DNA of 64,000 nucleotides, from NCBI GenBank assembly GCA_019454045.1, contig SKCR01021425.1, forward strand, positions 1 to 64,000, read 5' to 3'. The stretch is from Zanthoxylum bungeanum (taxonomy: Eukaryota; Streptophyta; Magnoliopsida; Sapindales; Rutaceae). A program made the translations under genes and the position numbers. The notes beneath the pieces are model-generated. The model saw only the letters and a program-made list of their open reading frames with translations. It did not search any database and was not told the DNA's origin. Shown one piece after another: positions 1 to 64,000 of the stretch; the stretch's first letter is position 1, and each line of letters starts with the position of its first letter.

Positions 1-659
1 AAGCACTGATCACACATATCAACTCGCGAACTGGAATACTACTCTTATAAGAAAATATTATCCGAGAGAATGGAGGTCCTCTGTTGTATCTTTACAAACT
101 TCATGTGTTTCAACAAATGACCCAATCATACCCTTATGACCGGATCTTTTGAACCAGGGAATGAGAATGTCAAAGTTATTTGATCCACACATAAGATTGT
201 AAAGCCCTCAAGTCTAAGGACTAGTCATACAATCGATACATGAAAGTTCTCACAGAAATATGGGATAAACAGTCCATGTGAAAACTTTCGGCGGTCAGTT
301 CGATGGACACGAGCAACTCATGCATCTATGTGATACACTAGGCGGACGGATCTCCGCTAGTAGCCTATGAGATTGGCTACCCCACTTAAGGGCGGATCAT
401 ATCATCATGCTAGTCTTTCTTTGTGAATGCCCAGATTATTCACAAAAATATGACTAGGAACGTTTAAGAGTAATGATTCGTATAAGGCGTGGAAGCCATC
501 ATCTTATTACTCAAAGGGTTTATTACAGTGTTAGATGATTCATATAAGTTATGTAAGACACGTATAATAAAGATTTCCATTTTATTAATGAATGAAAATA
601 TTACAAATACGTGTAGATATAACTCATCCACAAGTTGGGTATAGGGCATATCCCTAACA
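1..659 (-). mobile_element. LTR fragment, copy 1 (cut by window start)
   Basis: From about position 133 to 659 this matches 2211-2741 almost base for base. Both copies end in ATATCCCTAACA, so read on the minus strand they begin TGTTAGGGATAT, the usual TG start of a plant LTR. The next bases (GTGTG) differ from those after copy 2 (GTTTA), which fits two separate insertions. The left 130 bases have no partner here. The superfamily is not certain; the style of the terminus suggests Ty1/copia. Confidence 0.55.
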
Positions 660-1250
660 GTGTGTGAGAGAAAAAATGCAGAGGAAATCGAAGAGTGAAG
701 AAAAGAAATGATGAAAAATGGCGTGGGGGCTATTTTAAGGCCAAAAAGCGTGGGCGCGTCGCGCCCCATAAGGGGTTTGCATCGCGACGCGTAGCCCTAA
801 AATCTGGGTTTCTCGTATTTGGTTGGCGCGTCGCGACTCGATAGAGATGTTACGTCGCGACGCCAAAGGCTTACGGGAATGCTACTTTCTGTCTGGTTTG
901 CGTCGCAACACGTGAATGTTGCGTCGTGACTCGAAAGGCTTAAATGATGGTCACATTCTGCCTCAATTGCGTCGCGACGTGGGTATGTTGCGTCGCGACG
1001 CAAGAGATTTTTTTTCGACAAAATCGAGTCTTTCGATGAATAAATCCATTTGGACGCGTATCAAGAGTTGGCTCCTCACTCCGCCATCTTTACTGGATTG
1101 AATTTCTATCCTCGCGATTTTGTCAAATTTTATTCCGTGATATCCCAAATTTTACTGGCTCACTCTGCTTTAAATGCTCCATTTATGTTTTTCCCTGTTA
1201 AACTAACACAATAAATTAAAATTTTCTACAATATGTGTACAAAAAATACG
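660..1250 (-). mobile_element. Probable Athila-type LTR U3 remnant
   Basis: AT-rich DNA with a block of GCGTCGCGACGC-like motifs, as in the U3 of the gypsy-1 and gypsy-2 LTRs (15410-15720, 25525-25740, 46410-47000, 52445-53040). On the minus strand the motif block lies upstream of a degenerate TATA-like stretch near 735, the same order as in the intact LTRs. It is bounded by LTR copy 1 on the left and another LTR start at 1251. Assignment rests on motif content and order only. Confidence 0.4.
751..1001. repeat. Degenerate GCGTCGCGACGC motif array
   Basis: About eight imperfect copies of the self-complementary motif GCGTCGCGACGC occur near 755, 778, 826, 851, 900, 929, 968 and 989, with irregular spacing of roughly 20 to 50 bases. 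The block is CpG-rich within AT-rich DNA. The same motif marks the U3 of the Athila-like LTRs in this window. Confidence 0.7.
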
Positions 1251-1760
1251 TGTTGGGGTTGGTGCTCAGAGCGCCAATTCCCGGTTGTATTTCCTAGAAA
1301 ATACCATTGTAAAACGTTTTATTATGAATAAAATGAGCAGTTTCTATAATATAATATATCTTCTTATATGGTAAAGACGTAATGGACCTTAGGATGATTA
1401 GTCATGATACTGTTGCAAAAGCGTCGCAACTGACATTAAGTTGTATCATGACGTTGTCATTCTCAGACAGTTCCTGGTCAAGGTTTACACTACTTGGTCA
1501 GTAAAGTAAACCCGTTGAGACCGGTACATATCGTATACTGGAATATATGATTCCAATGGTTTCTCAATGAACCTTGAGTCTTAGGGACTCTGTAGGCACT
1601 GCATTTTTGCATATAAGTCCCGATGATGAGTCTCGTATGGAGGTACTACTCTTTAAGTTGCGGAAGTCGCGGGAAACGGACGTCGGAAGGGAAATCAATA
1701 CCTTGTTGGATTTAATTCGTTTGCTTAGCTTCGGGTTCGCTCGTTGGATCTCTGTTTTAA
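1251..1760 (+). mobile_element. LTR 5' fragment related to solo LTR S
   Basis: Begins TGTTGGGGTTGGTGCTCAGAGCGC, closely like the start of solo LTR S at 37291. The similarity resumes near 1460-1600 (CAGTTCCTGGTCAAG, CGTTGAGACC, AATGAACC) and matches S around 37557-37670. It fades after about 1700. No closing CCCCAACA end is visible, so this is a truncated LTR start. Confidence 0.6.
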
Positions 1761-1901
1761 AATTCATCCTTGGCCCAAAACCCCCCGCAACCTACACTAA
1801 ACCACACGCCCAAGCCCACCAACTAGCCATCCTACACGCCCATAAGCCTCCAAGCCCATTAAATCACATCCAAAAATATTCAAACACATTAAACACATGT
1901 T

Positions 1902-2070
1902 AAAATCAAATCAAATCTCATAAATCACATTCCTAATTAAATTAAATCACAAGCCTAAACTAAATAAAATCAAATCAAATCTCATAAATCACCTTCCTAA
2001 TTAAATTAAATCACATGCCTAAACTAAATAAAATCAAATAAAATCCCATAAATCACCTTCCTAATTAAAT
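1902..2070. repeat. 64-bp tandem repeat, about 2.6 copies
   Basis: The phrase CTCATAAATCAC recurs at 1917 and 1981, and as CCCATAAATCAC at 2045, exactly 64 bases apart each time. It is followed each time by CTTCCTAATTAAAT or a one-base variant. AT-rich, no coding potential. A local minisatellite between two LTR remnants. Confidence 0.85.
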
Positions 2071-2208
2071 AGATTTTTCCTTATGACACTCTAATTAGAG
2101 ATACTCCCCATAATTGCATGATACTTTCCCTACCAGTACAAGGACAACCTCAACCCTCTCATATAAAAAGAGACATAAACCAAGCTCTTAGACCCCTGGC
2201 ACATTCAT

Positions 2209-2741
2209 ACCCTTATGACCGGATCTTTTGAACCGGGGAAGGAGAATGTCAAAGTTATTTGATCCACACATAAGATTGTAAAGACCTCAAGTCTAAGGAC
2301 TAGTCATACAATCGATACATGAAAGTTCTCACAGACACATGGGATAAACACTTCATGTGAAAACTTTCGGCGGTTAGTTCGATGGACACGAGCAACTCAT
2401 GCATCCATGTGATACACCAAGCAGACGGATCTCCGCTAGTATCCTATGAGATCGGCTACCCCACTTAAGGGCGAATCATATCATCATGCTAGTCTCTCCG
2501 TTTTGTGAACGCCCAATTATTTATAAAACTATGACTATGAACGTTTAAGAGTAATGATTCTCATAAGGCGTGGAAGCCATCATCTTATTACTCCAAGGAC
2601 TTTATTACAATGTTTGATGATTTATATAAGTTATGTAAGGCACGTATAATAAAGATTGTCATTTTATTAATTAATGAAAATATTACAAATACATGTACAT
2701 ATAGCTCATCCACAAGTTGGGTATAGGGCATATCCCTAACA
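2209..2741 (-). mobile_element. LTR fragment, copy 2
   Basis: Direct repeat of 131-659, with scattered substitutions and small indels, ending in the same ATATCCCTAACA terminus. The left boundary is abrupt, with no TG start visible, so it is truncated or joined to other sequence there. Confidence 0.55.
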
Positions 2742-5466
2742 GTTTATCCCTAATTTATAGTTATTTTTACTATCTTAAATACGAGGGAGAGATTCTCGGA
2801 GATGCAGTTGATTTGTGGTGGTATTCTTTCTTTAATTGAATTCTTGACCGTTTGGGGACGTTCAGAGTTCTATGCGACTTTCAGATTGCTTCATAACGAG
2901 CTGGGAGCAGAGGTCTTGGGCACTTGAGAACATATAACCGATGGTCTTCAGGTCTCAGGATATGCATCAAGCGAGCTCCCACGTGGGGGATGAGCTAGTA
3001 GAGGTTTCAAGGGTAGAACATGTCCTAAGTAATTTTAGTGAGATCGATGGCGTCTTCTCGTGGCGTGCGAACTTAGGGCGGCACCAAGTTTCATGGGCTT
3101 ATTGTGCTAGTGGGTTTATATCACTTGATTGGGCCCATTTTGATTATGAGCTGATTTTACCCATAACAACACTCCTTTACTAAAAGAAAACAATTTATTT
3201 TTTATTTTTTTTACTTTGAATACTCTTTAAAATAACAAAATATTCCTTAAGAAAAAAAAAATATTCCTTACTTAAAGTCTTTCCGGAATGAATTGTTTAC
3301 ACTCTAAAATCTAATTTCAACACCCAAATACTCAAAGCGCTTCTATGTAAAAATTGGAAACTGTGTTAACATAAATTTGAAATAAGAATTGTCGTAAATC
3401 ATTAATGGTACAACATTCATTATGTATAAAACCAAAAAGATGTTAGTAACTGTCATAGGGAAATAAACTTTCAAATTGCCATATGAAATAGAGTTAACAA
3501 ATTTAATCAGGCTCTAAAAAGGGAAGAAATTCAAAAAGTTTCTTTCAACATTTAATAAGACAATCAAGTATTTGTTTCTTTTCTTAATAAATAAAATACT
3601 TTAATAATGAATTTGATTAAGAAAGAAAAATTTCGGGTTTTTGATAAATAGGTGTGTAAAGTATTTTTATTTTTTTAAAATTGAAGTTATTATGTCCTTA
3701 TTAGTATCTTCATAAAAATGATATTTTTGTTATAAAATATTTATTAATTAAAGAATGTCCAAAATATTTTTTTGATTATAAATAATCCCACCCTATTAAA
3801 AATTTTACAAATTATAAAACATTAGATCACAAAACATTTGATAGATATAAGGTGAATTATGATAATTTTGACAAACAAATTGACGAAAAAGGGATAGATT
3901 AGAGTAAACCATACGTCGGTAATATCAGTGATTCATTAAATTTCTTAGATCACCGATTCAATCATCATCAATCTGATTCTTAAAATAATGATCAATCGAT
4001 GCAAAAGAGAATGTAATTTCAAAGAAAGAAAGTAACAATCGTGGCCCGCCGAAGACTTGAGCCTCGTAACATGTTGACGAATGACGAAGACCTCCAAACA
4101 ATTTTGTTAGTTTTGATGAGATGGATAGAGTGAACCATTTCTTCACAATTAGTTGACTCATTATTTCATCTTCCTGAATGTCGACCGCCATTCCCAAAAA
4201 ATTGATAAAATTAATTAACATCATAAATAATTATATTTAATTAAAAATTATATAAAAATATTAAATTTTAATTTTGGTTTTAAAAACTAAAAAAATTGAA
4301 CCAATCCGATCTAATTTGTCAATTTTAACTGATTTTTTATGTTTGGCCAAACCAGATTCACTATCGACTCTCGACTCAATCGATTGAACCGACCGATCCG
4401 ATCTGATTTTAAAAACATGGATGTTGAGGGTTCTAAGTTTTTTTCATATGCTCGTGACTCCACTAGCATAAACATTGCTAGTCACTAATTTGGATTTTGG
4501 TGGGAATACCTCATCATATCAATTTAAAAAAAGAAAAGGAAAAAGAAAAAATCAATAAAATGAAAGGATATTATTAAAAAAATTATGGAATTAAAGAAAA
4601 ATGAGATTCTTTTGAAAGATAAAAGCAAAAGGAGATGCGGGGAATTGGGTGGCTCCAATCCAAACAACAAGTTCAAGATAAAATTAATAGAATTTAATAT
4701 TGTTTTATATAATTTATTACAAAGAAAAAAAAAATTAGTGGATTGAGAGAGAGATTCTTATTCATCATATGGAAGAGAAGATGGAATCTAATGGCTGTAA
4801 TGGCTTGGAAAAAAAGGCATCTTCTCATCTGTCTTTTCTTTTTATTTATTTATTTCAAAAAATAATAATAATTTATTAAAATTTGTTAACAAATGTTCCA
4901 ACTCAAATCAAAAAGTGGGGCCTTCACATCTTGAAGATTCCTTATCTACCATTTTTGTTTCTATGATGCTGATTAGTGTTTATCAAATCATAGCCAGTAA
5001 ACTGTCCATTTCATGAATCATCACTCTTCAATATTATCTTCTCATTTTTACTTATTTATCAATCATTTTTTTTCAATTGCGTTTGATAGAGAATATTGTT
5101 AGAGAATATAAATTAATTTATAAGTTATGAGATAAACACTAGAGTATAAACTAAAGATTATGATTTATTAGAATTAACATTAACATTAATGTTAACTTAC
5201 TCATTTAGTGGAGCTAAAACACACCCGGAGTCATTTTCGAATACGCATATAGGGCTCAATTAAATTTTGAATAGGCTTAATCAGAACTCAGTTTATAACA
5301 CAATAGGAATATTTGTCTAAAATAAGTTGGATATACTTTTAAATATTAAAAAAAAAAACTTTAAAATGGTAGCTTTTTTAAAACAAAAATTGTTATATAA
5401 CTTAAAATATATTCACAGTGATGACATGATTTGAAATATATAATTACATCTAGAATCTGATATCAA
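2742..5466. other. Intergenic AT-rich DNA, no gene recognised
   Basis: Two short reading frames (2941-3183 on +, 3958-4224 on -) show no recognisable domain and no support beyond an open frame. Poly-A/T runs are common. A candidate MITE-like remnant lies at 4262-4432 and is listed separately. Otherwise I see nothing to annotate. Confidence 0.6.
4262..4432. mobile_element. Possible MITE remnant
   Basis: The ends GGTTTTAAAAAC and GATTTTAAAAAC flank a core rich in paired GATCGG/CCGATC and GGTTCAA/TTGAACC motifs, giving an imperfect inverted-repeat look. No target-site duplication was found. A call from general appearance only. Confidence 0.25.
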
Positions 5467-5631
5467 TAGGGATGACAATTATCTAATTGGATAATTGATA
5501 TTCATATCCAAATCCATACATCCAAGATGGATAAATTCATATTCATATCCATACCAACTTTTAAATATTAGATTTTGATATGATTTTTATCCACACGGAT
5601 ATCGATCCATGGATATATATAAATATCTAAA
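5467..5631. mobile_element. Left part of an AT-rich MITE
   Basis: Begins TAGGGATGACAATTATC and is rich in GGATAATTG and GATATTCATATCC. The reverse complement of the stretch ending TACCATCCCTA at about 11316, and its copy near 58450, carries the same terminus and body motifs. This therefore looks like one end of a repeat family whose other end lies in flank F. It is cut on the right by the hAT-like element starting at 5632. Confidence 0.35.
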
Positions 5632-6423
5632 CCCAGTCACGGTTTCGATTCGAAACTGAAATCAAAACGGAATCAAATCGGCTGGTTCAGATTCCAATCG
5701 ATTTCGATTCCAGAACCGAAATCAAATTTTTTCGGTTCAGTTAGGGTTCTATCATAGTCGAACTAAAAAAATCGGACGGTTTCAACGGTTCGAACTAAAA
5801 TTGTTGGAACTGTCACTGAAACTGTGTTTGTGCCAAACGGCTACTAGCCGTTGGGAAGCATGCATGTCAACGGTTCCGTGCATTTTTTTTTAATTTTTTT
5901 GTTAAATAAAATTATTAAATTATCGTTAATAACATTCAAGCACTTTAGAAGCAATAGTATATGTGAATGATTGGACCCGAGCTTATCTGAAGCAACAAGA
6001 AGATGCCACCGAAGACTTTGAAGACTTGTTCGATAATGCTCTACAAGTGCAAGCGGAACAGAAGCTGAATAATCAACAACAAGCACAGATAATGATGATG
6101 AGTAAATAATTATAATGGGAAACTATCTAAAAATTATAATGGAACTACGTGAGTTTTGATTGCTCTCACTCCAAGAGGATACGTAGACAGCTTAAATTTT
6201 TAAAAATATAAGTTCAAGCTCTTTTATTTTATTTTTAATTTAATGTAATATAAATTCAAATTAATAAATTTCAAATCCATTTTATTTTTTTAAAATTAAA
6301 ATTTAATTTTTAAATTAATTAAAAAAGGGACGTCCGGTTCCGGTTTCTGGTTCCACATTCTTGTGGAATCGGAAATCAGATGGTTCGATTCCGGTTCGAA
6401 ACCGAACCAAACCAGTGATCGGG
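5632..6423 (+). mobile_element. hAT-like deletion derivative
   Basis: The ends CCCAGTCACGGTTTCG and, on the opposite strand, CCCGATCACTGGTTTGG form short imperfect terminal inverted repeats. The flanking 8-mers TATCTAAA (5624-5631) and TCTATAAA (6424-6431) agree at six of eight positions, as expected for an aged 8-bp hAT target duplication. Sub-terminal DNA is rich in CGGTTTCGATTCG and GAACCG motifs. The interior holds only the tail of a transposase-like frame, so it could not mobilise itself. Confidence 0.55.
5951..6109 (+). pseudogene. hAT transposase C-terminal fragment
   Basis: A 52-codon open frame ending in TAA, inside the hAT-like element. It reads VNDWTRAYLKQQEDATEDFE and continues with an acidic, then Q-rich tail (QAEQKLNNQQQ) before MMMSK. 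An aromatic-rich NDW segment followed by an acidic stretch resembles the extreme C-terminus of plant BED-finger hAT transposases, from memory of the family. No BED finger, DDE or dimerisation core remains in the 800-bp element. Family assignment is moderate and rests partly on the enclosing element. Confidence 0.4.
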
Positions 6424-6439
6424 TCTATAAATATCCATA

Positions 6440-6845
6440 TTAGGCTATTAAAGCATTCAATTCAAACCTTGAAAATGTCAGTCATGAATGTAAACTGCAA
6501 TTAAATGAACTTGAAGAGTTAATGAATGATTCATATGAGAATACGAAAATTCTTAAAGCTAAAACTAAGGCATTTCAAGAGTCGAAATTCACGAAAAATA
6601 TTTGAAATTTGTCAAAAAAATTACTTTATAATTCTCGTATTCATTTCTTTCCTGAAAAATTGAAATCCAAATAGAGTGGCTCATTTATTGTGAAGCACGT
6701 TTACCCATATGGAACTATTGACATTGAGAATCCTAGTGATGGTTATGTATTTAAAGTAAACAGACAACGTCTGAAATCATTTTTGGAGTATTCAAATTTT
6801 CAAGAATCTATTTTCCTTTCAAACCTAGTGTACTGTGATTGATGT
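6440..6845 (+). pseudogene. Athila-A integrase C-terminal remnant
   Basis: Conceptual reading, with several stops, gives KLQLNELEE, LLYNSRI, FFPEKLKSK, PYGTIDIENPSDG and FKVNRQRLKSFL. This is the C-terminal DNA-binding and GPFxV-like tail of Athila/Tat-lineage integrase, which normally ends gag-pol. Everything upstream (gag, protease, RT, RNase H, integrase core) is missing from element A. The LOG-like remnant follows almost at once, so the intervening ORF-X and LOG N-terminus seen in gypsy-1 have been deleted here. Confidence 0.7.
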
Positions 6846-6892
6846 ATTATAAGCTGTTATTTTCTTTTGTTTTCTTTTATTTTTGGCAGATT

Positions 6893-7253
6893 GAAACATC
6901 TTCGGAAAATCAAATGGAGACGAATACATTATCTCATGTCTGAAAGACTTACCGAAATGATTAATCATATTGACATTTGTATTGCTTTACCAGGTGGGCT
7001 GGGCATGTTGGAAAAAATATTCATAGTTGCGTCATGGGCAAATTGGAACATTTACCGAAAACTCATTGGACTACTTAATGTAGATCATTTTTTTTATTTT
7101 CTTTTAGCATTTCTAGAGGATGCTAAAAGACTCGGGTTCATTTCAAAAATGGCAAAAGATATCGTTCTTACTGTAGGAAAATCTGCTAAATTAATCGACC
7201 AACTATTAGCGTATGAACCAAGAATCGACCCAAATTTTTTTTTTTTTTGTTAA
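6893..7253 (+). pseudogene. LOG-like phosphoribohydrolase, 3' part (element A)
   Basis: Homologous to the central and C-terminal parts of LOG proteins, which release cytokinin bases from riboside 5'-monophosphates. Visible are MSERLTEMI, then ALPGGLGMLEKIF in place of the family's PGGxGTxxE motif, then WANWNIYRKLIGLLNVDHF, GFISK and LIDQLLAYEP. The catalytic Thr-Glu positions have become Met and Lys. The frame runs into a T-tract at about 7233-7247 and ends without the basic tail seen in gypsy-1 and gypsy-2. The N-terminal half, including the GGG nucleotide-binding loop, is absent. It sits just after the integrase remnant and before the 3' module, as in the other copies. Surely inactive. Confidence 0.8.
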
Positions 7254-8588
7254 ATAGTAGTGTTGTTGATTCAATTGTCTATTCCACACTTACCATGTGA
7301 TGTCTTCTAAACTCTACTTCTTCTTATTTAGACATTGGAGAAATTGTCTCAATTTGATTGAGGGTAGATGATAATTAACTAGATAGTTTTTATTTTTATT
7401 TTTTGTTATTATGTTTTTATTTCTCTAAAAAAATATTTTTATTCTTGTGTTGTTTTTTTGTATAAAAAAAGCTTTTTATGTTTTTTTTCTTTGTTTTTAT
7501 TTTGTGTGTGTAAAAAAAATATTTTGTGTTGATTTTCTTTTGTGTTTTTATTCAAAAAAACTACACATAAACCTACAATAAATTTTTGATTGACCAAGTG
7601 GAATTGTTGTTCAGAGATGGAAGTGTAAGGAGTTTTCGCTCCTGAAACGCATCTCAATGTATTTCGTAACAAATTATTTTTATTTCTTTCTTTTTGAATC
7701 ATTCAAATTTGTGAATTCTCCATAATATTGATTAAATTTGATTTCCATATACTCATTTGATAGGTATTATCAACATACACGATAGCATATGATCGTCGGT
7801 TGTAAGTGAAAATTTTATAATATTCAGTTCTCTAGTTTGTTGGAGGTTGCACTTAAAGGCATTTGAATTTTTATTTTTATTCTAGAAAACCAAGATTTTA
7901 CTTAGTAATCGGACATCTTGTCTCAGCAAGCAGTGATTGTTCGCGTAGTAAACGGTAGAGCTTGAGTTACTTAGTAATTTAAAACGGTAGAGCTTGATAA
8001 TACTAATAATAATAATAATAATTCTTTTACTTAGTAACTATACATCTTACCTCAGTAAGCCGTGATTGTTCACGTAAAACAGTATATCTTGATTTTGTAA
8101 AAAAAAAAGTGTGTGAATAAGTTCGATTTCATAGTCACTCTAACTCGAGCAATTAAGTCCGTATGTGTGTTTTTACACTTAGTGCCCTAAAACCAATTGG
8201 TCTGGGAATCACTGGCCCAAAGCTCGTTACATGGGTTAAGGAGAAAGCTTAAGTGAATCGAACACTTTTTATTGACATCTGATATCCGAGCAATTAAGTC
8301 TATAGGGGTATCTTAACACCTAATGCCTTAAAGCAAACTGGTTTGGGAGTCTCTATCCCAAAGCTCGTTATAAGGATTGAAGATGTATTATCCAAAAAAA
8401 ATTAGTTTTGTATTTATAAATAAACTGCTATTGTCAAAAAATGTGAATTCAGATATAACTTTAGGACAAAAATATTACAATTTTTTCAACCAAACCTATG
8501 AATATTATGAGCACAATAAATTGATTGATATTTTATCTTATGTGTTTATGGAAGAAGGGTAAATAGTACATGATGATTTACTTATTTG
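7254..8588 (+). other. Conserved 3' module of element A
   Basis: Mostly non-coding, and collinear with 15898-17162 and 47187-48489 read on the minus strand. In order: an imperfect hairpin GACATTGGAGAAATTGTC (7331-7348), a segment around GGAGTTTTCGCTCCTGAAACG (7629-7650), two copies of GTGATTGTTCGC or a one-base variant (about 7933, 8061), two copies of a segment around CCCTAAAACCAATTGG (8182, 8327), and a short frame with LGQKYYN (8461 on). It links LOG to the 3' LTR. Function unknown; RNA structure, packaging or end formation are guesses. Confidence 0.6.
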
Positions 8589-9219
8589 CAGGGTTGAGCA
8601 TCGGTTCCGGTTCTACACGAACCTGTTTTGGGAATTGAATTTCAAAACTGGAACCTGTTTTGGGAACCAAATTTAGACCAATTTCGGAACGAAATTAAAA
8701 CCAAATTTCATAACCAGTTTTAAAACCCAAATTAAAGCCCAATTTGAACTCAATTTCATAATCATTTTTAAAATCCAATTTAAACCCAATTTCATAACCC
8801 AAGTAAACTTCCTATACGAATATTATGTATTGAGTAAAAAATATTATGCAATATGCAGTTTTATTTATTATTTTATTTCTGTATGGACAATTGTCAATAA
8901 TATTATATAATATTCAAGGGTAAATTAGAACCGGACTGGAACTGAATTAGAACTGATTAATAGGGTACCTTATTTAATTGGGTGGTATCTGGTTCCACAT
9001 GAAACATAATCGAAACAGAATTGGAACCGATTAATAAGGTACCGTATTTAATTGGGTGGGTTCCAGTTCCACGCAAAACCGAATAAGAACCGATAAATAG
9101 GGTACCCTATTTAATTGGGTAGGTTCGGTTCCACTTAGTTAGGATCCGATTTTTTCCAGGTAGGTTACGGTTCCATGCGGAATAGGAACCGAAACCGAAA
9201 TCGGTTTTGCTCACCCCTA
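8589..9219. mobile_element. Non-autonomous hAT element with exact 8-bp TSD
   Basis: Starts CAGGGTTGAGCATCGGTT and ends with the reverse complement of TAGGGGTGAGCAAAACCG, an imperfect terminal inverted repeat typical of plant hAT MITEs. It is flanked by the perfect 8-base duplication CTTATTTG (8581-8588 and 9220-9227). The interior holds repeated GGAACCGATTAATAGGG and TTTAATTGGGTGG units and no transposase frame. It inserted into the 3' module of element A, so it is younger than A. Confidence 0.9.
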
Positions 9220-9320
9220 CTTATTTGATAATTTAAAAAGAAAGAAAATAATTACTAACTTGGATAATAATTTTTCTTTTAAATTTTCGTTTAAATTACT
9301 AAAGACTAATAATAAGCTAG

Positions 9321-9334
9321 TTGGGGGGGAGGTG
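9321..9334 (+). promoter_or_regulatory. Polypurine tract of element A
   Basis: TTGGGGGGGAGGTG lies directly before the TGATGAAC start of the LTR at 9335. Its position and composition fit the plus-strand primer site of a Ty3/gypsy element. The equivalent minus-strand site of gypsy-2 lies next to 47187 (GGTTTGAGGGTG). Confidence 0.75.
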
Positions 9335-10777
9335 TGATGAACATTAAAAAGTGTACATTTAATAAAAGAGAAACTAATCACTTTACATTTATAATTTCAT
9401 TAATCCCTTCAATTTAGCATATTTGTGAAATAATAATTAAATCTATGTTTATATATTTATTGTGATTTTTATTTCTTATGCAGATGAAATAATACTTTGG
9501 ATGCATAATTAGAAAAATGGATGTGACATTTAAATTTTGGAGGCCATAAACTTAAAAAAGCGTTCTAATAGTGTACAATTTCAGAAATTTCAACCTTATG
9601 CAATTTTCGTATTTTGGCCATAACATCTCGTTCCGATACCAAATTGAGACAATTCTAGTTTCAGATGAAAGAATAATCAAATATCTACAACTTTGCTCTA
9701 TATAAGAGTTTCTAGTTCTGCGGCTTTCAATGTCGAAATTGATGAAGAAGCCAACGTGTGTTGTATGTAATTTTAATTATTTGAAAATAAAAAATAATAA
9801 TAAAAAAATGGTTCAAAAGTCACAATCCACCTTATAAAGAAAAAAATAAAAGAAAGAAAAAGAAAGTCAAAAAAGAAAAAATTAATAAAAAAATATTTTA
9901 AAATGACATTATGCAATTAATTGCATTAGATAAATTTGTAGAGGTGTTGAACTCTCTACTATAAATAGAGATGTTCATCACCCTAATTCATCAGCCTACT
10001 CCATAGCTTTTCTCTGAAAATTTGTGGACTTCCCGCTCTTGTGTGTTTTATTCTTCAAGCTTTGTTGTAATTTCTTTTTCTTTCGGTAATAAAATTATGT
10101 GTTTTTTTATTCAAAGTATGAGTAGCTAATTTCATTCTGTTGGGGTAAATAGTGAAACTTTTAATATGAGAATATACATTAATCTTACTTATATTATAAT
10201 ATATGAATTGTAATCTGAAGTCTAATATTTAATCTTATCTTGTATTTGTGAATGTATTGATTCTTTACAGAGAATCTCATCTTGATTGACACATTTAATA
10301 CATAACCTCATATTATATGAGAGAATAATTTAAATATAGACTAATTATCGACAAAATCGTATCACCGCTTTTATGGATGGTTTTATATAATTTGACATAA
10401 TCAAATACCTATATGGACTTGTTAGAGACAAATATTGTCACCACCTATATGGTTGGCTTTATATGTTTTGTCATAATTAATTCCTGAAATAAATTAACTG
10501 GGTAATAATGATAATTTATATATTATAAAAAGTAAGATTTCTCTATATTTGAAATATTAAAAGTGGATCTCATAGCCCCAATATTTTAATTTATTATTGC
10601 ATTTCAATTTAAAAATTACTCATCACTTCAATCAATTCAGCCTTTTTATTTTTACTCGAATTATTATTTTATTTTAATGAATCTATTCCATGTGGATCGA
10701 CCATTGACTTACTGGGTTATTTTATTACTTCGACATTCTTATACTTGGGAGTAAAGAATCATTTTGTGAGTGTGTTA
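9335..10777 (+). mobile_element. 3' LTR of Athila-like element A
   Basis: Runs from TGATGAAC after the polypurine tract to GTGTGTTA, a one-base decay of the GTGTGTCA end seen at 11722 and 58148. A TATA box, CTATAAATAG, lies at 9959-9968, and a candidate poly(A) signal AATAAAA near 10087. The part from about 10165 to 10777 is repeated at 36751-37290, where it belongs to the 3' LTR of element B. Confidence 0.8.
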
Positions 10778-11654
10778 CTAACAAGACTGGGTCCTGGCAC
10801 CAGACCAGACCGGATCCCGACATTGGTGGGTGCCTTATCAGGTCATGACACCGACTCGTCCCGGGTGCCCACTGAATCAGGTCCCGACAATGGCCCCTCT
10901 TGGGTGCCGACATTGGGTCGGACCGAGTACCGACATCACCTGGTAAGATCGGGTCCCGACAAGATTGGGTTCCGACACCAGGTCGAACAAGGTCCCGACA
11001 CCAGGCCAGATAAGGTCTCGACACCAAGCTTGGCCTAGGTGCCAATATAACTCATCATATTTATTTTTATAATTATATTATAAAAATAATTTTGAAAATA
11101 ATTTTTTTTTATTAATGACACTTTGTATTTCTACATTTTTACATTGATATTGGATAAAGAATTAATATTCATACTCATCCATTATCCACCCAATGTCCAA
11201 TTGTATATTTAAAAAATTATTCATCTCTATATCCAATAAATATTGGATGGATATTATCCAAATCCAATTGAATGGATAATTGGATAGCCAATGAATATAT
11301 GTATTTTTACCATCCCTAAGTATCAATAAATTTTATCTAGTTAATAGCGAATTCAATTGATACAATTAATTAAATTATTGTGATAAGTTTAGAATATACA
11401 ATCATATGGTATTTACACAAGTGCTTTTCTTTTAAAACATTTATCTGTAAGAAACCTAAAATTTTTAAATGGCATCCATCGTAAACATGAGTAACGTGGT
11501 ACCACCAAAAAATTTGTAAATAACATGTATGATTCATTATCCATTTCTAGTTATTTTTTAATATTTTAACATACATGGCAATTAATTATTGGATTGTTGC
11601 ACGGATGATATGGTATCACTGTTGTGTCGTAGATTTTCTCAGTAGGAGTAAACT
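10778..11654 (+). repeat. Flank F, duplicated at 58149-58790
   Basis: From about 11047 onward this is collinear with 58170-58785 (ACTCATCATATTTATTTTT, then ATTATCCAAATCCAATTGAA, to CGTAGATTTTCT). In both places it follows directly after an Athila LTR end. That fits a tandem segmental duplication of element plus flank. It also contains the right end of an AT-rich MITE (to about 11316). No gene is seen. Confidence 0.7.
10790..11040. repeat. GC-rich GGTCCCGACA minisatellite
   Basis: Degenerate tandem units of about 15 to 30 bases built on GGTCCCGACA and CGACACCAGG. It is strikingly GC-rich in AT-rich DNA. The open frames on both strands (10725-11045) are by-products of the repeat. The homologous flank at 58149 keeps only about 25 bases here (GAGCCCGGCTCAGGGTC), so the array was gained or lost after the duplication. 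Confidence 0.75.
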
Positions 11655-11722
11655 TACCGAGTTATTTTATTACTTCGACACTCTTATACTTGGGAGTAAA
11701 GAATCACTTTTTGAGTGTGTCA
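11655..11722 (+). mobile_element. 5' LTR stub of Athila-like element B
   Basis: These 68 bases repeat the last 68 or so of LTR A (TTATTTTATTACTTCGACA to GTGTGTCA) and are followed by a tRNA-Asp-type primer-binding site. Only the extreme LTR end survives, joined to flank F. Confidence 0.75.
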
Positions 11723-11730
11723 AGTTTTTT

Positions 11731-11746
11731 ACGCCGTTGGCGGGGA
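11731..11746 (+). promoter_or_regulatory. Primer-binding site of element B (tRNA-Asp type)
   Basis: ACGCCGTTGGCGGGGA is a slightly decayed form of the TGGCGCCGTTGCCGGGGA site, intact at 51017-51035 on the other strand. It lies 8 bases after the LTR end. This marks the start of the internal region of B, interrupted at 11781 by copia-1. Confidence 0.7.
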
Positions 11747-11780
11747 ATAAAATTTAGTAGATAGAATAATAACTTAACTG

Positions 11781-13908
11781 TAGGAAACGTTTTCCTTGCG
11801 CAGTGGAAACATCGCAGGCACACGAATCAGACTTGAAAATTTTTTTTTCCCTTCCCACTTGATGGCCGAATGTGACCAGCAACTCCACTGAAATTTTATT
11901 ATTGTTTTGAAAAAAGTTTTGCCCCGGAACAGTCCCCGAACAGTCTCAGACAGCAATACAAAAATTGGACTGTTTTTTGACACAAAAACGCCCAAACCAT
12001 AACCAAAACAGTCCCAAATTTATATGACCAGCAGTGATATTTTCAGGTCTGATTTTTCAAAGAAAAACAGCCCCAACACAACCCCAAAAGTCCCATATGT
12101 GTTTCCCAAAAATTTCGGATTGATACGATACCAAACCGAGATCTGAATCCCCTTGGATGTGCTCGGCAATAGTCAGAAATTCACCCCACTGCTGTGAATC
12201 AATGAAGAAGAAAATGAGGTGGATTATTTTGGTTCAACACCATAAAGTCTTCTGAGCTATATCTCATTACCAACGCAAACTAGTGTGGGCTAGACTTACA
12301 AAATCCCTAAACAATTTAGAGATTAATGTCACACAATGGTTGCTAGGGTAAAATGAAAAGTCTATCCAAAAAGAAAAATATATTTTTCCTTTATATACTT
12401 AGGGTTACTTAGCCTTTCCCTTTCCACTTTTGTTAATATTCGACCATAGTGATTATTTTGAATTAATTTTGCAACATCAAATTCAATTACCATAATGAAT
12501 GATATGTTACAAAATTAAAATTACAATTACCTTTCAAAAAGTGTAACCATCAAAATTAAATTCAAGAGTTATGCAACCTAGCATAACTCACCAAGGGTTT
12601 TCCAAATTTAAAGCTAGAGTTTTGCAACCTAGCATAACTCACCAAGAGTTTTTAAAACCCAAGATTTGGAATTCCAAATTTGGCATTATTAAATTATATC
12701 ATATATAATTTAATATTATGCATTCAATAATTATCATATAATTATTAAAACCATATATTAACTTTTAATATATAGTTTCAAGTGTGACAAAATAATATTA
12801 TTAATCATATTAATAATATTTATACATATGTGAGTATATAATTGGACTATCCAATTATACTAAATCTGCTACAGTATATTGAGCTAACACGGAGACCAAA
12901 TGGACTTACGGTTCCGAGCTCCAATAATCTCGAAATATTAATTAAGCTCTTAATTAAATATTCTGAATTATTAACTCCAGGTTATTCCACTAAAAACCCG
13001 AAGATGCGCTGTCGTTGCCGCATATAGTATATTAAGCCGAACCAAGTCAGTGTCCATCGATATAGTCACTACATATAGATTAACCCTTCATGAGTATCTC
13101 GTAATTAGAGCCGGGTCATAATTTTTGTTATACCCCTCTAATTATTTTTACCTTAAGTACCATTGATTCTATAATGAATGATTTATTCATAACTATTATG
13201 AATTTTAATCTTTCTATTCGTAATAGAAAGACTTGAGCGCTCTAATCGTTCAAGTACCGAATCAACCCTTAAGGAAGATACTCATCTACGTCTTGCAAGA
13301 ATGAGTGAACTCCATGTTTATGTAAAATGTCCCCAACTACATATCAGATCATGGCCCCAAAATACGTAGATGTTGGTTGGGACTACTACACCATCCTCAC
13401 CTTTGTAAATCAAATGACATAGTCTGTCATGCAGGAGTTCGTAGTACACTTAGGATTAAGATCAATCCATATATGATCATCTAGTAGATCGAAATGAATT
13501 TCTTTAATTAACGGATATTATAAGAGAGTCATTTCTAACGGGGTCCAGTCCTACATGATCACATCATACAAGGTGCCTTCATTCTTATGTCTCCACATGG
13601 ACGATCCCGGATCAATGTCGCCATACAATTATAGAATGGACCGCAACTATAGATAAATCACAAATAAAGTATCTGTTTTGTTTGCTCTTTATGGACTATT
13701 TTAGATTATCGACTTCAGACTTAAATCCTCTTGTATATGACACTTATACATAAATTCTGAAGGTACAAGTGTAATCTAGGGTAATCAAGATAATTTACAA
13801 AATGCGAAATTTAAACAAACACTTTGATAAATGAATAATGCATAATTTTATTTCATAACATATAAAACCGTTTACATTACATGAAGCTCTAGGGTATATA
13901 TCCCAACA
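11781..13908 (-). mobile_element. copia-1 3' LTR
   Basis: Partner of 30654-32758. On the minus strand it starts TGTTGGGATATATACCC just after the polypurine tract AAGTAGGAGAT (13909-13919). It lacks about 80 bases present in the other LTR between about 31097 and 31170, including a (GAA)n run, so the two copies have diverged by indels since insertion. Confidence 0.9.
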
Positions 13909-13924
13909 ATCTCCTACTTGCACT

Positions 13925-14108
13925 AGAGCAAATGGGACATGTCATGTAATCCTATACCATCTAGGTGACCTTCAAACACTTTAGCCGACAAGGTATTTGT
14001 AAACGGATAAGCTAGGTTCTCTGCAGATATAATCTTTGTGACAGTAACATCCCCCCTCTACATTATCTCCCTGATGAGATGATATTTCCTCTCTATATAC
14101 TTTCCCTT
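13925..14108 (-). pseudogene. copia-1 RNase H, C-terminal piece
   Basis: Reads KYIERKYHLIREI, then RGDVTVTKI, ENLAYPFT and VFEGHLDGIG, the usual end of copia RNase H before the 3' LTR. The N-terminal part resumes at 25928 beyond gypsy-1. The break falls within the conserved SHxxGKYIERKYHL segment. A 5-bp duplication with one mismatch (CCCTT at 14104-14108, CCCAT at 25928-25932) marks the insertion. Confidence 0.85.
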
Positions 14109-15897
14109 TGACCGGTGGCAAACAAACACGTAACGCAAGCACATGTATCGCTCAAGTAGTATAAAATATATCGATCCCACGAGGACTTAATACCCAAGCT
14201 ATTAATTTATGAAGCTAAATGTCTACTATTATATAATTGATTTGATTGTTGGTTGGAAGGTGATTTTTATTTAAAACAAGTAAATAAAAAAGAACAAAGG
14301 TCGATTTTAAGTTTTAAACAATAATATGAAAATATCCAGGGTTGTGAATTCTACCAATATATTTCTAAAGATAAGTTGATTATCTTATGCTTGTGAAATA
14401 TGTCAGTTTATTAACCTGGAACGCGAAGTTATGCAAAAGCCTCTTCCGATGGTCAGATGCAAACACCCAAAGTAACCCAATTAACTATATTTCTATATTA
14501 ATTATGAAACTCCAAAATTCATTAAGTTTAAGTTCCAATTATGGCTACCCACGCCCGACATTATATTCCTATCCTGGAAGGAAATCTCTAAGTTGAATGT
14601 GAGATCGTGAGCTATTGAGTCTACGGCTAAACCTAAAATCTCTTTTCCAAGTTCATTTTAAGTTTACCAAATCAATCTTATTAGTGGCCAATTAACAAGA
14701 AACATTAAGAACTATACTCAATAAATAAACCTATACACCACACAAGACATAAGAAAAGTCAACTTATTAAATCATTGATATTGGTTTTCATCACAACCCT
14801 AGACAACGTATTTAGTTACGACACATATCTAGGATTACTAAAGACATAAATAAATAAAACATCATGCAACTAATTGAAAATTAAAAAGGTAAAAATTACA
14901 ACAATGAAATAAAATGATGGGGTTTGGGGATCCACTTTTATTATTTCAAATCTAGAAATCTCCATTATTATAATATATAAATTTGCATTACACTACCAAC
15001 CGACCATATAGGCGGTATCCTGATCAAGTCAGATTTTTAATTAATTCCAACCGACCATAAAGGCGGTATCCAATTAAGTCAGGTTAAAATTAATTTAATT
15101 AAGTCCAATCGACCAATAACGCGGTATCCAATTAAGTCAGGTTTTAAGATAATTTATATATTATAACTAAAGGAGATTAATCTAAATTATTATAATAAAA
15201 TCTTTACCTTTCACCCCAACAGAAAGAAGTTACCTACTCATACTTTTAAGTAAATCAAATAAAGATTTATTACTTAAAATAAAAATTAAATACAAGAAAA
15301 CTGAAATTAAACAAACAAGATACTCTCTTCTTAGTATTCTAAGGAAATTCCCCAGAAGAAAGTATGAAGAATTCAAATGAAATCAGCCTTATTTATTAGC
15401 TTCAAAATCGGTACGCGTCGCGATGCGTAGAGTTTTCGCTTCGCGACGGGTGCTGCAGGAATTGGTGGCTATCAGCTGACTCCATTATTGGCTCGGTGTC
15501 GTGAATCTTTGAGGGTTGGCATCTCGATATTGACATCATGATGACGCAAGTGATGACGCGTGTCGGCAGGCTGAATTATTGGCTGTCGTCATGATGATGT
15601 GATGATGACACACGTCACGACGCGGTGGTGATGCATGTCGGCAGCTGAATAATTGAAGCGCGACATGACGCAAAGAGCTTGCGCGTCGTGACACAAAGAG
15701 CTTGGGCGTCGCGCCGCGTGAATTTCCAATTTTTCCCTTTTCATTCGTTTTTCGTCGGTTTATCCCCGATTTGATTCCAGTAAGTCCAGAAATCTTATTT
15801 ATCTACAAAACACATCAAAATATTCACAAAACTCGAGAAACTATACAAAATATTAAGTAAAAGGGGCGGTAAATATTGATATATTTTCCGCTTATCA
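14109..15897 (-). mobile_element. gypsy-1 3' LTR
   Basis: Aligns with 24218-25927 throughout. It contains three units of the form CCAACCGACCA...GGCGGTATCC...AAGTCAGG near 14996, 15047 and 15108. On the U3 side (15410-15720) is a block of CGTCGCGACG, TCATGATGA and GTCGGCAG motifs. The polypurine tract beyond 15898 is poor (GTTTATGGGTG on the minus strand). Confidence 0.88.
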
Positions 15898-17162
15898 CAC
15901 CCATAAACCTAACATTTTGCTAGTCCTCGAGCAATACAAACAAAATAAAATGCAATAAACAACTTTAAAAAAAATCAACTAAGCCACTTTCGTAGGGATC
16001 ACGGTTGTATTTAGCGTATGCAACAAGCTTTTAAACCCCTATGTGTCCCTAGTGGATGAGTTGTAGTCTCGTGAGAGCTTACAACAATGATACCCACAAA
16101 CGTCAATCAAATGTACAGTCAAACATACAAAACATGTTAGTGACTAAACAAGTGAAATACTTATCCAAATTTATAGTTGTTTTCTTTCTTTCTAAATTAC
16201 CAAATAAGTAAATTCTCCGATTATTTTTACCATTCTCCATATACACAACCAACAAGGTATTAATCAAATAATTGTGCCCACAATATTCATAAGTGTAGTT
16301 GATAAGAGAGTAATATTTTTGTCCTAAAGTTATAATAGAATTCACACCTTTTTTGGCAATGAAATTTTATATATATATATATAACATCTTCAATCCTTGT
16401 AGCATGCTTTGGGCCAGTGACTCCCAAACCAGTTGGCTTTAGGGCACTAGGTGTTAAGACACTCCTATGGACGTAATTACCCGGATCTCAGATGTTAAAA
16501 GTTCTACCGTTTGACGCAAACAATCACTGCTTACCGAGGAAAAACGTCTGGTTACTAAGTAGAAACTTTATTAATATTAACTCAGGCTTTTACCGTTTGA
16601 TGCGAACAATCACTGCTTATTGAGACAAGACATCCGGTTAGTAAGTAAAAGCATGGTTAATTATTTATATACACAATTTTTTTTATTATTATTCTATCGC
16701 TTTCAAATGCTTCCTCCAATAAACTAGAGCACTGGATATTACAAACTTTTCACTTACGACCCATGTCTGTATGTTACCATGCATGTTGATAATACATGTC
16801 AAATGAGCATATGAAGTTTAAATTTAAGTCAATATTATCGAGAATTCACGAATTTAAATAATTCAAAATGAAATAAAAAAAATTAACTTGTTACAAATTA
16901 GGTTGAGATACGTCTCAGGAGTGGAAATTCCTTACACAGCTATCTCAAAAGACAATTCCACCTAATTAGTCAAGTTTAATTTTTTTTTTAAGGAAAAAAA
17001 AACCAAGCAAAAACAACACAACGAAAAATAAAAATAGGATACTAATCAACTATTCCCCACCCCCAAACCTAATTGAGACATTGTCCCCAATGTCTAAAAA
17101 GAAGAAGGAAAGGTTAGAAGACAATAACTAGTTAGCGTGGAATTGTACATTTAAAAAGAAAA
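15898..17162 (-). other. gypsy-1 conserved 3' module
   Basis: Lies between LOG and the 3' LTR. On the minus strand, in order: a perfect hairpin with GACATTG arms and a GGGA loop (17077-17094); a segment around GGAATTTCCACTCCTGAGACG; two GTGATTGTT(C/T)GC motifs (about 16516-16529 and 16602-16615) with ACTTAGTAACC; one CCCTAAAGCCAACTGG segment (about 16430); a frame with TLGQKYYSLINYTYEY (16250-16330); and CTCGAGGACTAGCAAAATG just before the LTR, a 3'-end sequence I associate with Athila elements. All parts recur in element A, gypsy-2 or both. Confidence 0.65.
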
Positions 17163-17815
17163 CTAAAGGTTAAGATCCAAATTTATCCGTCGCTGCTTAC
17201 CACGATCATTATCAGACAAGTTTATCTTAGGAAAGATAGGGTCAATTTATGGTTCAAAGGATAAGAGTTGGTCAATTAAATCATTGGTTGTTCTGGCAGT
17301 GAAGAGGGTATCATTTACAAAAACCTAATCGTTTGACCAACTCTGGGCATTTTCAAGAAACACAAAAAGAAAGTCCAAAAAATCCATCAACATTAAACAG
17401 TCTAATTGGTTTCTGGTGTATGTTCAAGTTTGCCCAAGATAATACTGTGAAAATTTCCTACATCGTGCCCAAGCCATCTGGCAAAGCAATAAAAGTATCA
17501 GCACAATTAATCATTTCAACAAGTCGTTCGGACACCTAGCATGATGCATTCCTCTCCATTTAATTATCTGATAAGATTCGCCTCTGCCAAAGGTTTTGGG
17601 ATGATTCCCAAAACTTGATTACCTCATTCCTGTACGACCCTTGAAACGTACCCCATTAGTCCAAGATTGCCACCACCATATACTAAGTGCATATTTCTCT
17701 TAGCATTGACTCTACCCAATTCGTTTGCTGCTTCAACGAATTATGGTTTAGAACCAGAATTAGTACCGCAAAACATACAGATATTAACAACTCGTCTTCT
17801 TGAAGTTGCTTCCAT
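17163..17815 (-). pseudogene. LOG-like cytokinin phosphoribohydrolase in gypsy-1
   Basis: A 653-bp LOG-family copy with its own ATG at 17815. In conceptual frames: MEATSRRRVVNICMFCG, EAANELGRV, LVYGGGNLGLMGYVS (the GGG nucleotide-binding loop), [46 protein letters not shown], and the tail RRINLDLNL before TAG. The second residue of the PGG motif is Asp (PDG), and a stop interrupts the following Glu region. Several other stops and frameshifts are present. There is no intron, unlike plant LOG genes, which I recall as multi-exon. It lies between ORF-X and the 3' module, with a TATA-like box about 60 bases upstream of the ATG. Confidence 0.88.
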
Positions 17816-17870
17816 TTTTTTTATTACTCTCTCAAATCTGGATGTCTACAAGAGGGCAGTGACTAGCTGA

Positions 17871-17878
17871 ATTTATAG
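17871..17878 (-). promoter_or_regulatory. TATA-like box upstream of gypsy-1 LOG
   Basis: Minus-strand CTATAAAT, about 60 bases before the LOG ATG. The segment around it (CACTAGCTATTATTACTCA-like, TTTTTCAGG, CTATAAATTCAG) matches 49190-49235 in gypsy-2 with the same spacing. It is not associated with an LTR. Promoter activity is inferred from sequence and spacing only. Confidence 0.5.
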
Positions 17879-18099
17879 ATCCTGAAAAAGGATGAGTAAT
17901 AATAGCACTAGTACCGGCCAAATGACAATTATTAGGTAAAGAGTAAAATAAATCTTGAAAGTCAAAAAGTCTGGATCTCGTCGGCGAAAATAAAAGAAAA
18001 TAACAAAAAAAAAATCACAATTATTAGTTAAAGACAAATAAATAATAATATGCACAGGAAGTAACGGCTTGAATGACATCTATGTGTCAGGGACAAGCT

Positions 18100-18690
18100 T
18101 CCCATCCAATTTTCTTATAAATTGGCAAACAGGGTCTTTTAAAGTCAGATTCCCGAGACTTAATTACTGTCTTTCTCTTTGAAACTGTATATATAAATTG
18201 CGAATCACGTGATACATATATCCACTGGGATGCATCTCAAGAGTCAATGATATGTCAATTAAAGACTCTTTACTCATGTCATCCCTAATGAATTTTATTT
18301 TATCTTCGCGATTATCAGACATCATTCGTAAAGAACGACAACGAGTATTGCATGTACATCGTGCACATCTATAACAAAAACCTAATCGTTTAGCTCTTCT
18401 TTTCTTACCATAGGTGTTTTTCCCTAAACCAGGCATAAATGAAATAAAAGAGTCAGATGACTCACCTGTCAATCGGACCTGTGTTTCAATTATCTAATGA
18501 ATGTCACTAGGAATACCTTTGATCGTCAGAAGTCTCATTCTTCCAATGCGTGCTTTGTAGACTTTCATTAGCGATTTTTGAGGGAGAGAAGGAAAATGCT
18601 TGTGAAGTTTTGCGAGAACGTCTTCCATCCTGTTTGTGGCTTCTCCTACAAAAATCAAACACACAAAAATAAAACACATCAAATCTCAAT
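18100..18690 (-). pseudogene. ORF-X, uncharacterised cysteine-rich frame upstream of LOG
   Basis: Two overlapping leftward frames. The first gives MEDVLAKLHKHFPSLPQKSL; the second (18164-18472) gives SDSFISFMPGLGKNTYGKK, a cysteine cluster in FCYRCARCTCNTRCRSL, then MMSDNREDKIKFI, and ends near HPSGYMYHVIRNLYIQF. Element B keeps the same peptide order (DSFISYIPGLEKNTY, CNTCC, MSNNCEEKF) at 35980-36170. Conservation at protein level suggests it was once coding. The alternating Cys could bind metal, but I do not recognise the family. It occupies the slot where Athila elements often carry an env-like frame; no signal peptide or membrane segment is evident. Confidence 0.55.
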
Positions 18691-18821
18691 ATATACCCAA
18701 ATTACATGGGTTGCCTCCCTACTAGCGCTAAGTTTAACGTCGTCAGCTAGACATGACTGCCCGAACGTTAGGTTGGATCTGCCAGTGTGAGACTCTCTTT
18801 TTGTCGCTCAAATAATTCTCC

Positions 18822-19990
18822 TCAATAGTGCTTGACACGTTGGCTATTGACCCTGAATGTCTTGTTGGAGTTGGGGTTATGTATCTCAACTACTCGATAG
18901 CGTAACACTTGGGTAATCACAAATGGACCTGACCATCGTGATTTCAGCTTGCCAGGGAAAAGCTTCAACCTTTAGTTGTATAACAACATCTGCTGCTCTG
19001 GTTCCAGTTGTCTTCGCACTATTTTTTTATCATGCTACTTTTTGGTCTTTTCTTTGTACAGTTTGGCATTCTCATAAGCATGGAGGTGAAATTCCTCCAA
19101 TTCATTCAGTTGGTAGAGTCATTTCTCTCATGCTACTTGCAGATCAAATTTAACTTCTTTAGTGCCCAGTACACTTTATGTTCGAGCTCCACAAGCATAT
19201 GGCATGCTTTCCCAAACACCATTCGGTATTGGGATATTCCAATAGGTGTCTTGTAAGCTGTCCGATAGGCCCATAATACGTCATCTAATTTTATAGACCG
19301 ATCCCTCCTTGTTGAACCAACGGTTCTCTCCATGATTCTTTTTATTTCTCTGTTGGTGACTTCGATCTGACCACTTATCTGCGGATGGTAAGTAGTGGCA
19401 ACTTTGTGAGTTACTCCGTATTTGGCTAGAAGTGCATCGAAGTATCTGTTGCAGAAGTATGTGCCACCATCACTGATGATCGCTCGAGGTGTTTCAAACG
19501 AGTGAAAATATTCTTTTTGAGGAATTTTAACACCACTTCGGAGTCATTTGATGGCCGTGTAGTTGCTTCAACCCATTTGAAAACGTAGTCTACTGCAACC
19601 AGAATGTACAGGTTTCCATATGATGGATTAAAAGATCCCATAAAGTCAATCCCCCATACATCAAATATCTCCACTTCGAGAATACTTTGAAGAGGTCTTT
19701 TCTTCTCGAAAGATTTCTCGCTCTCTAACACCTGTCAAATTGAAGAACGAATAAGTGAGCATCTTTAAATAAAGTGGGCCAGAACAAACCTAATTGTAGG
19801 ACTTTGGATGCAGTTTTATCTCCGCTGAAGTGTCCACCATAAGGTGATGAATGACAATGCTGCAAGACACTATTAACCTCCTCATATGGTACACAATACC
19901 GTAATAACTTATCAGCACAACGTTTGAATAGATATGGCTCATCCCAGATATAATGCTTGACTTTTTTGAAAAATTTCTTATGTTGCTGAT
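18822..19990 (-). pseudogene. gypsy-1 integrase
   Basis: Order on the minus strand: an HHCC-type zinc region (HCHSSPYGGHFSGDKT, about 19820-19870), a catalytic core with [13 protein letters not shown] and [12 protein letters not shown] (19560-19680), then [20 protein letters not shown] and [13 protein letters not shown] (19133-19330), a GPFVI-like C-terminal segment and RVKHY before a TGA at 18822. Stops and frameshifts split it into several pieces. Downstream is the GCGCTAGTAGGGAGGCAACC motif (18708-18727 on the minus strand), also kept in gypsy-2 at 49603-49622. Inactive. Confidence 0.85.
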
Positions 19991-20039
19991 GTGTCCATTC
20001 CAGCGGCCATTTCCCCGATACTATGTAGTTTTAATAGTC

Positions 20040-21621
20040 AGCTTACCATAGGACTTCCTGCTCATTGATGGCAAAAAATTGTTCATCTGGAAAAGTTTAT
20101 TTGATTGTCATTTCATTGCCAGTTATTCCTCCGTTTTCAAGCCTTGACAAGTGATCTGCCACTTGATTTTATGTCTCCTTCCTGTCTTGGATCTTCACGT
20201 TAAATTCTTACAGTAGAAGCACCCAATGGATCAATCAAGGCTTGGCATCTTTCTTCGCGATCAGGTATTTGATTGTTGAATGATCTGTGTAGACCACCAC
20301 TTTGGAACCCAACAAATAGGAGCGAAATTTATCAAAAATAAACATAATTGCGTGCACCCCATTTCGGTTTTTGTGTAGTTAAGTTGTGCTTCATTCAGAG
20401 TTTTGCTGGCGTAGTAGATGTGTGAAAACCTTTTGCATTGTGTTGTCCCAAAACTGCACCTACAACAAAATCACTAACATCGCATATCACTTCAAATGAG
20501 AGCGTCTAGTCTTGTGCTACTATGATGGGGGCAGAGACCAGCTTCTGTTTCAAGATCTCAAAAGCATGGTGGCATTCTTTGGTGAAGTGGAACGACATGT
20601 CTTTCTCCAATAGATTGCACAGAGGTTTAGTATTCTTGGAGAAGTCTTTGATAAATCTCTTGTAGAATCCTGCATGGCAGAGAAAACTTCGAATCCCTTT
20701 GACGGATGATGGTGGAGGTAATTTTTCTATCATCTCGATCTTTGATTTGTCTACCTATATTCCCTTTTGGGATATCCGATGTCCCAAGACAATGCCTTCC
20801 TGCACCATGAAGTGGCATTTCTCCCAGTTGAGTACAAAATTGGTATCTTCATATCTTTGTAACATTTTTTCCAGATTTTGTAAACAGTGGTCAAACGAGT
20901 CTCCAAATACTGAGAAGTCATCCATGAAGACTTACATGCTTTGTTCTATCATGTCTGAAAAGATAGCCATCATGCATCATTGAAAAGTGGAAGGAGCATT
21001 ACAGAGTCCAAATGGCATCATGCGGAATGCAAAAATACCATATGTGCATGTGAAAGTGGTTTTCTCCTGATCTTCTGGGGCGATGACAATCTGATTGTAT
21101 CCTGAGTATCCATCCAAAAAATAGTAGAATTCATGTCCCGCCAATTTGTCTAGCATTTGGTCAATGAATGGTAGTGGGAAATGATCCATCCGTGTTGCTT
21201 TGTTCAACTTCATGTAGTCCATGCATACTCTCCATCCAGTCATTATTCTTGTTGGAATAAACTCGTTCTTTTCATTAGTGACTACAGTCATTCCTCATTT
21301 CTTGGGTACATATTGCATAAGACTTACCCAAGTGCTGTCAGAGATGGGGTAGATGATGCATGTATCCAACCATTTGATGATTACTTTCTTTACTACTTCC
21401 TTCATAGTTGGATTCAATCTCCATTGATGCTCCACTGTGGCTTTGTACTCGTCGTTCATCAGGATTTTATGCATGCAAAATGATAAATTGATGCCATGAA
21501 TATTTACAATAGTCCAACCAATAGCTCTGTTGTGCTTGCCTAACACTCTCAACAACTTATCTTCATGCACCCACGTTAGGGATGAAGAAATAATCACCGG
21601 TAAATCAGAAGAGTTTTCCAA
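20040..21621 (-). pseudogene. gypsy-1 reverse transcriptase and RNase H
   Basis: RT blocks read RVCMDYMKLNKATRMDHFPL, GYSGYNQIVIAPEDQ, MMPFGLCNAPSTFQ and, after a stop, the catalytic FMDDFSVFGDSFDHCL. The thumb and connection follow with GFYKRFIKDFS. RNase H (about 20040-20510) retains EVICDVSDFVVGAVLGQ. Stops before the FMDD box and elsewhere make it non-functional. The FMDD rather than YVDD form and the spacing are typical of Ty3/gypsy elements of the Athila branch. Confidence 0.88.
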
Positions 21622-21696
21622 GTATGCATACCTGAGATGGTTCGGAAGTGGCTTTAGTTCTAGTTGTAGTGGTTTTTCAATCGAGGGCTTAATTCG

Positions 21697-22280
21697 CTAC
21701 TTTTTTTGTAGTTCCAAGCTTTCCACATATGGTGTCGATCTGAAATGAGAGGCTTCATAAAGATAGTTGATGCATTCCAGAATATCATCATCTACCTCTC
21801 TATCAATCATGTTGGTGATGCATGCTTCAAGTTTGTCAGTGGAAAGTTGCATTGCATCTGTGTTCTGGACGATACTATCTATTACATCGATTCTGAAACA
21901 TTCATCCTTCTTTTCGTCATTCGGGAATTTCATGGCTTTGAAAATATTGAATGTTACTTCTTTGTCCTGCCCCCTCATGGTTAGTTCACCTTTTTGTACA
22001 TCCATAATGGTTTGACATGTAGCCAAGAATGGTATCCTGAGGATGATGGGAACGTCTTTGTCTTCCTCCATGTCAAGGACAATGAAATTTGCTGGGAAAA
22101 TGAATTTGTCGACTTTGACTAATACATCTTCCACTACACCTCTTGGAAACATGAGTGATCTGTCAGCAAGTTACAGAGTGACTGAGGTGGGCTTTGCTTC
22201 TCCAATCTGTAGTTTCCTGTAAATAGACAAAGACATCAAGTTAATACTAGCACCTAGATCTCACAAAGCCTTACTGAAGT
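21697..22280 (-). pseudogene. gypsy-1 aspartic protease region
   Basis: Directly after a stop, the frame reads DLGASINLMSLSIYRKL, the D-[LT]-G-A active-site motif of the retroelement protease. Then come FPRGVVEDVLVKVDKFIFP, FIVLDMEEDKDVPIILRIPF and DVQKGELTMR. It ends with the linker LEACITNMIDREVDDDILEC. A related linker is present in the fused frame of gypsy-2 (50040-50080). Confidence 0.82.
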
Positions 22281-24087
22281 AATGTTCTCCTATGGTGTAG
22301 GAGATGGTGAAACTGCCAGGATCTTTCAACTTTGGGGGAAGCTTCCTCTGAATGATGGCATTATATTCTTCTGTCAATGTTATAGTCTCGTAATCTCCCA
22401 ATTTTCGCTTTCGTGACAGAATATATTTCATGAATTTGACATAGCTGGGCATTTGTTCCAACGCTTATGCAAATGGAATGTTGATATGAAGCTTTTTGAA
22501 GATCTTCAGGAATCTATCAAATTGCTTATCCAGTTTGTGTTTCTGGAGACGCTGTTGAAAATGTGGAGGTGGAGTAAATCTTTCTCAATCATTTTCTTTT
22601 GCATCTTTTTCCTCCATCTGTGGATCTATTTCGCTTCTTTTTTTTGGAAATTCCTCATTAGATTCCTTGATTCCAACATCTTTGTTGATTTCAGTGTCGC
22701 TTTTCAAAGTGATGGCTTGGCATTGCTTCATCCCTCTGTTCCTTGGATTTGGTTCTGTGTTGCTAGGAAGGGTGCTTTGCAGTCTGTAACTCTGAGCATT
22801 GGCCAGTTGTCCCAATTGATTTTCTAGTGCCTTTATAGAAGCTGATTGGTTTTGAAACATAGCATCGTATGATGCTGTTTGTTCTTGAAACATAGCATCA
22901 TATTTGGCTTCTTACTTTTTCATCTGGGCAAGCACTTCTACTATTTCTGGTTCTTTTTCATACTCCTGACCTTTGTTCTACTGTTAGAATCCGGGTGGTG
23001 GATTGTTCATTTTCCCTAAAGTGTTGATCCATGCAAAATTGGGATGATTCCTCTAACCTGGGTTATAGGTATTGGAATATGGATTGTTTCCCTGTCTGTT
23101 GAAATTGCTAACATAGTTCACAGTCTCGTCATATTGGTTGTAAGATTCTGCCTCTGGTGCTCCTCCATATGGTGAACTTGTGGATCCAACATTAACCTGA
23201 ATGCTAAGAGTTTCCAGATATTTGCATATCTGATCCAGCTTGGCACTCATGATTGTATTGGCTCATACTTCGTGGATTCCTGCTATTCGTTGGATCGTGC
23301 TCCTTTCTGTTGGCCATAAGGAATTATTGTTAGCCATTTCTTCAATTAAGTCCCAAGCTTGATCTTCTCATTTTGCCATTAATGCTCTTCCAGTAGCAGC
23401 ATCTATTGTGGTTCTCATTAGTCCAGAAAGTGCATTGTAGAAGGTTTGGACTTGTAGCCACTTTGCAATTTCGTGGTGAAGACATTTTCGGAGAAATTCC
23501 TTGTACCTTTCCCATACTTCGCAGAGGGATTCTGAGTCATGTTGCACAAATGATGTGATGTCATTTCTCAATTTTGCTGTTCTGGCTGGGGGAAAGTATT
23601 TTGCAAGGAATTTGGTGGTAAGAGTGTTCTAAGTTGTGATGGAACCTACTGGTAGTGAATGTAGCCAAGCCTTATCTCTGTCTTTCAAGGAATATGGGAA
23701 CACTCACAGACGCATTGCTTCTTCTACCGCTCGGTTGTAATTGAATATGCCACAAACTTCCAGGAATTTACTGATGTGGGCATTAGGATCTTCAGTTGCA
23801 CTTCCCCTGAACTGAACTGATTATTGTATCATCTGAATGCATGTTTTGATGTCACACGCATTTACAGGACAGAGAGGAAGTACAATACATGATATGAAGC
23901 CGTCAACCACCAGAATTGTTCTCTCTCGAATGGTAATTGGTGGTACAACTTCCAAAGGTTTAGGTTCTTGATTGTTCATATTGATCAGTGCTTCTTGACC
24001 TTCTCGCATTTCCTTTCTCAACCGTCTGATTGTTATTTCAATTTTTGGGTCAAGCGGACGGATTTCAAAGCTTCTGTTTCTTCTCAT
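22261..24087 (-). pseudogene. gypsy-1 gag
   Basis: Starts near MRRNRSFEIRPLDPKIEITI (24087). The capsid-like middle reads SESLCEVWERYKEFLRKCLH and QVQTFYNALSGLMRTTIDA (23368-23571). It is followed by YVSNFNRQGNNPYSNTYNPG (23053-23250), LENQLGQLANAQSYR (about 22800) and the C-terminal MPSYVKFMKYILSRKRK. This is the normal Athila gag layout. It is broken by several in-frame stops. I could not see an intact CCHC knuckle. Confidence 0.82.
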
Positions 24088-24192
24088 GTAGTGTCTGAGA
24101 ACCTAAAACACAAGAAAAAAAAATAATAAGTAAAAATAAATTAGACACAAGTAAAGTATCTAACCCCAAAATTAATAGTAAAAGATAAATAA

Positions 24193-24211
24193 GTCTCTGG
24201 CAACGGCGCTA
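24193..24211 (-). promoter_or_regulatory. gypsy-1 primer-binding site (tRNA-Asp type)
   Basis: On the minus strand, just inside the 5' LTR, TAGCGCCGTTGCCAGAGAC is a lightly mutated complement to the 3' end of plant tRNA-Asp. The intact form is in gypsy-2. Confidence 0.8.
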
Positions 24212-24217
24212 AAAACT

Positions 24218-25927
24218 TGACCGGTGGTAAACACACAAGTAATACAAGCGCACGTATCGTTCAAGTAGTATAAAATGTATCGATCCCACAGTGACTTAAT
24301 ACCTAAGCTATTAATTTATGAAGCTAAATGTCTACGAGTATCTAATTATTTTGATTGTTGGTTGGAATGTGATTTTTATTTAAAACAAGTAAATAAAGCA
24401 GAACAAATGTAGATTTTAATTTTTAAACAATAATATGAAAATATCCAGGGTTGTGAATCTTACCAATATTTTTCTAAAGATGAGTTGATTATCTTATGCT
24501 TGTGAAATATGTCAGTTTATTAACCTGGAACACGAAGTTATGCAAAAGCCTTTTCCGATGGTCAGATGAAAACACCCAAAGTAACCTAATTAACTATACT
24601 CCTATGTTAATTAAGAAACTCCAAAATTCATTAAGTTTAAGTTCCAATTATGGCTATCCACGCCCGATAGGTATATTCCTCTCCCGGAAGGGAATCTCTA
24701 GGTTGAATGTGAGATCTTGAGCTATTGAGTCTACGGCTAAACCTAAAATCTCTTTTCCAAGTTCATTTTAAGTTTACCAAATCAACCTTATTAGTGGCCA
24801 ATTAATAAGAAGCATTAATAACTAGACTCAATAAATAAACCTATACACCACACAAGACATAAGAAAAGTCAACTTATTAAATCATTGATATTAGTTTTCA
24901 TCACAACCCTAGAAAACGTATTTAGTTACGACACATATCTAGGATTACTAAAGACATAAATAAATAAAACATCATGCAACTAATTGAAAATTAAAAAGGT
25001 AAAAATTATAACAATGAAATAAAATATTGGGGTTTGGGGATCCACTTTTATTATTTCAAATATAGAAATCTCCTTTATTATAATATATAAATTTGTGTTA
25101 CGTTACCAAACAACCATATAGGCGGTATCCTGATTAAGTCAGGTTTTTAATTAATTCCAACCGACCATAAAAGCGATATCCAATTAAGTCAGGTTAAAAT
25201 TAATTTAATTAAGTCCAACCGACCAATAAGGCAGTATCCATTTAAGTCAGGTTTTAAGATAATTTATATATTATAACTAAGGGAAATTAATCTAAATTAT
25301 TATAATAAAAGCTTTACCTTTCAACCCAGCAGAAAGAAGTTACATACTCATACTTTTAAGTAAAACAAAGAAAGATTTATTACTTAAAATAAAAATTAAA
25401 TACAAGAAAACTGAAATTAAACAAACAAGATACTCTATTCTTTGTATTCTAAAGAAATTCCCCAGAAGAAAGCATGAAGAATTCAAATGAAATCAGCCTT
25501 TATTTATAGGCTTCAAAATTGGTGCATGTCGCGACGCGTGCTGCAGGAATTGGCGACTGTCGGCAGACTCCATTATTGGCTCGGTGTCGCGACGCGTTGA
25601 GGGTTGGCGTCGAGACGCTGACGTCATGATGACATGTGTTGGCATGCTGAATTATTGGCTGTCATCATGATGACCTGTGTCGGTAGCTGAATAATTGAGG
25701 CGCGTCGCGATGCAAAGAGCTTTCGCATTGTGACGCGTGAATTTCCAATTTTGCCCTTTTTCATTCGTTTTTCGCCGGTTTATCCCCGATTTGATTCCAG
25801 GAAGTCTTGAAATTTTATGTATCTACATAATAACACAAAACACATCAAAATATTCACAAAACTCGAGAAACTATACAAAATATTAAGTAAAATGGGCGGT
25901 AAATATTGATATATTTTATGTTTATCA
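24218..25927 (-). mobile_element. gypsy-1 5' LTR
   Basis: Partner of 14109-15897. The minus-strand U3 starts at 25927 (TGATAAACATAAAATATATC). A GCGTCGCGAC and TCATGATGA block occupies 25525-25740, directly upstream of a TATA box (CCTATAAATA, 25501-25510). The shorter length relative to the other LTR reflects losses in this U3 block. Confidence 0.88.
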
Positions 25928-27053
25928 CCCATAATGTGGCTTTTTTGTTCTTTTGAATTTGCCATTGCACCACTATTATCGCAATAAAGTGTGAGTGGTT
26001 TATACATATCTGGAACAACTTCCAGATCTCCCAATAATTTACGGAGCCAGACTGCTTCCTTAGCTGCTTCACAAGCTGCTACATATTCAACCTTCATGGT
26101 GGAGGCAGAAATGCAAGATTGCTTTATACTCCGCCATATTATAGCCCCACCACATAGGGTAAACACAAATACAGATGTTGATTTCCTAGAATCGACATCT
26201 GTCTGAAAATCAGAGTCCGTATATCCACTAAAGATTATATCCTCACCGGATATACAAGCATATAATCTCTCGTTCTCTTAAGATACTTGAGAATGTGTTT
26301 CACAACCACCCAATGATCCAATTATGGGTTAGAATGAATCCTACTGACTACTCCCACTACAAAACAGATGTCTGGTCTCGTGTATAAAATAGCATACATG
26401 AGACTACCAACTGTTGAGGCATATGGGATATGTCTCATTTCCTCAACATCTTGAGGTGTCTTAGGAGACTGTTCCTTTGACAAGTGAATTTCATGTTGAT
26501 AAGGCAAATTGCCTTTCTTAGAATTCTGCATCCCAAATCGCACAAGAATCTTATCGATATAGGATGTCTGAGACATAGCTAACAGTCATTTCTTGCGATC
26601 TCGAAGTATCTGAATCCCAAGAACATAACTGGTCTATCCCAAATCTTTCATTTGGAATTGGTTAGCTAGCCAGGTTTTTACGTCCGATAATATATTTAAA
26701 TCATTCCCAATGAGTAAAATATCATCGACGTATAAAATAAGAAAAACCATATTCCCATCAATGACGCGTTTATATACACAAGGCTCATCAATATTCTACT
26801 CAAAGTCATAAGATTTGATTGTGGTATCAAATCTTATATTCCAAGATCGAGATGCTTGATTGAGTCCATAAATGGACCTTTGCAGCTTGCAAACCTTTTG
26901 CTCTTGACCTTGGGCTATGAACCCCTCTGGTTGTACCATATAGATACACTCATCAAGATTGTCATTCAAGAATGCAGTCTTGACGTCCATTTTCCAAATC
27001 TCATAGTCATAATATGCAGCAATAGACAGAAGAGTGCGGATGGATTTGAGCAT
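25928..27053 (-). pseudogene. copia-1 reverse transcriptase and RNase H, N-terminal piece
   Basis: RT blocks: YEIWKMDVKTAFLNDNLDEC, MVQPEGF, CKLQRSIYGLNQASRSWN (26796-27053), a YVDDILLIGND box (about 26695-26735), then SKEQSPKTPQDVEEM and SLMYAILYTRPDI. RNase H: ISASTMKVEYVAACEAAKEA, WLRKLL and LYCDNSGAMANSKEQKSH. The frame runs into the gypsy-1 LTR at 25927. Multiple stops and frameshifts are present. Confidence 0.88.
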
Positions 27054-27384
27054 GACTACTGGCGAGAAAGTTTCCTCATAGTCAGCTCCCTATTTCTGGG
27101 TATAATCTTTGGCCACTAGCCGATCTACTCCCCTCTTTCTCTTGTAGATCCACTTGTAACCTATAAGTTTTACCCCATCAGGTTGATCTACAAGTTCCCA
27201 GACTGAGTTAGAGTACATAGACTCCATCTATAAGCTCATGGCCTTGAGTCATTCCTCTTTATCAGAATCATTCATTGCACTACGATAGGTCAAATGATCA
27301 TATATATCATCGCTGGATGCGACAACTTGTTCCTCTCCAACTCCTAGATAGAGATCAGGTTGTCGTACAACCCTTCCACTACGT

Positions 27385-28400
27385 CTAGGTGGTGACGATA
27401 CGAAAACTTGCGCTCGAATATGCTATGTATTTGTCAATTGTCATTGACGATGGTGTGCTGGTCGAACCAGCAAGTAACTCCCCGAGTAACACCTTACTTC
27501 GAGGTTTGAAATCCCTCATATAGTCCTCCTCCAGAAACGTTGCATTTTTCGATACAAATACTTTATTATCTTCATGGAAATATAAGAATCCACCCCTATT
27601 CTCCTTAGGATAGCCCACAAATAGGCACACCTGAGAAAGTGGCTCTAACTTTGTAGTCTTATTCTTCAGCACAAGTGATGGACACCCCATATGCAGAAAT
27701 GTTGTAAACTAGTTTTACAACCACTGTACAACTCTAAGGGAGTCTTGGGAACAGACGTAGATGAAACTAAATTAAGGATATGCATTGCAGTTTGCAATGA
27801 ACGAACTAGGTATTGAGCTATAACTAAACATATATCTCATCATATCTAGTAGGGTCCGATATCTCCTTTCTACAACACCAGTTTGTTGTGGTGTTCCAGG
27901 TGCTGTGAGCTGGGATATTATATCATGCTTAACTAAGAATTCCTAAAAATATATGTCAAGGTATTCTCCTCCATGATCTGATCGTAGAGTTTTGGTTGTT
28001 TTACCTAATTGGTTCTCAACCTCAGCACAATGCTCTTTAAACTTTTCAGAAGTATCTAACTTGTGCTGCATTAGGTAAACATACCCATATCTGGAATAAT
28101 CGTCAATAAATGTGACAAAGTATTCATAACCACCTCGGGCTCTTACATTCATCAGTCCGTAAATATCTGAATGTGTAAGCTCAAGTGGTTGAGTGGCTCT
28201 TATACCTTTTCCAGTAAAAGGTCTCTTGGTCATTTTTTCTTCTAAACAAGATTCACAAATTGGTAAAGTTCCGAGCTTTAACTGGTTTAAGGCTCCGTTC
28301 TTTATCAATCTATCTATCTGGTCAAGGCTGATATGACCAAGTCTAAGATGCTATAGATATGTGTCATCGTGAGAAATCTTTTGTTGTTTAGTTTTAGGTT
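27385..28400 (-). pseudogene. copia-1 integrase
   Basis: A pre-integrase zinc region with CESCLEEKMTKRPF leads into HSDIYGLM, GYEYFVTFIDDYSRYGYVYL and TLRSDHGGEYL, which hold the D and D of the DDE triad. The distal part (27385-27690) reads GCPSLVLKN, CLFVGYPKE and FLYFHEDNKVFVSKNATF. The final catalytic Glu region (about 27840-27900) is interrupted by stops. Confidence 0.85.
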
Positions 28401-28470
28401 TCTCAACCTTAAACATTTCAACGTTGAACAGTGACCTATGTGTTAACGGTCTTAACACATACAAGTTATT

Positions 28471-28997
28471 TTATGAGTTTCCTGTACATATGGTTAATCC
28501 ATTTCTACCAATAATAACCAAATTGCTATTAAAAGAAACTGAAAAATAATCATCCAAAAGTTTAGAAACAGAAATCAAATTCCTGTGAAAACCAGGAATG
28601 AATAACACATTGTTCAAATTTAAATAACCATTATTCGTAAAATTTAAACTGGAAACTCCCACTGTTCTTGTTGAAACGGCATCCCCTATCCTGACCCTCA
28701 TGGTGTAGTCACCTTCAGCAAGGTCCCTCCATGAGTCAAGTAGCTGCAAAGAAGAACAAACATGGTTAGTGCTCCAGAATCAACAATCCAAGCAGATTTA
28801 TCATCCTCCACTAATAGAGATTCGATAAAAAGTAAATCATATTTACATGTAGCTTTTTTATCCTTAAGCTCAGCAAGGTATTTAGGACAATTCCTTTTAC
28901 AATTAACATAGTTTTCTCCCGTTAACTTATCGTTTGAGAGTATGGAAATAATTAGAGAAACCATGGCTGAAAAATAAAATAAACATGCATTTAACAT
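28471..28997 (-). pseudogene. copia-1 gag remnant and protease
   Basis: The frame starts with a gag N-terminus (ILSNDKLTGENYVN) and passes directly into the end of the gag zinc knuckle (CKRNCPKYLAELKDKK), so most of gag is missing. The protease motif WIVDSGAL follows, then MRVRIGDAVSTRTVGVSSL, LNLNNVLFIPGFHRNLISVS (28471-28749). The join falls where gag has the similar peptides NWKRN and HWKRN, suggesting a homology-mediated deletion. Confidence 0.75.
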
Positions 28998-30638
28998 TCA
29001 TTCATCGCATATTAAATTTATCAAATAATTTTGGCAAAAAATTAAACATGATGCATGAACCATGAAATAATGAATTAGAAACCTAAGAGAATTATTATGC
29101 CACGAAAATCTATCATCCCACAAATAAGTGCCGCCGTAGGGTAGGTCAAGTATTTCATGATAGATCGAGACAATCTCAATTGATTAATATATGTGGGAAT
29201 AACTCTTATTCCTATATTAACCAACTACCATTTTATTTGATCAAGGAATTTAGATAAACAGTTAATTATTCTTTTTGTGAGTGTGACCCATCGTTTCGGG
29301 ACCCTTGGATTTAACTAGTGAAGTGCCACCGTAGAGTAGGTCAGTCACCAGATACATCTAGAATCTCTATCCTCTCAGAATCCAAACCTGATATTGACCC
29401 AAAATAGACACCATCTGTAGGGGATGAAAACAAAGTCGTCTCGAGGCGTCTTTTGAATCTCACGTTTTCGGACTAACAACGGAGATCGCGGGATATATTG
29501 TCGTATATCCCTCTGCCACTCACTATTTGGAGTTTAAGGTTTCTATTTATAAAATATCTAATATTTTAATTTAACTAGTGTGAATAAATTTATGGCGGCT
29601 AAATCATAACTCTTATTTACACTAGTTCACCATTAGTAACCTAACCAATTTTAACTCTTAAAATTTGTATCACTAATTACCATTAGTCTCTGCTAATTGT
29701 ATTACTCAATTAAACTAATTTAATTAGAGTGGAATTAGTGACCTATTGTATTTAACTCTTAAAATACTAGAACACTAATTGGTTTAAAATTTTAGAATCC
29801 TAAAATGGTCAAGATTTATATTAAACCATTTAATTAATCTAAGTGCGTTATAAAATCCAATGGTACGTGAAATTGTATCCCGAGTGCGGACCACATTACC
29901 GTCCATTCGGATTCGGCTAAGGAATTTATATACGGATTTCCATCCTATATACCAATGGAATTTATGTTGCACTTATTAAGCCCAATATATTAGAATTCAC
30001 ATTTTAAGCCTTAAACCCAATTAATCCAATTAATTGTTTTTCATGCATATCATATTCTTATTTAAACATATTAAATCACATAAATTCATATTTCATGTAT
30101 ATAAGGATAATGCATCTAAAGCATGTTATGGCATGTGAAATGCAAGATTAGACACCCTAAACTATATGACATGTTATTCAAACATTTCGAATTAAACATA
30201 CATATAACATAAAAAATATTTTGCATTGATCGGGCTCTTATTTTTCCTATACTAATCTAATTAGTAAAAAAATTCACAAGGCATCCCTTGGTCTTCAAAT
30301 CACGCTCCAATGTGGTGTTGGCTTCTTTTGCGATTTCGGTCCTCCAAATTACAACGATTGAAATTTTACATTAGAAAATAAAAATTACAACAATTGTAAA
30401 CAATGGCCTTATGGCCTTACATCCCAAAATCAAAACCAACTAAAAAATAAGAGCCGGAAAAATTTACGACCAATGCAAAATTCATCCATCACATGAAAAG
30501 TAATAACCATTCATCACATGAATATTATTTTGTGCCATTCATCTAAACATGCATCTCAATATTTTTAACACATATAAATATATAAAAAACAGAAACTTTA
30601 AATGAAAAAGAGAAGGGTTAAGAACACTTTTCAACCTT
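28998..30638 (-). other. copia-1 untranslated leader
   Basis: About 1.6 kb between the primer-binding site and gag, AT-rich, with no coding signal. It contains two imperfect copies of GTGCC(G/A)CCGTAG(G/A)GTAGGTCA (29129 and 29325 on the + strand). I see no other structure. Confidence 0.6.
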
Positions 30639-30652
30639 GCTCTCGATGCCAA
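30639..30652 (-). promoter_or_regulatory. copia-1 primer-binding site (initiator tRNA-Met type)
   Basis: Minus-strand TTGGCATCGAGAGC, next to the 5' LTR, is a mutated form of the TGGTATCAGAGC site of plant copia elements. Confidence 0.75.
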
Positions 30653-30653
30653 T

Positions 30654-32758
30654 TGTAGGAAACGCTTTTCTTGCGCGGCGAGAACGTCTTAGGCACACGA
30701 ACAGCAGTGCAAAAATCAGACTGTTTTTGGAAACAAAAAATGGCCAAACCAGAACCAAAACAGTCCCAAATTTGCGTGACCAGCAGTGATGTTTTCAAGT
30801 CTGATTTTTCAAAGAAAAATAGCCCCAACACAACCCCAAAATACCCCTATGTGTTTCCCAAAAATTTCGGATTGATACGATACCAAACCGAGACCCGAAT
30901 CCCCTTGGAAGTGCTCTACAGTGGGCAGAAATTCACCCCACTGTCGTGAATCAATGAAGAAGAAAATGAGGTGGATTATTTTGGTTCAACACCACAAAGT
31001 CTTTCGAGCTACATCTCGTTACAAATGGAAACTAGTGTGGGCTAGACTCACAAAATTAATCCCTAAACAATTTAGAGATTAATGTCACACAAGATTTTAT
31101 TTTATTTATTTTTGTTCTTCCCTTTGTTTTCTCAACACTTGAGAGGGTTTGAAGAAGAAGAAGAAGAAGATGGTGGCTAGGGTAAAATGAAAAGTCTATC
31201 CAAAAAGAAAAACATAATTTTCTTTTTATACTCATGGTTATTTTATTTTCAAAAAACAAAACCCTTTCCCCTTCCACATTTGCTAATATTCGGCCATAGT
31301 GATTATGTTAAATTAATTTTGCAACATCAAATTCAATTACCATAATGAATGATATGTTGCAAAATTAAAATTGTAATTACCTTTAAAAAAAATGTAACCA
31401 CTAAAATTAAATTCAATTGTTATGCAACCTAGCATAACTCACCAAGGGTTTTCAAATTTAATGCAAGATTTTTGCAACCTAGCATAAATCACCAAGGGTT
31501 TCCAAAACCCAAGATTTGGAATTCCAAATTTGGCATCATTAAATTATATCATATATAATTTAATATTATGCATTCAATAATTATCATATAATTATTAAAA
31601 CCATAAATTAACTTTTAATATATAGCTTCAAGTGTGACAAAATAATATTATTAATCATATTAATAATATTTATACATATGTGAGTATATAATTGGACTAT
31701 CCGATTATACTAATTCTGCTAAAGTATATTGAGCTAGCACGGGGACCAAATGGATCTACGGTTCCGAGCTCCAATAATCTCAAAATATTAATTAAGTTCT
31801 TCATTAAATATTCTGAATTATTAACTCCGGGTTATTCCACTAAAAATTCGAAGCTGCACTCTCGTTAACTCGTAGATAGTATATTAAGCCAAACCAAGTC
31901 GGTGTCCATCGATATAGTCACTACATATAGATTAACCTTTCACGAGTATCTCGTAATTACAGCCGGGTCATAATGTCGGTTATACCACTCTAATTATTTT
32001 TACCTTAAGTACAATTGATTCTCTAATGAACGATTTATTCATAACCATTATGAATTTTAATCTTTTTATTCGTAATAGAAAGACTTGAGCGCTCTAATCG
32101 TTCAAGTACCGAATCAACCCTTAAGGAAGATACTCATCTACTTCTCGCAAGAAGGAGTGAACTCCATGTCTATGTAAAATATCCCCAGCTACACATCAGA
32201 CCATGCCCCCAAAATACGTAGCTATTGGTCAGGACTGCTAAACCAACCTCACATTCGTAAATCAAAGGACATAGTCTGCCATGCAGGTGTTCGTAGTACA
32301 CTCAGGATTAAGATCAATCCATATATGACCATCTAGTAGATCGAAATGAATTTCTTTATTTAACGGATATTATAAGAAAGTCATTTTTATTTAGGTCCAG
32401 TCCTATATGATCACATCATACAAGGTGCCTCCATTCTCATGTCTCCACATGGACGATCTTGGATCAAGGTCGCTATACAATTATATAATGGACCGCAGAT
32501 ATAGATAAACCACCAACAAAGTATCCACTTTATTTGCTCTCTATGGACTATTTAGATTATCGACTTCAGACTTAAATCCTCTTATGTATGACATTTATAC
32601 ACAAAGTCTGAAGGTACAAGTGTAATCTAGGGTAATCAAGATAATTTACAATATGAGAAATTTAAACAAACACTTTAATAAATGAATAATGCATCATTTT
32701 ATTTCATAACATATAAAACCGTTTAGATTACATGAAGCTCTATGGCATATATCCCACA
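30654..32758 (-). mobile_element. copia-1 5' LTR
   Basis: Aligns with 11781-13908. It keeps an internal stretch (about 31097-31170) with a (GAA)n microsatellite that the other LTR has lost. The TG start on the minus strand has lost one T (TGTGGGATAT instead of TGTTGGGATAT). The exact TTAAC duplication follows at 32759. Confidence 0.9.
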
Positions 32759-33305
32759 TTAACATCCTTGTATTTTTTTTTCTTTTCTTTTTATATTTTC
32801 TGCATCTGATTTTTTTCCTTTGCATTTGTATAGATCCAAGATATCCTTATTGATCCTAAATAAATTATTAACCCAGACATCTCACATTTAGACAAACCAT
32901 GTACTTGATTCTTCAAGGTTACAGGAGACAGAAAACTCAATTAAAATGGAAATTGCATTTTGCCAAAGAATTTTTTGAACCATCCTCATCTAGAGATTCT
33001 TCCATAATTTTTGTGAGAACCTAATTTGAGAAATTGAGATAGCTGAACGAGAAATTCAATTGAGATGAGAATTGATAAGAATCAAAGGACATTTTTATGA
33101 TTTAATCACTACATTGGTATTTTTTTCTTTTGTCATTTATTTTTATTTTTTACACTTGTTTATTATTTTCTTCTTTTTGTAAGTATTGTATTTTCATATT
33201 TAAATTTAGCATATAGTATGTATTTAGATTGCATGAGACATTGATCTTGATCATCTAACAGTAGATTAAATAGAGAGTTTCAAACACCTTCACCGTCAGT
33301 TAAAA

Positions 33306-34540
33306 TGACTGATAACCAAAATGAAAACCCACCTGGCCGAGATGAAAATCCAATTGGTCATATAGAACGAGAGTCTCAGTATGGCGATCTTAATCATCCT
33401 AAGACACTCAGAGAATTCATGAATCTCACTACAACATGATCACCATCTTATATTGTATTCCCCCAAATACATCACGTTTTAGTTTTAAACTAGGTGTCAT
33501 CAAACTTTTACCCACATTCCACTGCCTAGAATCAAAAATCCTTATCACAAACTAAGGGAATTTAAAGAGGTATTTAATACTTGGACATACAAAAATTACA
33601 GCATGAATATAATTCGACTAAAGTTTTTTTACCTTTTTTCAATGATAAAGCTAAAATTTGGTTGCATAACCTTAGGTTAGGATCCATCAGAACATGGAAT
33701 GATTTGCAAGAGCAATTTCTGAAAAAATTCTTTCCCCATCATATGACAAACTCCTTTAAAAAGAGAATCACAACTTTCACATAAAAATCGAGGGAAACAC
33801 TTTACCAATATTGGGAGAGATTTAAAGAAATCTTAAATGTTTGTCCACATCACGGGTTTGAAACATGGAGACTGGTTTCCTACTTCTACGAGGGTTTCAC
33901 ACCCCAGAGTAGGCAAGTAGTGGAAATGATGTGTAATGGTGAGTTTATGAACAAAATTCCTGGAGATGCACTAGATTACTTAGAACATATAACAGAGAAT
34001 GCATAACATTAGGAAACAGTTGGCACTTATAAGTCGTCTGTAAAACTATAGTCATTTGGTAGAGACATGTTTAACCTTAAGGAAGACCATGACCTTTCTG
34101 CTAAATATGCATCTCTAGTTAAAAAAGTCTAGGCATTAGAAATGAGGAATAATGATCATGTTAAGTCAATTCAATAAGTTACATGTCATATATGTAATTC
34201 AAATGAACATGTCACACAAGTTTACCCAACCTTTCCAGCTTTGTTAGAATGTCTTCATGAACAAGTCAGTTCCATAAATATCTTTAAGAGACTAAATCCA
34301 AACTCATACTCCCAAACCTACAATTCTGGTTGGAGAAACCATCCAAACTTCAATTTGAGGAATGATAACCAAGAAAAACCATCGCAACAACCTCCCCACG
34401 TACACAGAATTTCTAGAATTCTCATAATTATATACCATACATCACACCGCCTAAGAAGACTCTTGAGGATACCTTGCATGCATTCATTGAGAAATAAGAT
34501 GCCATCAATAACCAAAATGTGCAAACATTGAGTGATCTGA
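33306..34540 (+). pseudogene. Element B gag
   Basis: Starts at an ATG with NQNENPPGRDENP. The capsid part reads FNDKAKIWLHNLRLGSI, TWNDLQEQFLKKFFPHH and YQYWERFKEILNVCPHHGFE, the retrotransposon gag core. A CHICNSNEHVT zinc-knuckle-like segment (34187-34220) follows, then NSYSQTYNSGWRNHPNF. Typical Athila gag, with several stops and shifts. The sequence differs clearly from gypsy-1 gag, so B belongs to another subfamily. Confidence 0.8.
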
Positions 34541-34923
34541 AATATATTTTTGCTAAAATCACATATGCATACAACCACAACCAAACCCCAAGAGTCATCA
34601 AAACCCTCACGAGGTTAGTTCTGATAGTCAACATATAGACCATGTTAAATTTATTATTACTCTTCATAGTGGTAAAGTCAACCACATACCCATTCTTAAA
34701 CCTCATGAAGTTGAAAATGAGTCAGCTTCATAGGGTAAGGAAGAGGTTGATGAATCATTATCTATCGTTGATGATAATGATTTTTCACATCACCTCTATT
34801 TCCTCAAGCATTGAAAATAAATAAATTGAACCATTCCTCAGAAATATATGATATATTCAAACAGATGAAAATCAATATTCCTTTATTTGATGCCATCAAA
34901 CAGATACATCTTATGCCAAATTT

Positions 34924-35890
34924 TTGAAAGACTTATGCATTGTAAAAAGAAAACATCATGTAAGAAAGAAAGTTTTTCTAGCTAAACAGGTAAGTTTTAT
35001 TCTCTCAACCGATAATGCATTGAAATACAAAGACCCAAGTTGTCCTACTATTTCTTGTATTATTGGAAATCATAAAATTGAACATGCATTACTTGATCTT
35101 GGAGCTAGTGTCAATTTACTTCCATTTTCGGTTTACCAACAACTTAATATTGACGAGTATCAATTTCAACTACTATTTTACTTGCGGATAGATCAGTCAA
35201 GGTACCGAAATGAATTATGAAAGATGTGTTATTACAAGTCGATAAATTCATATATCATATGGATTTTATTATCCTGAAAACAAAACACGTAGCAGACAGT
35301 TATAAGCCAATTCCTGTAATATTTTGTCGTCTATTTTTAGCAACAGCTAATGCTTTAATTAATTGCAGTAATGGAATCATGAATTTTTATTAGGCAATAT
35401 GATGTTGGAGCTTAATATTTTTAACATGTGCAAACAACCATACGATGACGACAGTGAAAATGAGAGCATGAAACGAATTAAACCAATTTTAGAGGAACAT
35501 ATTCAGGGGAGTTTATCTAACCCATGGACATTTGTACAACTAATTTTCTTGAATCAAGTATGCAATTATATTTGGATATTTATAATGATTTTTATTTACT
35601 TGATTCTACACAGGTATTGGAAGATGATGAGAGAAATAAAATTTTGAGGAACTAGACACACTTAAATAAGAAAAACACGAAGAAGCACCCGAATTAGAAT
35701 TAAAGACTTTGCTTGAAGGATTGAAATAAATATTTCTTAGAGATAAACAAACTTACCATGCAGTAATTTCTTCTTCCCTTGGCATTATCAAGAAGGTAAG
35801 TTTTTAAATGTGTTGAGAGAACATAAATAAGGAATTTGATGGAATTTAAAAGATATAAAATACATTAATCCTTTAAAATACACATGCATA
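34924..35890 (+). pseudogene. Element B protease and start of RT
   Basis: ISCIIGNHKIEHALLDLGAS then VNLLPFSVYQQL gives the DLGAS active site. After a shift come LLQVDKFIYHMDFIIL and FLATANALINCSNG. The linker ELNIFNMCKQPYDDDS and an acidic stretch lead into remnants of the RT N-terminus (LELKTLLEGLK, AVISSSLG, 35690-35800). It then breaks off at a deletion. Confidence 0.78.
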
Positions 35891-35939
35891 ATACATCTAA
35901 AAGGTAATGTCATTACACATTGACCACCTAAAAAAGGTT

Positions 35940-36360
35940 AAACCTTAACAAGAAAGAAATGGTTAAAACAAGAGTCTTTAAATTTCTTGATTCATTCATC
36001 TCTTATATACCTGGTTTGGAGAAAAACACATATACTATGAAATAAAGAGATAAACAATTAGGTGTTTGTTATAAATATGCACGTTGAACGTGCAACACTT
36101 GTTGTCGTTATTTATGAATAATGTCTAATAATTGCGAAGAAAAATTCAACTCATTAGAGATGGCTTGAGTAGGGAGTCATTAGATAATATATCATTGACT
36201 CTTGAGACGCATCCTAATGGATTTGATAGACTGATTCGCAATTTACATACTTAATTTAAAAAAGAAAGACAACAATACAGTCTTGAGAATCCGACTTTAA
36301 AAGATCATGTTTACCAATTTATAAGAAAATTGGATGGGAAGCATATCTCCGACCCATAAA
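35940..36360 (+). pseudogene. Element B ORF-X copy
   Basis: Conceptual reading gives DSFISYIPGLEKNTYTMK, QLGVCYKYAR, CNTCC, MSNNCEEKFNS and, further on, ESDFKRSCLPIYKKIGWEA, matching the order of ORF-X in gypsy-1 (18100-18480). It is riddled with stops. Retention of peptide similarity while the DNA has diverged points to past coding. Confidence 0.5.
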
Positions 36361-36499
36361 GGGTATTCAAGCCGTTACTGGTCGTAAAACCAGAGGAAGA
36401 TGTGAACCACAATCACAACTATCAGTACATATTGTTTCAATTTATTGTTTTGATTTCATTTACTTTAAATTATTGTTTCAATTTAATTTAATTTACTGC

Positions 36500-36711
36500 T
36501 TTGATTTCTTTTACTTTAATTTTGCTGACAACATCTAATATTTTTTACTTTCACGATCTATTTTACTGTTCATATGACAGTTTTCATTTTGCAAATAATA
36601 GTGTCTTTATTACTCACCATTTTTCAGGATCTATTAATACAGCTCATCATTTCTCTATTCGACACATCCAAATAAGAGAGTGTGTAAAAAATGGAGAAAA
36701 CTTCAAGACGA
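36500..36711 (+). pseudogene. Element B LOG upstream region and first codons
   Basis: Contains TTTCACGATCTATTTTACT, ATTACTCACCATTTTTCAGG and CTATTAATACAGC, matching the LOG upstream region in gypsy-1 and gypsy-2 with a decayed TATA box (about 36632). An ATG at 36691 then reads MEKTSRR before a TGA, equal to the MEATSRR start of the other copies. The rest of LOG is deleted. Confidence 0.65.
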
Positions 36712-36750
36712 TGAGTCACTATTATCTGTTTATTTTATGGATCTAGCTCA

Positions 36751-37290
36751 ACATATTAATCTTATTTATATTATAATATATGAATTATAATATGAAGACT
36801 AATAGTTAATATTCTCTTATATTTGTGAGTGCCTGGATTCGCTATATACAATCTCATCTTGGTTGGCATAGTTAATACTTTACCCCATATTATATGAGAG
36901 AGTAATTTAAATCTGGACTACTTATCGACAAAATTGTACACCGCATTTATGGATGATTTTATATATTTTGGCATAATTGAGTACCTATTTGGATTTGTTA
37001 TAGATAAATATTGTCACTACCTATATGGGTTGTTTTATATGTTTTGGCATAATTAATTTCTGAAATAAATTAACTAGGTAATAATGATAATTTATATATT
37101 ATAAAAAGTAAGATTTCTTTATATTTGAAATATCAAGAGTGAATTCATTAACCCTAGTATATTATTAATTTTTACTAGAATTATTATTTTAATTTACTAA
37201 ATATATTCTCTGTGGATCGACCTTGGACTTACCTGGTTATTTTATTATTTCGAAACTCTTATACTTGAGAGTAAAGAACCACTTTGTAAG
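36751..37290 (+). mobile_element. Element B 3' LTR, left part
   Basis: Matches LTR A from about 10165 to 10770 (ATTAATCTTATTTATATTAT through GGATCGACCTTGGACTTACC to GTAAAGAACCACTTTGTAAG). It lacks the first 830 or so bases. It is interrupted at 37291 by solo LTR S; the last bases, TGTGTCA, are at 58142-58148. Confidence 0.8.
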
Positions 37291-39959
37291 TGTTAGGGTT
37301 GGTGCTCTGAGCGCTAATCCGGATCATATTTATGTCTGATTCATGAATACAAGCAATACATTTTTCCATAATATTACTAATTTATGGTAGCACCTTTTGT
37401 ATATTCGATCTAATTAATTATATTGAAACTAAATCGTGTTTAGTGATATATACATATTAGACAAAGACCCGATAATATATAATGTAGTGCACAATTACAA
37501 CGTAGCTTGTAATTGACATTGGGAAGCGTCACTACTAGAAATATATTATCAAATTAAGTTCCTGGTCAAGATTTACTGACACGGGTCGGTTTGTAAAATC
37601 CGTTGAGACCAGTACATGTCGTATATCGGATTTGGTCCGATGGTTTATCCCAATGAACCATGAGTCTCGGGAGACTCGTATAGACGTGTAGATGTTTATT
37701 TGATAAACACTAAACGACTCACCGAAGATTACCTAATAGATGGTACACCAACGTCAATAGAAATCTTGTTGGGTTGAGTAGCATAATGATTCTTTGACTT
37801 GAGATACCACTGTGGTTATATGAGTTATCCTCCACACTTAGATGGCATTCACGTCACCGATCTATTAAGATCAGACCACCGCCTGTTCGTTGGGTGTGGA
37901 CTCATGCTCATGATATCCTCTGTGTATCAAGAAAGGATCTGTCAGTCCTGTGTACATGGCATATGTGTCCATTATATGATTAGCAGTCTGTTTAATCCAT
38001 GGTTATGGTATACTTCGGAAGTAAGTTGCGAGTGTTATTTAGAAGATTGCTAATAGATACATCGACACGATTATACCTATAGAGATTTGACATTTATATC
38101 TATATCTCTGGAATATTCCGGATACCTGTGACGGAGGGATTATACGTATGCAATGACCTCGACCTATATGATTCAGCGAGTTTATATGTGGTCGTCATAA
38201 TTTACAAGTGGGTGAATTATGGACACGAAATTGGATTTTATGACGGATATGCCTGAATCTAGAGAGTCACTAATGAAATATACTCGTAGAGCATTGGGGC
38301 AACTTTTATGAATAATGGAGATTATCTATAAATCGTTTAACGGTTAAACAAAAAATACATGCAATCGGGACCTAACAGTCATTTTAGAATTAATGTGTAT
38401 TTGTGTTTAATACTTGATTTTATTAAATACAATTAATAAAATATCAAATTGTGATATTTGACATATATCATTTATATATATGTATTTCAATATTTAAAGT
38501 AAATATATTACATATATTTGGATATTTGTATTTAATTATTTAAATGTTAAATAATTAAGTTAATTAAATAACAAAATATATTTTACATGATTTATGCTTT
38601 TAAATGGCTTGATACCATTGGTCCATTTGTGTATTTACTTTATCAAAGATAAATGTTAACTTTATTAAAGTAAAATGTGTTCCAATGGAAATCAAACAAA
38701 AATTGAAATAATTGTTATTTAATTTTCTTGATAAATTCGGCCAAGGGAAATGATTTAAAAAAAAATTGTTTTGTTTTCATTTTTCAACAATTACACAAGT
38801 TATCAAAATAATTACAAAGAAAAGGTTGAGAGAAAAGTGAAAGAAAAAGAGAAAAAACTTGATCCAAGCTTGGAATTTGTAAGTTTTTTTTTAACTTTCT
38901 TTAATTAGAAAATTATTTCTAAGTATCTAAGCTTCATTATATGTTTCTTAGGATTTTCTCTACTTTTTTATGTATGTAATTACATGGTTGTAAACTTATT
39001 TGAAAGATGAGCATATATGTTAATTAAATATTGAATGAAATTGTTCATTTAATAATTTTTAAGCCATTTGATGGAGAAGTTGTCATTCTAGAGTTGCTTA
39101 GTCATTCATAAATGACCTAGAATTGTTCTTGAGTTGTTTCATGATGGTGATACTTGTTTGGTTTGGTAAAGATTGGATTAAAGTATTGAATTTGTTTAAT
39201 TTGGTGTATTTTGTCAATTTGAAGAAATTTAAAATTAGGGTTCATAACCCTTTCCAAATTTGGGGAATTTCATATATGTGATTTAATTTGACGTATATAT
39301 GATGTATATTAAATTTGGGATTGATTGGATTTGATCTTGATATGTTTTGAACTAAAAATAACCAAATTGTAAATCTTGGAAATTATTGGGGCTGTTCGGA
39401 AATTTCAGAAAAAATTGGAATTTTTGTTGCAAATTATATTTCTTGTATTAGACATGTATAAATCATTTTGGACTGATTTGGAATCACTTAAATATGTATT
39501 TGACAATTTAAGGACCAAAATGATCAAAATGATCAAAATGTAAAGTTTAGGGGTCTCACGGTAATTACTGATAAATCTGATTTTTCAGATAAAAAAATCA
39601 GTTTTTATTTATTGAGTAATTAGAATAAATTGGTTTATTTTAATTGCCCAAGAAAAATATTTATCGGAAATTATTTCGGAGTGAAAATACGCGAAAATGG
39701 CGAAAAACGGCGTCATCGGGTAACGGCTGCCCAAACAGTGAACTGGTCACTGTTCGGGCAGTCCTATGAACTGTCCAAATATTTTTGGGGCTGACCTGGG
39801 CAGTCCCCATGTACATTGGTCAGTCGGTTCGGCCGGAAACGCATTTTATGCTATTTTGGGGAAAAATATTTTCGCAAAAGTTTTGCGACGTTTCTATATT
39901 ATTTATGTCGTTAAATATTATCGAATAAATAAGTGTAGGTGAAATATGAATGAATTATT

Positions 39960-41854
39960 TGTTGGGTTTCTAAGGTTAATCCCAAGATCATTTTAAGCAT
40001 AAAACATGTGTGAATACGCAAAGAAGTAGCGGAAAATACTTACAATGCTCGGTTGGATGTGGTGATAACGAAAATTTGCCTCCTTTGAAGTGCTCCAAGC
40101 TTTCTTTGATTGTATGTTTGAGCTCCAAGCTTTGAAGTTTGATTCCAAACTCAATGGGAAAAGTTTCCCTATCACCTTTGTATGCTTCTTTATGTGCTAA
40201 CACTAGGAAAATTTTGCAACAAAATTTCCCCTTGGTTCTTTGAAACTCACGGCAATTGGAGAGAATAAAGAGAGGAGAGAGCTTTTAATTTTTGTGTTTT
40301 GTTTTTCTAAAAAACCTAATACCAAAAAGTCTCTCAAATTTGGTATATGGTTTTCCAAAAAGCTAAAGCAAATGTTTGGAGGGAAAATTGCATTTAATGT
40401 CCCCAACCACTGCCATCACTCAACTTTGACACTTGATGGACAAGTGATGTAAGTTGTGATGTGACTTGTGGGCCCCACTTTAATTCAAAATCTGAGTGGG
40501 CTCGCAAACACATTTCGGGCTCTGGTTCGTTAATTCCGAATTAACGAATTTTCCGTTGCGACTTAATTAAATCAAATTTAATTAAATAATTATACCTAGT
40601 AAAATTACTATTAAAGTCGCTCGCAAATTAATTCTAAATTTAATCGTTCGTCCGAATTAAAATCCAATTTTAATTCCGTTATGAAATCTAATTTCATTTA
40701 ATATATCGAATATATTATTTTTATCGATTAATTCGAAATTAATCGTTCTCTCTCTTTTAATTGAATTTTATCCCAGATAAATTCTCGCCGTAATTAATCC
40801 TAGATTAATTATGTTCGAGTCAAACGTCATCGATGAATCTTCGGGAAGCGACCCATGAGATCTCTAGATATGTTGGCAGTAAATCCGGTTGTCGAACTAT
40901 CCGAATACGTACGTACCCGGTACCACGTTTTTACCGATTTACAAGACATGGTTTGCTTCTAGCAAAGCACCGTGCCTACCCAATTCTCCAGAAATATTCT
41001 TTAAATGAATATATAATCTTTATCAGGCGTAGTATATGTAGTATTGCGTATTGCGATCCAGTATCTGATGTCACATGCAAGGCCTGAGGCTGGAATATTG
41101 TCTTCCCCGTACGAAGCATATATCGGATCACAAACAACTAGTCTCTATAATCGGATAATCATGACCTTGTCATATTATCCCGATAATTGCAACATAATAG
41201 AGAACCAGTTATGTATCTCTCTGTGATCTTCATCTCCATATGATTCAAGTGATACTTTCATCCTGACATCACACCCAATACACTATAATTCTCAATAAAC
41301 CCAAAAGAGGCTTACACAGAACCTGTTAAAGTCTCGGACGATCAAAACCAAAGCGTATTGATTGTCGCAAGTACTAGCGATACAAGTCTCAGGTTAAAAC
41401 CAAATACACCTACCCTGATGCGGATTCCCATAGACACATAGTCATACTACGAATGGGATTCCGCGGGGTCTATCCAGAGCGAAGCTGTTTCCATACCATT
41501 GGTAAACACAAACTCCTATTACACTTGCATAAGTATCTAATACTTAAATATATGAGAACTATGTCGTTATTCTCCCACAACGCGCACAAGTGCAATACTA
41601 GTTTATTCCGCATTATTGATGTCTAGTCTCGATAATACTACGACTAGGGATATTAAATGATTAAACCTTTATGGATTGATATTGTCTTATATCTTATAAT
41701 CCGGAACTAATCATAAGGACTTATCATTTATATATACAAGTAATCTAATTACAAAATGATAAAATAGCAATTTCCATTGTCACATAGTTAATTTGTACAA
41801 AAATCACAATGTCTTTATACAAATAGTGACGCTATGGGTCATAATTGTCCAACA
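39960..41854 (-). mobile_element. copia-2 3' LTR
   Basis: Partner of 56133-58027, identical in length. On the minus strand it follows the polypurine tract AAGTGGGAGAT (41855-41865). The family is related to the two solo LTRs at 58903-62957 (shared GAATCTTCGGGAAGCGACCC and CAAAGCACC segments). Confidence 0.92.
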
Positions 41855-41868
41855 ATCTCCCACTTGGC

Positions 41869-42479
41869 CTATAGCCAGTCACTCAAGTATCTAACACCTG
41901 AACTATGTACATGTCGCTCAAACTTTTGCTGATGAATAACTTTCATCAGCGAATCTGCAATGTTGTCATCTGATGTGACCTTCTCGATCTTTTCATCGCC
42001 ACGATGTATGATCTCACAAATCAGATGGAAACGTCGAAGAACATTCTTGGATCGTTGATGAGACCGCGGTTCCTTAGCCTGCGTTATAGCCCCGTTATTT
42101 TCACAATACAATGGAACGGGCTCAGCTACTAATAAAACTACTCCTAATCCAATTAGGAATTTACGGATCCAAACTGCCTTTTTACTGCTTCAGCTGCAGC
42201 AATATATTTCGCTTCTATTGTTGAATCGGCAATAGTCTCTTGCTTGGAAGATTTACAGCTTATTGCTCCGTTGTTTAAACAAAATATGTACCCAGATTGT
42301 GACTTACAGTCGTCTTTATCGGTTTGGAAACTTGCATCGGTAAACCTAGTTACCTCAATTTCTCTATCTCCATAGATTAAGAAATCATCTTTATTTCGTC
42401 TAAGATACTTAAGGATGTTCTTAACCGCCATCCAGTGACCATCACCTAGATCGGCCTGATAGCGACTACACATGCTCAA
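41869..42479 (-). pseudogene. copia-2 RNase H
   Basis: SMCSRYQADLGDGHWMAVKN starts the connection. RNase H reads FTDASFQTDKDDCKSQSGYI, ISCKSSKQETIADSTIEAKY then YCENNGAITQAKEPRSHQRS, RRFHLICEIIHRGD and SDDNIADSLMKV near the C-terminus. A frameshift near 42120-42155 separates the two parts; otherwise it is full length. Confidence 0.88.
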
Positions 42480-42497
42480 AGCATAGGAGACATCAGG

Positions 42498-43397
42498 TCA
42501 CGTACATATCATGGCATACATGATCGATCCAAATGCCGAAGCGAACGAGATCTGACTCATGTTGTCTCTCTCATCTTGGGTTTTAGGATACATGTCCTTA
42601 GATAGAGTGACATCATGTGACACTGGCAACAGTCCCCTCTTAGACTGTTCCATGTTGAATCTCTTCAACACTTTGTCAATATACATGCTCTGGGAGAGTC
42701 CAAACAGCTTTCTAGATCTATCCCGGTAGATCTTTATTCCTAGAATAAAGACTGCTTCTCCCAGATCCTTCATGGAGAATTTTAATGAAAGCCAAGCTTT
42801 CACCGATTGTAGCATGGGAATGTCATTGCCAATAAGCAATACATCATCAATGTAAAAGACAATGAATGTCAGTGCGCTCTCACTAACTTTCTTATATACA
42901 CAAGGATCATCCTCGTTTTGAATGAAATCATATTCTTTTATGATCTCATCAAAACGTTGGTTCCAAGAACGCGATGCTTGCTTCAATCCATAAATGGATC
43001 GATTTAACTTGCAAACCTTGTCTGCATGTTTTGGTACGACAAAACCGTCAGGCTGTTGCATATAAATATCCTCCAAAAGGCTTCTGTTAAGGAAATAGGT
43101 TTTGACGTCCATCTGCCATATCTCATAATCGAAATATGCAGTAATAGCAAGCATTATCCAAATGGATTTAATCATGGCAACAGGTGAAAAAATTTCATCG
43201 TAATCGACACCATGTCGTTGAGGATACCCTTTCGCTACAAGCCTAGCTTTATACGTTTGTATGTTGCCATCCATGTCGGTCTTCTTCTTGAAGACCCATT
43301 TGCTACCAATAGGCTTTACGCCTTCTGGTGCATCAACCAGTGTCCAAACTTGGTTGGTGTACATGGAATCCATTTTAGATTCATGGCATCTTGCCAT
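42498..43397 (-). CDS. copia-2 reverse transcriptase (open frame)
   Basis: An uninterrupted 299-residue frame. It copies element RNA into DNA within the virus-like particle. Blocks: WTLVDAPEGVKPIGSKWVFK, YKARLVAKGYPQRHGVDYDE, FSPVAMIKSIWIM, EIWQMDVKTYFLN, CKLNRSIYGLKQASRSWNQR, the catalytic FIVFYIDDVLLIGND, and SLKFSMKDLGEAVFILGIKI. The catalytic box is YIDD where copia elements usually have YVDD. The frame stops in the connection at SIMYAMICT, just before a stop, and is shifted relative to the upstream integrase frame (43316-43816). It is part of a broken polyprotein. Confidence 0.9.
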   Translation of the reverse strand: MARCHESKMDSMYTNQVWTLVDAPEGVKPIGSKWVFKKKTDMDGNIQTYKARLVAKGYPQRHGVDYDEIFSPVAMIKSIWIMLAITAYFDYEIWQMDVKTYFLNRSLLEDIYMQQPDGFVVPKHADKVCKLNRSIYGLKQASRSWNQRFDEIIKEYDFIQNEDDPCVYKKVSESALTFIVFYIDDVLLIGNDIPMLQSVKAWLSLKFSMKDLGEAVFILGIKIYRDRSRKLFGLSQSMYIDKVLKRFNMEQSKRGLLPVSHDVTLSKDMYPKTQDERDNMSQISFASAFGSIMYAMICT

Positions 43398-44455
43398 AAA
43401 CCGGAGTCGATACCTTGTATCGCTTCCTCATACGTAGCCGGTTCATCTTCCTTAATAAGATTAATATCCACATGAGGTGAGATCAGAAACCCATACCTCT
43501 CAGGTTGTTTTCTGACTCTCTCCGACCTACGTGGTTCTTGTGTATTCGAAGATTGTGGTACAGTCTCATCCCTGATGAACTGTTCATGTTCCGTTAAGGA
43601 ATCAGTGCCAGGAACAGTATCACTCTGATTTTCAAAGAGTTCTACTTTCCTCCCACTAACCACTACATTTAGGAATTCCCTTTCAAGGAAAACCGCATGT
43701 AGAGTAACAAATATTTTGTTCTCTTGTAGGTTGTAAAAGTAATATCTTTTGGTTTCCCTATGATAACCTACAAATAAACAATTATCCGATTTGGGTTCAA
43801 GTTTGGTTCCATCCAAACGTTTAAGGTATGCCCAGCAACCCCAAATCTTCAGGAATGAGAAACCCGGTTTCTTTCATGTCCATATTTCATACGGAGTATG
43901 TTGAACAGACTTTGACGGAACCTTATTCAAAATAAGTATTGCACTGTTCAATACATATCCCCAGAAGGAAATAGATAGCTCTGTGCGACTCATCATCGAC
44001 CTTACCATGTCTACCAAAGTTTGGTTTCTCCGTTCGAACACACCGTTTAATTGCGGTGTTCCGGGAGGAGTCCACTGTGGAAGAATACCATACTCTTTCA
44101 AGTAATCAAGAAACTCATTACTTAAGTATTCTCCACCACGGTCCGACAGTAATGTTTTAATACTTTTGCCGGTCTGTTTTTCTACTTCGTGTCGAAACTC
44201 TTTGAATTTCTCAAAGGTTTCCGACTTGTGTCTCATAAGATACACATAACCATAACGCGATACATCATCTGTAAAGGTTACAAAGTATTCATATCCACCT
44301 CTAGCCTGGCTAGACATGGGCCTACATACGTCACTATGAACGAGGGCTAACAGTTCTGTGGCACGTGCACCTTTACCGCTAAAAGGTGTTTTGGGCATTT
44401 TGCCTAATAAATAAGATTCGCAGACGTCATATGAATTTGGATCAAATCCGTCCAA
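43316..44455 (-). pseudogene. copia-2 integrase
   Basis: Core frame 43874-44455: CESYLLGKMPKTPFSGKGA, HSDVCRPMS, GYEYFVTFTDDVSRYGYVYL, LLSDRGGEYLSNEF and the WTPPGTPQLNGVFERRN segment holding the third acidic residue; D, D and E are all present. The distal frame 43316-43816 reads NCLFVGYHRETKRYYFYN, KIFVTLHAVFLEREF and an acidic linker to RT. One stop or frameshift separates the two. Close to intact. Confidence 0.9.
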
Positions 44456-44500
44456 GTACCCACTCTTCGAAAGTGTGGATACGCGAGTCTTGTTAATGTG

Positions 44501-44931
44501 TCACAGACGAAAATGCCACATATAAGTTTCATCTTTGTTACTTAGTTTAAGCCTTTTGTTTGTTACATTATATGTTTGAGATTGAATTATATTCAAAATA
44601 TAAATACCATTATTCACATCAGCACTGCATATCTCCATATCATTTTTGTAAATAAAACACCCAGTGTTTCTAAAACAAAAGTATACCCACATTGGGCTAA
44701 TAAAGATACAGAATAATAATATTCCTAGTCAACTAGGTACATAATAACAGTCTGAAGATTTAGTACATGCCCCGAGGGAAGTTCCAAAATGTAAGTCCCA
44801 ACAGCCAAAATGGCGACTCTAGTCATATTTCCAACTCGGAGGTATATCTCTCTTAAGGCTAGTCTCATGCTAATCTGCAGATCCTGCACATCAGTACATA
44901 TATAAGTACCACAACCAGAATCAAAATCCAA
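44501..44931 (-). pseudogene. copia-2 protease and pre-integrase region
   Basis: FDSGCGTYICTDVQDL carries the DSG active site of the copia protease (44931). Then ILAVGTYILELPSGHVLNLQ, a break, and the pre-integrase segment with NGIYILN and ETYMWHFRLCH. Gypsy-2 separates this from gag, about 100 bases upstream. Confidence 0.82.
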
Positions 44932-45026
44932 TTTTAAAACTAGAAGTAGACATGTTTATTTCTATAACAAACATACCTGAAGTCGGTGCCTTGTCCGCTT
45001 TGATTTCCTTTATGAGTGCCTTGTAC

Positions 45027-47186
45027 TGACCGGCGTAAACACACACGTATAACGCAAGCGCACGTATCGTTCAAGTAGTATAAAAATATCGATCCCACGA
45101 GGACTTAATTCCTACTGTTGTTATTAATTATTGATTCTATTTATTTAGAAATATCTAATTGAGGGAGAAGAGAATGATTGCTTGATTGATTGGTTGATTG
45201 TAGTTTTGCAAAAATAAAAATAAATAAAAAGACAAAAGAAAATATTAAGGAGAATAACAAAAGACACAAAGATCTAGGGTGTGAATCCTTCTAATATCTT
45301 TTAAAAGATGAAGTGATTATTTTATGTTTGTGTAATAAATCAGTTTACTAACCTGGAACACTAAATTATGCAAAAGCCTCTGTCGATGGTCAGACGCAAA
45401 TACCCAGTTTAACCCAATTGAATCATATGTCTATGTCAACCCAATTATCTGGATTTATTAAGTTTAAGTTCCAATTATGGCTACCCCCGCCGACAGGTAT
45501 ATGTATATCCTGTAAGGAAATCTATTAAAGGGTTATCTATCCTCAAGGAAGATCGTGGGCTATTAAGTCTAAGGTTGAAACCTAAAATCCCTATGTCTAG
45601 TTCATTTTAGATTTACCACATCAATCTATTGGTAATCAGACAACAAGAAGCATTAAGCTTAAGACTTAATAAGTAAACCTTTAAATTACCCAAACTATAA
45701 AATAACCCCTTATAAACCGGTGATATTAGAATTCATCACAACCCCAGATAACTAACACATAACTAAGGCTAGTAAGAACTTAAAAGTAAAAGACATAAAG
45801 TAAAAATACTGAAAAGTAAAAGACATAAAGAAAAAGCTGAAAAGTAAAATAAAATACTAAGGTAAAAGGAATTACTTTAATATTTACTATTTTAGATATC
45901 TCCCATAAAGTAATATATAAACTTGTGATTCTTTTTCCAACCAGCCATATAAGCGGTAATCTGATTAAGTCAAATAAGTCCAACCAGCCATAATGGCAGA
46001 ACCAAAATTAAATTACCAACCGACCAATCTGGCGGTATCCTTGTTTAGTCAGGTTTAAACCAGATTAAATGAATTACCAACCGAATCTGGCGGTATCCTT
46101 TTTAAGTCATATTTTAAATAGTGAATATATTATTTTTAAGGGAGATTAATCTAAATAGTAACAGTAAAAGAATTACCTTTCACCCTAGCTGGAGAAGTTT
46201 TTACTCCTCATGGTAAATAGTAAAAATGTAAAAGTAAAAAAGTAAATTACTATATTAACAAAACGTAATTAAAATTATTTACAAAAAAAACTAAAAAAAA
46301 CTAAAAACTAAAAGAAACTAGAGAGAGAAACTCTCTCTTACAGAGAATAGAAGAGATAGAATGGTACAACAAAATCTGAAATCTCGAGCTCAATTTATAG
46401 CGCGGATAAGCTTCCAGCGTCGCGACGCCAAGGCCTCTGGCGTCGTCGCCTACGCCAGATTCTGTCGACGTGGCACGCTCTCTGTTTACAGATTCTGGAT
46501 AAGCTGATAAGGTGACACGTGGCGAGGTAGTTGGGCTTCAATTATTGTGACACGTGGCGGCTTCTGATGGTCGAGGAGATTCTTATCCGCCACGTGTCAA
46601 ATAAGGATTAGATACTCAATTATTAACGCTGATGTGGCGGTGACGTGGGAAAGAGAGTGTCGGCACCGTAGAATGCTGACACGTGGCGCTTCCTGATTGG
46701 CTGATGATGATGTGGCAATGACGTGGCAATTTGACTTGGTCACCTGGTTGTGGCTGATGACGTGGTAATGACGTGGAGTGACACGTGGCACGTGGCGATG
46801 ATGACTGTCGGCACCGTAGGATGCTGACACGTGTCACGGCGCATGTTAGAAGATCGGCTGTGATGGTGACACGTGGCACGGCACACGTTAGCAAAGTCAA
46901 ACTTTTCTCAGATTCTGATTTTGGGACCCGACGCATGTTAGCACTGTTCGGCGCACGTTAGGCGTCGCGACACTGAATGTCTTGGCGTCGCGACGCGGGA
47001 AATTACCAAAATGCCATTTTCGTCCAATTTTCACTGTTTTGGCCCAAATCACCTCCACAATGTCCTGAAACTTATTTATCTACAAAATAACACAAAACAC
47101 ATCAAAACGTTCACAAAACTCAAGAAAAACTATACAAAATATTAGGTTAAATGAGTGGAAAATAGTGATAGATTTACCACTCATCA
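45027..47186 (-). mobile_element. gypsy-2 3' LTR
   Basis: Partner of 51042-53218. It contains CCAACCGACCAATCTGGCGG-type repeats (about 45905-46120), a TATA box on the minus strand (CTATAAAT, 46393-46400), GCGTCGCGACGC motifs (46418, 46966-46999) and a dense G-box cluster upstream of the TATA box (46516-46875). Confidence 0.9.
46516..46875. promoter_or_regulatory. Cluster of eight CACGTG G-boxes in U3
   Basis: Exact CACGTG at 46516, 46551, 46591, 46680, 46782, 46789, 46828 and 46870, mostly as GACACGTGGC, plus further ACGTGG half-matches. In plants these are binding cores for bZIP (ABRE/G-box) and bHLH factors. The block lies 110 to 480 bases upstream of the LTR TATA box. The partner LTR has seven exact copies (52543, 52619, 52708, 52813, 52822, 52861, 52903), with one changed to CATGTG. 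Response to ABA or light is inferred from the motif only. Confidence 0.8.
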
Positions 47187-48489
47187 CACCCTCAAACCTA
47201 ACATTTTGCTAGTCCTCGAGCAAAACATAAAATAACATAAATAAATTAACTAAGCCATTTTCGTAGGGATCACGGTTGCATTTAGCATATGCAACAAGCC
47301 TTTAAACCCCTAGGTGTCCCTAGTGGACGAGTTGTAGTCTCGTGAGGGTTTACAGCAATGATACCCACAAACATTTTACAAAAGTAAAAAGTTAGTTAAA
47401 ACTAATGCACACAAAAGCAAAAAGACAAGTGAAAAGAGAATAAAGAAGTTAGTGACTAATCAGGTGAAACTTATACTCCAAGTTACTAGTTGTTTTGTTT
47501 TATTCTAAATTACTGAATAAGTAAATTCTCCGATTATTTTACCATTCTTCATATACATAGCCAACAAAATATTAAATAACTTATTTTTGCCCACAACAGT
47601 CATAAGTGCAGTTGATAAGAGAGTAATATTTTTGTCCTAAAGTTCTATCAGATTTCACACCTTTTTGTAGCAATGGAATAATTTTTCTGATTTTTTCTTT
47701 GGTTTTTTTTTTATTATATACAATATCTTCCATCTATGTAACGAGTGTTGGGTCAGTGGCTCCCAAACCAGTTGGTTTAGGGCACCAGGTGTTAAGACAC
47801 CCCTACGGACTTAATTACTCAGACTTCAGATATCTATATTTTTGCAGCATCTTCGATCCATGTAACGAGCTTTGGGCCAGTGACTCCCAAACCAGTTGGC
47901 TTTAGGGCACTAGGTGTTAAAACACCCTTACAGACTTAATAACTCGGATCTCAGACGTTTTTTTTTTTTTTTTTTACTCCATTGCTTTTTGAGATGTTTC
48001 CTCCAATTAAACTAGAGCACTGACTATTACAAACTTTTCAATTTTAGCTCATGTCCGTATTTACTATATATGTTGATAATATCTATCAACTGAGCATATG
48101 AAGATTCATTTTAGTCCGTTTTAAGAAGAATTTACAAATTAAATAATTCAAAATGAAATAAACAAAAATTAACTTGTTTCGAAATAGGTTTGAGATACGT
48201 CTCAGGAGTAGAAACTCCTTACTCAGCTATCTCTTACCAATTTCACCTTTTTAGTCAAAATAAAAACACAAAAACACAAAATATTTTAGTAATTTTTGAA
48301 AAATTTTCAATTTTTTTGTATTTTTCGAAAAATTTTGAACTAAAAATAAAAATAACACACAAACTAAAAACAAGGTACTGATCAACTAATTCCCTCCCCC
48401 AAACCTAAATGAGACATTGTCCCCAATGTCTTAAACAGTAAAAGGAGAGTTAAGAAGGTCGTACATGGTTAGCTGAAATCTACAGGAAA
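47187..48489 (-). other. gypsy-2 conserved 3' module
   Basis: Collinear with the gypsy-1 module. It has a perfect GACATTG/CAATGTC hairpin (48413-48430), GGAGTTTCTACTCCTGAGACG (about 48195-48215), two copies of CCAAACCAGTTGG with flanking GGGCAC(C/T)AGGTGTTAA (about 47764 and 47889), the LGQKYYSLI segment (about 47600-47640) and CTCGAGGACTAGCAAAATG (47203-47222). Next to the LTR is the polypurine-like GGTTTGAGGGTG. It lacks the paired GTGATTGTTCGC motifs. Confidence 0.65.
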
Positions 48490-49143
48490 TTAAAGGTTAA
48501 GATCCAGATTAATTCGACGCCTCTTACCATGATCGTCCTCGGACCAATTTATCTTTGAAAGGATAGGGTCAACTTGTGGTTCATAGGCTATGAGTTGGTC
48601 TATTAGATCCGGAGCAGTTCTGGCAGTGAAGATGAGTTCTTTCATAGGTTTTGACACGAACCCATTTCTCCGGGTATCATCAAGAAACACACAAAGAAGA
48701 AATCATAAAATCCATCAATGTTAAGCAGTCCAAGCGGTTTCTGGTGTATGTTCAGGTTCGCCCAAAATAGAACTATAAAAATTTCCTCCAATGTACCCAA
48801 GCCACCTGGCAAAGCGATAAAAGCATCAGCACAGTTAATCATTTCTACCAGTCGTTCAGACATACCTGGCACGATCAGTTCCTCTCCGTTTGATGATCCA
48901 ATAAGATTTGCCTCTGCCAAGGGTTTTGGGATGATTACCAAAACATGACTGCCTCCTTCCTGTACAGACTTTGAAACGATCCCATAAGTCGAGATTGCCT
49001 CCGCCATATATTAAGTGCATATTTCTTGCTCAGCTAAGACTCGACCCAATTCCTGTGCCGCTTCTACGTATTGTGGTTTAGTACCAACACTACTACCGCA
49101 AAACACGCAGATGTTTTCAACTTCTTCTTGAAGTGGCTTCCAT
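48490..49143 (-). pseudogene. LOG: LOG-like cytokinin riboside 5'-monophosphate phosphoribohydrolase, nearly complete
   Basis: 654 bp, close to the length of plant LOG genes' coding sequence, with an ATG at 49143 and TAA at 48490. LOG enzymes cut cytokinin nucleotides to the active free base in the cytosol. In conceptual frames: MEATSRR, ENICVFCGSSVGTKPQYVEA, AAQELGRVLA, LIYGGGNL, then GIVSKSVQEGG, IIPKPLAEANLIGSS, MSERLVEMINCADAFIALPG, the catalytic PGGLGTLEE intact, [46 protein letters not shown] and the tail KRRRINLDLNL. The family's RK pair is RL here (MSERLVEM). About three or four small indels break the frame (near 49117, 49000-49050 and 48690), so it is probably not translated whole. 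Intron-less. Family call is sure; activity is doubtful. Confidence 0.9.
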
Positions 49144-49201
49144 TTTTTTTTGTATTTCTTTTTCAACTCTGGATGCCTTCAAAAGTGCAATGACGGGCTG
49201 A

Positions 49202-49209
49202 ATTTATAG
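49202..49209 (-). promoter_or_regulatory. TATA-like box upstream of gypsy-2 LOG
   Basis: Minus-strand CTATAAAT, about 60 bases before the LOG ATG, in a block (ATTATTACTCACC, TTTTTCAGG, TATAAATTCAGC) shared with gypsy-1 (same spacing) and element B. It could give LOG a transcription start separate from the LTR. Inference from conservation and spacing. Confidence 0.5.
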
Positions 49210-49389
49210 TACCTGAAAAAGGGTGAGTAATAATAGCACTAATATCTTCCAAAGGACGATTGTTAGCTAAACAAAAAAAGAGATCGTGAAAGGTCAAAAA
49301 GTCTGGATCCTGTCTACGAAAATAAAGATAATTACAATAGAAAAGCGAATCAAAGAAATAATTAAGGCAACGGAATTGTGTACGCAATA

Positions 49390-49560
49390 CGCCACTCGCT
49401 TAGTATAAATTCATTAGGATGCGTCTCAAGATTTTATTCATTACTCAGCCATCATTAATGAATTGTTTCTATCTTTGTGATTGCCAAACACAATTCCTCC
49501 TGTCTTAAAATGCTTCGTTTGTGCCTTTCCCTACAAAAATAACACATTAAAATTAAAAAT
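49390..49560 (-). pseudogene. Degraded ORF-X tail in gypsy-2
   Basis: Weak conceptual similarity to the second half of ORF-X (NHKDRNNSLMMAE against DNREDKIKFIRDD; HPNEF against HPSGY). The cysteine cluster is gone. The homology is supported mainly by position between the pol remnant and LOG. Confidence 0.35.
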
Positions 49561-49662
49561 TTCACACAAAATATGAAAACAAATTACAACAAATTGCATT
49601 GGTTGCCTCCCTGCTAGCGCTAAATTTTTCATCTTCAGCCAGACGTGACTGAAATCCATCTG

Positions 49663-50703
49663 TTAAGGAGGTTTCAATGTCGTTTTGGATGTCCGATTAA
49701 AGACAATCCCGTGAGCGTTGCTTTTGAAGGGTCTCTTCCAACGGTAAAGTGGCAAAAAGAGTTTTGTCTCATTCAGTGCTCGTGCTACCTTTTTACTCCT
49801 TGTTGTTCCAGTGGTTCCTGCAAAGAAAGAAAGAAAATCAGGAGGTCTCGTATGATGCTTGACTTGGAATGGGAGTTCCATTATGTCAAGCTTTTGGGCG
49901 ATATCTTTGATTTGTACTCCCCAAAACAGCGATGTTTCTCCTGAATGCTCTGGATCTTTATTAAGGTCAGACATTTTCTCCTCCATTTGCTTTGTTTCTT
50001 GCTCCACCTTTTCTTCACAGATGAATTTTAAAATTTTTGTATTCAGCTCTTCATCTGTCATTTGTGAAATACATGCTTCAAAATTGTCAACCTGAGGATG
50101 AAAAGATGTGTCAGATTTTAGGTCTTCATCCTCTGATTTGGGTGAAATGATTGGTTCATGTAGATCTTCTTCAAACATCAAGGTAAAACATGCTCTAAGA
50201 TTTTCATTTTTAGGATTGAAAGTTTGATCCTTCGTTGTTGGTGCAGTTGGTACAAATAGATCAGCTTCATCCTCGTCAGAATCTGAATAATAAAAGTCAA
50301 ATTGAGACTTTACCGGTTCGGGCTCCTGAACTGATACATCTGGTTGTTGATACTGCTCAGCCTCATCCTCTGTTGAAGTGTCATTGTGAAATGATTGGTA
50401 TTCCAAGGCTTCATCAGTGTCATCTGAAAATGGTTCTTGAGGTATGTAGTTCTGGTTTTCTGTGAATGTCTCATTTGATCTGTCATCCTTCTGAATGAAT
50501 TCTGATGTCTCTGAATTTGTGTATCTAATTGAGCTTCCCGTTCTTCGAGCCAATGTATGAGGGTGTGAATCAACTGATCTTCCTTCGATGGTTTTGTTTG
50601 TTGATGAAGATCGTAGATGGATGGTGGATAAGATGGATAATATGATGGTTCTTCGTACCTTGAATGATTCAAATAATTCTGCCACTCTGAAAGGTATATA
50701 CAT
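49663..50703 (-). CDS. 346-residue fused frame replacing gag-pol
   Basis: The longest open frame in the window. The middle is strongly acidic and S/E/D-rich (FDFYYSDSDEDEADLF). It has two related linker-like segments, LRACFTLMFEEDL and FEACISQMTDEELNTKILKF, resembling the post-protease linker of gypsy-1 (LEACITNMIDREVDDDILEC). The C-terminal part (ALNETKLFLPLYRWKRPFKS) leads to the GCGCTAGCAGGGAGGCAACC motif that follows integrase in gypsy-1. It thus seems to join linker sequence to post-integrase sequence across a deletion of RT to integrase. No known catalytic domain. It could be an evolved protein or simply a chance open frame; the start codon is uncertain because homologous frames overlap upstream. 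Confidence 0.5.
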   Translation of the reverse strand: MYIPFRVAELFESFKVRRTIILSILSTIHLRSSSTNKTIEGRSVDSHPHTLARRTGSSIRYTNSETSEFIQKDDRSNETFTENQNYIPQEPFSDDTDEALEYQSFHNDTSTEDEAEQYQQPDVSVQEPEPVKSQFDFYYSDSDEDEADLFVPTAPTTKDQTFNPKNENLRACFTLMFEEDLHEPIISPKSEDEDLKSDTSFHPQVDNFEACISQMTDEELNTKILKFICEEKVEQETKQMEEKMSDLNKDPEHSGETSLFWGVQIKDIAQKLDIMELPFQVKHHTRPPDFLSFFAGTTGTTRSKKVARALNETKLFLPLYRWKRPFKSNAHGIVFNRTSKTTLKPP

Positions 50704-50747
50704 TGATCGCTCAGGTGGTTACCATCACATATTACACATCTCCTCAT
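50310..50747 (-). CDS. Gag-like zinc-knuckle frame of gypsy-2
   Basis: A 145-residue frame beginning MRRCVICDGNHLSDQC, a CX2CX3HX4C knuckle close to the nucleic-acid-binding motif of gag. Tyr/Pro- and Gln-rich sequence follows (YEEPSYYPSYPPSIYDLHQQ), then an amphipathic stretch around HTLIHWLEEREAQLDTQIQR. Its distal part overlaps the 346-residue frame in another phase, so one of the two is probably non-coding there or a frameshift joins them. Its ATG overlaps the stop of the preceding frame (ATGA at 50744-50747). Confidence 0.5.
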   Translation of the reverse strand: MRRCVICDGNHLSDQCIYLSEWQNYLNHSRYEEPSYYPSYPPSIYDLHQQTKPSKEDQLIHTLIHWLEEREAQLDTQIQRHQNSFRRMTDQMRHSQKTRTTYLKNHFQMTLMKPWNTNHFTMTLQQRMRLSSINNQMYQFRSPNR

Positions 50748-50905
50748 TTCGTTCTGTTGAGCAAATGTAGAATGTTTGGTTCTGGCATCCAGTGATAATC
50801 ATTGGGCTGGACAACAGGCCTCAGAAAACGGACTGTTGCTCCCAGATGTTGGGGTGTATCTTCTTGTAAGGTTCGTGATCTCACAATCTCCCAGTAGTGT
50901 TCCAT
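50744..50905 (-). CDS. Short 5' frame of gypsy-2
   Basis: 53 codons from ATG at 50905 (MEHYWEIVRSRTLQEDTPQH) to a TGA that overlaps the next ATG by ATGA. It is the first ATG after the primer-binding site, at the place where gag should start. I do not recognise the peptide. It may be a truncated gag N-terminus or an upstream frame. Confidence 0.4.
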   Translation of the reverse strand: MEHYWEIVRSRTLQEDTPQHLGATVRFLRPVVQPNDYHWMPEPNILHLLNRTK

Positions 50906-51016
50906 TTTTCAATCACCTGAGAACAAAAGAAAGAGATAAAAATTACAGATAAAAATAAAGAAAATTAGATACAAGTAAATTAGATAGCTTCAAAATTAAT
51001 AACTCAAGAAAAATAA

Positions 51017-51035
51017 GTCCCCGGCAACGGCGCCA
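51017..51035 (-). promoter_or_regulatory. gypsy-2 primer-binding site (tRNA-Asp)
   Basis: Minus-strand TGGCGCCGTTGCCGGGGAC, just inside the 5' LTR, fully complementary to the 3' end of plant tRNA-Asp as I know it. It is the typical primer site of Athila-lineage elements and is intact. Confidence 0.9.
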
Positions 51036-51041
51036 AAAACT

Positions 51042-53218
51042 TGACCGGCGTAAACACACACGTATAACGCAAGCGCACGTATCGTTCAAGTAGTATAAAA
51101 ATATCGATCCCACGAGGACTTAATTCCTACTGTTGTTATTAATTATTGATTCTATTTATTTACAAATATCTAATTGAGGGAGAAGAGAATGATTGCTTGA
51201 TTGATTTGGTTGATTGTAGTTTTGAAAAATAAATAAATAAATAAAAAGACAAAAGAAAATATTAAGGAGAATAACAAAAGACACAAAGATCTAGGGTTGT
51301 GAATCCTTCTAATATCTTTTAAAAGATGAAGTGATTATTTTATGTTTGTGTAATAAATCAGTTTACTAACCTGGAACACTAAATTATGCAAAAGCCTCTG
51401 TCGATGGTCAGACGCAAATACCCAGTTTAACCCAATTGAATCATATGTCTATGTCAACCAAATATCTGGATTCATTAAGTTTAAGTTCCAATTATGGCTA
51501 CCCCTGCCCGACAGGTATATGTTTATCCTGTAAGGAAATCTATTAAAGGGTTATCTATCCTCAAAGAAGATCGTGGGCTATTAAGTCTAAGGCTGAAACC
51601 TAAAATCCCTATGTCTAGTTCATTTTAGATTTACCACATCAATCTTATTGGTAATCAGACAACAAGAAGCATTAAGCTTAAGACTTAATAAGTAAACCTT
51701 TAAATTACCCAAACTATAAAATAACCCCTTATAAACCGGTGATATTAGAATTCATCACAACCCCAGATAACTAACATATAACTAAGGCTAGTAAGAACTT
51801 AAAAGTAAAAGACATAAAGTAAAAATACTGAAAATTAAAAGACATAAAGAAAAAGCTGAAAAGTAAAATAAAATGCTAAGGTAAAATGAATTACTTTTAC
51901 TATTTACTATTTTAGATATCTCCCATAAAGTAATATATAAACTTGTGATTCTTTTTCCAACCAGCCATATAGGCGGTAATCTGATTAAGTCAAATTAAGT
52001 CCAACCAGCCATAAAGGTGGAACCAAAATTAAATTACCAACCGACCAATCTGGCGGTATCCTTGTTTAGTCAGGTTTAAACCAGATTAAATTGAATTACC
52101 AACCGACCAATCTGGCGGTATCCTTTTTAAGTCAATATTTTAAATAGTGAATATATTATTTTTAAGGGAGATTAATCTAAATAGTAACAGTAAAAGAATT
52201 ACCTTTCACCCTAACTGGAGAAGTTACCTCCTCATGGTAAATAGTAAAAACTGTAAAAAGTAAAAAAGTAAATTACTATATTAACAAAATGTAATTAAAA
52301 TTATTTACAAAACTAAAAACTAAAAAAAACTAAAAACTAAAAGAAACTAGAGAGAAAAACTTTCTCTTTACAGAGAATAGAAGAGAGAGAGTGGTACAAC
52401 AAAATCTGAAATCTCGAGCTCAATTTATAGGCGCGGATAAGCTTCCAGCTTCGCGACGCAAAGGCCTCTGGCGTCGCTACGCCAGATTCTATCGACGTGG
52501 CACGCTCTCTGTTTGCAGATTCTGGATAAGCTGATAAGGTGACACGTGGCGAGGTAGTTGGGCTTCAATTATTGTGACATGTGGCGGCTTCTGATTGGTC
52601 GAGGAGATTCTTATCCGCCACGTGTCAAATAAGGATTAGATACTCAATTATTAACGCTGATGTGGCGGTGACGTGGGAAAGAGAGTGTCGGCACCGTAGA
52701 ATGCTGACACGTGGCGCTTCCTGATTGGTTGATGATGATGTGGCAATGACGTGGCAATTTGACTTGGTCAACCTGGTAATGTGGCTGATGATGTGGTAAT
52801 GACGTGGAGTGACACGTGGCACACGTGGCGATGATGACTGTCGGCACCGTAGGATGCTGACACGTGTCACGGCGCATGTTAGCAGATCGGCTGTGATGGT
52901 GACACGTGGCACGGCACACGTTAGCAAAGTCAAACTTTTCTCAGATTCTGATTTTGGGACCCGGCGCATGTTAGCACTGTTCAGCGCACGTTAGGCGTCG
53001 CGACGCTGAATGTCTTAGCGTCGCAACGCGGGAAATTACCAAAATGCCCTTTTCGTCAAATTTTCACTGTTTTGGCCCAAATCACCTCCAGAATGTCTTG
53101 AAACTTTATTTATCTACAAAATAACACAAAACACATCAAAACGTTCACAAAACTCAAGAAACTATACAAAATATTAGGTTAAATGAGTGGGAAATAGTGA
53201 TAGATTTACCACTCATCA
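51042..53218 (-). mobile_element. gypsy-2 5' LTR
   Basis: Partner of 45027-47186; differences are scattered point changes and small indels. It has the TATA box CTATAAAT at 52433-52440 and seven exact G-boxes upstream (52543-52908). It would drive the gypsy-2 transcript leftward. The exact TGTAC duplication follows at 53219. Confidence 0.9.
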
Positions 53219-53995
53219 TGTACTCACGACAGTCACGTTTCCAGTGACCCCATTTGCCACACTGCAGGCATACATCTTGGAATTTTTCCTTTGCCTTCCC
53301 ATAAGACTTTGACGATTTGGCCTTGCCCTTCTTCTTCTTCTTCTTCTTCTTCTTTACACCTCCAGTAGCCTTCGGCAAGCCTTGGGAGACTGAGATGTTG
53401 AAGCGAAGTGCGCCTCGCACTTTTTGCCCTTCATTAGCTTTTTTCTGCTTCACGCAGCATTGCCATCAGCTCTCCAAGAGTATGGTCTTGGTTCATCACA
53501 CTATAGTTCCTGATGAACCCGCTCCAACTGTTAGGAAGAGACTGCAAGATCAAATCTATAGAAGTCTCAGCCTCAAAGGTTATACCTAGCTGACCCAGCT
53601 GTTCAATGTCCGCAATCATCTGCGACACATGGTGCTCGACAGATGTACCCTCTGACATTCGAGAGCGAAAGAGCTTTTCTGTAATTCATACATTTGCGAT
53701 CTAAGGTTAGATCGATGAAGGTCCTTCAATTTTGGCATCATTGTATAGGGGTCATCGCAGTGAGCATGACGGATTGAGCAGTTGAGTTGTCATTGCTATG
53801 AGTCTTCCAAATCTCAAGCTCAAACGGCTTCTAATTTCCGGGCTTAAGCCCGAGAGGTCTCTCTATCGTATAGAGCATCCTCTCAGCCCCCAGGACAATC
53901 CTGAGGTTCATATCTCAATCAGGAAAGTTCGCGCCATTAAAGACATTTTCGCCCATGATAATGTCTCTAACCCCGATCTTTCCAGTCATCTTAAT
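53219..53995 (-). pseudogene. copia-2 gag
   Basis: On the minus strand: FNGANFPD, NLRIVLGAERMLYTIERPLG, then EGTSVEHHVSQMIADIEQLG and LPNSWSGFIRNYSVMNQDHT (53434-53658), typical of copia gag (UBN2-like). Next come a poly-lysine tract from a (CTT)n run (about 53329-53353), KSYGKAKEKFQDVC and the knuckle CLQCGKWGHWKRDC. The element is split by gypsy-2 directly after the knuckle. One frameshift (near 53450) and several stops upstream. Confidence 0.85.
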
Positions 53996-56117
53996 TGCAA
54001 TAGTCTAACTATTCAATTAACGATTTTTGGGTACAGTCCAACTGTTACAAGAAAAATAATATAATATTAGTCCAACTAATAAATATTTATAATTGACGAA
54101 ATAATTTGAAAGCGCGTATTGGCAAGTATTTGAACGAAATCGCAAATTCAATACTAACCTCACACTATTTTTCGGCGAGCCTCTAACCCTCTGTTGAGTA
54201 CTCGGGAAACCTAGTTTCCTAGTGGGCTATGATCCCGTTAAATAACATACCACCTTGACTTTGGCCAACAAGCTGTATGATATTTAACTAGGTAGATCTC
54301 TAAGATCAATTGGATCTCATCCAATTCCTAGATCCGGTAGGTGGACCTCCAAGTCCGAAACATATATACAATATATATGCCAATATATCCAATATATTTT
54401 CCTAACCTTTTCCTCTTAATCAACTAAGCATTGGCTTTGGCTCAACAAGCTTAATGATTCCAGTTAAGCGGGACCCATTGACCTTGGAAATCTTCATAAT
54501 CCATGTCGATGAACAAGAAGTGACCTTGACTTTGGCCAACAAATCACAACTTGCCCAAGACATGCGATATGGAACAAAGCTTTCATGGTTCAAACACATC
54601 CGCGATGAACATTGATCTTGACTTTGGCCAACAAACCAATGCCAATATTGGATCTTGAGAAAGAACCATTCAATGGAAGGAAAACTCTTAATATTTGATT
54701 GAGGGTTTTTCGCGTAATTGGCAACCAATTAATTATCTTTGATTATGTCTCATCACACACCCTTAAGCATGCATTCTAAAAGCATAATAAGACGCGATAA
54801 ATAAATTAATAATGATATGCGGATGGATATCTCACAAATTATTCCTAGAACAAATCACTCTATTTCCTCTCCCCGGCTAGCACCATTCTAACTTCTACCC
54901 AATTACATAATACAATAAAGAAACCTCATCACATTGAGGGGAATTGGTGAGAAGAGAATTACAAAAAATCGAGAGATAAAGGCTGGACACGCAGGTCCAA
55001 TTTAATAAATTCTAAATTTATTACAATAATTTCCAAAATTGCCCTCACCCATCTAATATTCATTCGATATACATTATTCATACAATACATCCATGTATTC
55101 ACACAAAGCATGTTATTCAATCAATCTAATCCAATTAATTAATCTTTGAATTACATGATCATCCAATGTTCAAACAACGATTTGATTTGCGCGAGTCCAA
55201 CTCGTTTGAGAATAAGTACTCAAAGTGCGTATTCTCTAATTATATTGAACTACAATTTTAAATCCAATTTAATTTGTATTCAATACTAATTCTTTATTTA
55301 ATTCCAAATTAAATAATTACACTTTTAATGTGCCTTTACGATTTAGATTCTAAATCTAATCTTAATGGGTCTCAAAGCCCAATTAACATTCAATGTCAAT
55401 TAATTAAAGTCCAATGGACTTTCAATTAATTTCTTAAGGCATGGACTTTGGCAACCAAAGCCCAATAAGGAATCACCCTTTGCCATAAAATTAATTTTGG
55501 CCCATTAGGCCCAATTAATTATTTAAAGGCACATTTATTACATTTGGACTTTATGGAATGGTTTTAGGCCCAATTTGGATCCAATCCAATTGTCCTAAAC
55601 CAACTTGGCCCAACCAAGTCCATAAGGCCCAAATACAACAACAATAGCCCAATTCCAAATTAAGCCTTATTAATTAAATTCTAATATTCCAAATATCACA
55701 ATTTATTTAATTAAATTGTATAGTCATAATTAATCATTCAAATTAACATTTCCAAAATACTAATTTACATAATTAATCATGCTTTATCATATTCAATTCA
55801 TGTCCAACACAATTGAAACAAAATCAAGTCATTAATTACATGCTCTTGATGCCCACGGTAATATATCCAAGCATTTTAAACACATCCAATGGTCTAAAAA
55901 ACAAATATCACCATGACAGATAAAGGTCCATATATTCGGCCAACATAAGCAATTAGGGGAAAATTAATCTAATCAATTTTGCTCAAAATTAATCATGCAT
56001 AACTCTAAGTTATCATAATCTAAGCATACTCAACCAATCAATTTGATGAAATCATGTTCAAATCACAAAAGCCCCAAATTCAAGATTATGAACCCTAATC
56101 CATTTCATGCTTAAATA
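53996..56117 (-). other. copia-2 untranslated leader with repeated motif
   Basis: About 2.1 kb without coding signal. It contains four copies, three near-exact, of TTGACTTTGGCCAACAA on the + strand (54253-54271, 54431-54450, 54524-54542, 54616-54634), with CAACAAGCTT or CAACAAA after them. The rest is AT-rich with many CCCAATT(A/T) and GGCCCAAT stretches. Confidence 0.65.
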
Positions 56118-56131
56118 GGCTCATGATACCA
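56118..56131 (-). promoter_or_regulatory. copia-2 primer-binding site (initiator tRNA-Met type)
   Basis: Minus-strand TGGTATCATGAGCC, one base from the 5' LTR, is near the TGGTATCAGAGC site of plant copia elements. Confidence 0.8.
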
Positions 56132-56132
56132 T

Positions 56133-58027
56133 TGTTGGGTTTCTAAGGTTAATCCCAAGATCATTTAAGCATAAAACATGTGTGAATACGCAAAGAAGTA
56201 GCGGAAAATACTTACAATGCTCGGTTGGATGTGTTGATAACAAAAATTTGCCTCATTTGAAGTGCTCCAAGCTTTCTTTGATTGTATGTTTGAGCTCTAA
56301 GCTTTGAAGTTTGATTCCAAACTCAATGGGAAAAGTTTCCCTATCACCTTTGTATGATTCTTTATGTGCTAGCACTAGGAAAATTTTGCAACAAAATTTC
56401 CCCTTGGTTCTTTGAAACTCACGACAATTGGAGAGAATAGGGAGAGGAAAAAGCTTTTAATTTTTGTTTTTTTTCTAAGAAACCTAATACCAACAAGTCT
56501 CTCAAATTTGGTATATGCTTTTCCAAAAAGCTAAAGCAAATGTTTGGAGGGAAAATTGCATTTAATGTCCCCAACCACTCCCATCACTCAACTTTGACAC
56601 TTGATGGACAAGTGATGTAATAAGTTGTGATGTGACTTGTGGGCCCCACTTTAATTCAAAATCCGAGTGGGCTCGCAAACACATTTCGGGCTCTGGTTCG
56701 TTAATTCCGAATTAACGAATTTTTCGTTGCGACTTAATTAAATCAAATTTAATTAAATAATTATACATAGCAAAATTACTATTAAAGTCGCTCGCAAATT
56801 AATTCTAAATTTATCCGTTCGTTCGAATTAAAATCCAATTTTAATTCCGTTATGAAATCTAATTTCATTTAATATATCGAATATATTATTTTAATCGATT
56901 AATTCCAAATTAATCGTTCTCTCTCTTTTAATTGAATTTTATCTCAGATAAATTCTCGCCGTAATTAATCCTAGATTAATTATGTTCGAGTCAAACGTCA
57001 TCGGTGAATCTTCGGGAAGTGACCCATGAGATCTCTAGATATGTTGGCAGTAAATCCGGTTGTCGAACTATCTGAATATGTATGTACCCGGTACCACGTT
57101 TTTACCGATTTACAAGACATGGTTTGCTTCTAGCAAAGCACCATGCTTACCCAATTCTCCAGAAATATTTTTTAAATGAATATATAATCTTTGTGAGGCG
57201 TAGTATATGTAGTATTGTATATTGCGATCCAGTATCTGATGTCACATGCATGGCCTGAGGCTTGAATAGTGTCTGCCCCGTACGAATCATATATCGGATC
57301 ACAAGCAACTAGTCTCTATAATCGGATAATCATGACCTTGTCATATTATCCCGATAGTTGTAACATAATAGAGAACCAGTTCTGTATCCCTGCGTAATCA
57401 TCATCTCCATATGACTGAAGTGATACTTCCGTCTTGACATCACACCCAATACACTATGATTCTCAATAAACCCAAAAGAGGCGTACACAGAAAATGTTAA
57501 AGTCCCGGACGACCAAAACCAAAGCGTATTGATTGTCGCAAGTACTAGCGATGCAAGTCTCAGGTTAAGACCAAATACACCTACCTTGATGCGGATTCCC
57601 ATAGACACATAGTCATACTACGAATGGGATTCCGCGGGGTCTATCCAGAGCGAAGCTGTTTCCGTACCATCGGTAAACACAACCTCCTATTACATTTGCA
57701 TAAGTATCCAATACTTAAATATATGAGAACTATGTCGTTATGCTCCCACAACGCGCACAAGTGCAATACTAGTCTATTCCGCATTATCGATGTCCAGTCT
57801 CGATAATACTACGACTAGGGATATTTAATGATTAAACCTTTGTGGATTGATATTGTCTCATATCTTATAATCCGGAACTAATCATAAGGACTTTTATCAT
57901 TTATATATACAAGTAATCTAATTACAAAATGATAAAATAGCAATTTCCATTGTCACATAGTTAATTTGTACAAAAATCACAATGTCTTTTTACAAATAGT
58001 GACGCTATGGGTCATAATTGTCCAACA
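56133..58027 (-). mobile_element. copia-2 5' LTR
   Basis: Same length as the 3' LTR (1895 bases), with few differences by eye. Open frames inside it (for example 57330-57608) recur in the related solo LTR at 62262-62540 because the LTRs are homologous, not because they code. Confidence 0.92.
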
Positions 58028-58136
58028 TTATTAATATTGTATATTGAATAATTTATTCATAAGTTTAAAAATTTTAAACTACGATTTCGCCTGAACAACG
58101 CTTCTTCCGTTGCGCCGCCCTGATAAAACCCCAACA

Positions 58137-58148
58137 GTAAGTGTGTCA
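58137..58148 (+). mobile_element. Element B 3' LTR, last bases
   Basis: GTAAGTGTGTCA: the duplicated target of S followed by the GTGTGTCA end of the B LTR. Flank F' starts next. Confidence 0.7.
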
Positions 58149-58790
58149 CTGAGCCCGGCTCAGGGTCAGTATGACTCATCATATTTATTTTTATAATTAT
58201 ATTATAAAAGTATTTTTGACAATTAATTTTTTTATTAATGACATTTTATATTTCTCTACTTTTACTTTGATATTGAATAAAGAATTAATATTCATATTCA
58301 TCCATTATCCACCTAATTATCCACCAAATATCCAATTGTATATTTAAAAAATTATTCATCTTTATATCCAATAAATATTGGATGAATATTATCCAAATCC
58401 AATTGAATGGATAGTTGGATATCCAATGAATATGGATATTTGTACCATCCATAAGTATCAATAATTAATTTTATCTAGTTAATAGCAAATTCAATTGATA
58501 TAATCAATGAAATTAGTGTGATAAGTTTAGAATATACAATCATATTGTATTTACACAAATGTTTTTCTTTTAAAACATTTATGTGTAAGAAACCTAAAAT
58601 TTTTAAATCATATTCTTTGTAGATATGAGTGGCGTGGCATAACCAATAAATTTATAAATAACATATATGATTTATTATTCATTTTTAGTTGTTTTTTTTA
58701 ATAATTTAACATTGTGATAATGAATTATTGGATTGTTACATGGATGACATAGTACAACGGTTGTATCGTAGATTTTCTTTGTATGAGTGG
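58149..58790 (+). repeat. Flank F', copy of 10778-11654
   Basis: Collinear with F from about 58170 to 58785, with scattered differences. It lacks the GGTCCCGACA minisatellite. After 58785 it continues into different sequence, where F instead joins the LTR stub of B. Confidence 0.7.
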
Positions 58791-58902
58791 AATCAAGATT
58801 TTGGTTTGACGGGGGACGAAAGTTAAAAAAAATTAAAAGTTGATTCTATTAGAACATAAAAAATGTAAAATTGAAGAAAGTACCATAATAAAAATGTCCA
58901 AG

Positions 58903-61900
58903 TATTGGGTTTCTACTATAGTCCCAAGTGTTGGACAAAATGACCCATAGCGTCACTATTTGCACAGATCATTGTGTTGTTGTAGCAAATTAACTATGTG
59001 ACAAGGAAATTGCACTCTCATCATTTGTGATTAGATCACCATAGATATATAAATGAAGAGAGGTCCCTATGATTAGTTCCTGGACTGAGAATGATATGAG
59101 ACAGTATCAGTCCCCGAAGGATTAATCATTAAATATCCCTAGCCGGAGTATTATCGAGACTGGACATCGATAATGCGGAATAGGCTAGTATTGCACTTGT
59201 GTGCGTTGTGAGGGCACAACGGCATAGTTCTCATATATATAAGTATTGGATACTTATGCAAGTGCGATAGGAGGTCGTGTTTCACCGATGGTACGGGAAA
59301 CAGCTTCGCTCTGGATAGACCCCTCGGAATCCCATTGGTATTATGACTATGTGTCTATGGGAGGCTGAAATCAGGGTAGGTGTGTATGGTCTTAACCTGA
59401 GACTTACATCGCTAATACTTACGATAATCGATAGACTTTGGTCTTGGTGGTACAAGGCTTTAACCGGTTCTGCGTACACCACTTCTGGGTTTATCAGAGA
59501 GTCGTAGTGTATTGGGTGTGATGTCAAGACGGAAGTATCACTTCAGTCATAGTGGAGATGATGTCACGCAGGATACGGTACTAGTGCTCTTGAGTGTTGC
59601 GCAACCAATCGGGATATTGTGACCAGGTCATGAATATCCGATTATAGAGACTATGTTACCAGACATCCGACATGTGCTTCGGACGGGGCATACACTTATC
59701 CAGCCCCAGCCCTAGCATGTGACTATCCGATACTGGGCCGATATACACAATACTACGGTATACTACGCTTGATACAGATCTATATATTCCTGTAAGAATA
59801 TTTCTGGAGAATTGGGTAGGCATGGCGCTTTGCTAGAAGCCAACCTTGTCTTGTAAATCGGTATAAACGTAGTACGAGGTACTTACGTGTTCGGATAGTC
59901 CGACGACCGTATTTACTGCCAACATATCCGGAGATCTCATGAGTCGGTTCCTGAAGATTCACCGATGACGTATGACTCGCACTTTAATTAATCTGGGATT
60001 AATTCGATGAGAGAGAAAATTAATCTGGGATTAATTACGGAGATATTTTATCTCGAATAAAATATCGTTAAAGAGAGAGAACGATTAATTTGGAATTAAT
60101 CGATAAATTAATATATTCGATATATTATAACGAAATTAGATTTCGACGAGGAATTGAAATTAGATTTTAATTCGGGCGAACGAATCAATTTAGAATTAAT
60201 TCGTTAGCGACGTGAATAGTGATTTCGCTAGGCGTAATCATTTAATTACGACGCAACGGAAAATTCATTAATTTGGAATTAGCGAACCCGAGCCCGAGAT
60301 TGTTTGCGAGCGCATTCGCATTTTGAATTCGAGTGCGGAACGCAAGTCAAATCAAGCGTCAAATCATTAGTCACATCAAGCGTCAAATCAATTATCACTT
60401 TGAGTGATGTGACAAGTTGTCACTTGATTGAGTGATGTGACTTGATGGAGTTTGGTGAAAAGTGAAAAAGGCTTGTACCTTTGACTTTTACAAAATTAAA
60501 AATGGTATATGTTTATTAATTTTGGAAATTAACACATACATTTACGCATTTTATTTTTTCCCTCCTCTCTCTCTTGCAACCTTCACGTTTTGGAGCCCAA
60601 AACCCTTTCTCTCTCTCACGATTTTTCCTCTGCTCACTGCCTCAAAACCGTGAGTTCAAGGAGAAGATAGAGAAATTTGTGGCAAATTTCTTGGGTGCTA
60701 GCACACATAGGAGCCATCCTAAGGTGATAGGGAAGTGTCTTCATGAGCTTGGAATCACCTTGATAAGCTTGGAGCTTGGAGCATCAATGGAGGACCACCC
60801 AAAGCCGAAAATGGAGCTGCAGTTCACTGCCATTGCCGAGCTTGGAGGGAGGCAGCAACTTGAAGGCAGTTCGGTTTTGTCTTTGTTGCATCTCTACCGA
60901 TCAATGTGAGTTATTCCGCACCTCCTTTGATATGTATTCAACTCGTTTATGCATGATTTATGATCCTTGGGACTTGATTGAAACTTAACACCAAGATCAT
61001 TCAAGCAATGAAAATAATGTGAATACAATAAAGAAGTATGGCGGGATCATACTTACAATGAACAGATTTGTGATGCGAATAACACAAAAAATTTCTTTAA
61101 GCTTTTCCTCCTAAGTTCGGCCATGCCCTTTCTTTGTGCTTCTTGTTTGATCTCCAAGCTCCAAGCTTTGTGTGTGGATTCCATGATCAAGAGTTGGTTT
61201 CCCTATCACCTTTGTGTGACCCCTTGGATGTGCTAGCATCATTGAAAAATTTGCCATAAATCTTTCTTATGATGCTTCTTGTAGTTCTCGGCCGAGCCAA
61301 GAACTTGAGAGGAAAAATGGCACCTTGGCCGAATGAGGGAGATAGAGAGAGAAGAAGATGAGTTGTGTATTGAGTATTTTGGATTTCAAAAATCTAATAC
61401 CAATTACCACATTCCAAAAAGGTACAAGATATTTAAGCCTTCCAACAACTCACATCAATCAAAAATTGACAAGTTGTCAATCACCAAAAAGGTGACAAGA
61501 CTCCCATCACAAGAATGACTAATGATGTGATGCGTGATGTGACTTGTGGGCCCCACTTGATTCGAAATGCGAGTGGGCCCGCAAACACTCTCGGGCTCGG
61601 GTTCGCTAATTCCAAATTAACGAATTTTTCATTGCGACGTAATTAAATCAAATTTTAATTAAATAATTATGCCTAGCAAAATTATTATTCACGTCGCTAG
61701 CGAATTAATTCTAAATTAACTTGTTCGCCCGAATTAAAATCTAATTTTAATTCCGCGTCGAAATCTAATTTCGTTTAATATATCGAATATATTATTTTAT
61801 CGATTAATTCCAAATTAATCGTTCTCTCTTTAAATAGTATTTTATCCCAGATAAAATATCTCCGTAATTAATCTCAGATTAATTTTCTCTCTCATATAAT

Positions 61901-62957
61901 TAATCACAGATTAATAATGTGCGAGTCATACGTCATCGGTGAATCTTCGGGAAGCGACCCATGAGATCACCGGATATGTTGGCAGTAAATCCGGTCGTCG
62001 GACTATCCGAATACGTACTTACCTAGTACTACGTTTTTACCGATTTACAAGACATGATTGGCTTCTAGCAAAGCACCATGCCTACCCAATTCTCCAGAAA
62101 TATTCTTAAAGGAATATGTAATCTATATCAGGCGTAGTATACGTAGTATAGCGTATTGCGATCCAATATCGGATGTCACATGCTAGGCATGGGGCTGGAA
62201 TTGTGTGCCCCGTACGAAGCACATATCGGATCTCTGGTAACTAGTTTCTATAATCGGATAACTATGACCTTGTCATATTATCCCGATAGCTGCAGCATAT
62301 AAGAGCACCAGTTCTGTATCCTACGTGATCATCATCTCCACTATGACTGGAGTGATACTTCCATCTTGACATCACACCCAATACACTACGATTCTCAATA
62401 TACCCAGAAGAGGCGTACACAGAACCTGTTAAAGCCCTGGACGACCAAAACCAAAGTATATTGATTGTCGCAAGTATTAGTGGTGCAAGTCTCAGGTTAA
62501 GACCAAATACACCTACCTTGATTCGGACTCCCATAGACACACAGTCATACTACCAATGGGATTCCGAGGGTCTATCCAGAGCGAAGCTGTTTCCGTACCA
62601 TCGGTAAACACAACCTCCTATTATACTTGCATGAGTATCCAATACCCAAATATATGAGAACTATGCCGTTATGCTCCCATAACACGCACAAGTACAATAC
62701 TAGTCTATTCCGCATTATCGATATCCAATCTCAATAATACTACAATTATGGATGTTTTAATGATTAAATCTTAGTGGATTAATACTGTCTCATATCTTAT
62801 TAATCCGTTACTAATCATATGGACTTTTATCATTTATATATCCCGGTAATCCAATTACAAATGATAAAAGAGCAATTTCTTTTGTCACATAGTTAATTTG
62901 TACAACAATACCATGTTCTGTATAAATAGTTATGCTATGGGTCATAATTGTCCAACA
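58903..62957 (-). mobile_element. Older solo LTR, leftward, split by a second solo LTR
   Basis: The left end TATTGGGTTTCTACTATAG (58903-58928) and the right part 60996-62957 (ending GTCCAACA) together form one LTR of the copia-2-related family, in the same orientation as the copia-2 LTRs. Flanks are CCAAG (58898-58902) and CCGAG (62958-62962), an aged 5-bp duplication. The start has decayed from TG to TA. No internal region. Confidence 0.8.
58929..60990 (+). mobile_element. Younger solo LTR, rightward, nested in the older one
   Basis: Starts TGTTGGACAAAATGACCC and ends GAAACTTAACA, with the exact duplication CCAAG (58924-58928, 60991-60995). It belongs to the same family as its host LTR but in the opposite orientation, so the two form a large inverted repeat. 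A TTTCTCTCTCTC tract and short frames near 60574-60909 are non-coding LTR sequence. Confidence 0.85.
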
Positions 62958-62962
62958 CCGAG

Positions 62963-63767
62963 TTGTGTAGAATATAATAAAAAAATTATATAAAATATAA
63001 GGAGACGAAACTTTATATACACAAAATAAGTAAATTTTCACTTAAATTCTAATTTTTTTCAAAGTTTTTTTTTTTTTTTTTTTTCCATTTGAGGCCACCC
63101 CACAAACACACTTAATTTCGCCATTACGCGTGTGGACGGTGGAGATAAAAATAATCATAAAATGTGTTAGATAATATAGACACCGTCGAGCAAAAAAATG
63201 ACCATAAATAACAGGACAAATTTTCCAATCTAACCACTGACTTATATTATAAGGTTAGAAATTCCTTTGGAAATTGAGAATCTAGATCATGTATTTCAAG
63301 AATAAAAAAAGAAGAAGAATCTTAAGCAAATAGTGAAAAAAAGAAATGATAAATACACGTGTTTGATTTCCAATGGACAAAGACAACACTGAAACCATCC
63401 ACTTTTGGTGGCCTTACTGCTTCAATAAAATTTTAAAATGATTCTTGACCCATCTCACTAGACAAAGGCTCAAACATTTCTTTAGAATTAAAATAGTTTC
63501 ATTCATTTGACTACAATGTCATCTTTCTTTGTAGAAACTACTGGTATCAAATATCTTTAGATATAAATATGTAATTTTTAACATTAAATATATAATTTAA
63601 ATCATTAAATATATAAATTCTATCAATAAACATGCAATTAATTTCATATTTTGATCGTATTGGATTAATTGACCAATTCATGGAACAATGATTTAGATGC
63701 TTTGCATATTATAAAACATATTCCACACCCCGTGTTATTTTATTTTTACTCACAAAAATGTTCATTT
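62963..63767. other. Intergenic AT-rich DNA, nothing recognised
   Basis: No domain-bearing frame. It contains a poly-T run near 63066-63085 and AT-rich stretches only. Confidence 0.6.
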
Positions 63768-64000
63768 ACTTTTTTTTGGGTAATTGGACGTGCGGGCCAA
63801 CGCACCTCGACTAATCTCTGGGACTTATGCCATGTGCACTCAAAAATTTCCTATTACAGATCAATGTAAGTGTTTGCTCAATTTTTTGTTGCTAACAGTA
63901 AGTCACTGACTTTTTACACCAGGGGCATGAGTCATACCGCATGACCCTAAGAAAATGCATATAGTGGGATTCGAACCTTGAACTTAAGAGTGAGTAAACC
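63768..64000 (-). mobile_element. tRNA-derived SINE, cut by window end
   Basis: On the minus strand the window end holds GGTTCGAATCCCAC, a pol III box B (63968-63981). Then come TAGGGTCATGCGG, ATTAGTCGAGGTGCGTTGG and GGCCCGCACGTCCAATTACC, and a short A-tail (T-run at 63770-63777 on +). The GTCGAGGTGCG...GGCCCG core is like plant Au-type SINEs, from memory. Box A and the 5' end lie beyond the window. Not a tRNA gene: no cloverleaf follows box B. Confidence 0.7.

Follow-up and report, generated by a model that had tools for sequence, protein, structure and literature searches.

An old, selected cargo gene of the LOG family is carried by an Athila-type retrotransposon lineage in the genome of Zanthoxylum bungeanum. 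Its traces were seen in the 64-kb stretch of DNA analysed here (the window, 34.7% GC), from an assembly of 3.956 Gb in 51,709 contigs. We consider it probable that the whole explanation is a single old capture of LOG by this lineage, which would have kept it as an accessory gene with an altered substrate pocket.

LOG sequences and their elements in the window

As the initial annotation had stated, LOG-family sequence is present in four elements of the window, namely gypsy-1, gypsy-2, A and B (Table 1), the last two holding remnants. Extents and lesions were measured against L026, one open copy from the same genome. The open piece at 48642–49007 (minus strand) matches the PF03641 profile at 1e-26 and AtLOG3 (2a33) at 2e-28, and the element A reading frame at 6867–7253 (plus strand) matches PF03641 at 1.8e-14. 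These E-values rule out chance similarity, and the LOG homology of the window sequences is certain. The loci noted initially have stood, with the addition of the strand, which is minus for gypsy-1 and gypsy-2. Every LOG copy in the window is broken, and those of gypsy-1 and gypsy-2 have no introns; no stop codon was found in the gypsy-2 LOG within the columns mapped to L026. Element B retains bits of gag and pol, an NABP-like remnant, a spacer and seven LOG codons. The window copies diverge strongly from each other, with 61–72% identity across LOG and its flanks.

Table 1. Positions of LOG-bearing elements and their parts in the window.
Feature	Position	Strand	Remarks
Element A LOG remnant	6883..7233	+	Codons 76–193 only; 68% to L026; 1 frameshift, 1 stop
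Element A, pieces of post-LOG stretch	7304..8586	+	After the LOG remnant
gypsy-1 3′ LTR	14108..15906	-	LTR pair
gypsy-1 LOG-family sequence, decayed	17164..17815	-	78–80% to L026; 6 stops, 2 frameshifts
gypsy-1 NABP-like ORF, decayed	18070..18629	-	Between pol and LOG
gypsy-1 gag-pol region	19202..24215	-	About 80% to L026 and L024
gypsy-1 5′ LTR	24217..25934	-	87.0% identity to 3′ LTR
Element B NABP-like remnant	35988..36369	+	Before the spacer
Element B spacer, same as precedes LOG in other copies	36497..36670	+	Lies after NABP-like remnant
Element B LOG, first seven codons only	36691..36711	+	Preceded by the spacer
gypsy-2 TSD, left copy	45022..45026	.	GTACA on element strand
gypsy-2 3′ LTR	45027..47186	-	LTR pair
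gypsy-2 conserved stretch, LOG to 3′ LTR	47187..48489	-	89.8% to L026 over 47134–48489
gypsy-2 LOG-family sequence, decayed	48490..49143	-	92–93% to L026; 5 frameshifts
gypsy-2 346-aa ORF	49663..50703	-	Common to pol-less LOG elements
gypsy-2 PBS TGGCGCCGTTGCCGGGGA	51018..51035	-	After 5′ LTR
gypsy-2 5′ LTR	51042..53218	-	96.4% identity to 3′ LTR
gypsy-2 TSD, right copy	53219..53223	.	5 bp, perfect

The LTR pairs of gypsy-1 and gypsy-2 were obtained by self-comparison of the window. The gypsy-2 element has TG...CA termini, and its primer-binding site (PBS), TGGCGCCGTTGCCGGGGA, we take to be of the tRNA-Asp type, which is typical of Athila. Because the 5-bp target-site duplication (TSD) is perfect and the PBS is in place, the gypsy-2 LOG lies within a single inserted unit. 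Its gene order is the 346-aa gag-C-type ORF followed by LOG; this ORF is, via L011, a relative of the gag C-terminal region of L020, and comparison with genomic copies of LOG-bearing elements gave no pol match in gypsy-2. The order in gypsy-1 is 5′ LTR, gag/pol, NABP-like ORF, LOG, about 1.3 kb, and 3′ LTR; in both elements the sequence between LOG and the 3′ LTR is non-coding. The gypsy-1 PBS is a degraded form of that of gypsy-2, and its TSD is imperfect, the flanks agreeing at four of five bases. The NABP-like ORF next to LOG was absent from the initial annotation.

Other repeats surround these elements. A Ty1/copia remnant with RVT_2, rve and SH3 domains is found at 42498–44455 (minus strand), about 0.6 kb from gypsy-2, and a diverged relative (59%) at 25947–28257 starts 13 bases past gypsy-1. 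A large inverted repeat at 58928–62958, with about 77% identity to its own reverse complement, is related to repeats at 39.9–41.9 kb and 56.1–58.0 kb.

Genomic copies of LOG and selection

A profile search of the genome with PF03641 gave 47,331 first-look candidates, a loose count, and the best 150 were scored. All 150 are above the curated cut-off, and 147 have no stop in the domain; open copies therefore exist outside the window, and confinement of LOG to the window is ruled out by this search. Twenty of the 150 scored matches (L009–L028) were taken with about 10 kb each. LOG is fully open in 13 of these 20, and in most of them it starts with a MEATSRR-like and ends with an INLDLNL-like sequence. 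The flanks of LOG are common to all 20 stretches, which rules out LOG as a separate later insertion beside the elements. In 18 of the 20, the similarity stops 3.4–4.2 kb past the LOG start codon, where the 3′ LTR would be expected to end; L015 and L018 are rearranged. In most of the 20 copies, TATAAAT-like and splice-acceptor-like motifs (of the CCCTTTTCAG type) precede the LOG ATG by about 45–85 bases; a search of the leader gave no splice donor that would fit.

To what kind of element does LOG belong? A 909-aa ORF upstream of LOG in L026 contains RVT_1 (210–366), RT_RNaseH (454–557), H2C2 (661–718) and rve (739–832), so that reverse transcriptase, RNase H and integrase stand in gypsy order. 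A looser PBS pattern is present upstream of LOG in 11 of the 20 stretches, the other nine being without that end or not matching. An additional RNase H is given as a mark of Tat (PMC6317226), and in this one copy no further, separate RNase H domain reaches E ≤ 0.001 in the 909-aa ORF. On sequence evidence, the pol, PBS and LTRs that go with the LOG cargo are of Athila type, in agreement with the Athila-like affiliation proposed initially.

The stretches were classed by the position of the 5′ LTR and by their ORFs, with L016, L018 and L027 left out. Pol is present in L019, L023, L025 and L026. The 5′ LTR lies 3.7 kb before LOG, with most of pol missing, in L012, L013, L015, L017, L020 and L024, and 1.9 kb before LOG in L009, L010, L011, L021, L022 and L028; gypsy-2 is of this last kind. 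In L014 the 5′ LTR is 4.4 kb upstream. The acidic ORF related to the gag C-terminus was read in L010, L011 and L028, and also in L014. LOG has thus been kept, in two sizes of element, in derivatives that are without most of pol. The LTR pieces are 95.1–98.5% identical in 12 of the 13 non-tandem stretches holding two, and most of these insertions are therefore fairly recent; those of L009 show 88.6% and 78% identity. L018 is a tandem LTR–LOG array that repeats about every 3.49 kb and has two LOG copies encoding identical protein, and LOG amplification may also have occurred in the form of such a satellite-like array.

The genome was also searched for the NABP-like ORF (46,083 first-look candidates, 150 scored), and 20 of the 150 scored matches, chosen blind to LOG, were taken with 1 kb downstream. 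All 20 of these NABP-anchored copies contain LOG sequence, with at least 213 mapped reference positions. LOG is lesion-free in only three of them, which counts against a selected accessory gene; among 40 LOG-chosen copies it is lesion-free in 23, of which 11 were read from codon 8 on, where the stretch was cut.

Variants were counted in 58 unique copies; the duplicates L032 and L055 were dropped, and the window copies were excluded. Single-copy variants comprise 67 synonymous, 165 nonsynonymous and 9 stop changes, with an omega-like ratio of 0.91, and variants shared by just two copies (29 synonymous, 61 nonsynonymous, 2 stop) are also close to neutral, at 0.76. The ratio is 0.24 for variants in at least three copies (82 synonymous, 55 nonsynonymous, 1 stop) and 0.16 for those in at least five (60, 27 and 0). 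Fisher's test of singletons against variants in at least three copies gave 2e-9 for the 58 copies and 1e-4 for the 19 NABP-chosen copies alone. In the 20 LOG-centred stretches, variants in at least three copies are distributed over codon positions 1, 2 and 3 of LOG as 15/6/39; the same count in three stretches neighbouring LOG (21/18/18, 26/11/17 and 39/36/45) lacks this codon-3 excess. Since the shared variants are mostly synonymous and the singletons near neutral, LOG has been under purifying selection during element replication. This is the pattern expected for an element gene that is under purifying selection and decays freely after insertion, and it bears out the retention of LOG assumed in the initial annotation.

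Two observations speak against this reading. L016, L030, L050 and gypsy-1 all have a stop at codon 190, so that either broken LOGs have also been propagated or this site mutates often. When the pol-less class of 1.9 kb is taken together with L014 (n = 7), the shared variants (29:18) are only slightly skewed. Broken LOGs would thus also spread, presumably helped in trans.

Pocket, ancestry and the NABP-like neighbour

The LOG fold and the PGGxGTxxE motif are kept in the retrotransposon-borne LOGs (TE-LOGs). Among 62 mapped copies, the catalytic Arg99 is present in 60 of 60 readable codons and Glu122 in 61 of 61. Within the proposed prenyl pocket (M96, H97, K100, E125 and W129), Met and Trp are kept, while H97 is changed to Ser, K100 to Leu and E125 to Ile in nearly all mapped copies of this genome, and the pocket residues are near-invariant. 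In the description of CgLOG, H97, K100 and E125 are placed in the proposed prenyl site, K100 also in the adenine site, and alanine changes at the AMP-binding residues, except S19A, nearly abolished activity (PMC4979012). The Sapindaceae-type TE-LOGs differ in pocket and tail; the MHRKEEEW pocket is complete in P0038 and in all of them but one Acer protein. TE-LOG has a basic plus LxLxL tail that is absent from the host LOGs sampled, LxLxL being a short motif. The description of the gene as cytokinin-activating in the initial annotation is doubtful and is better dropped for now, since no window copy is intact and three of the five proposed prenyl-pocket residues are missing from the open relatives of these copies. 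From these replacements, TE-LOG may no longer make the hormone.

A tree was calculated for 83 LOGs, including AtLOG3, AtLOG8 and 16 host LOG-type proteins, the host LOGs all coming from other genomes. In this tree the TE-type LOGs fall together in a single clade (UFBoot 97), to which none of the sampled host LOGs belongs. LOGs of Xanthoceras, Acer, Populus and Reevesia are members of this clade, and all four genera have open TE-type LOGs among their annotated proteins. The genera with TE-type LOGs span several rosid orders. Because the TE-type LOGs cluster together, and not each with a different host gene, one old capture is supported, as had been supposed at the outset. The host side of the tree is weakly supported (18), and the parent gene is not fixed by it; LOG7 genes are among the named neighbours of P0023, with several entries, which hints at a LOG7-type parent. 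The Xanthoceras and Acer members appear to be borne by transposable elements, judging by their copy number and by the NABP neighbour. Populus proteins annotated as LOGL10 (P0031, P0036 and P0061) also group with the retrotransposon-type LOGs.

The ORF between pol and LOG encodes 182 aa; its copy in L013 (4039–4599) scores above the gathering thresholds of Viral_NABP (26.8 vs 23 bits, E = 6e-6) and Carla_C4 (22.9 vs 20.9 bits, E = 8e-5); the L024 copy scores 26.7 and 25.3. In the protein, a Cys cluster comes after a KKRRAK-like basic run, and the structure model, with a pLDDT of 58.7, is of low confidence. This frame is whole in few of the 20 LOG-chosen stretches. There are 391 homologues at E ≤ 1e-3, and among the 120 of them listed are proteins of several eudicots, including Xanthoceras, Populus, Acer, Rhamnella and Orobanche. 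The Xanthoceras LOG ACOSQ2_032186 and the NABP-like ACOSQ2_032187 have consecutive tags and a contig of one size, and the LOG/NABP-like pairs P0117/P0144 and P0045/P0143 are on contigs of equal size (8723 and 4511, respectively). From these consecutive tags and equal contig sizes, we infer that LOG and the NABP-like gene are linked in other plants as well. No relative was found in viral contigs scanned with P0001 and with the NABP alignment. A scan of viral contigs with the LOG alignment gave distant LOGs only, on 25 IMG/VR contigs (L069–L093), with 26–55% identity in the best segment.

Proposed role and comparison with known systems

We suggest that a single, ancient capture brought a LOG messenger into an Athila-type Ty3/gypsy lineage, where it has been retained as an accessory gene; it occupies the env position, after pol, in sense, and before the 3′ LTR. 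It is likely that LOG is a selected accessory gene of the element, and its protein sequence has been so well preserved that the gene is probably useful to it. What would be the function of the protein? It would act in trans, in the cell expressing the element, with the fold and two catalytic residues kept, the N6 (prenyl) pocket remodelled and an EAR-like basic plus LxLxL tail added. Because of the remodelled pocket and the tail, TE-LOG is more likely to be a nuclear nucleotide-binding or nucleotide-hydrolysing modulator of the host state than a plain cytokinin-activating enzyme; we put forward this specific action tentatively. With the adjoining NABP-like ORF, TE-LOG would make up a host-manipulation module in the env position. 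It is conceivable, if somewhat speculative, that the LOG pocket has been rebuilt for another small nucleotide, that the tail is nuclear, EAR-like and co-repressor-binding, with the NABP-like protein as partner, and that the pair has been selected over the divergence of several rosid orders, its copy number in one genome having risen perhaps into the tens of thousands.

Other explanations account for part of these data. If TE-LOG were still a normal cytokinin-activating enzyme, the element might use it to raise active cytokinin for cell division or for its own germ-line passage, and the conserved fold, PGGxGTxxE, Arg99 and Glu122 would fit, as would the full pocket of P0038 and all but one of the Sapindaceae-type proteins. 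However, hardly any mapped copy here retains H97, K100 or E125, all three belong to the proposed prenyl site of CgLOG, and AMP-site alanine changes in CgLOG nearly abolish activity (PMC4979012), so we regard a normal enzyme as unlikely.

A purely passive LOG, picked up a single time and multiplied by hitch-hiking with no function for the element, is very improbable. The broken state of all window copies, the recurrence of broken LOGs with the same stop and the near-neutral singletons and two-copy variants (0.91 and 0.76) would be consistent with this, but the more widely shared variants are strongly synonymous (0.24 and 0.16), the codon-3 excess is missing in the adjacent stretches, the pocket residues are near-invariant, and the annotated proteins of Xanthoceras, Acer, Populus and Reevesia include open TE-type LOGs. 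If different Athila families had captured host LOGs repeatedly and independently, this would explain the strong differences between the window copies (61–72% over LOG and flanks) and the divergent pocket and tail of the Sapindaceae-type proteins. Given the single clade (UFBoot 97), the similar length and the signs of the same NABP-like neighbour in the three pairs of genes described above, such captures have very little probability. A single old capture, followed by selection as an accessory gene, is the explanation that we prefer.

For most accessory genes in plant LTR retrotransposons, neither the origin nor the function is known. TE-LOG is an accessory gene with a known ancestor family, a known active site and host paralogues for comparison, and it shows element-level selection together with stepwise change of the substrate pocket. 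The use of accessory genes to retrotransposons thereby becomes directly testable in vitro. In addition, annotated LOG family expansions in plant genomes can be retrotransposon cargo; a Populus LOGL10, for example, falls in the TE-type clade.

Two Athila-like elements with similarity to LOGL4 were reportedly described by Steinbauerova in 2011; no paper tying LOGL4 to a retrotransposon was found in our literature search. The initial annotation knew of no described case of LOG in a retroelement, and this has to be corrected. A YgdH (LOG) domain has been published in Gypsy consensuses of Citrus sinensis and C. clementina and, without filter, of Populus trichocarpa, with a note of the YgdH–LONELY GUY link and a citation of Steinbauerova 2011 (PMC9289625). 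The basic fact of a LOG domain in plant Gypsy elements is already known. For the amplification, selection, pocket change and tail of TE-LOG, we found no published account in a search that covered few subscription papers, and an NABP-like neighbour of LOG was not found in print, judged by titles and abstract openings of the carlavirus, NABP and retrotransposon literature.

TE-LOG shares the fold, PGGxGTxxE and the catalytic Arg and Glu with the plant LOG enzymes (AtLOG3, AtLOG8 and LOG7 genes); it differs from them as an intronless cargo of transposable elements, with H97, K100 and E125 replaced and a basic plus LxLxL tail. The NABP-like ORF resembles the nucleic-acid-binding protein of carlaviruses in its basic stretch and Cys cluster, but it is encoded by a retrotransposon, and the E-values (6e-6 and 8e-5) are weak. 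The Citrus and Populus Gypsy elements have the same LOG-family domain as extra cargo; the two sentences given to them in PMC9289625 concern its occurrence, whereas here many open copies, a selection test, a tree, the pocket change, the tail, the NABP-like neighbour and pol-less derivatives are added. In orchids, Gypsy elements encode an AlkB-type m6A demethylase (PMC9289625); there, too, a lineage of LTR retrotransposons has fixed an enzyme domain like those of the host, but that is another enzyme in another lineage and has been tested biochemically, while TE-LOG is known here from its sequence. Sunflower Athila elements also have an additional 3′ ORF, with a predicted nuclear localisation signal; unlike LOG, it is described as resembling Transposase_32 and Athila ORF-1 (PMC11728184).
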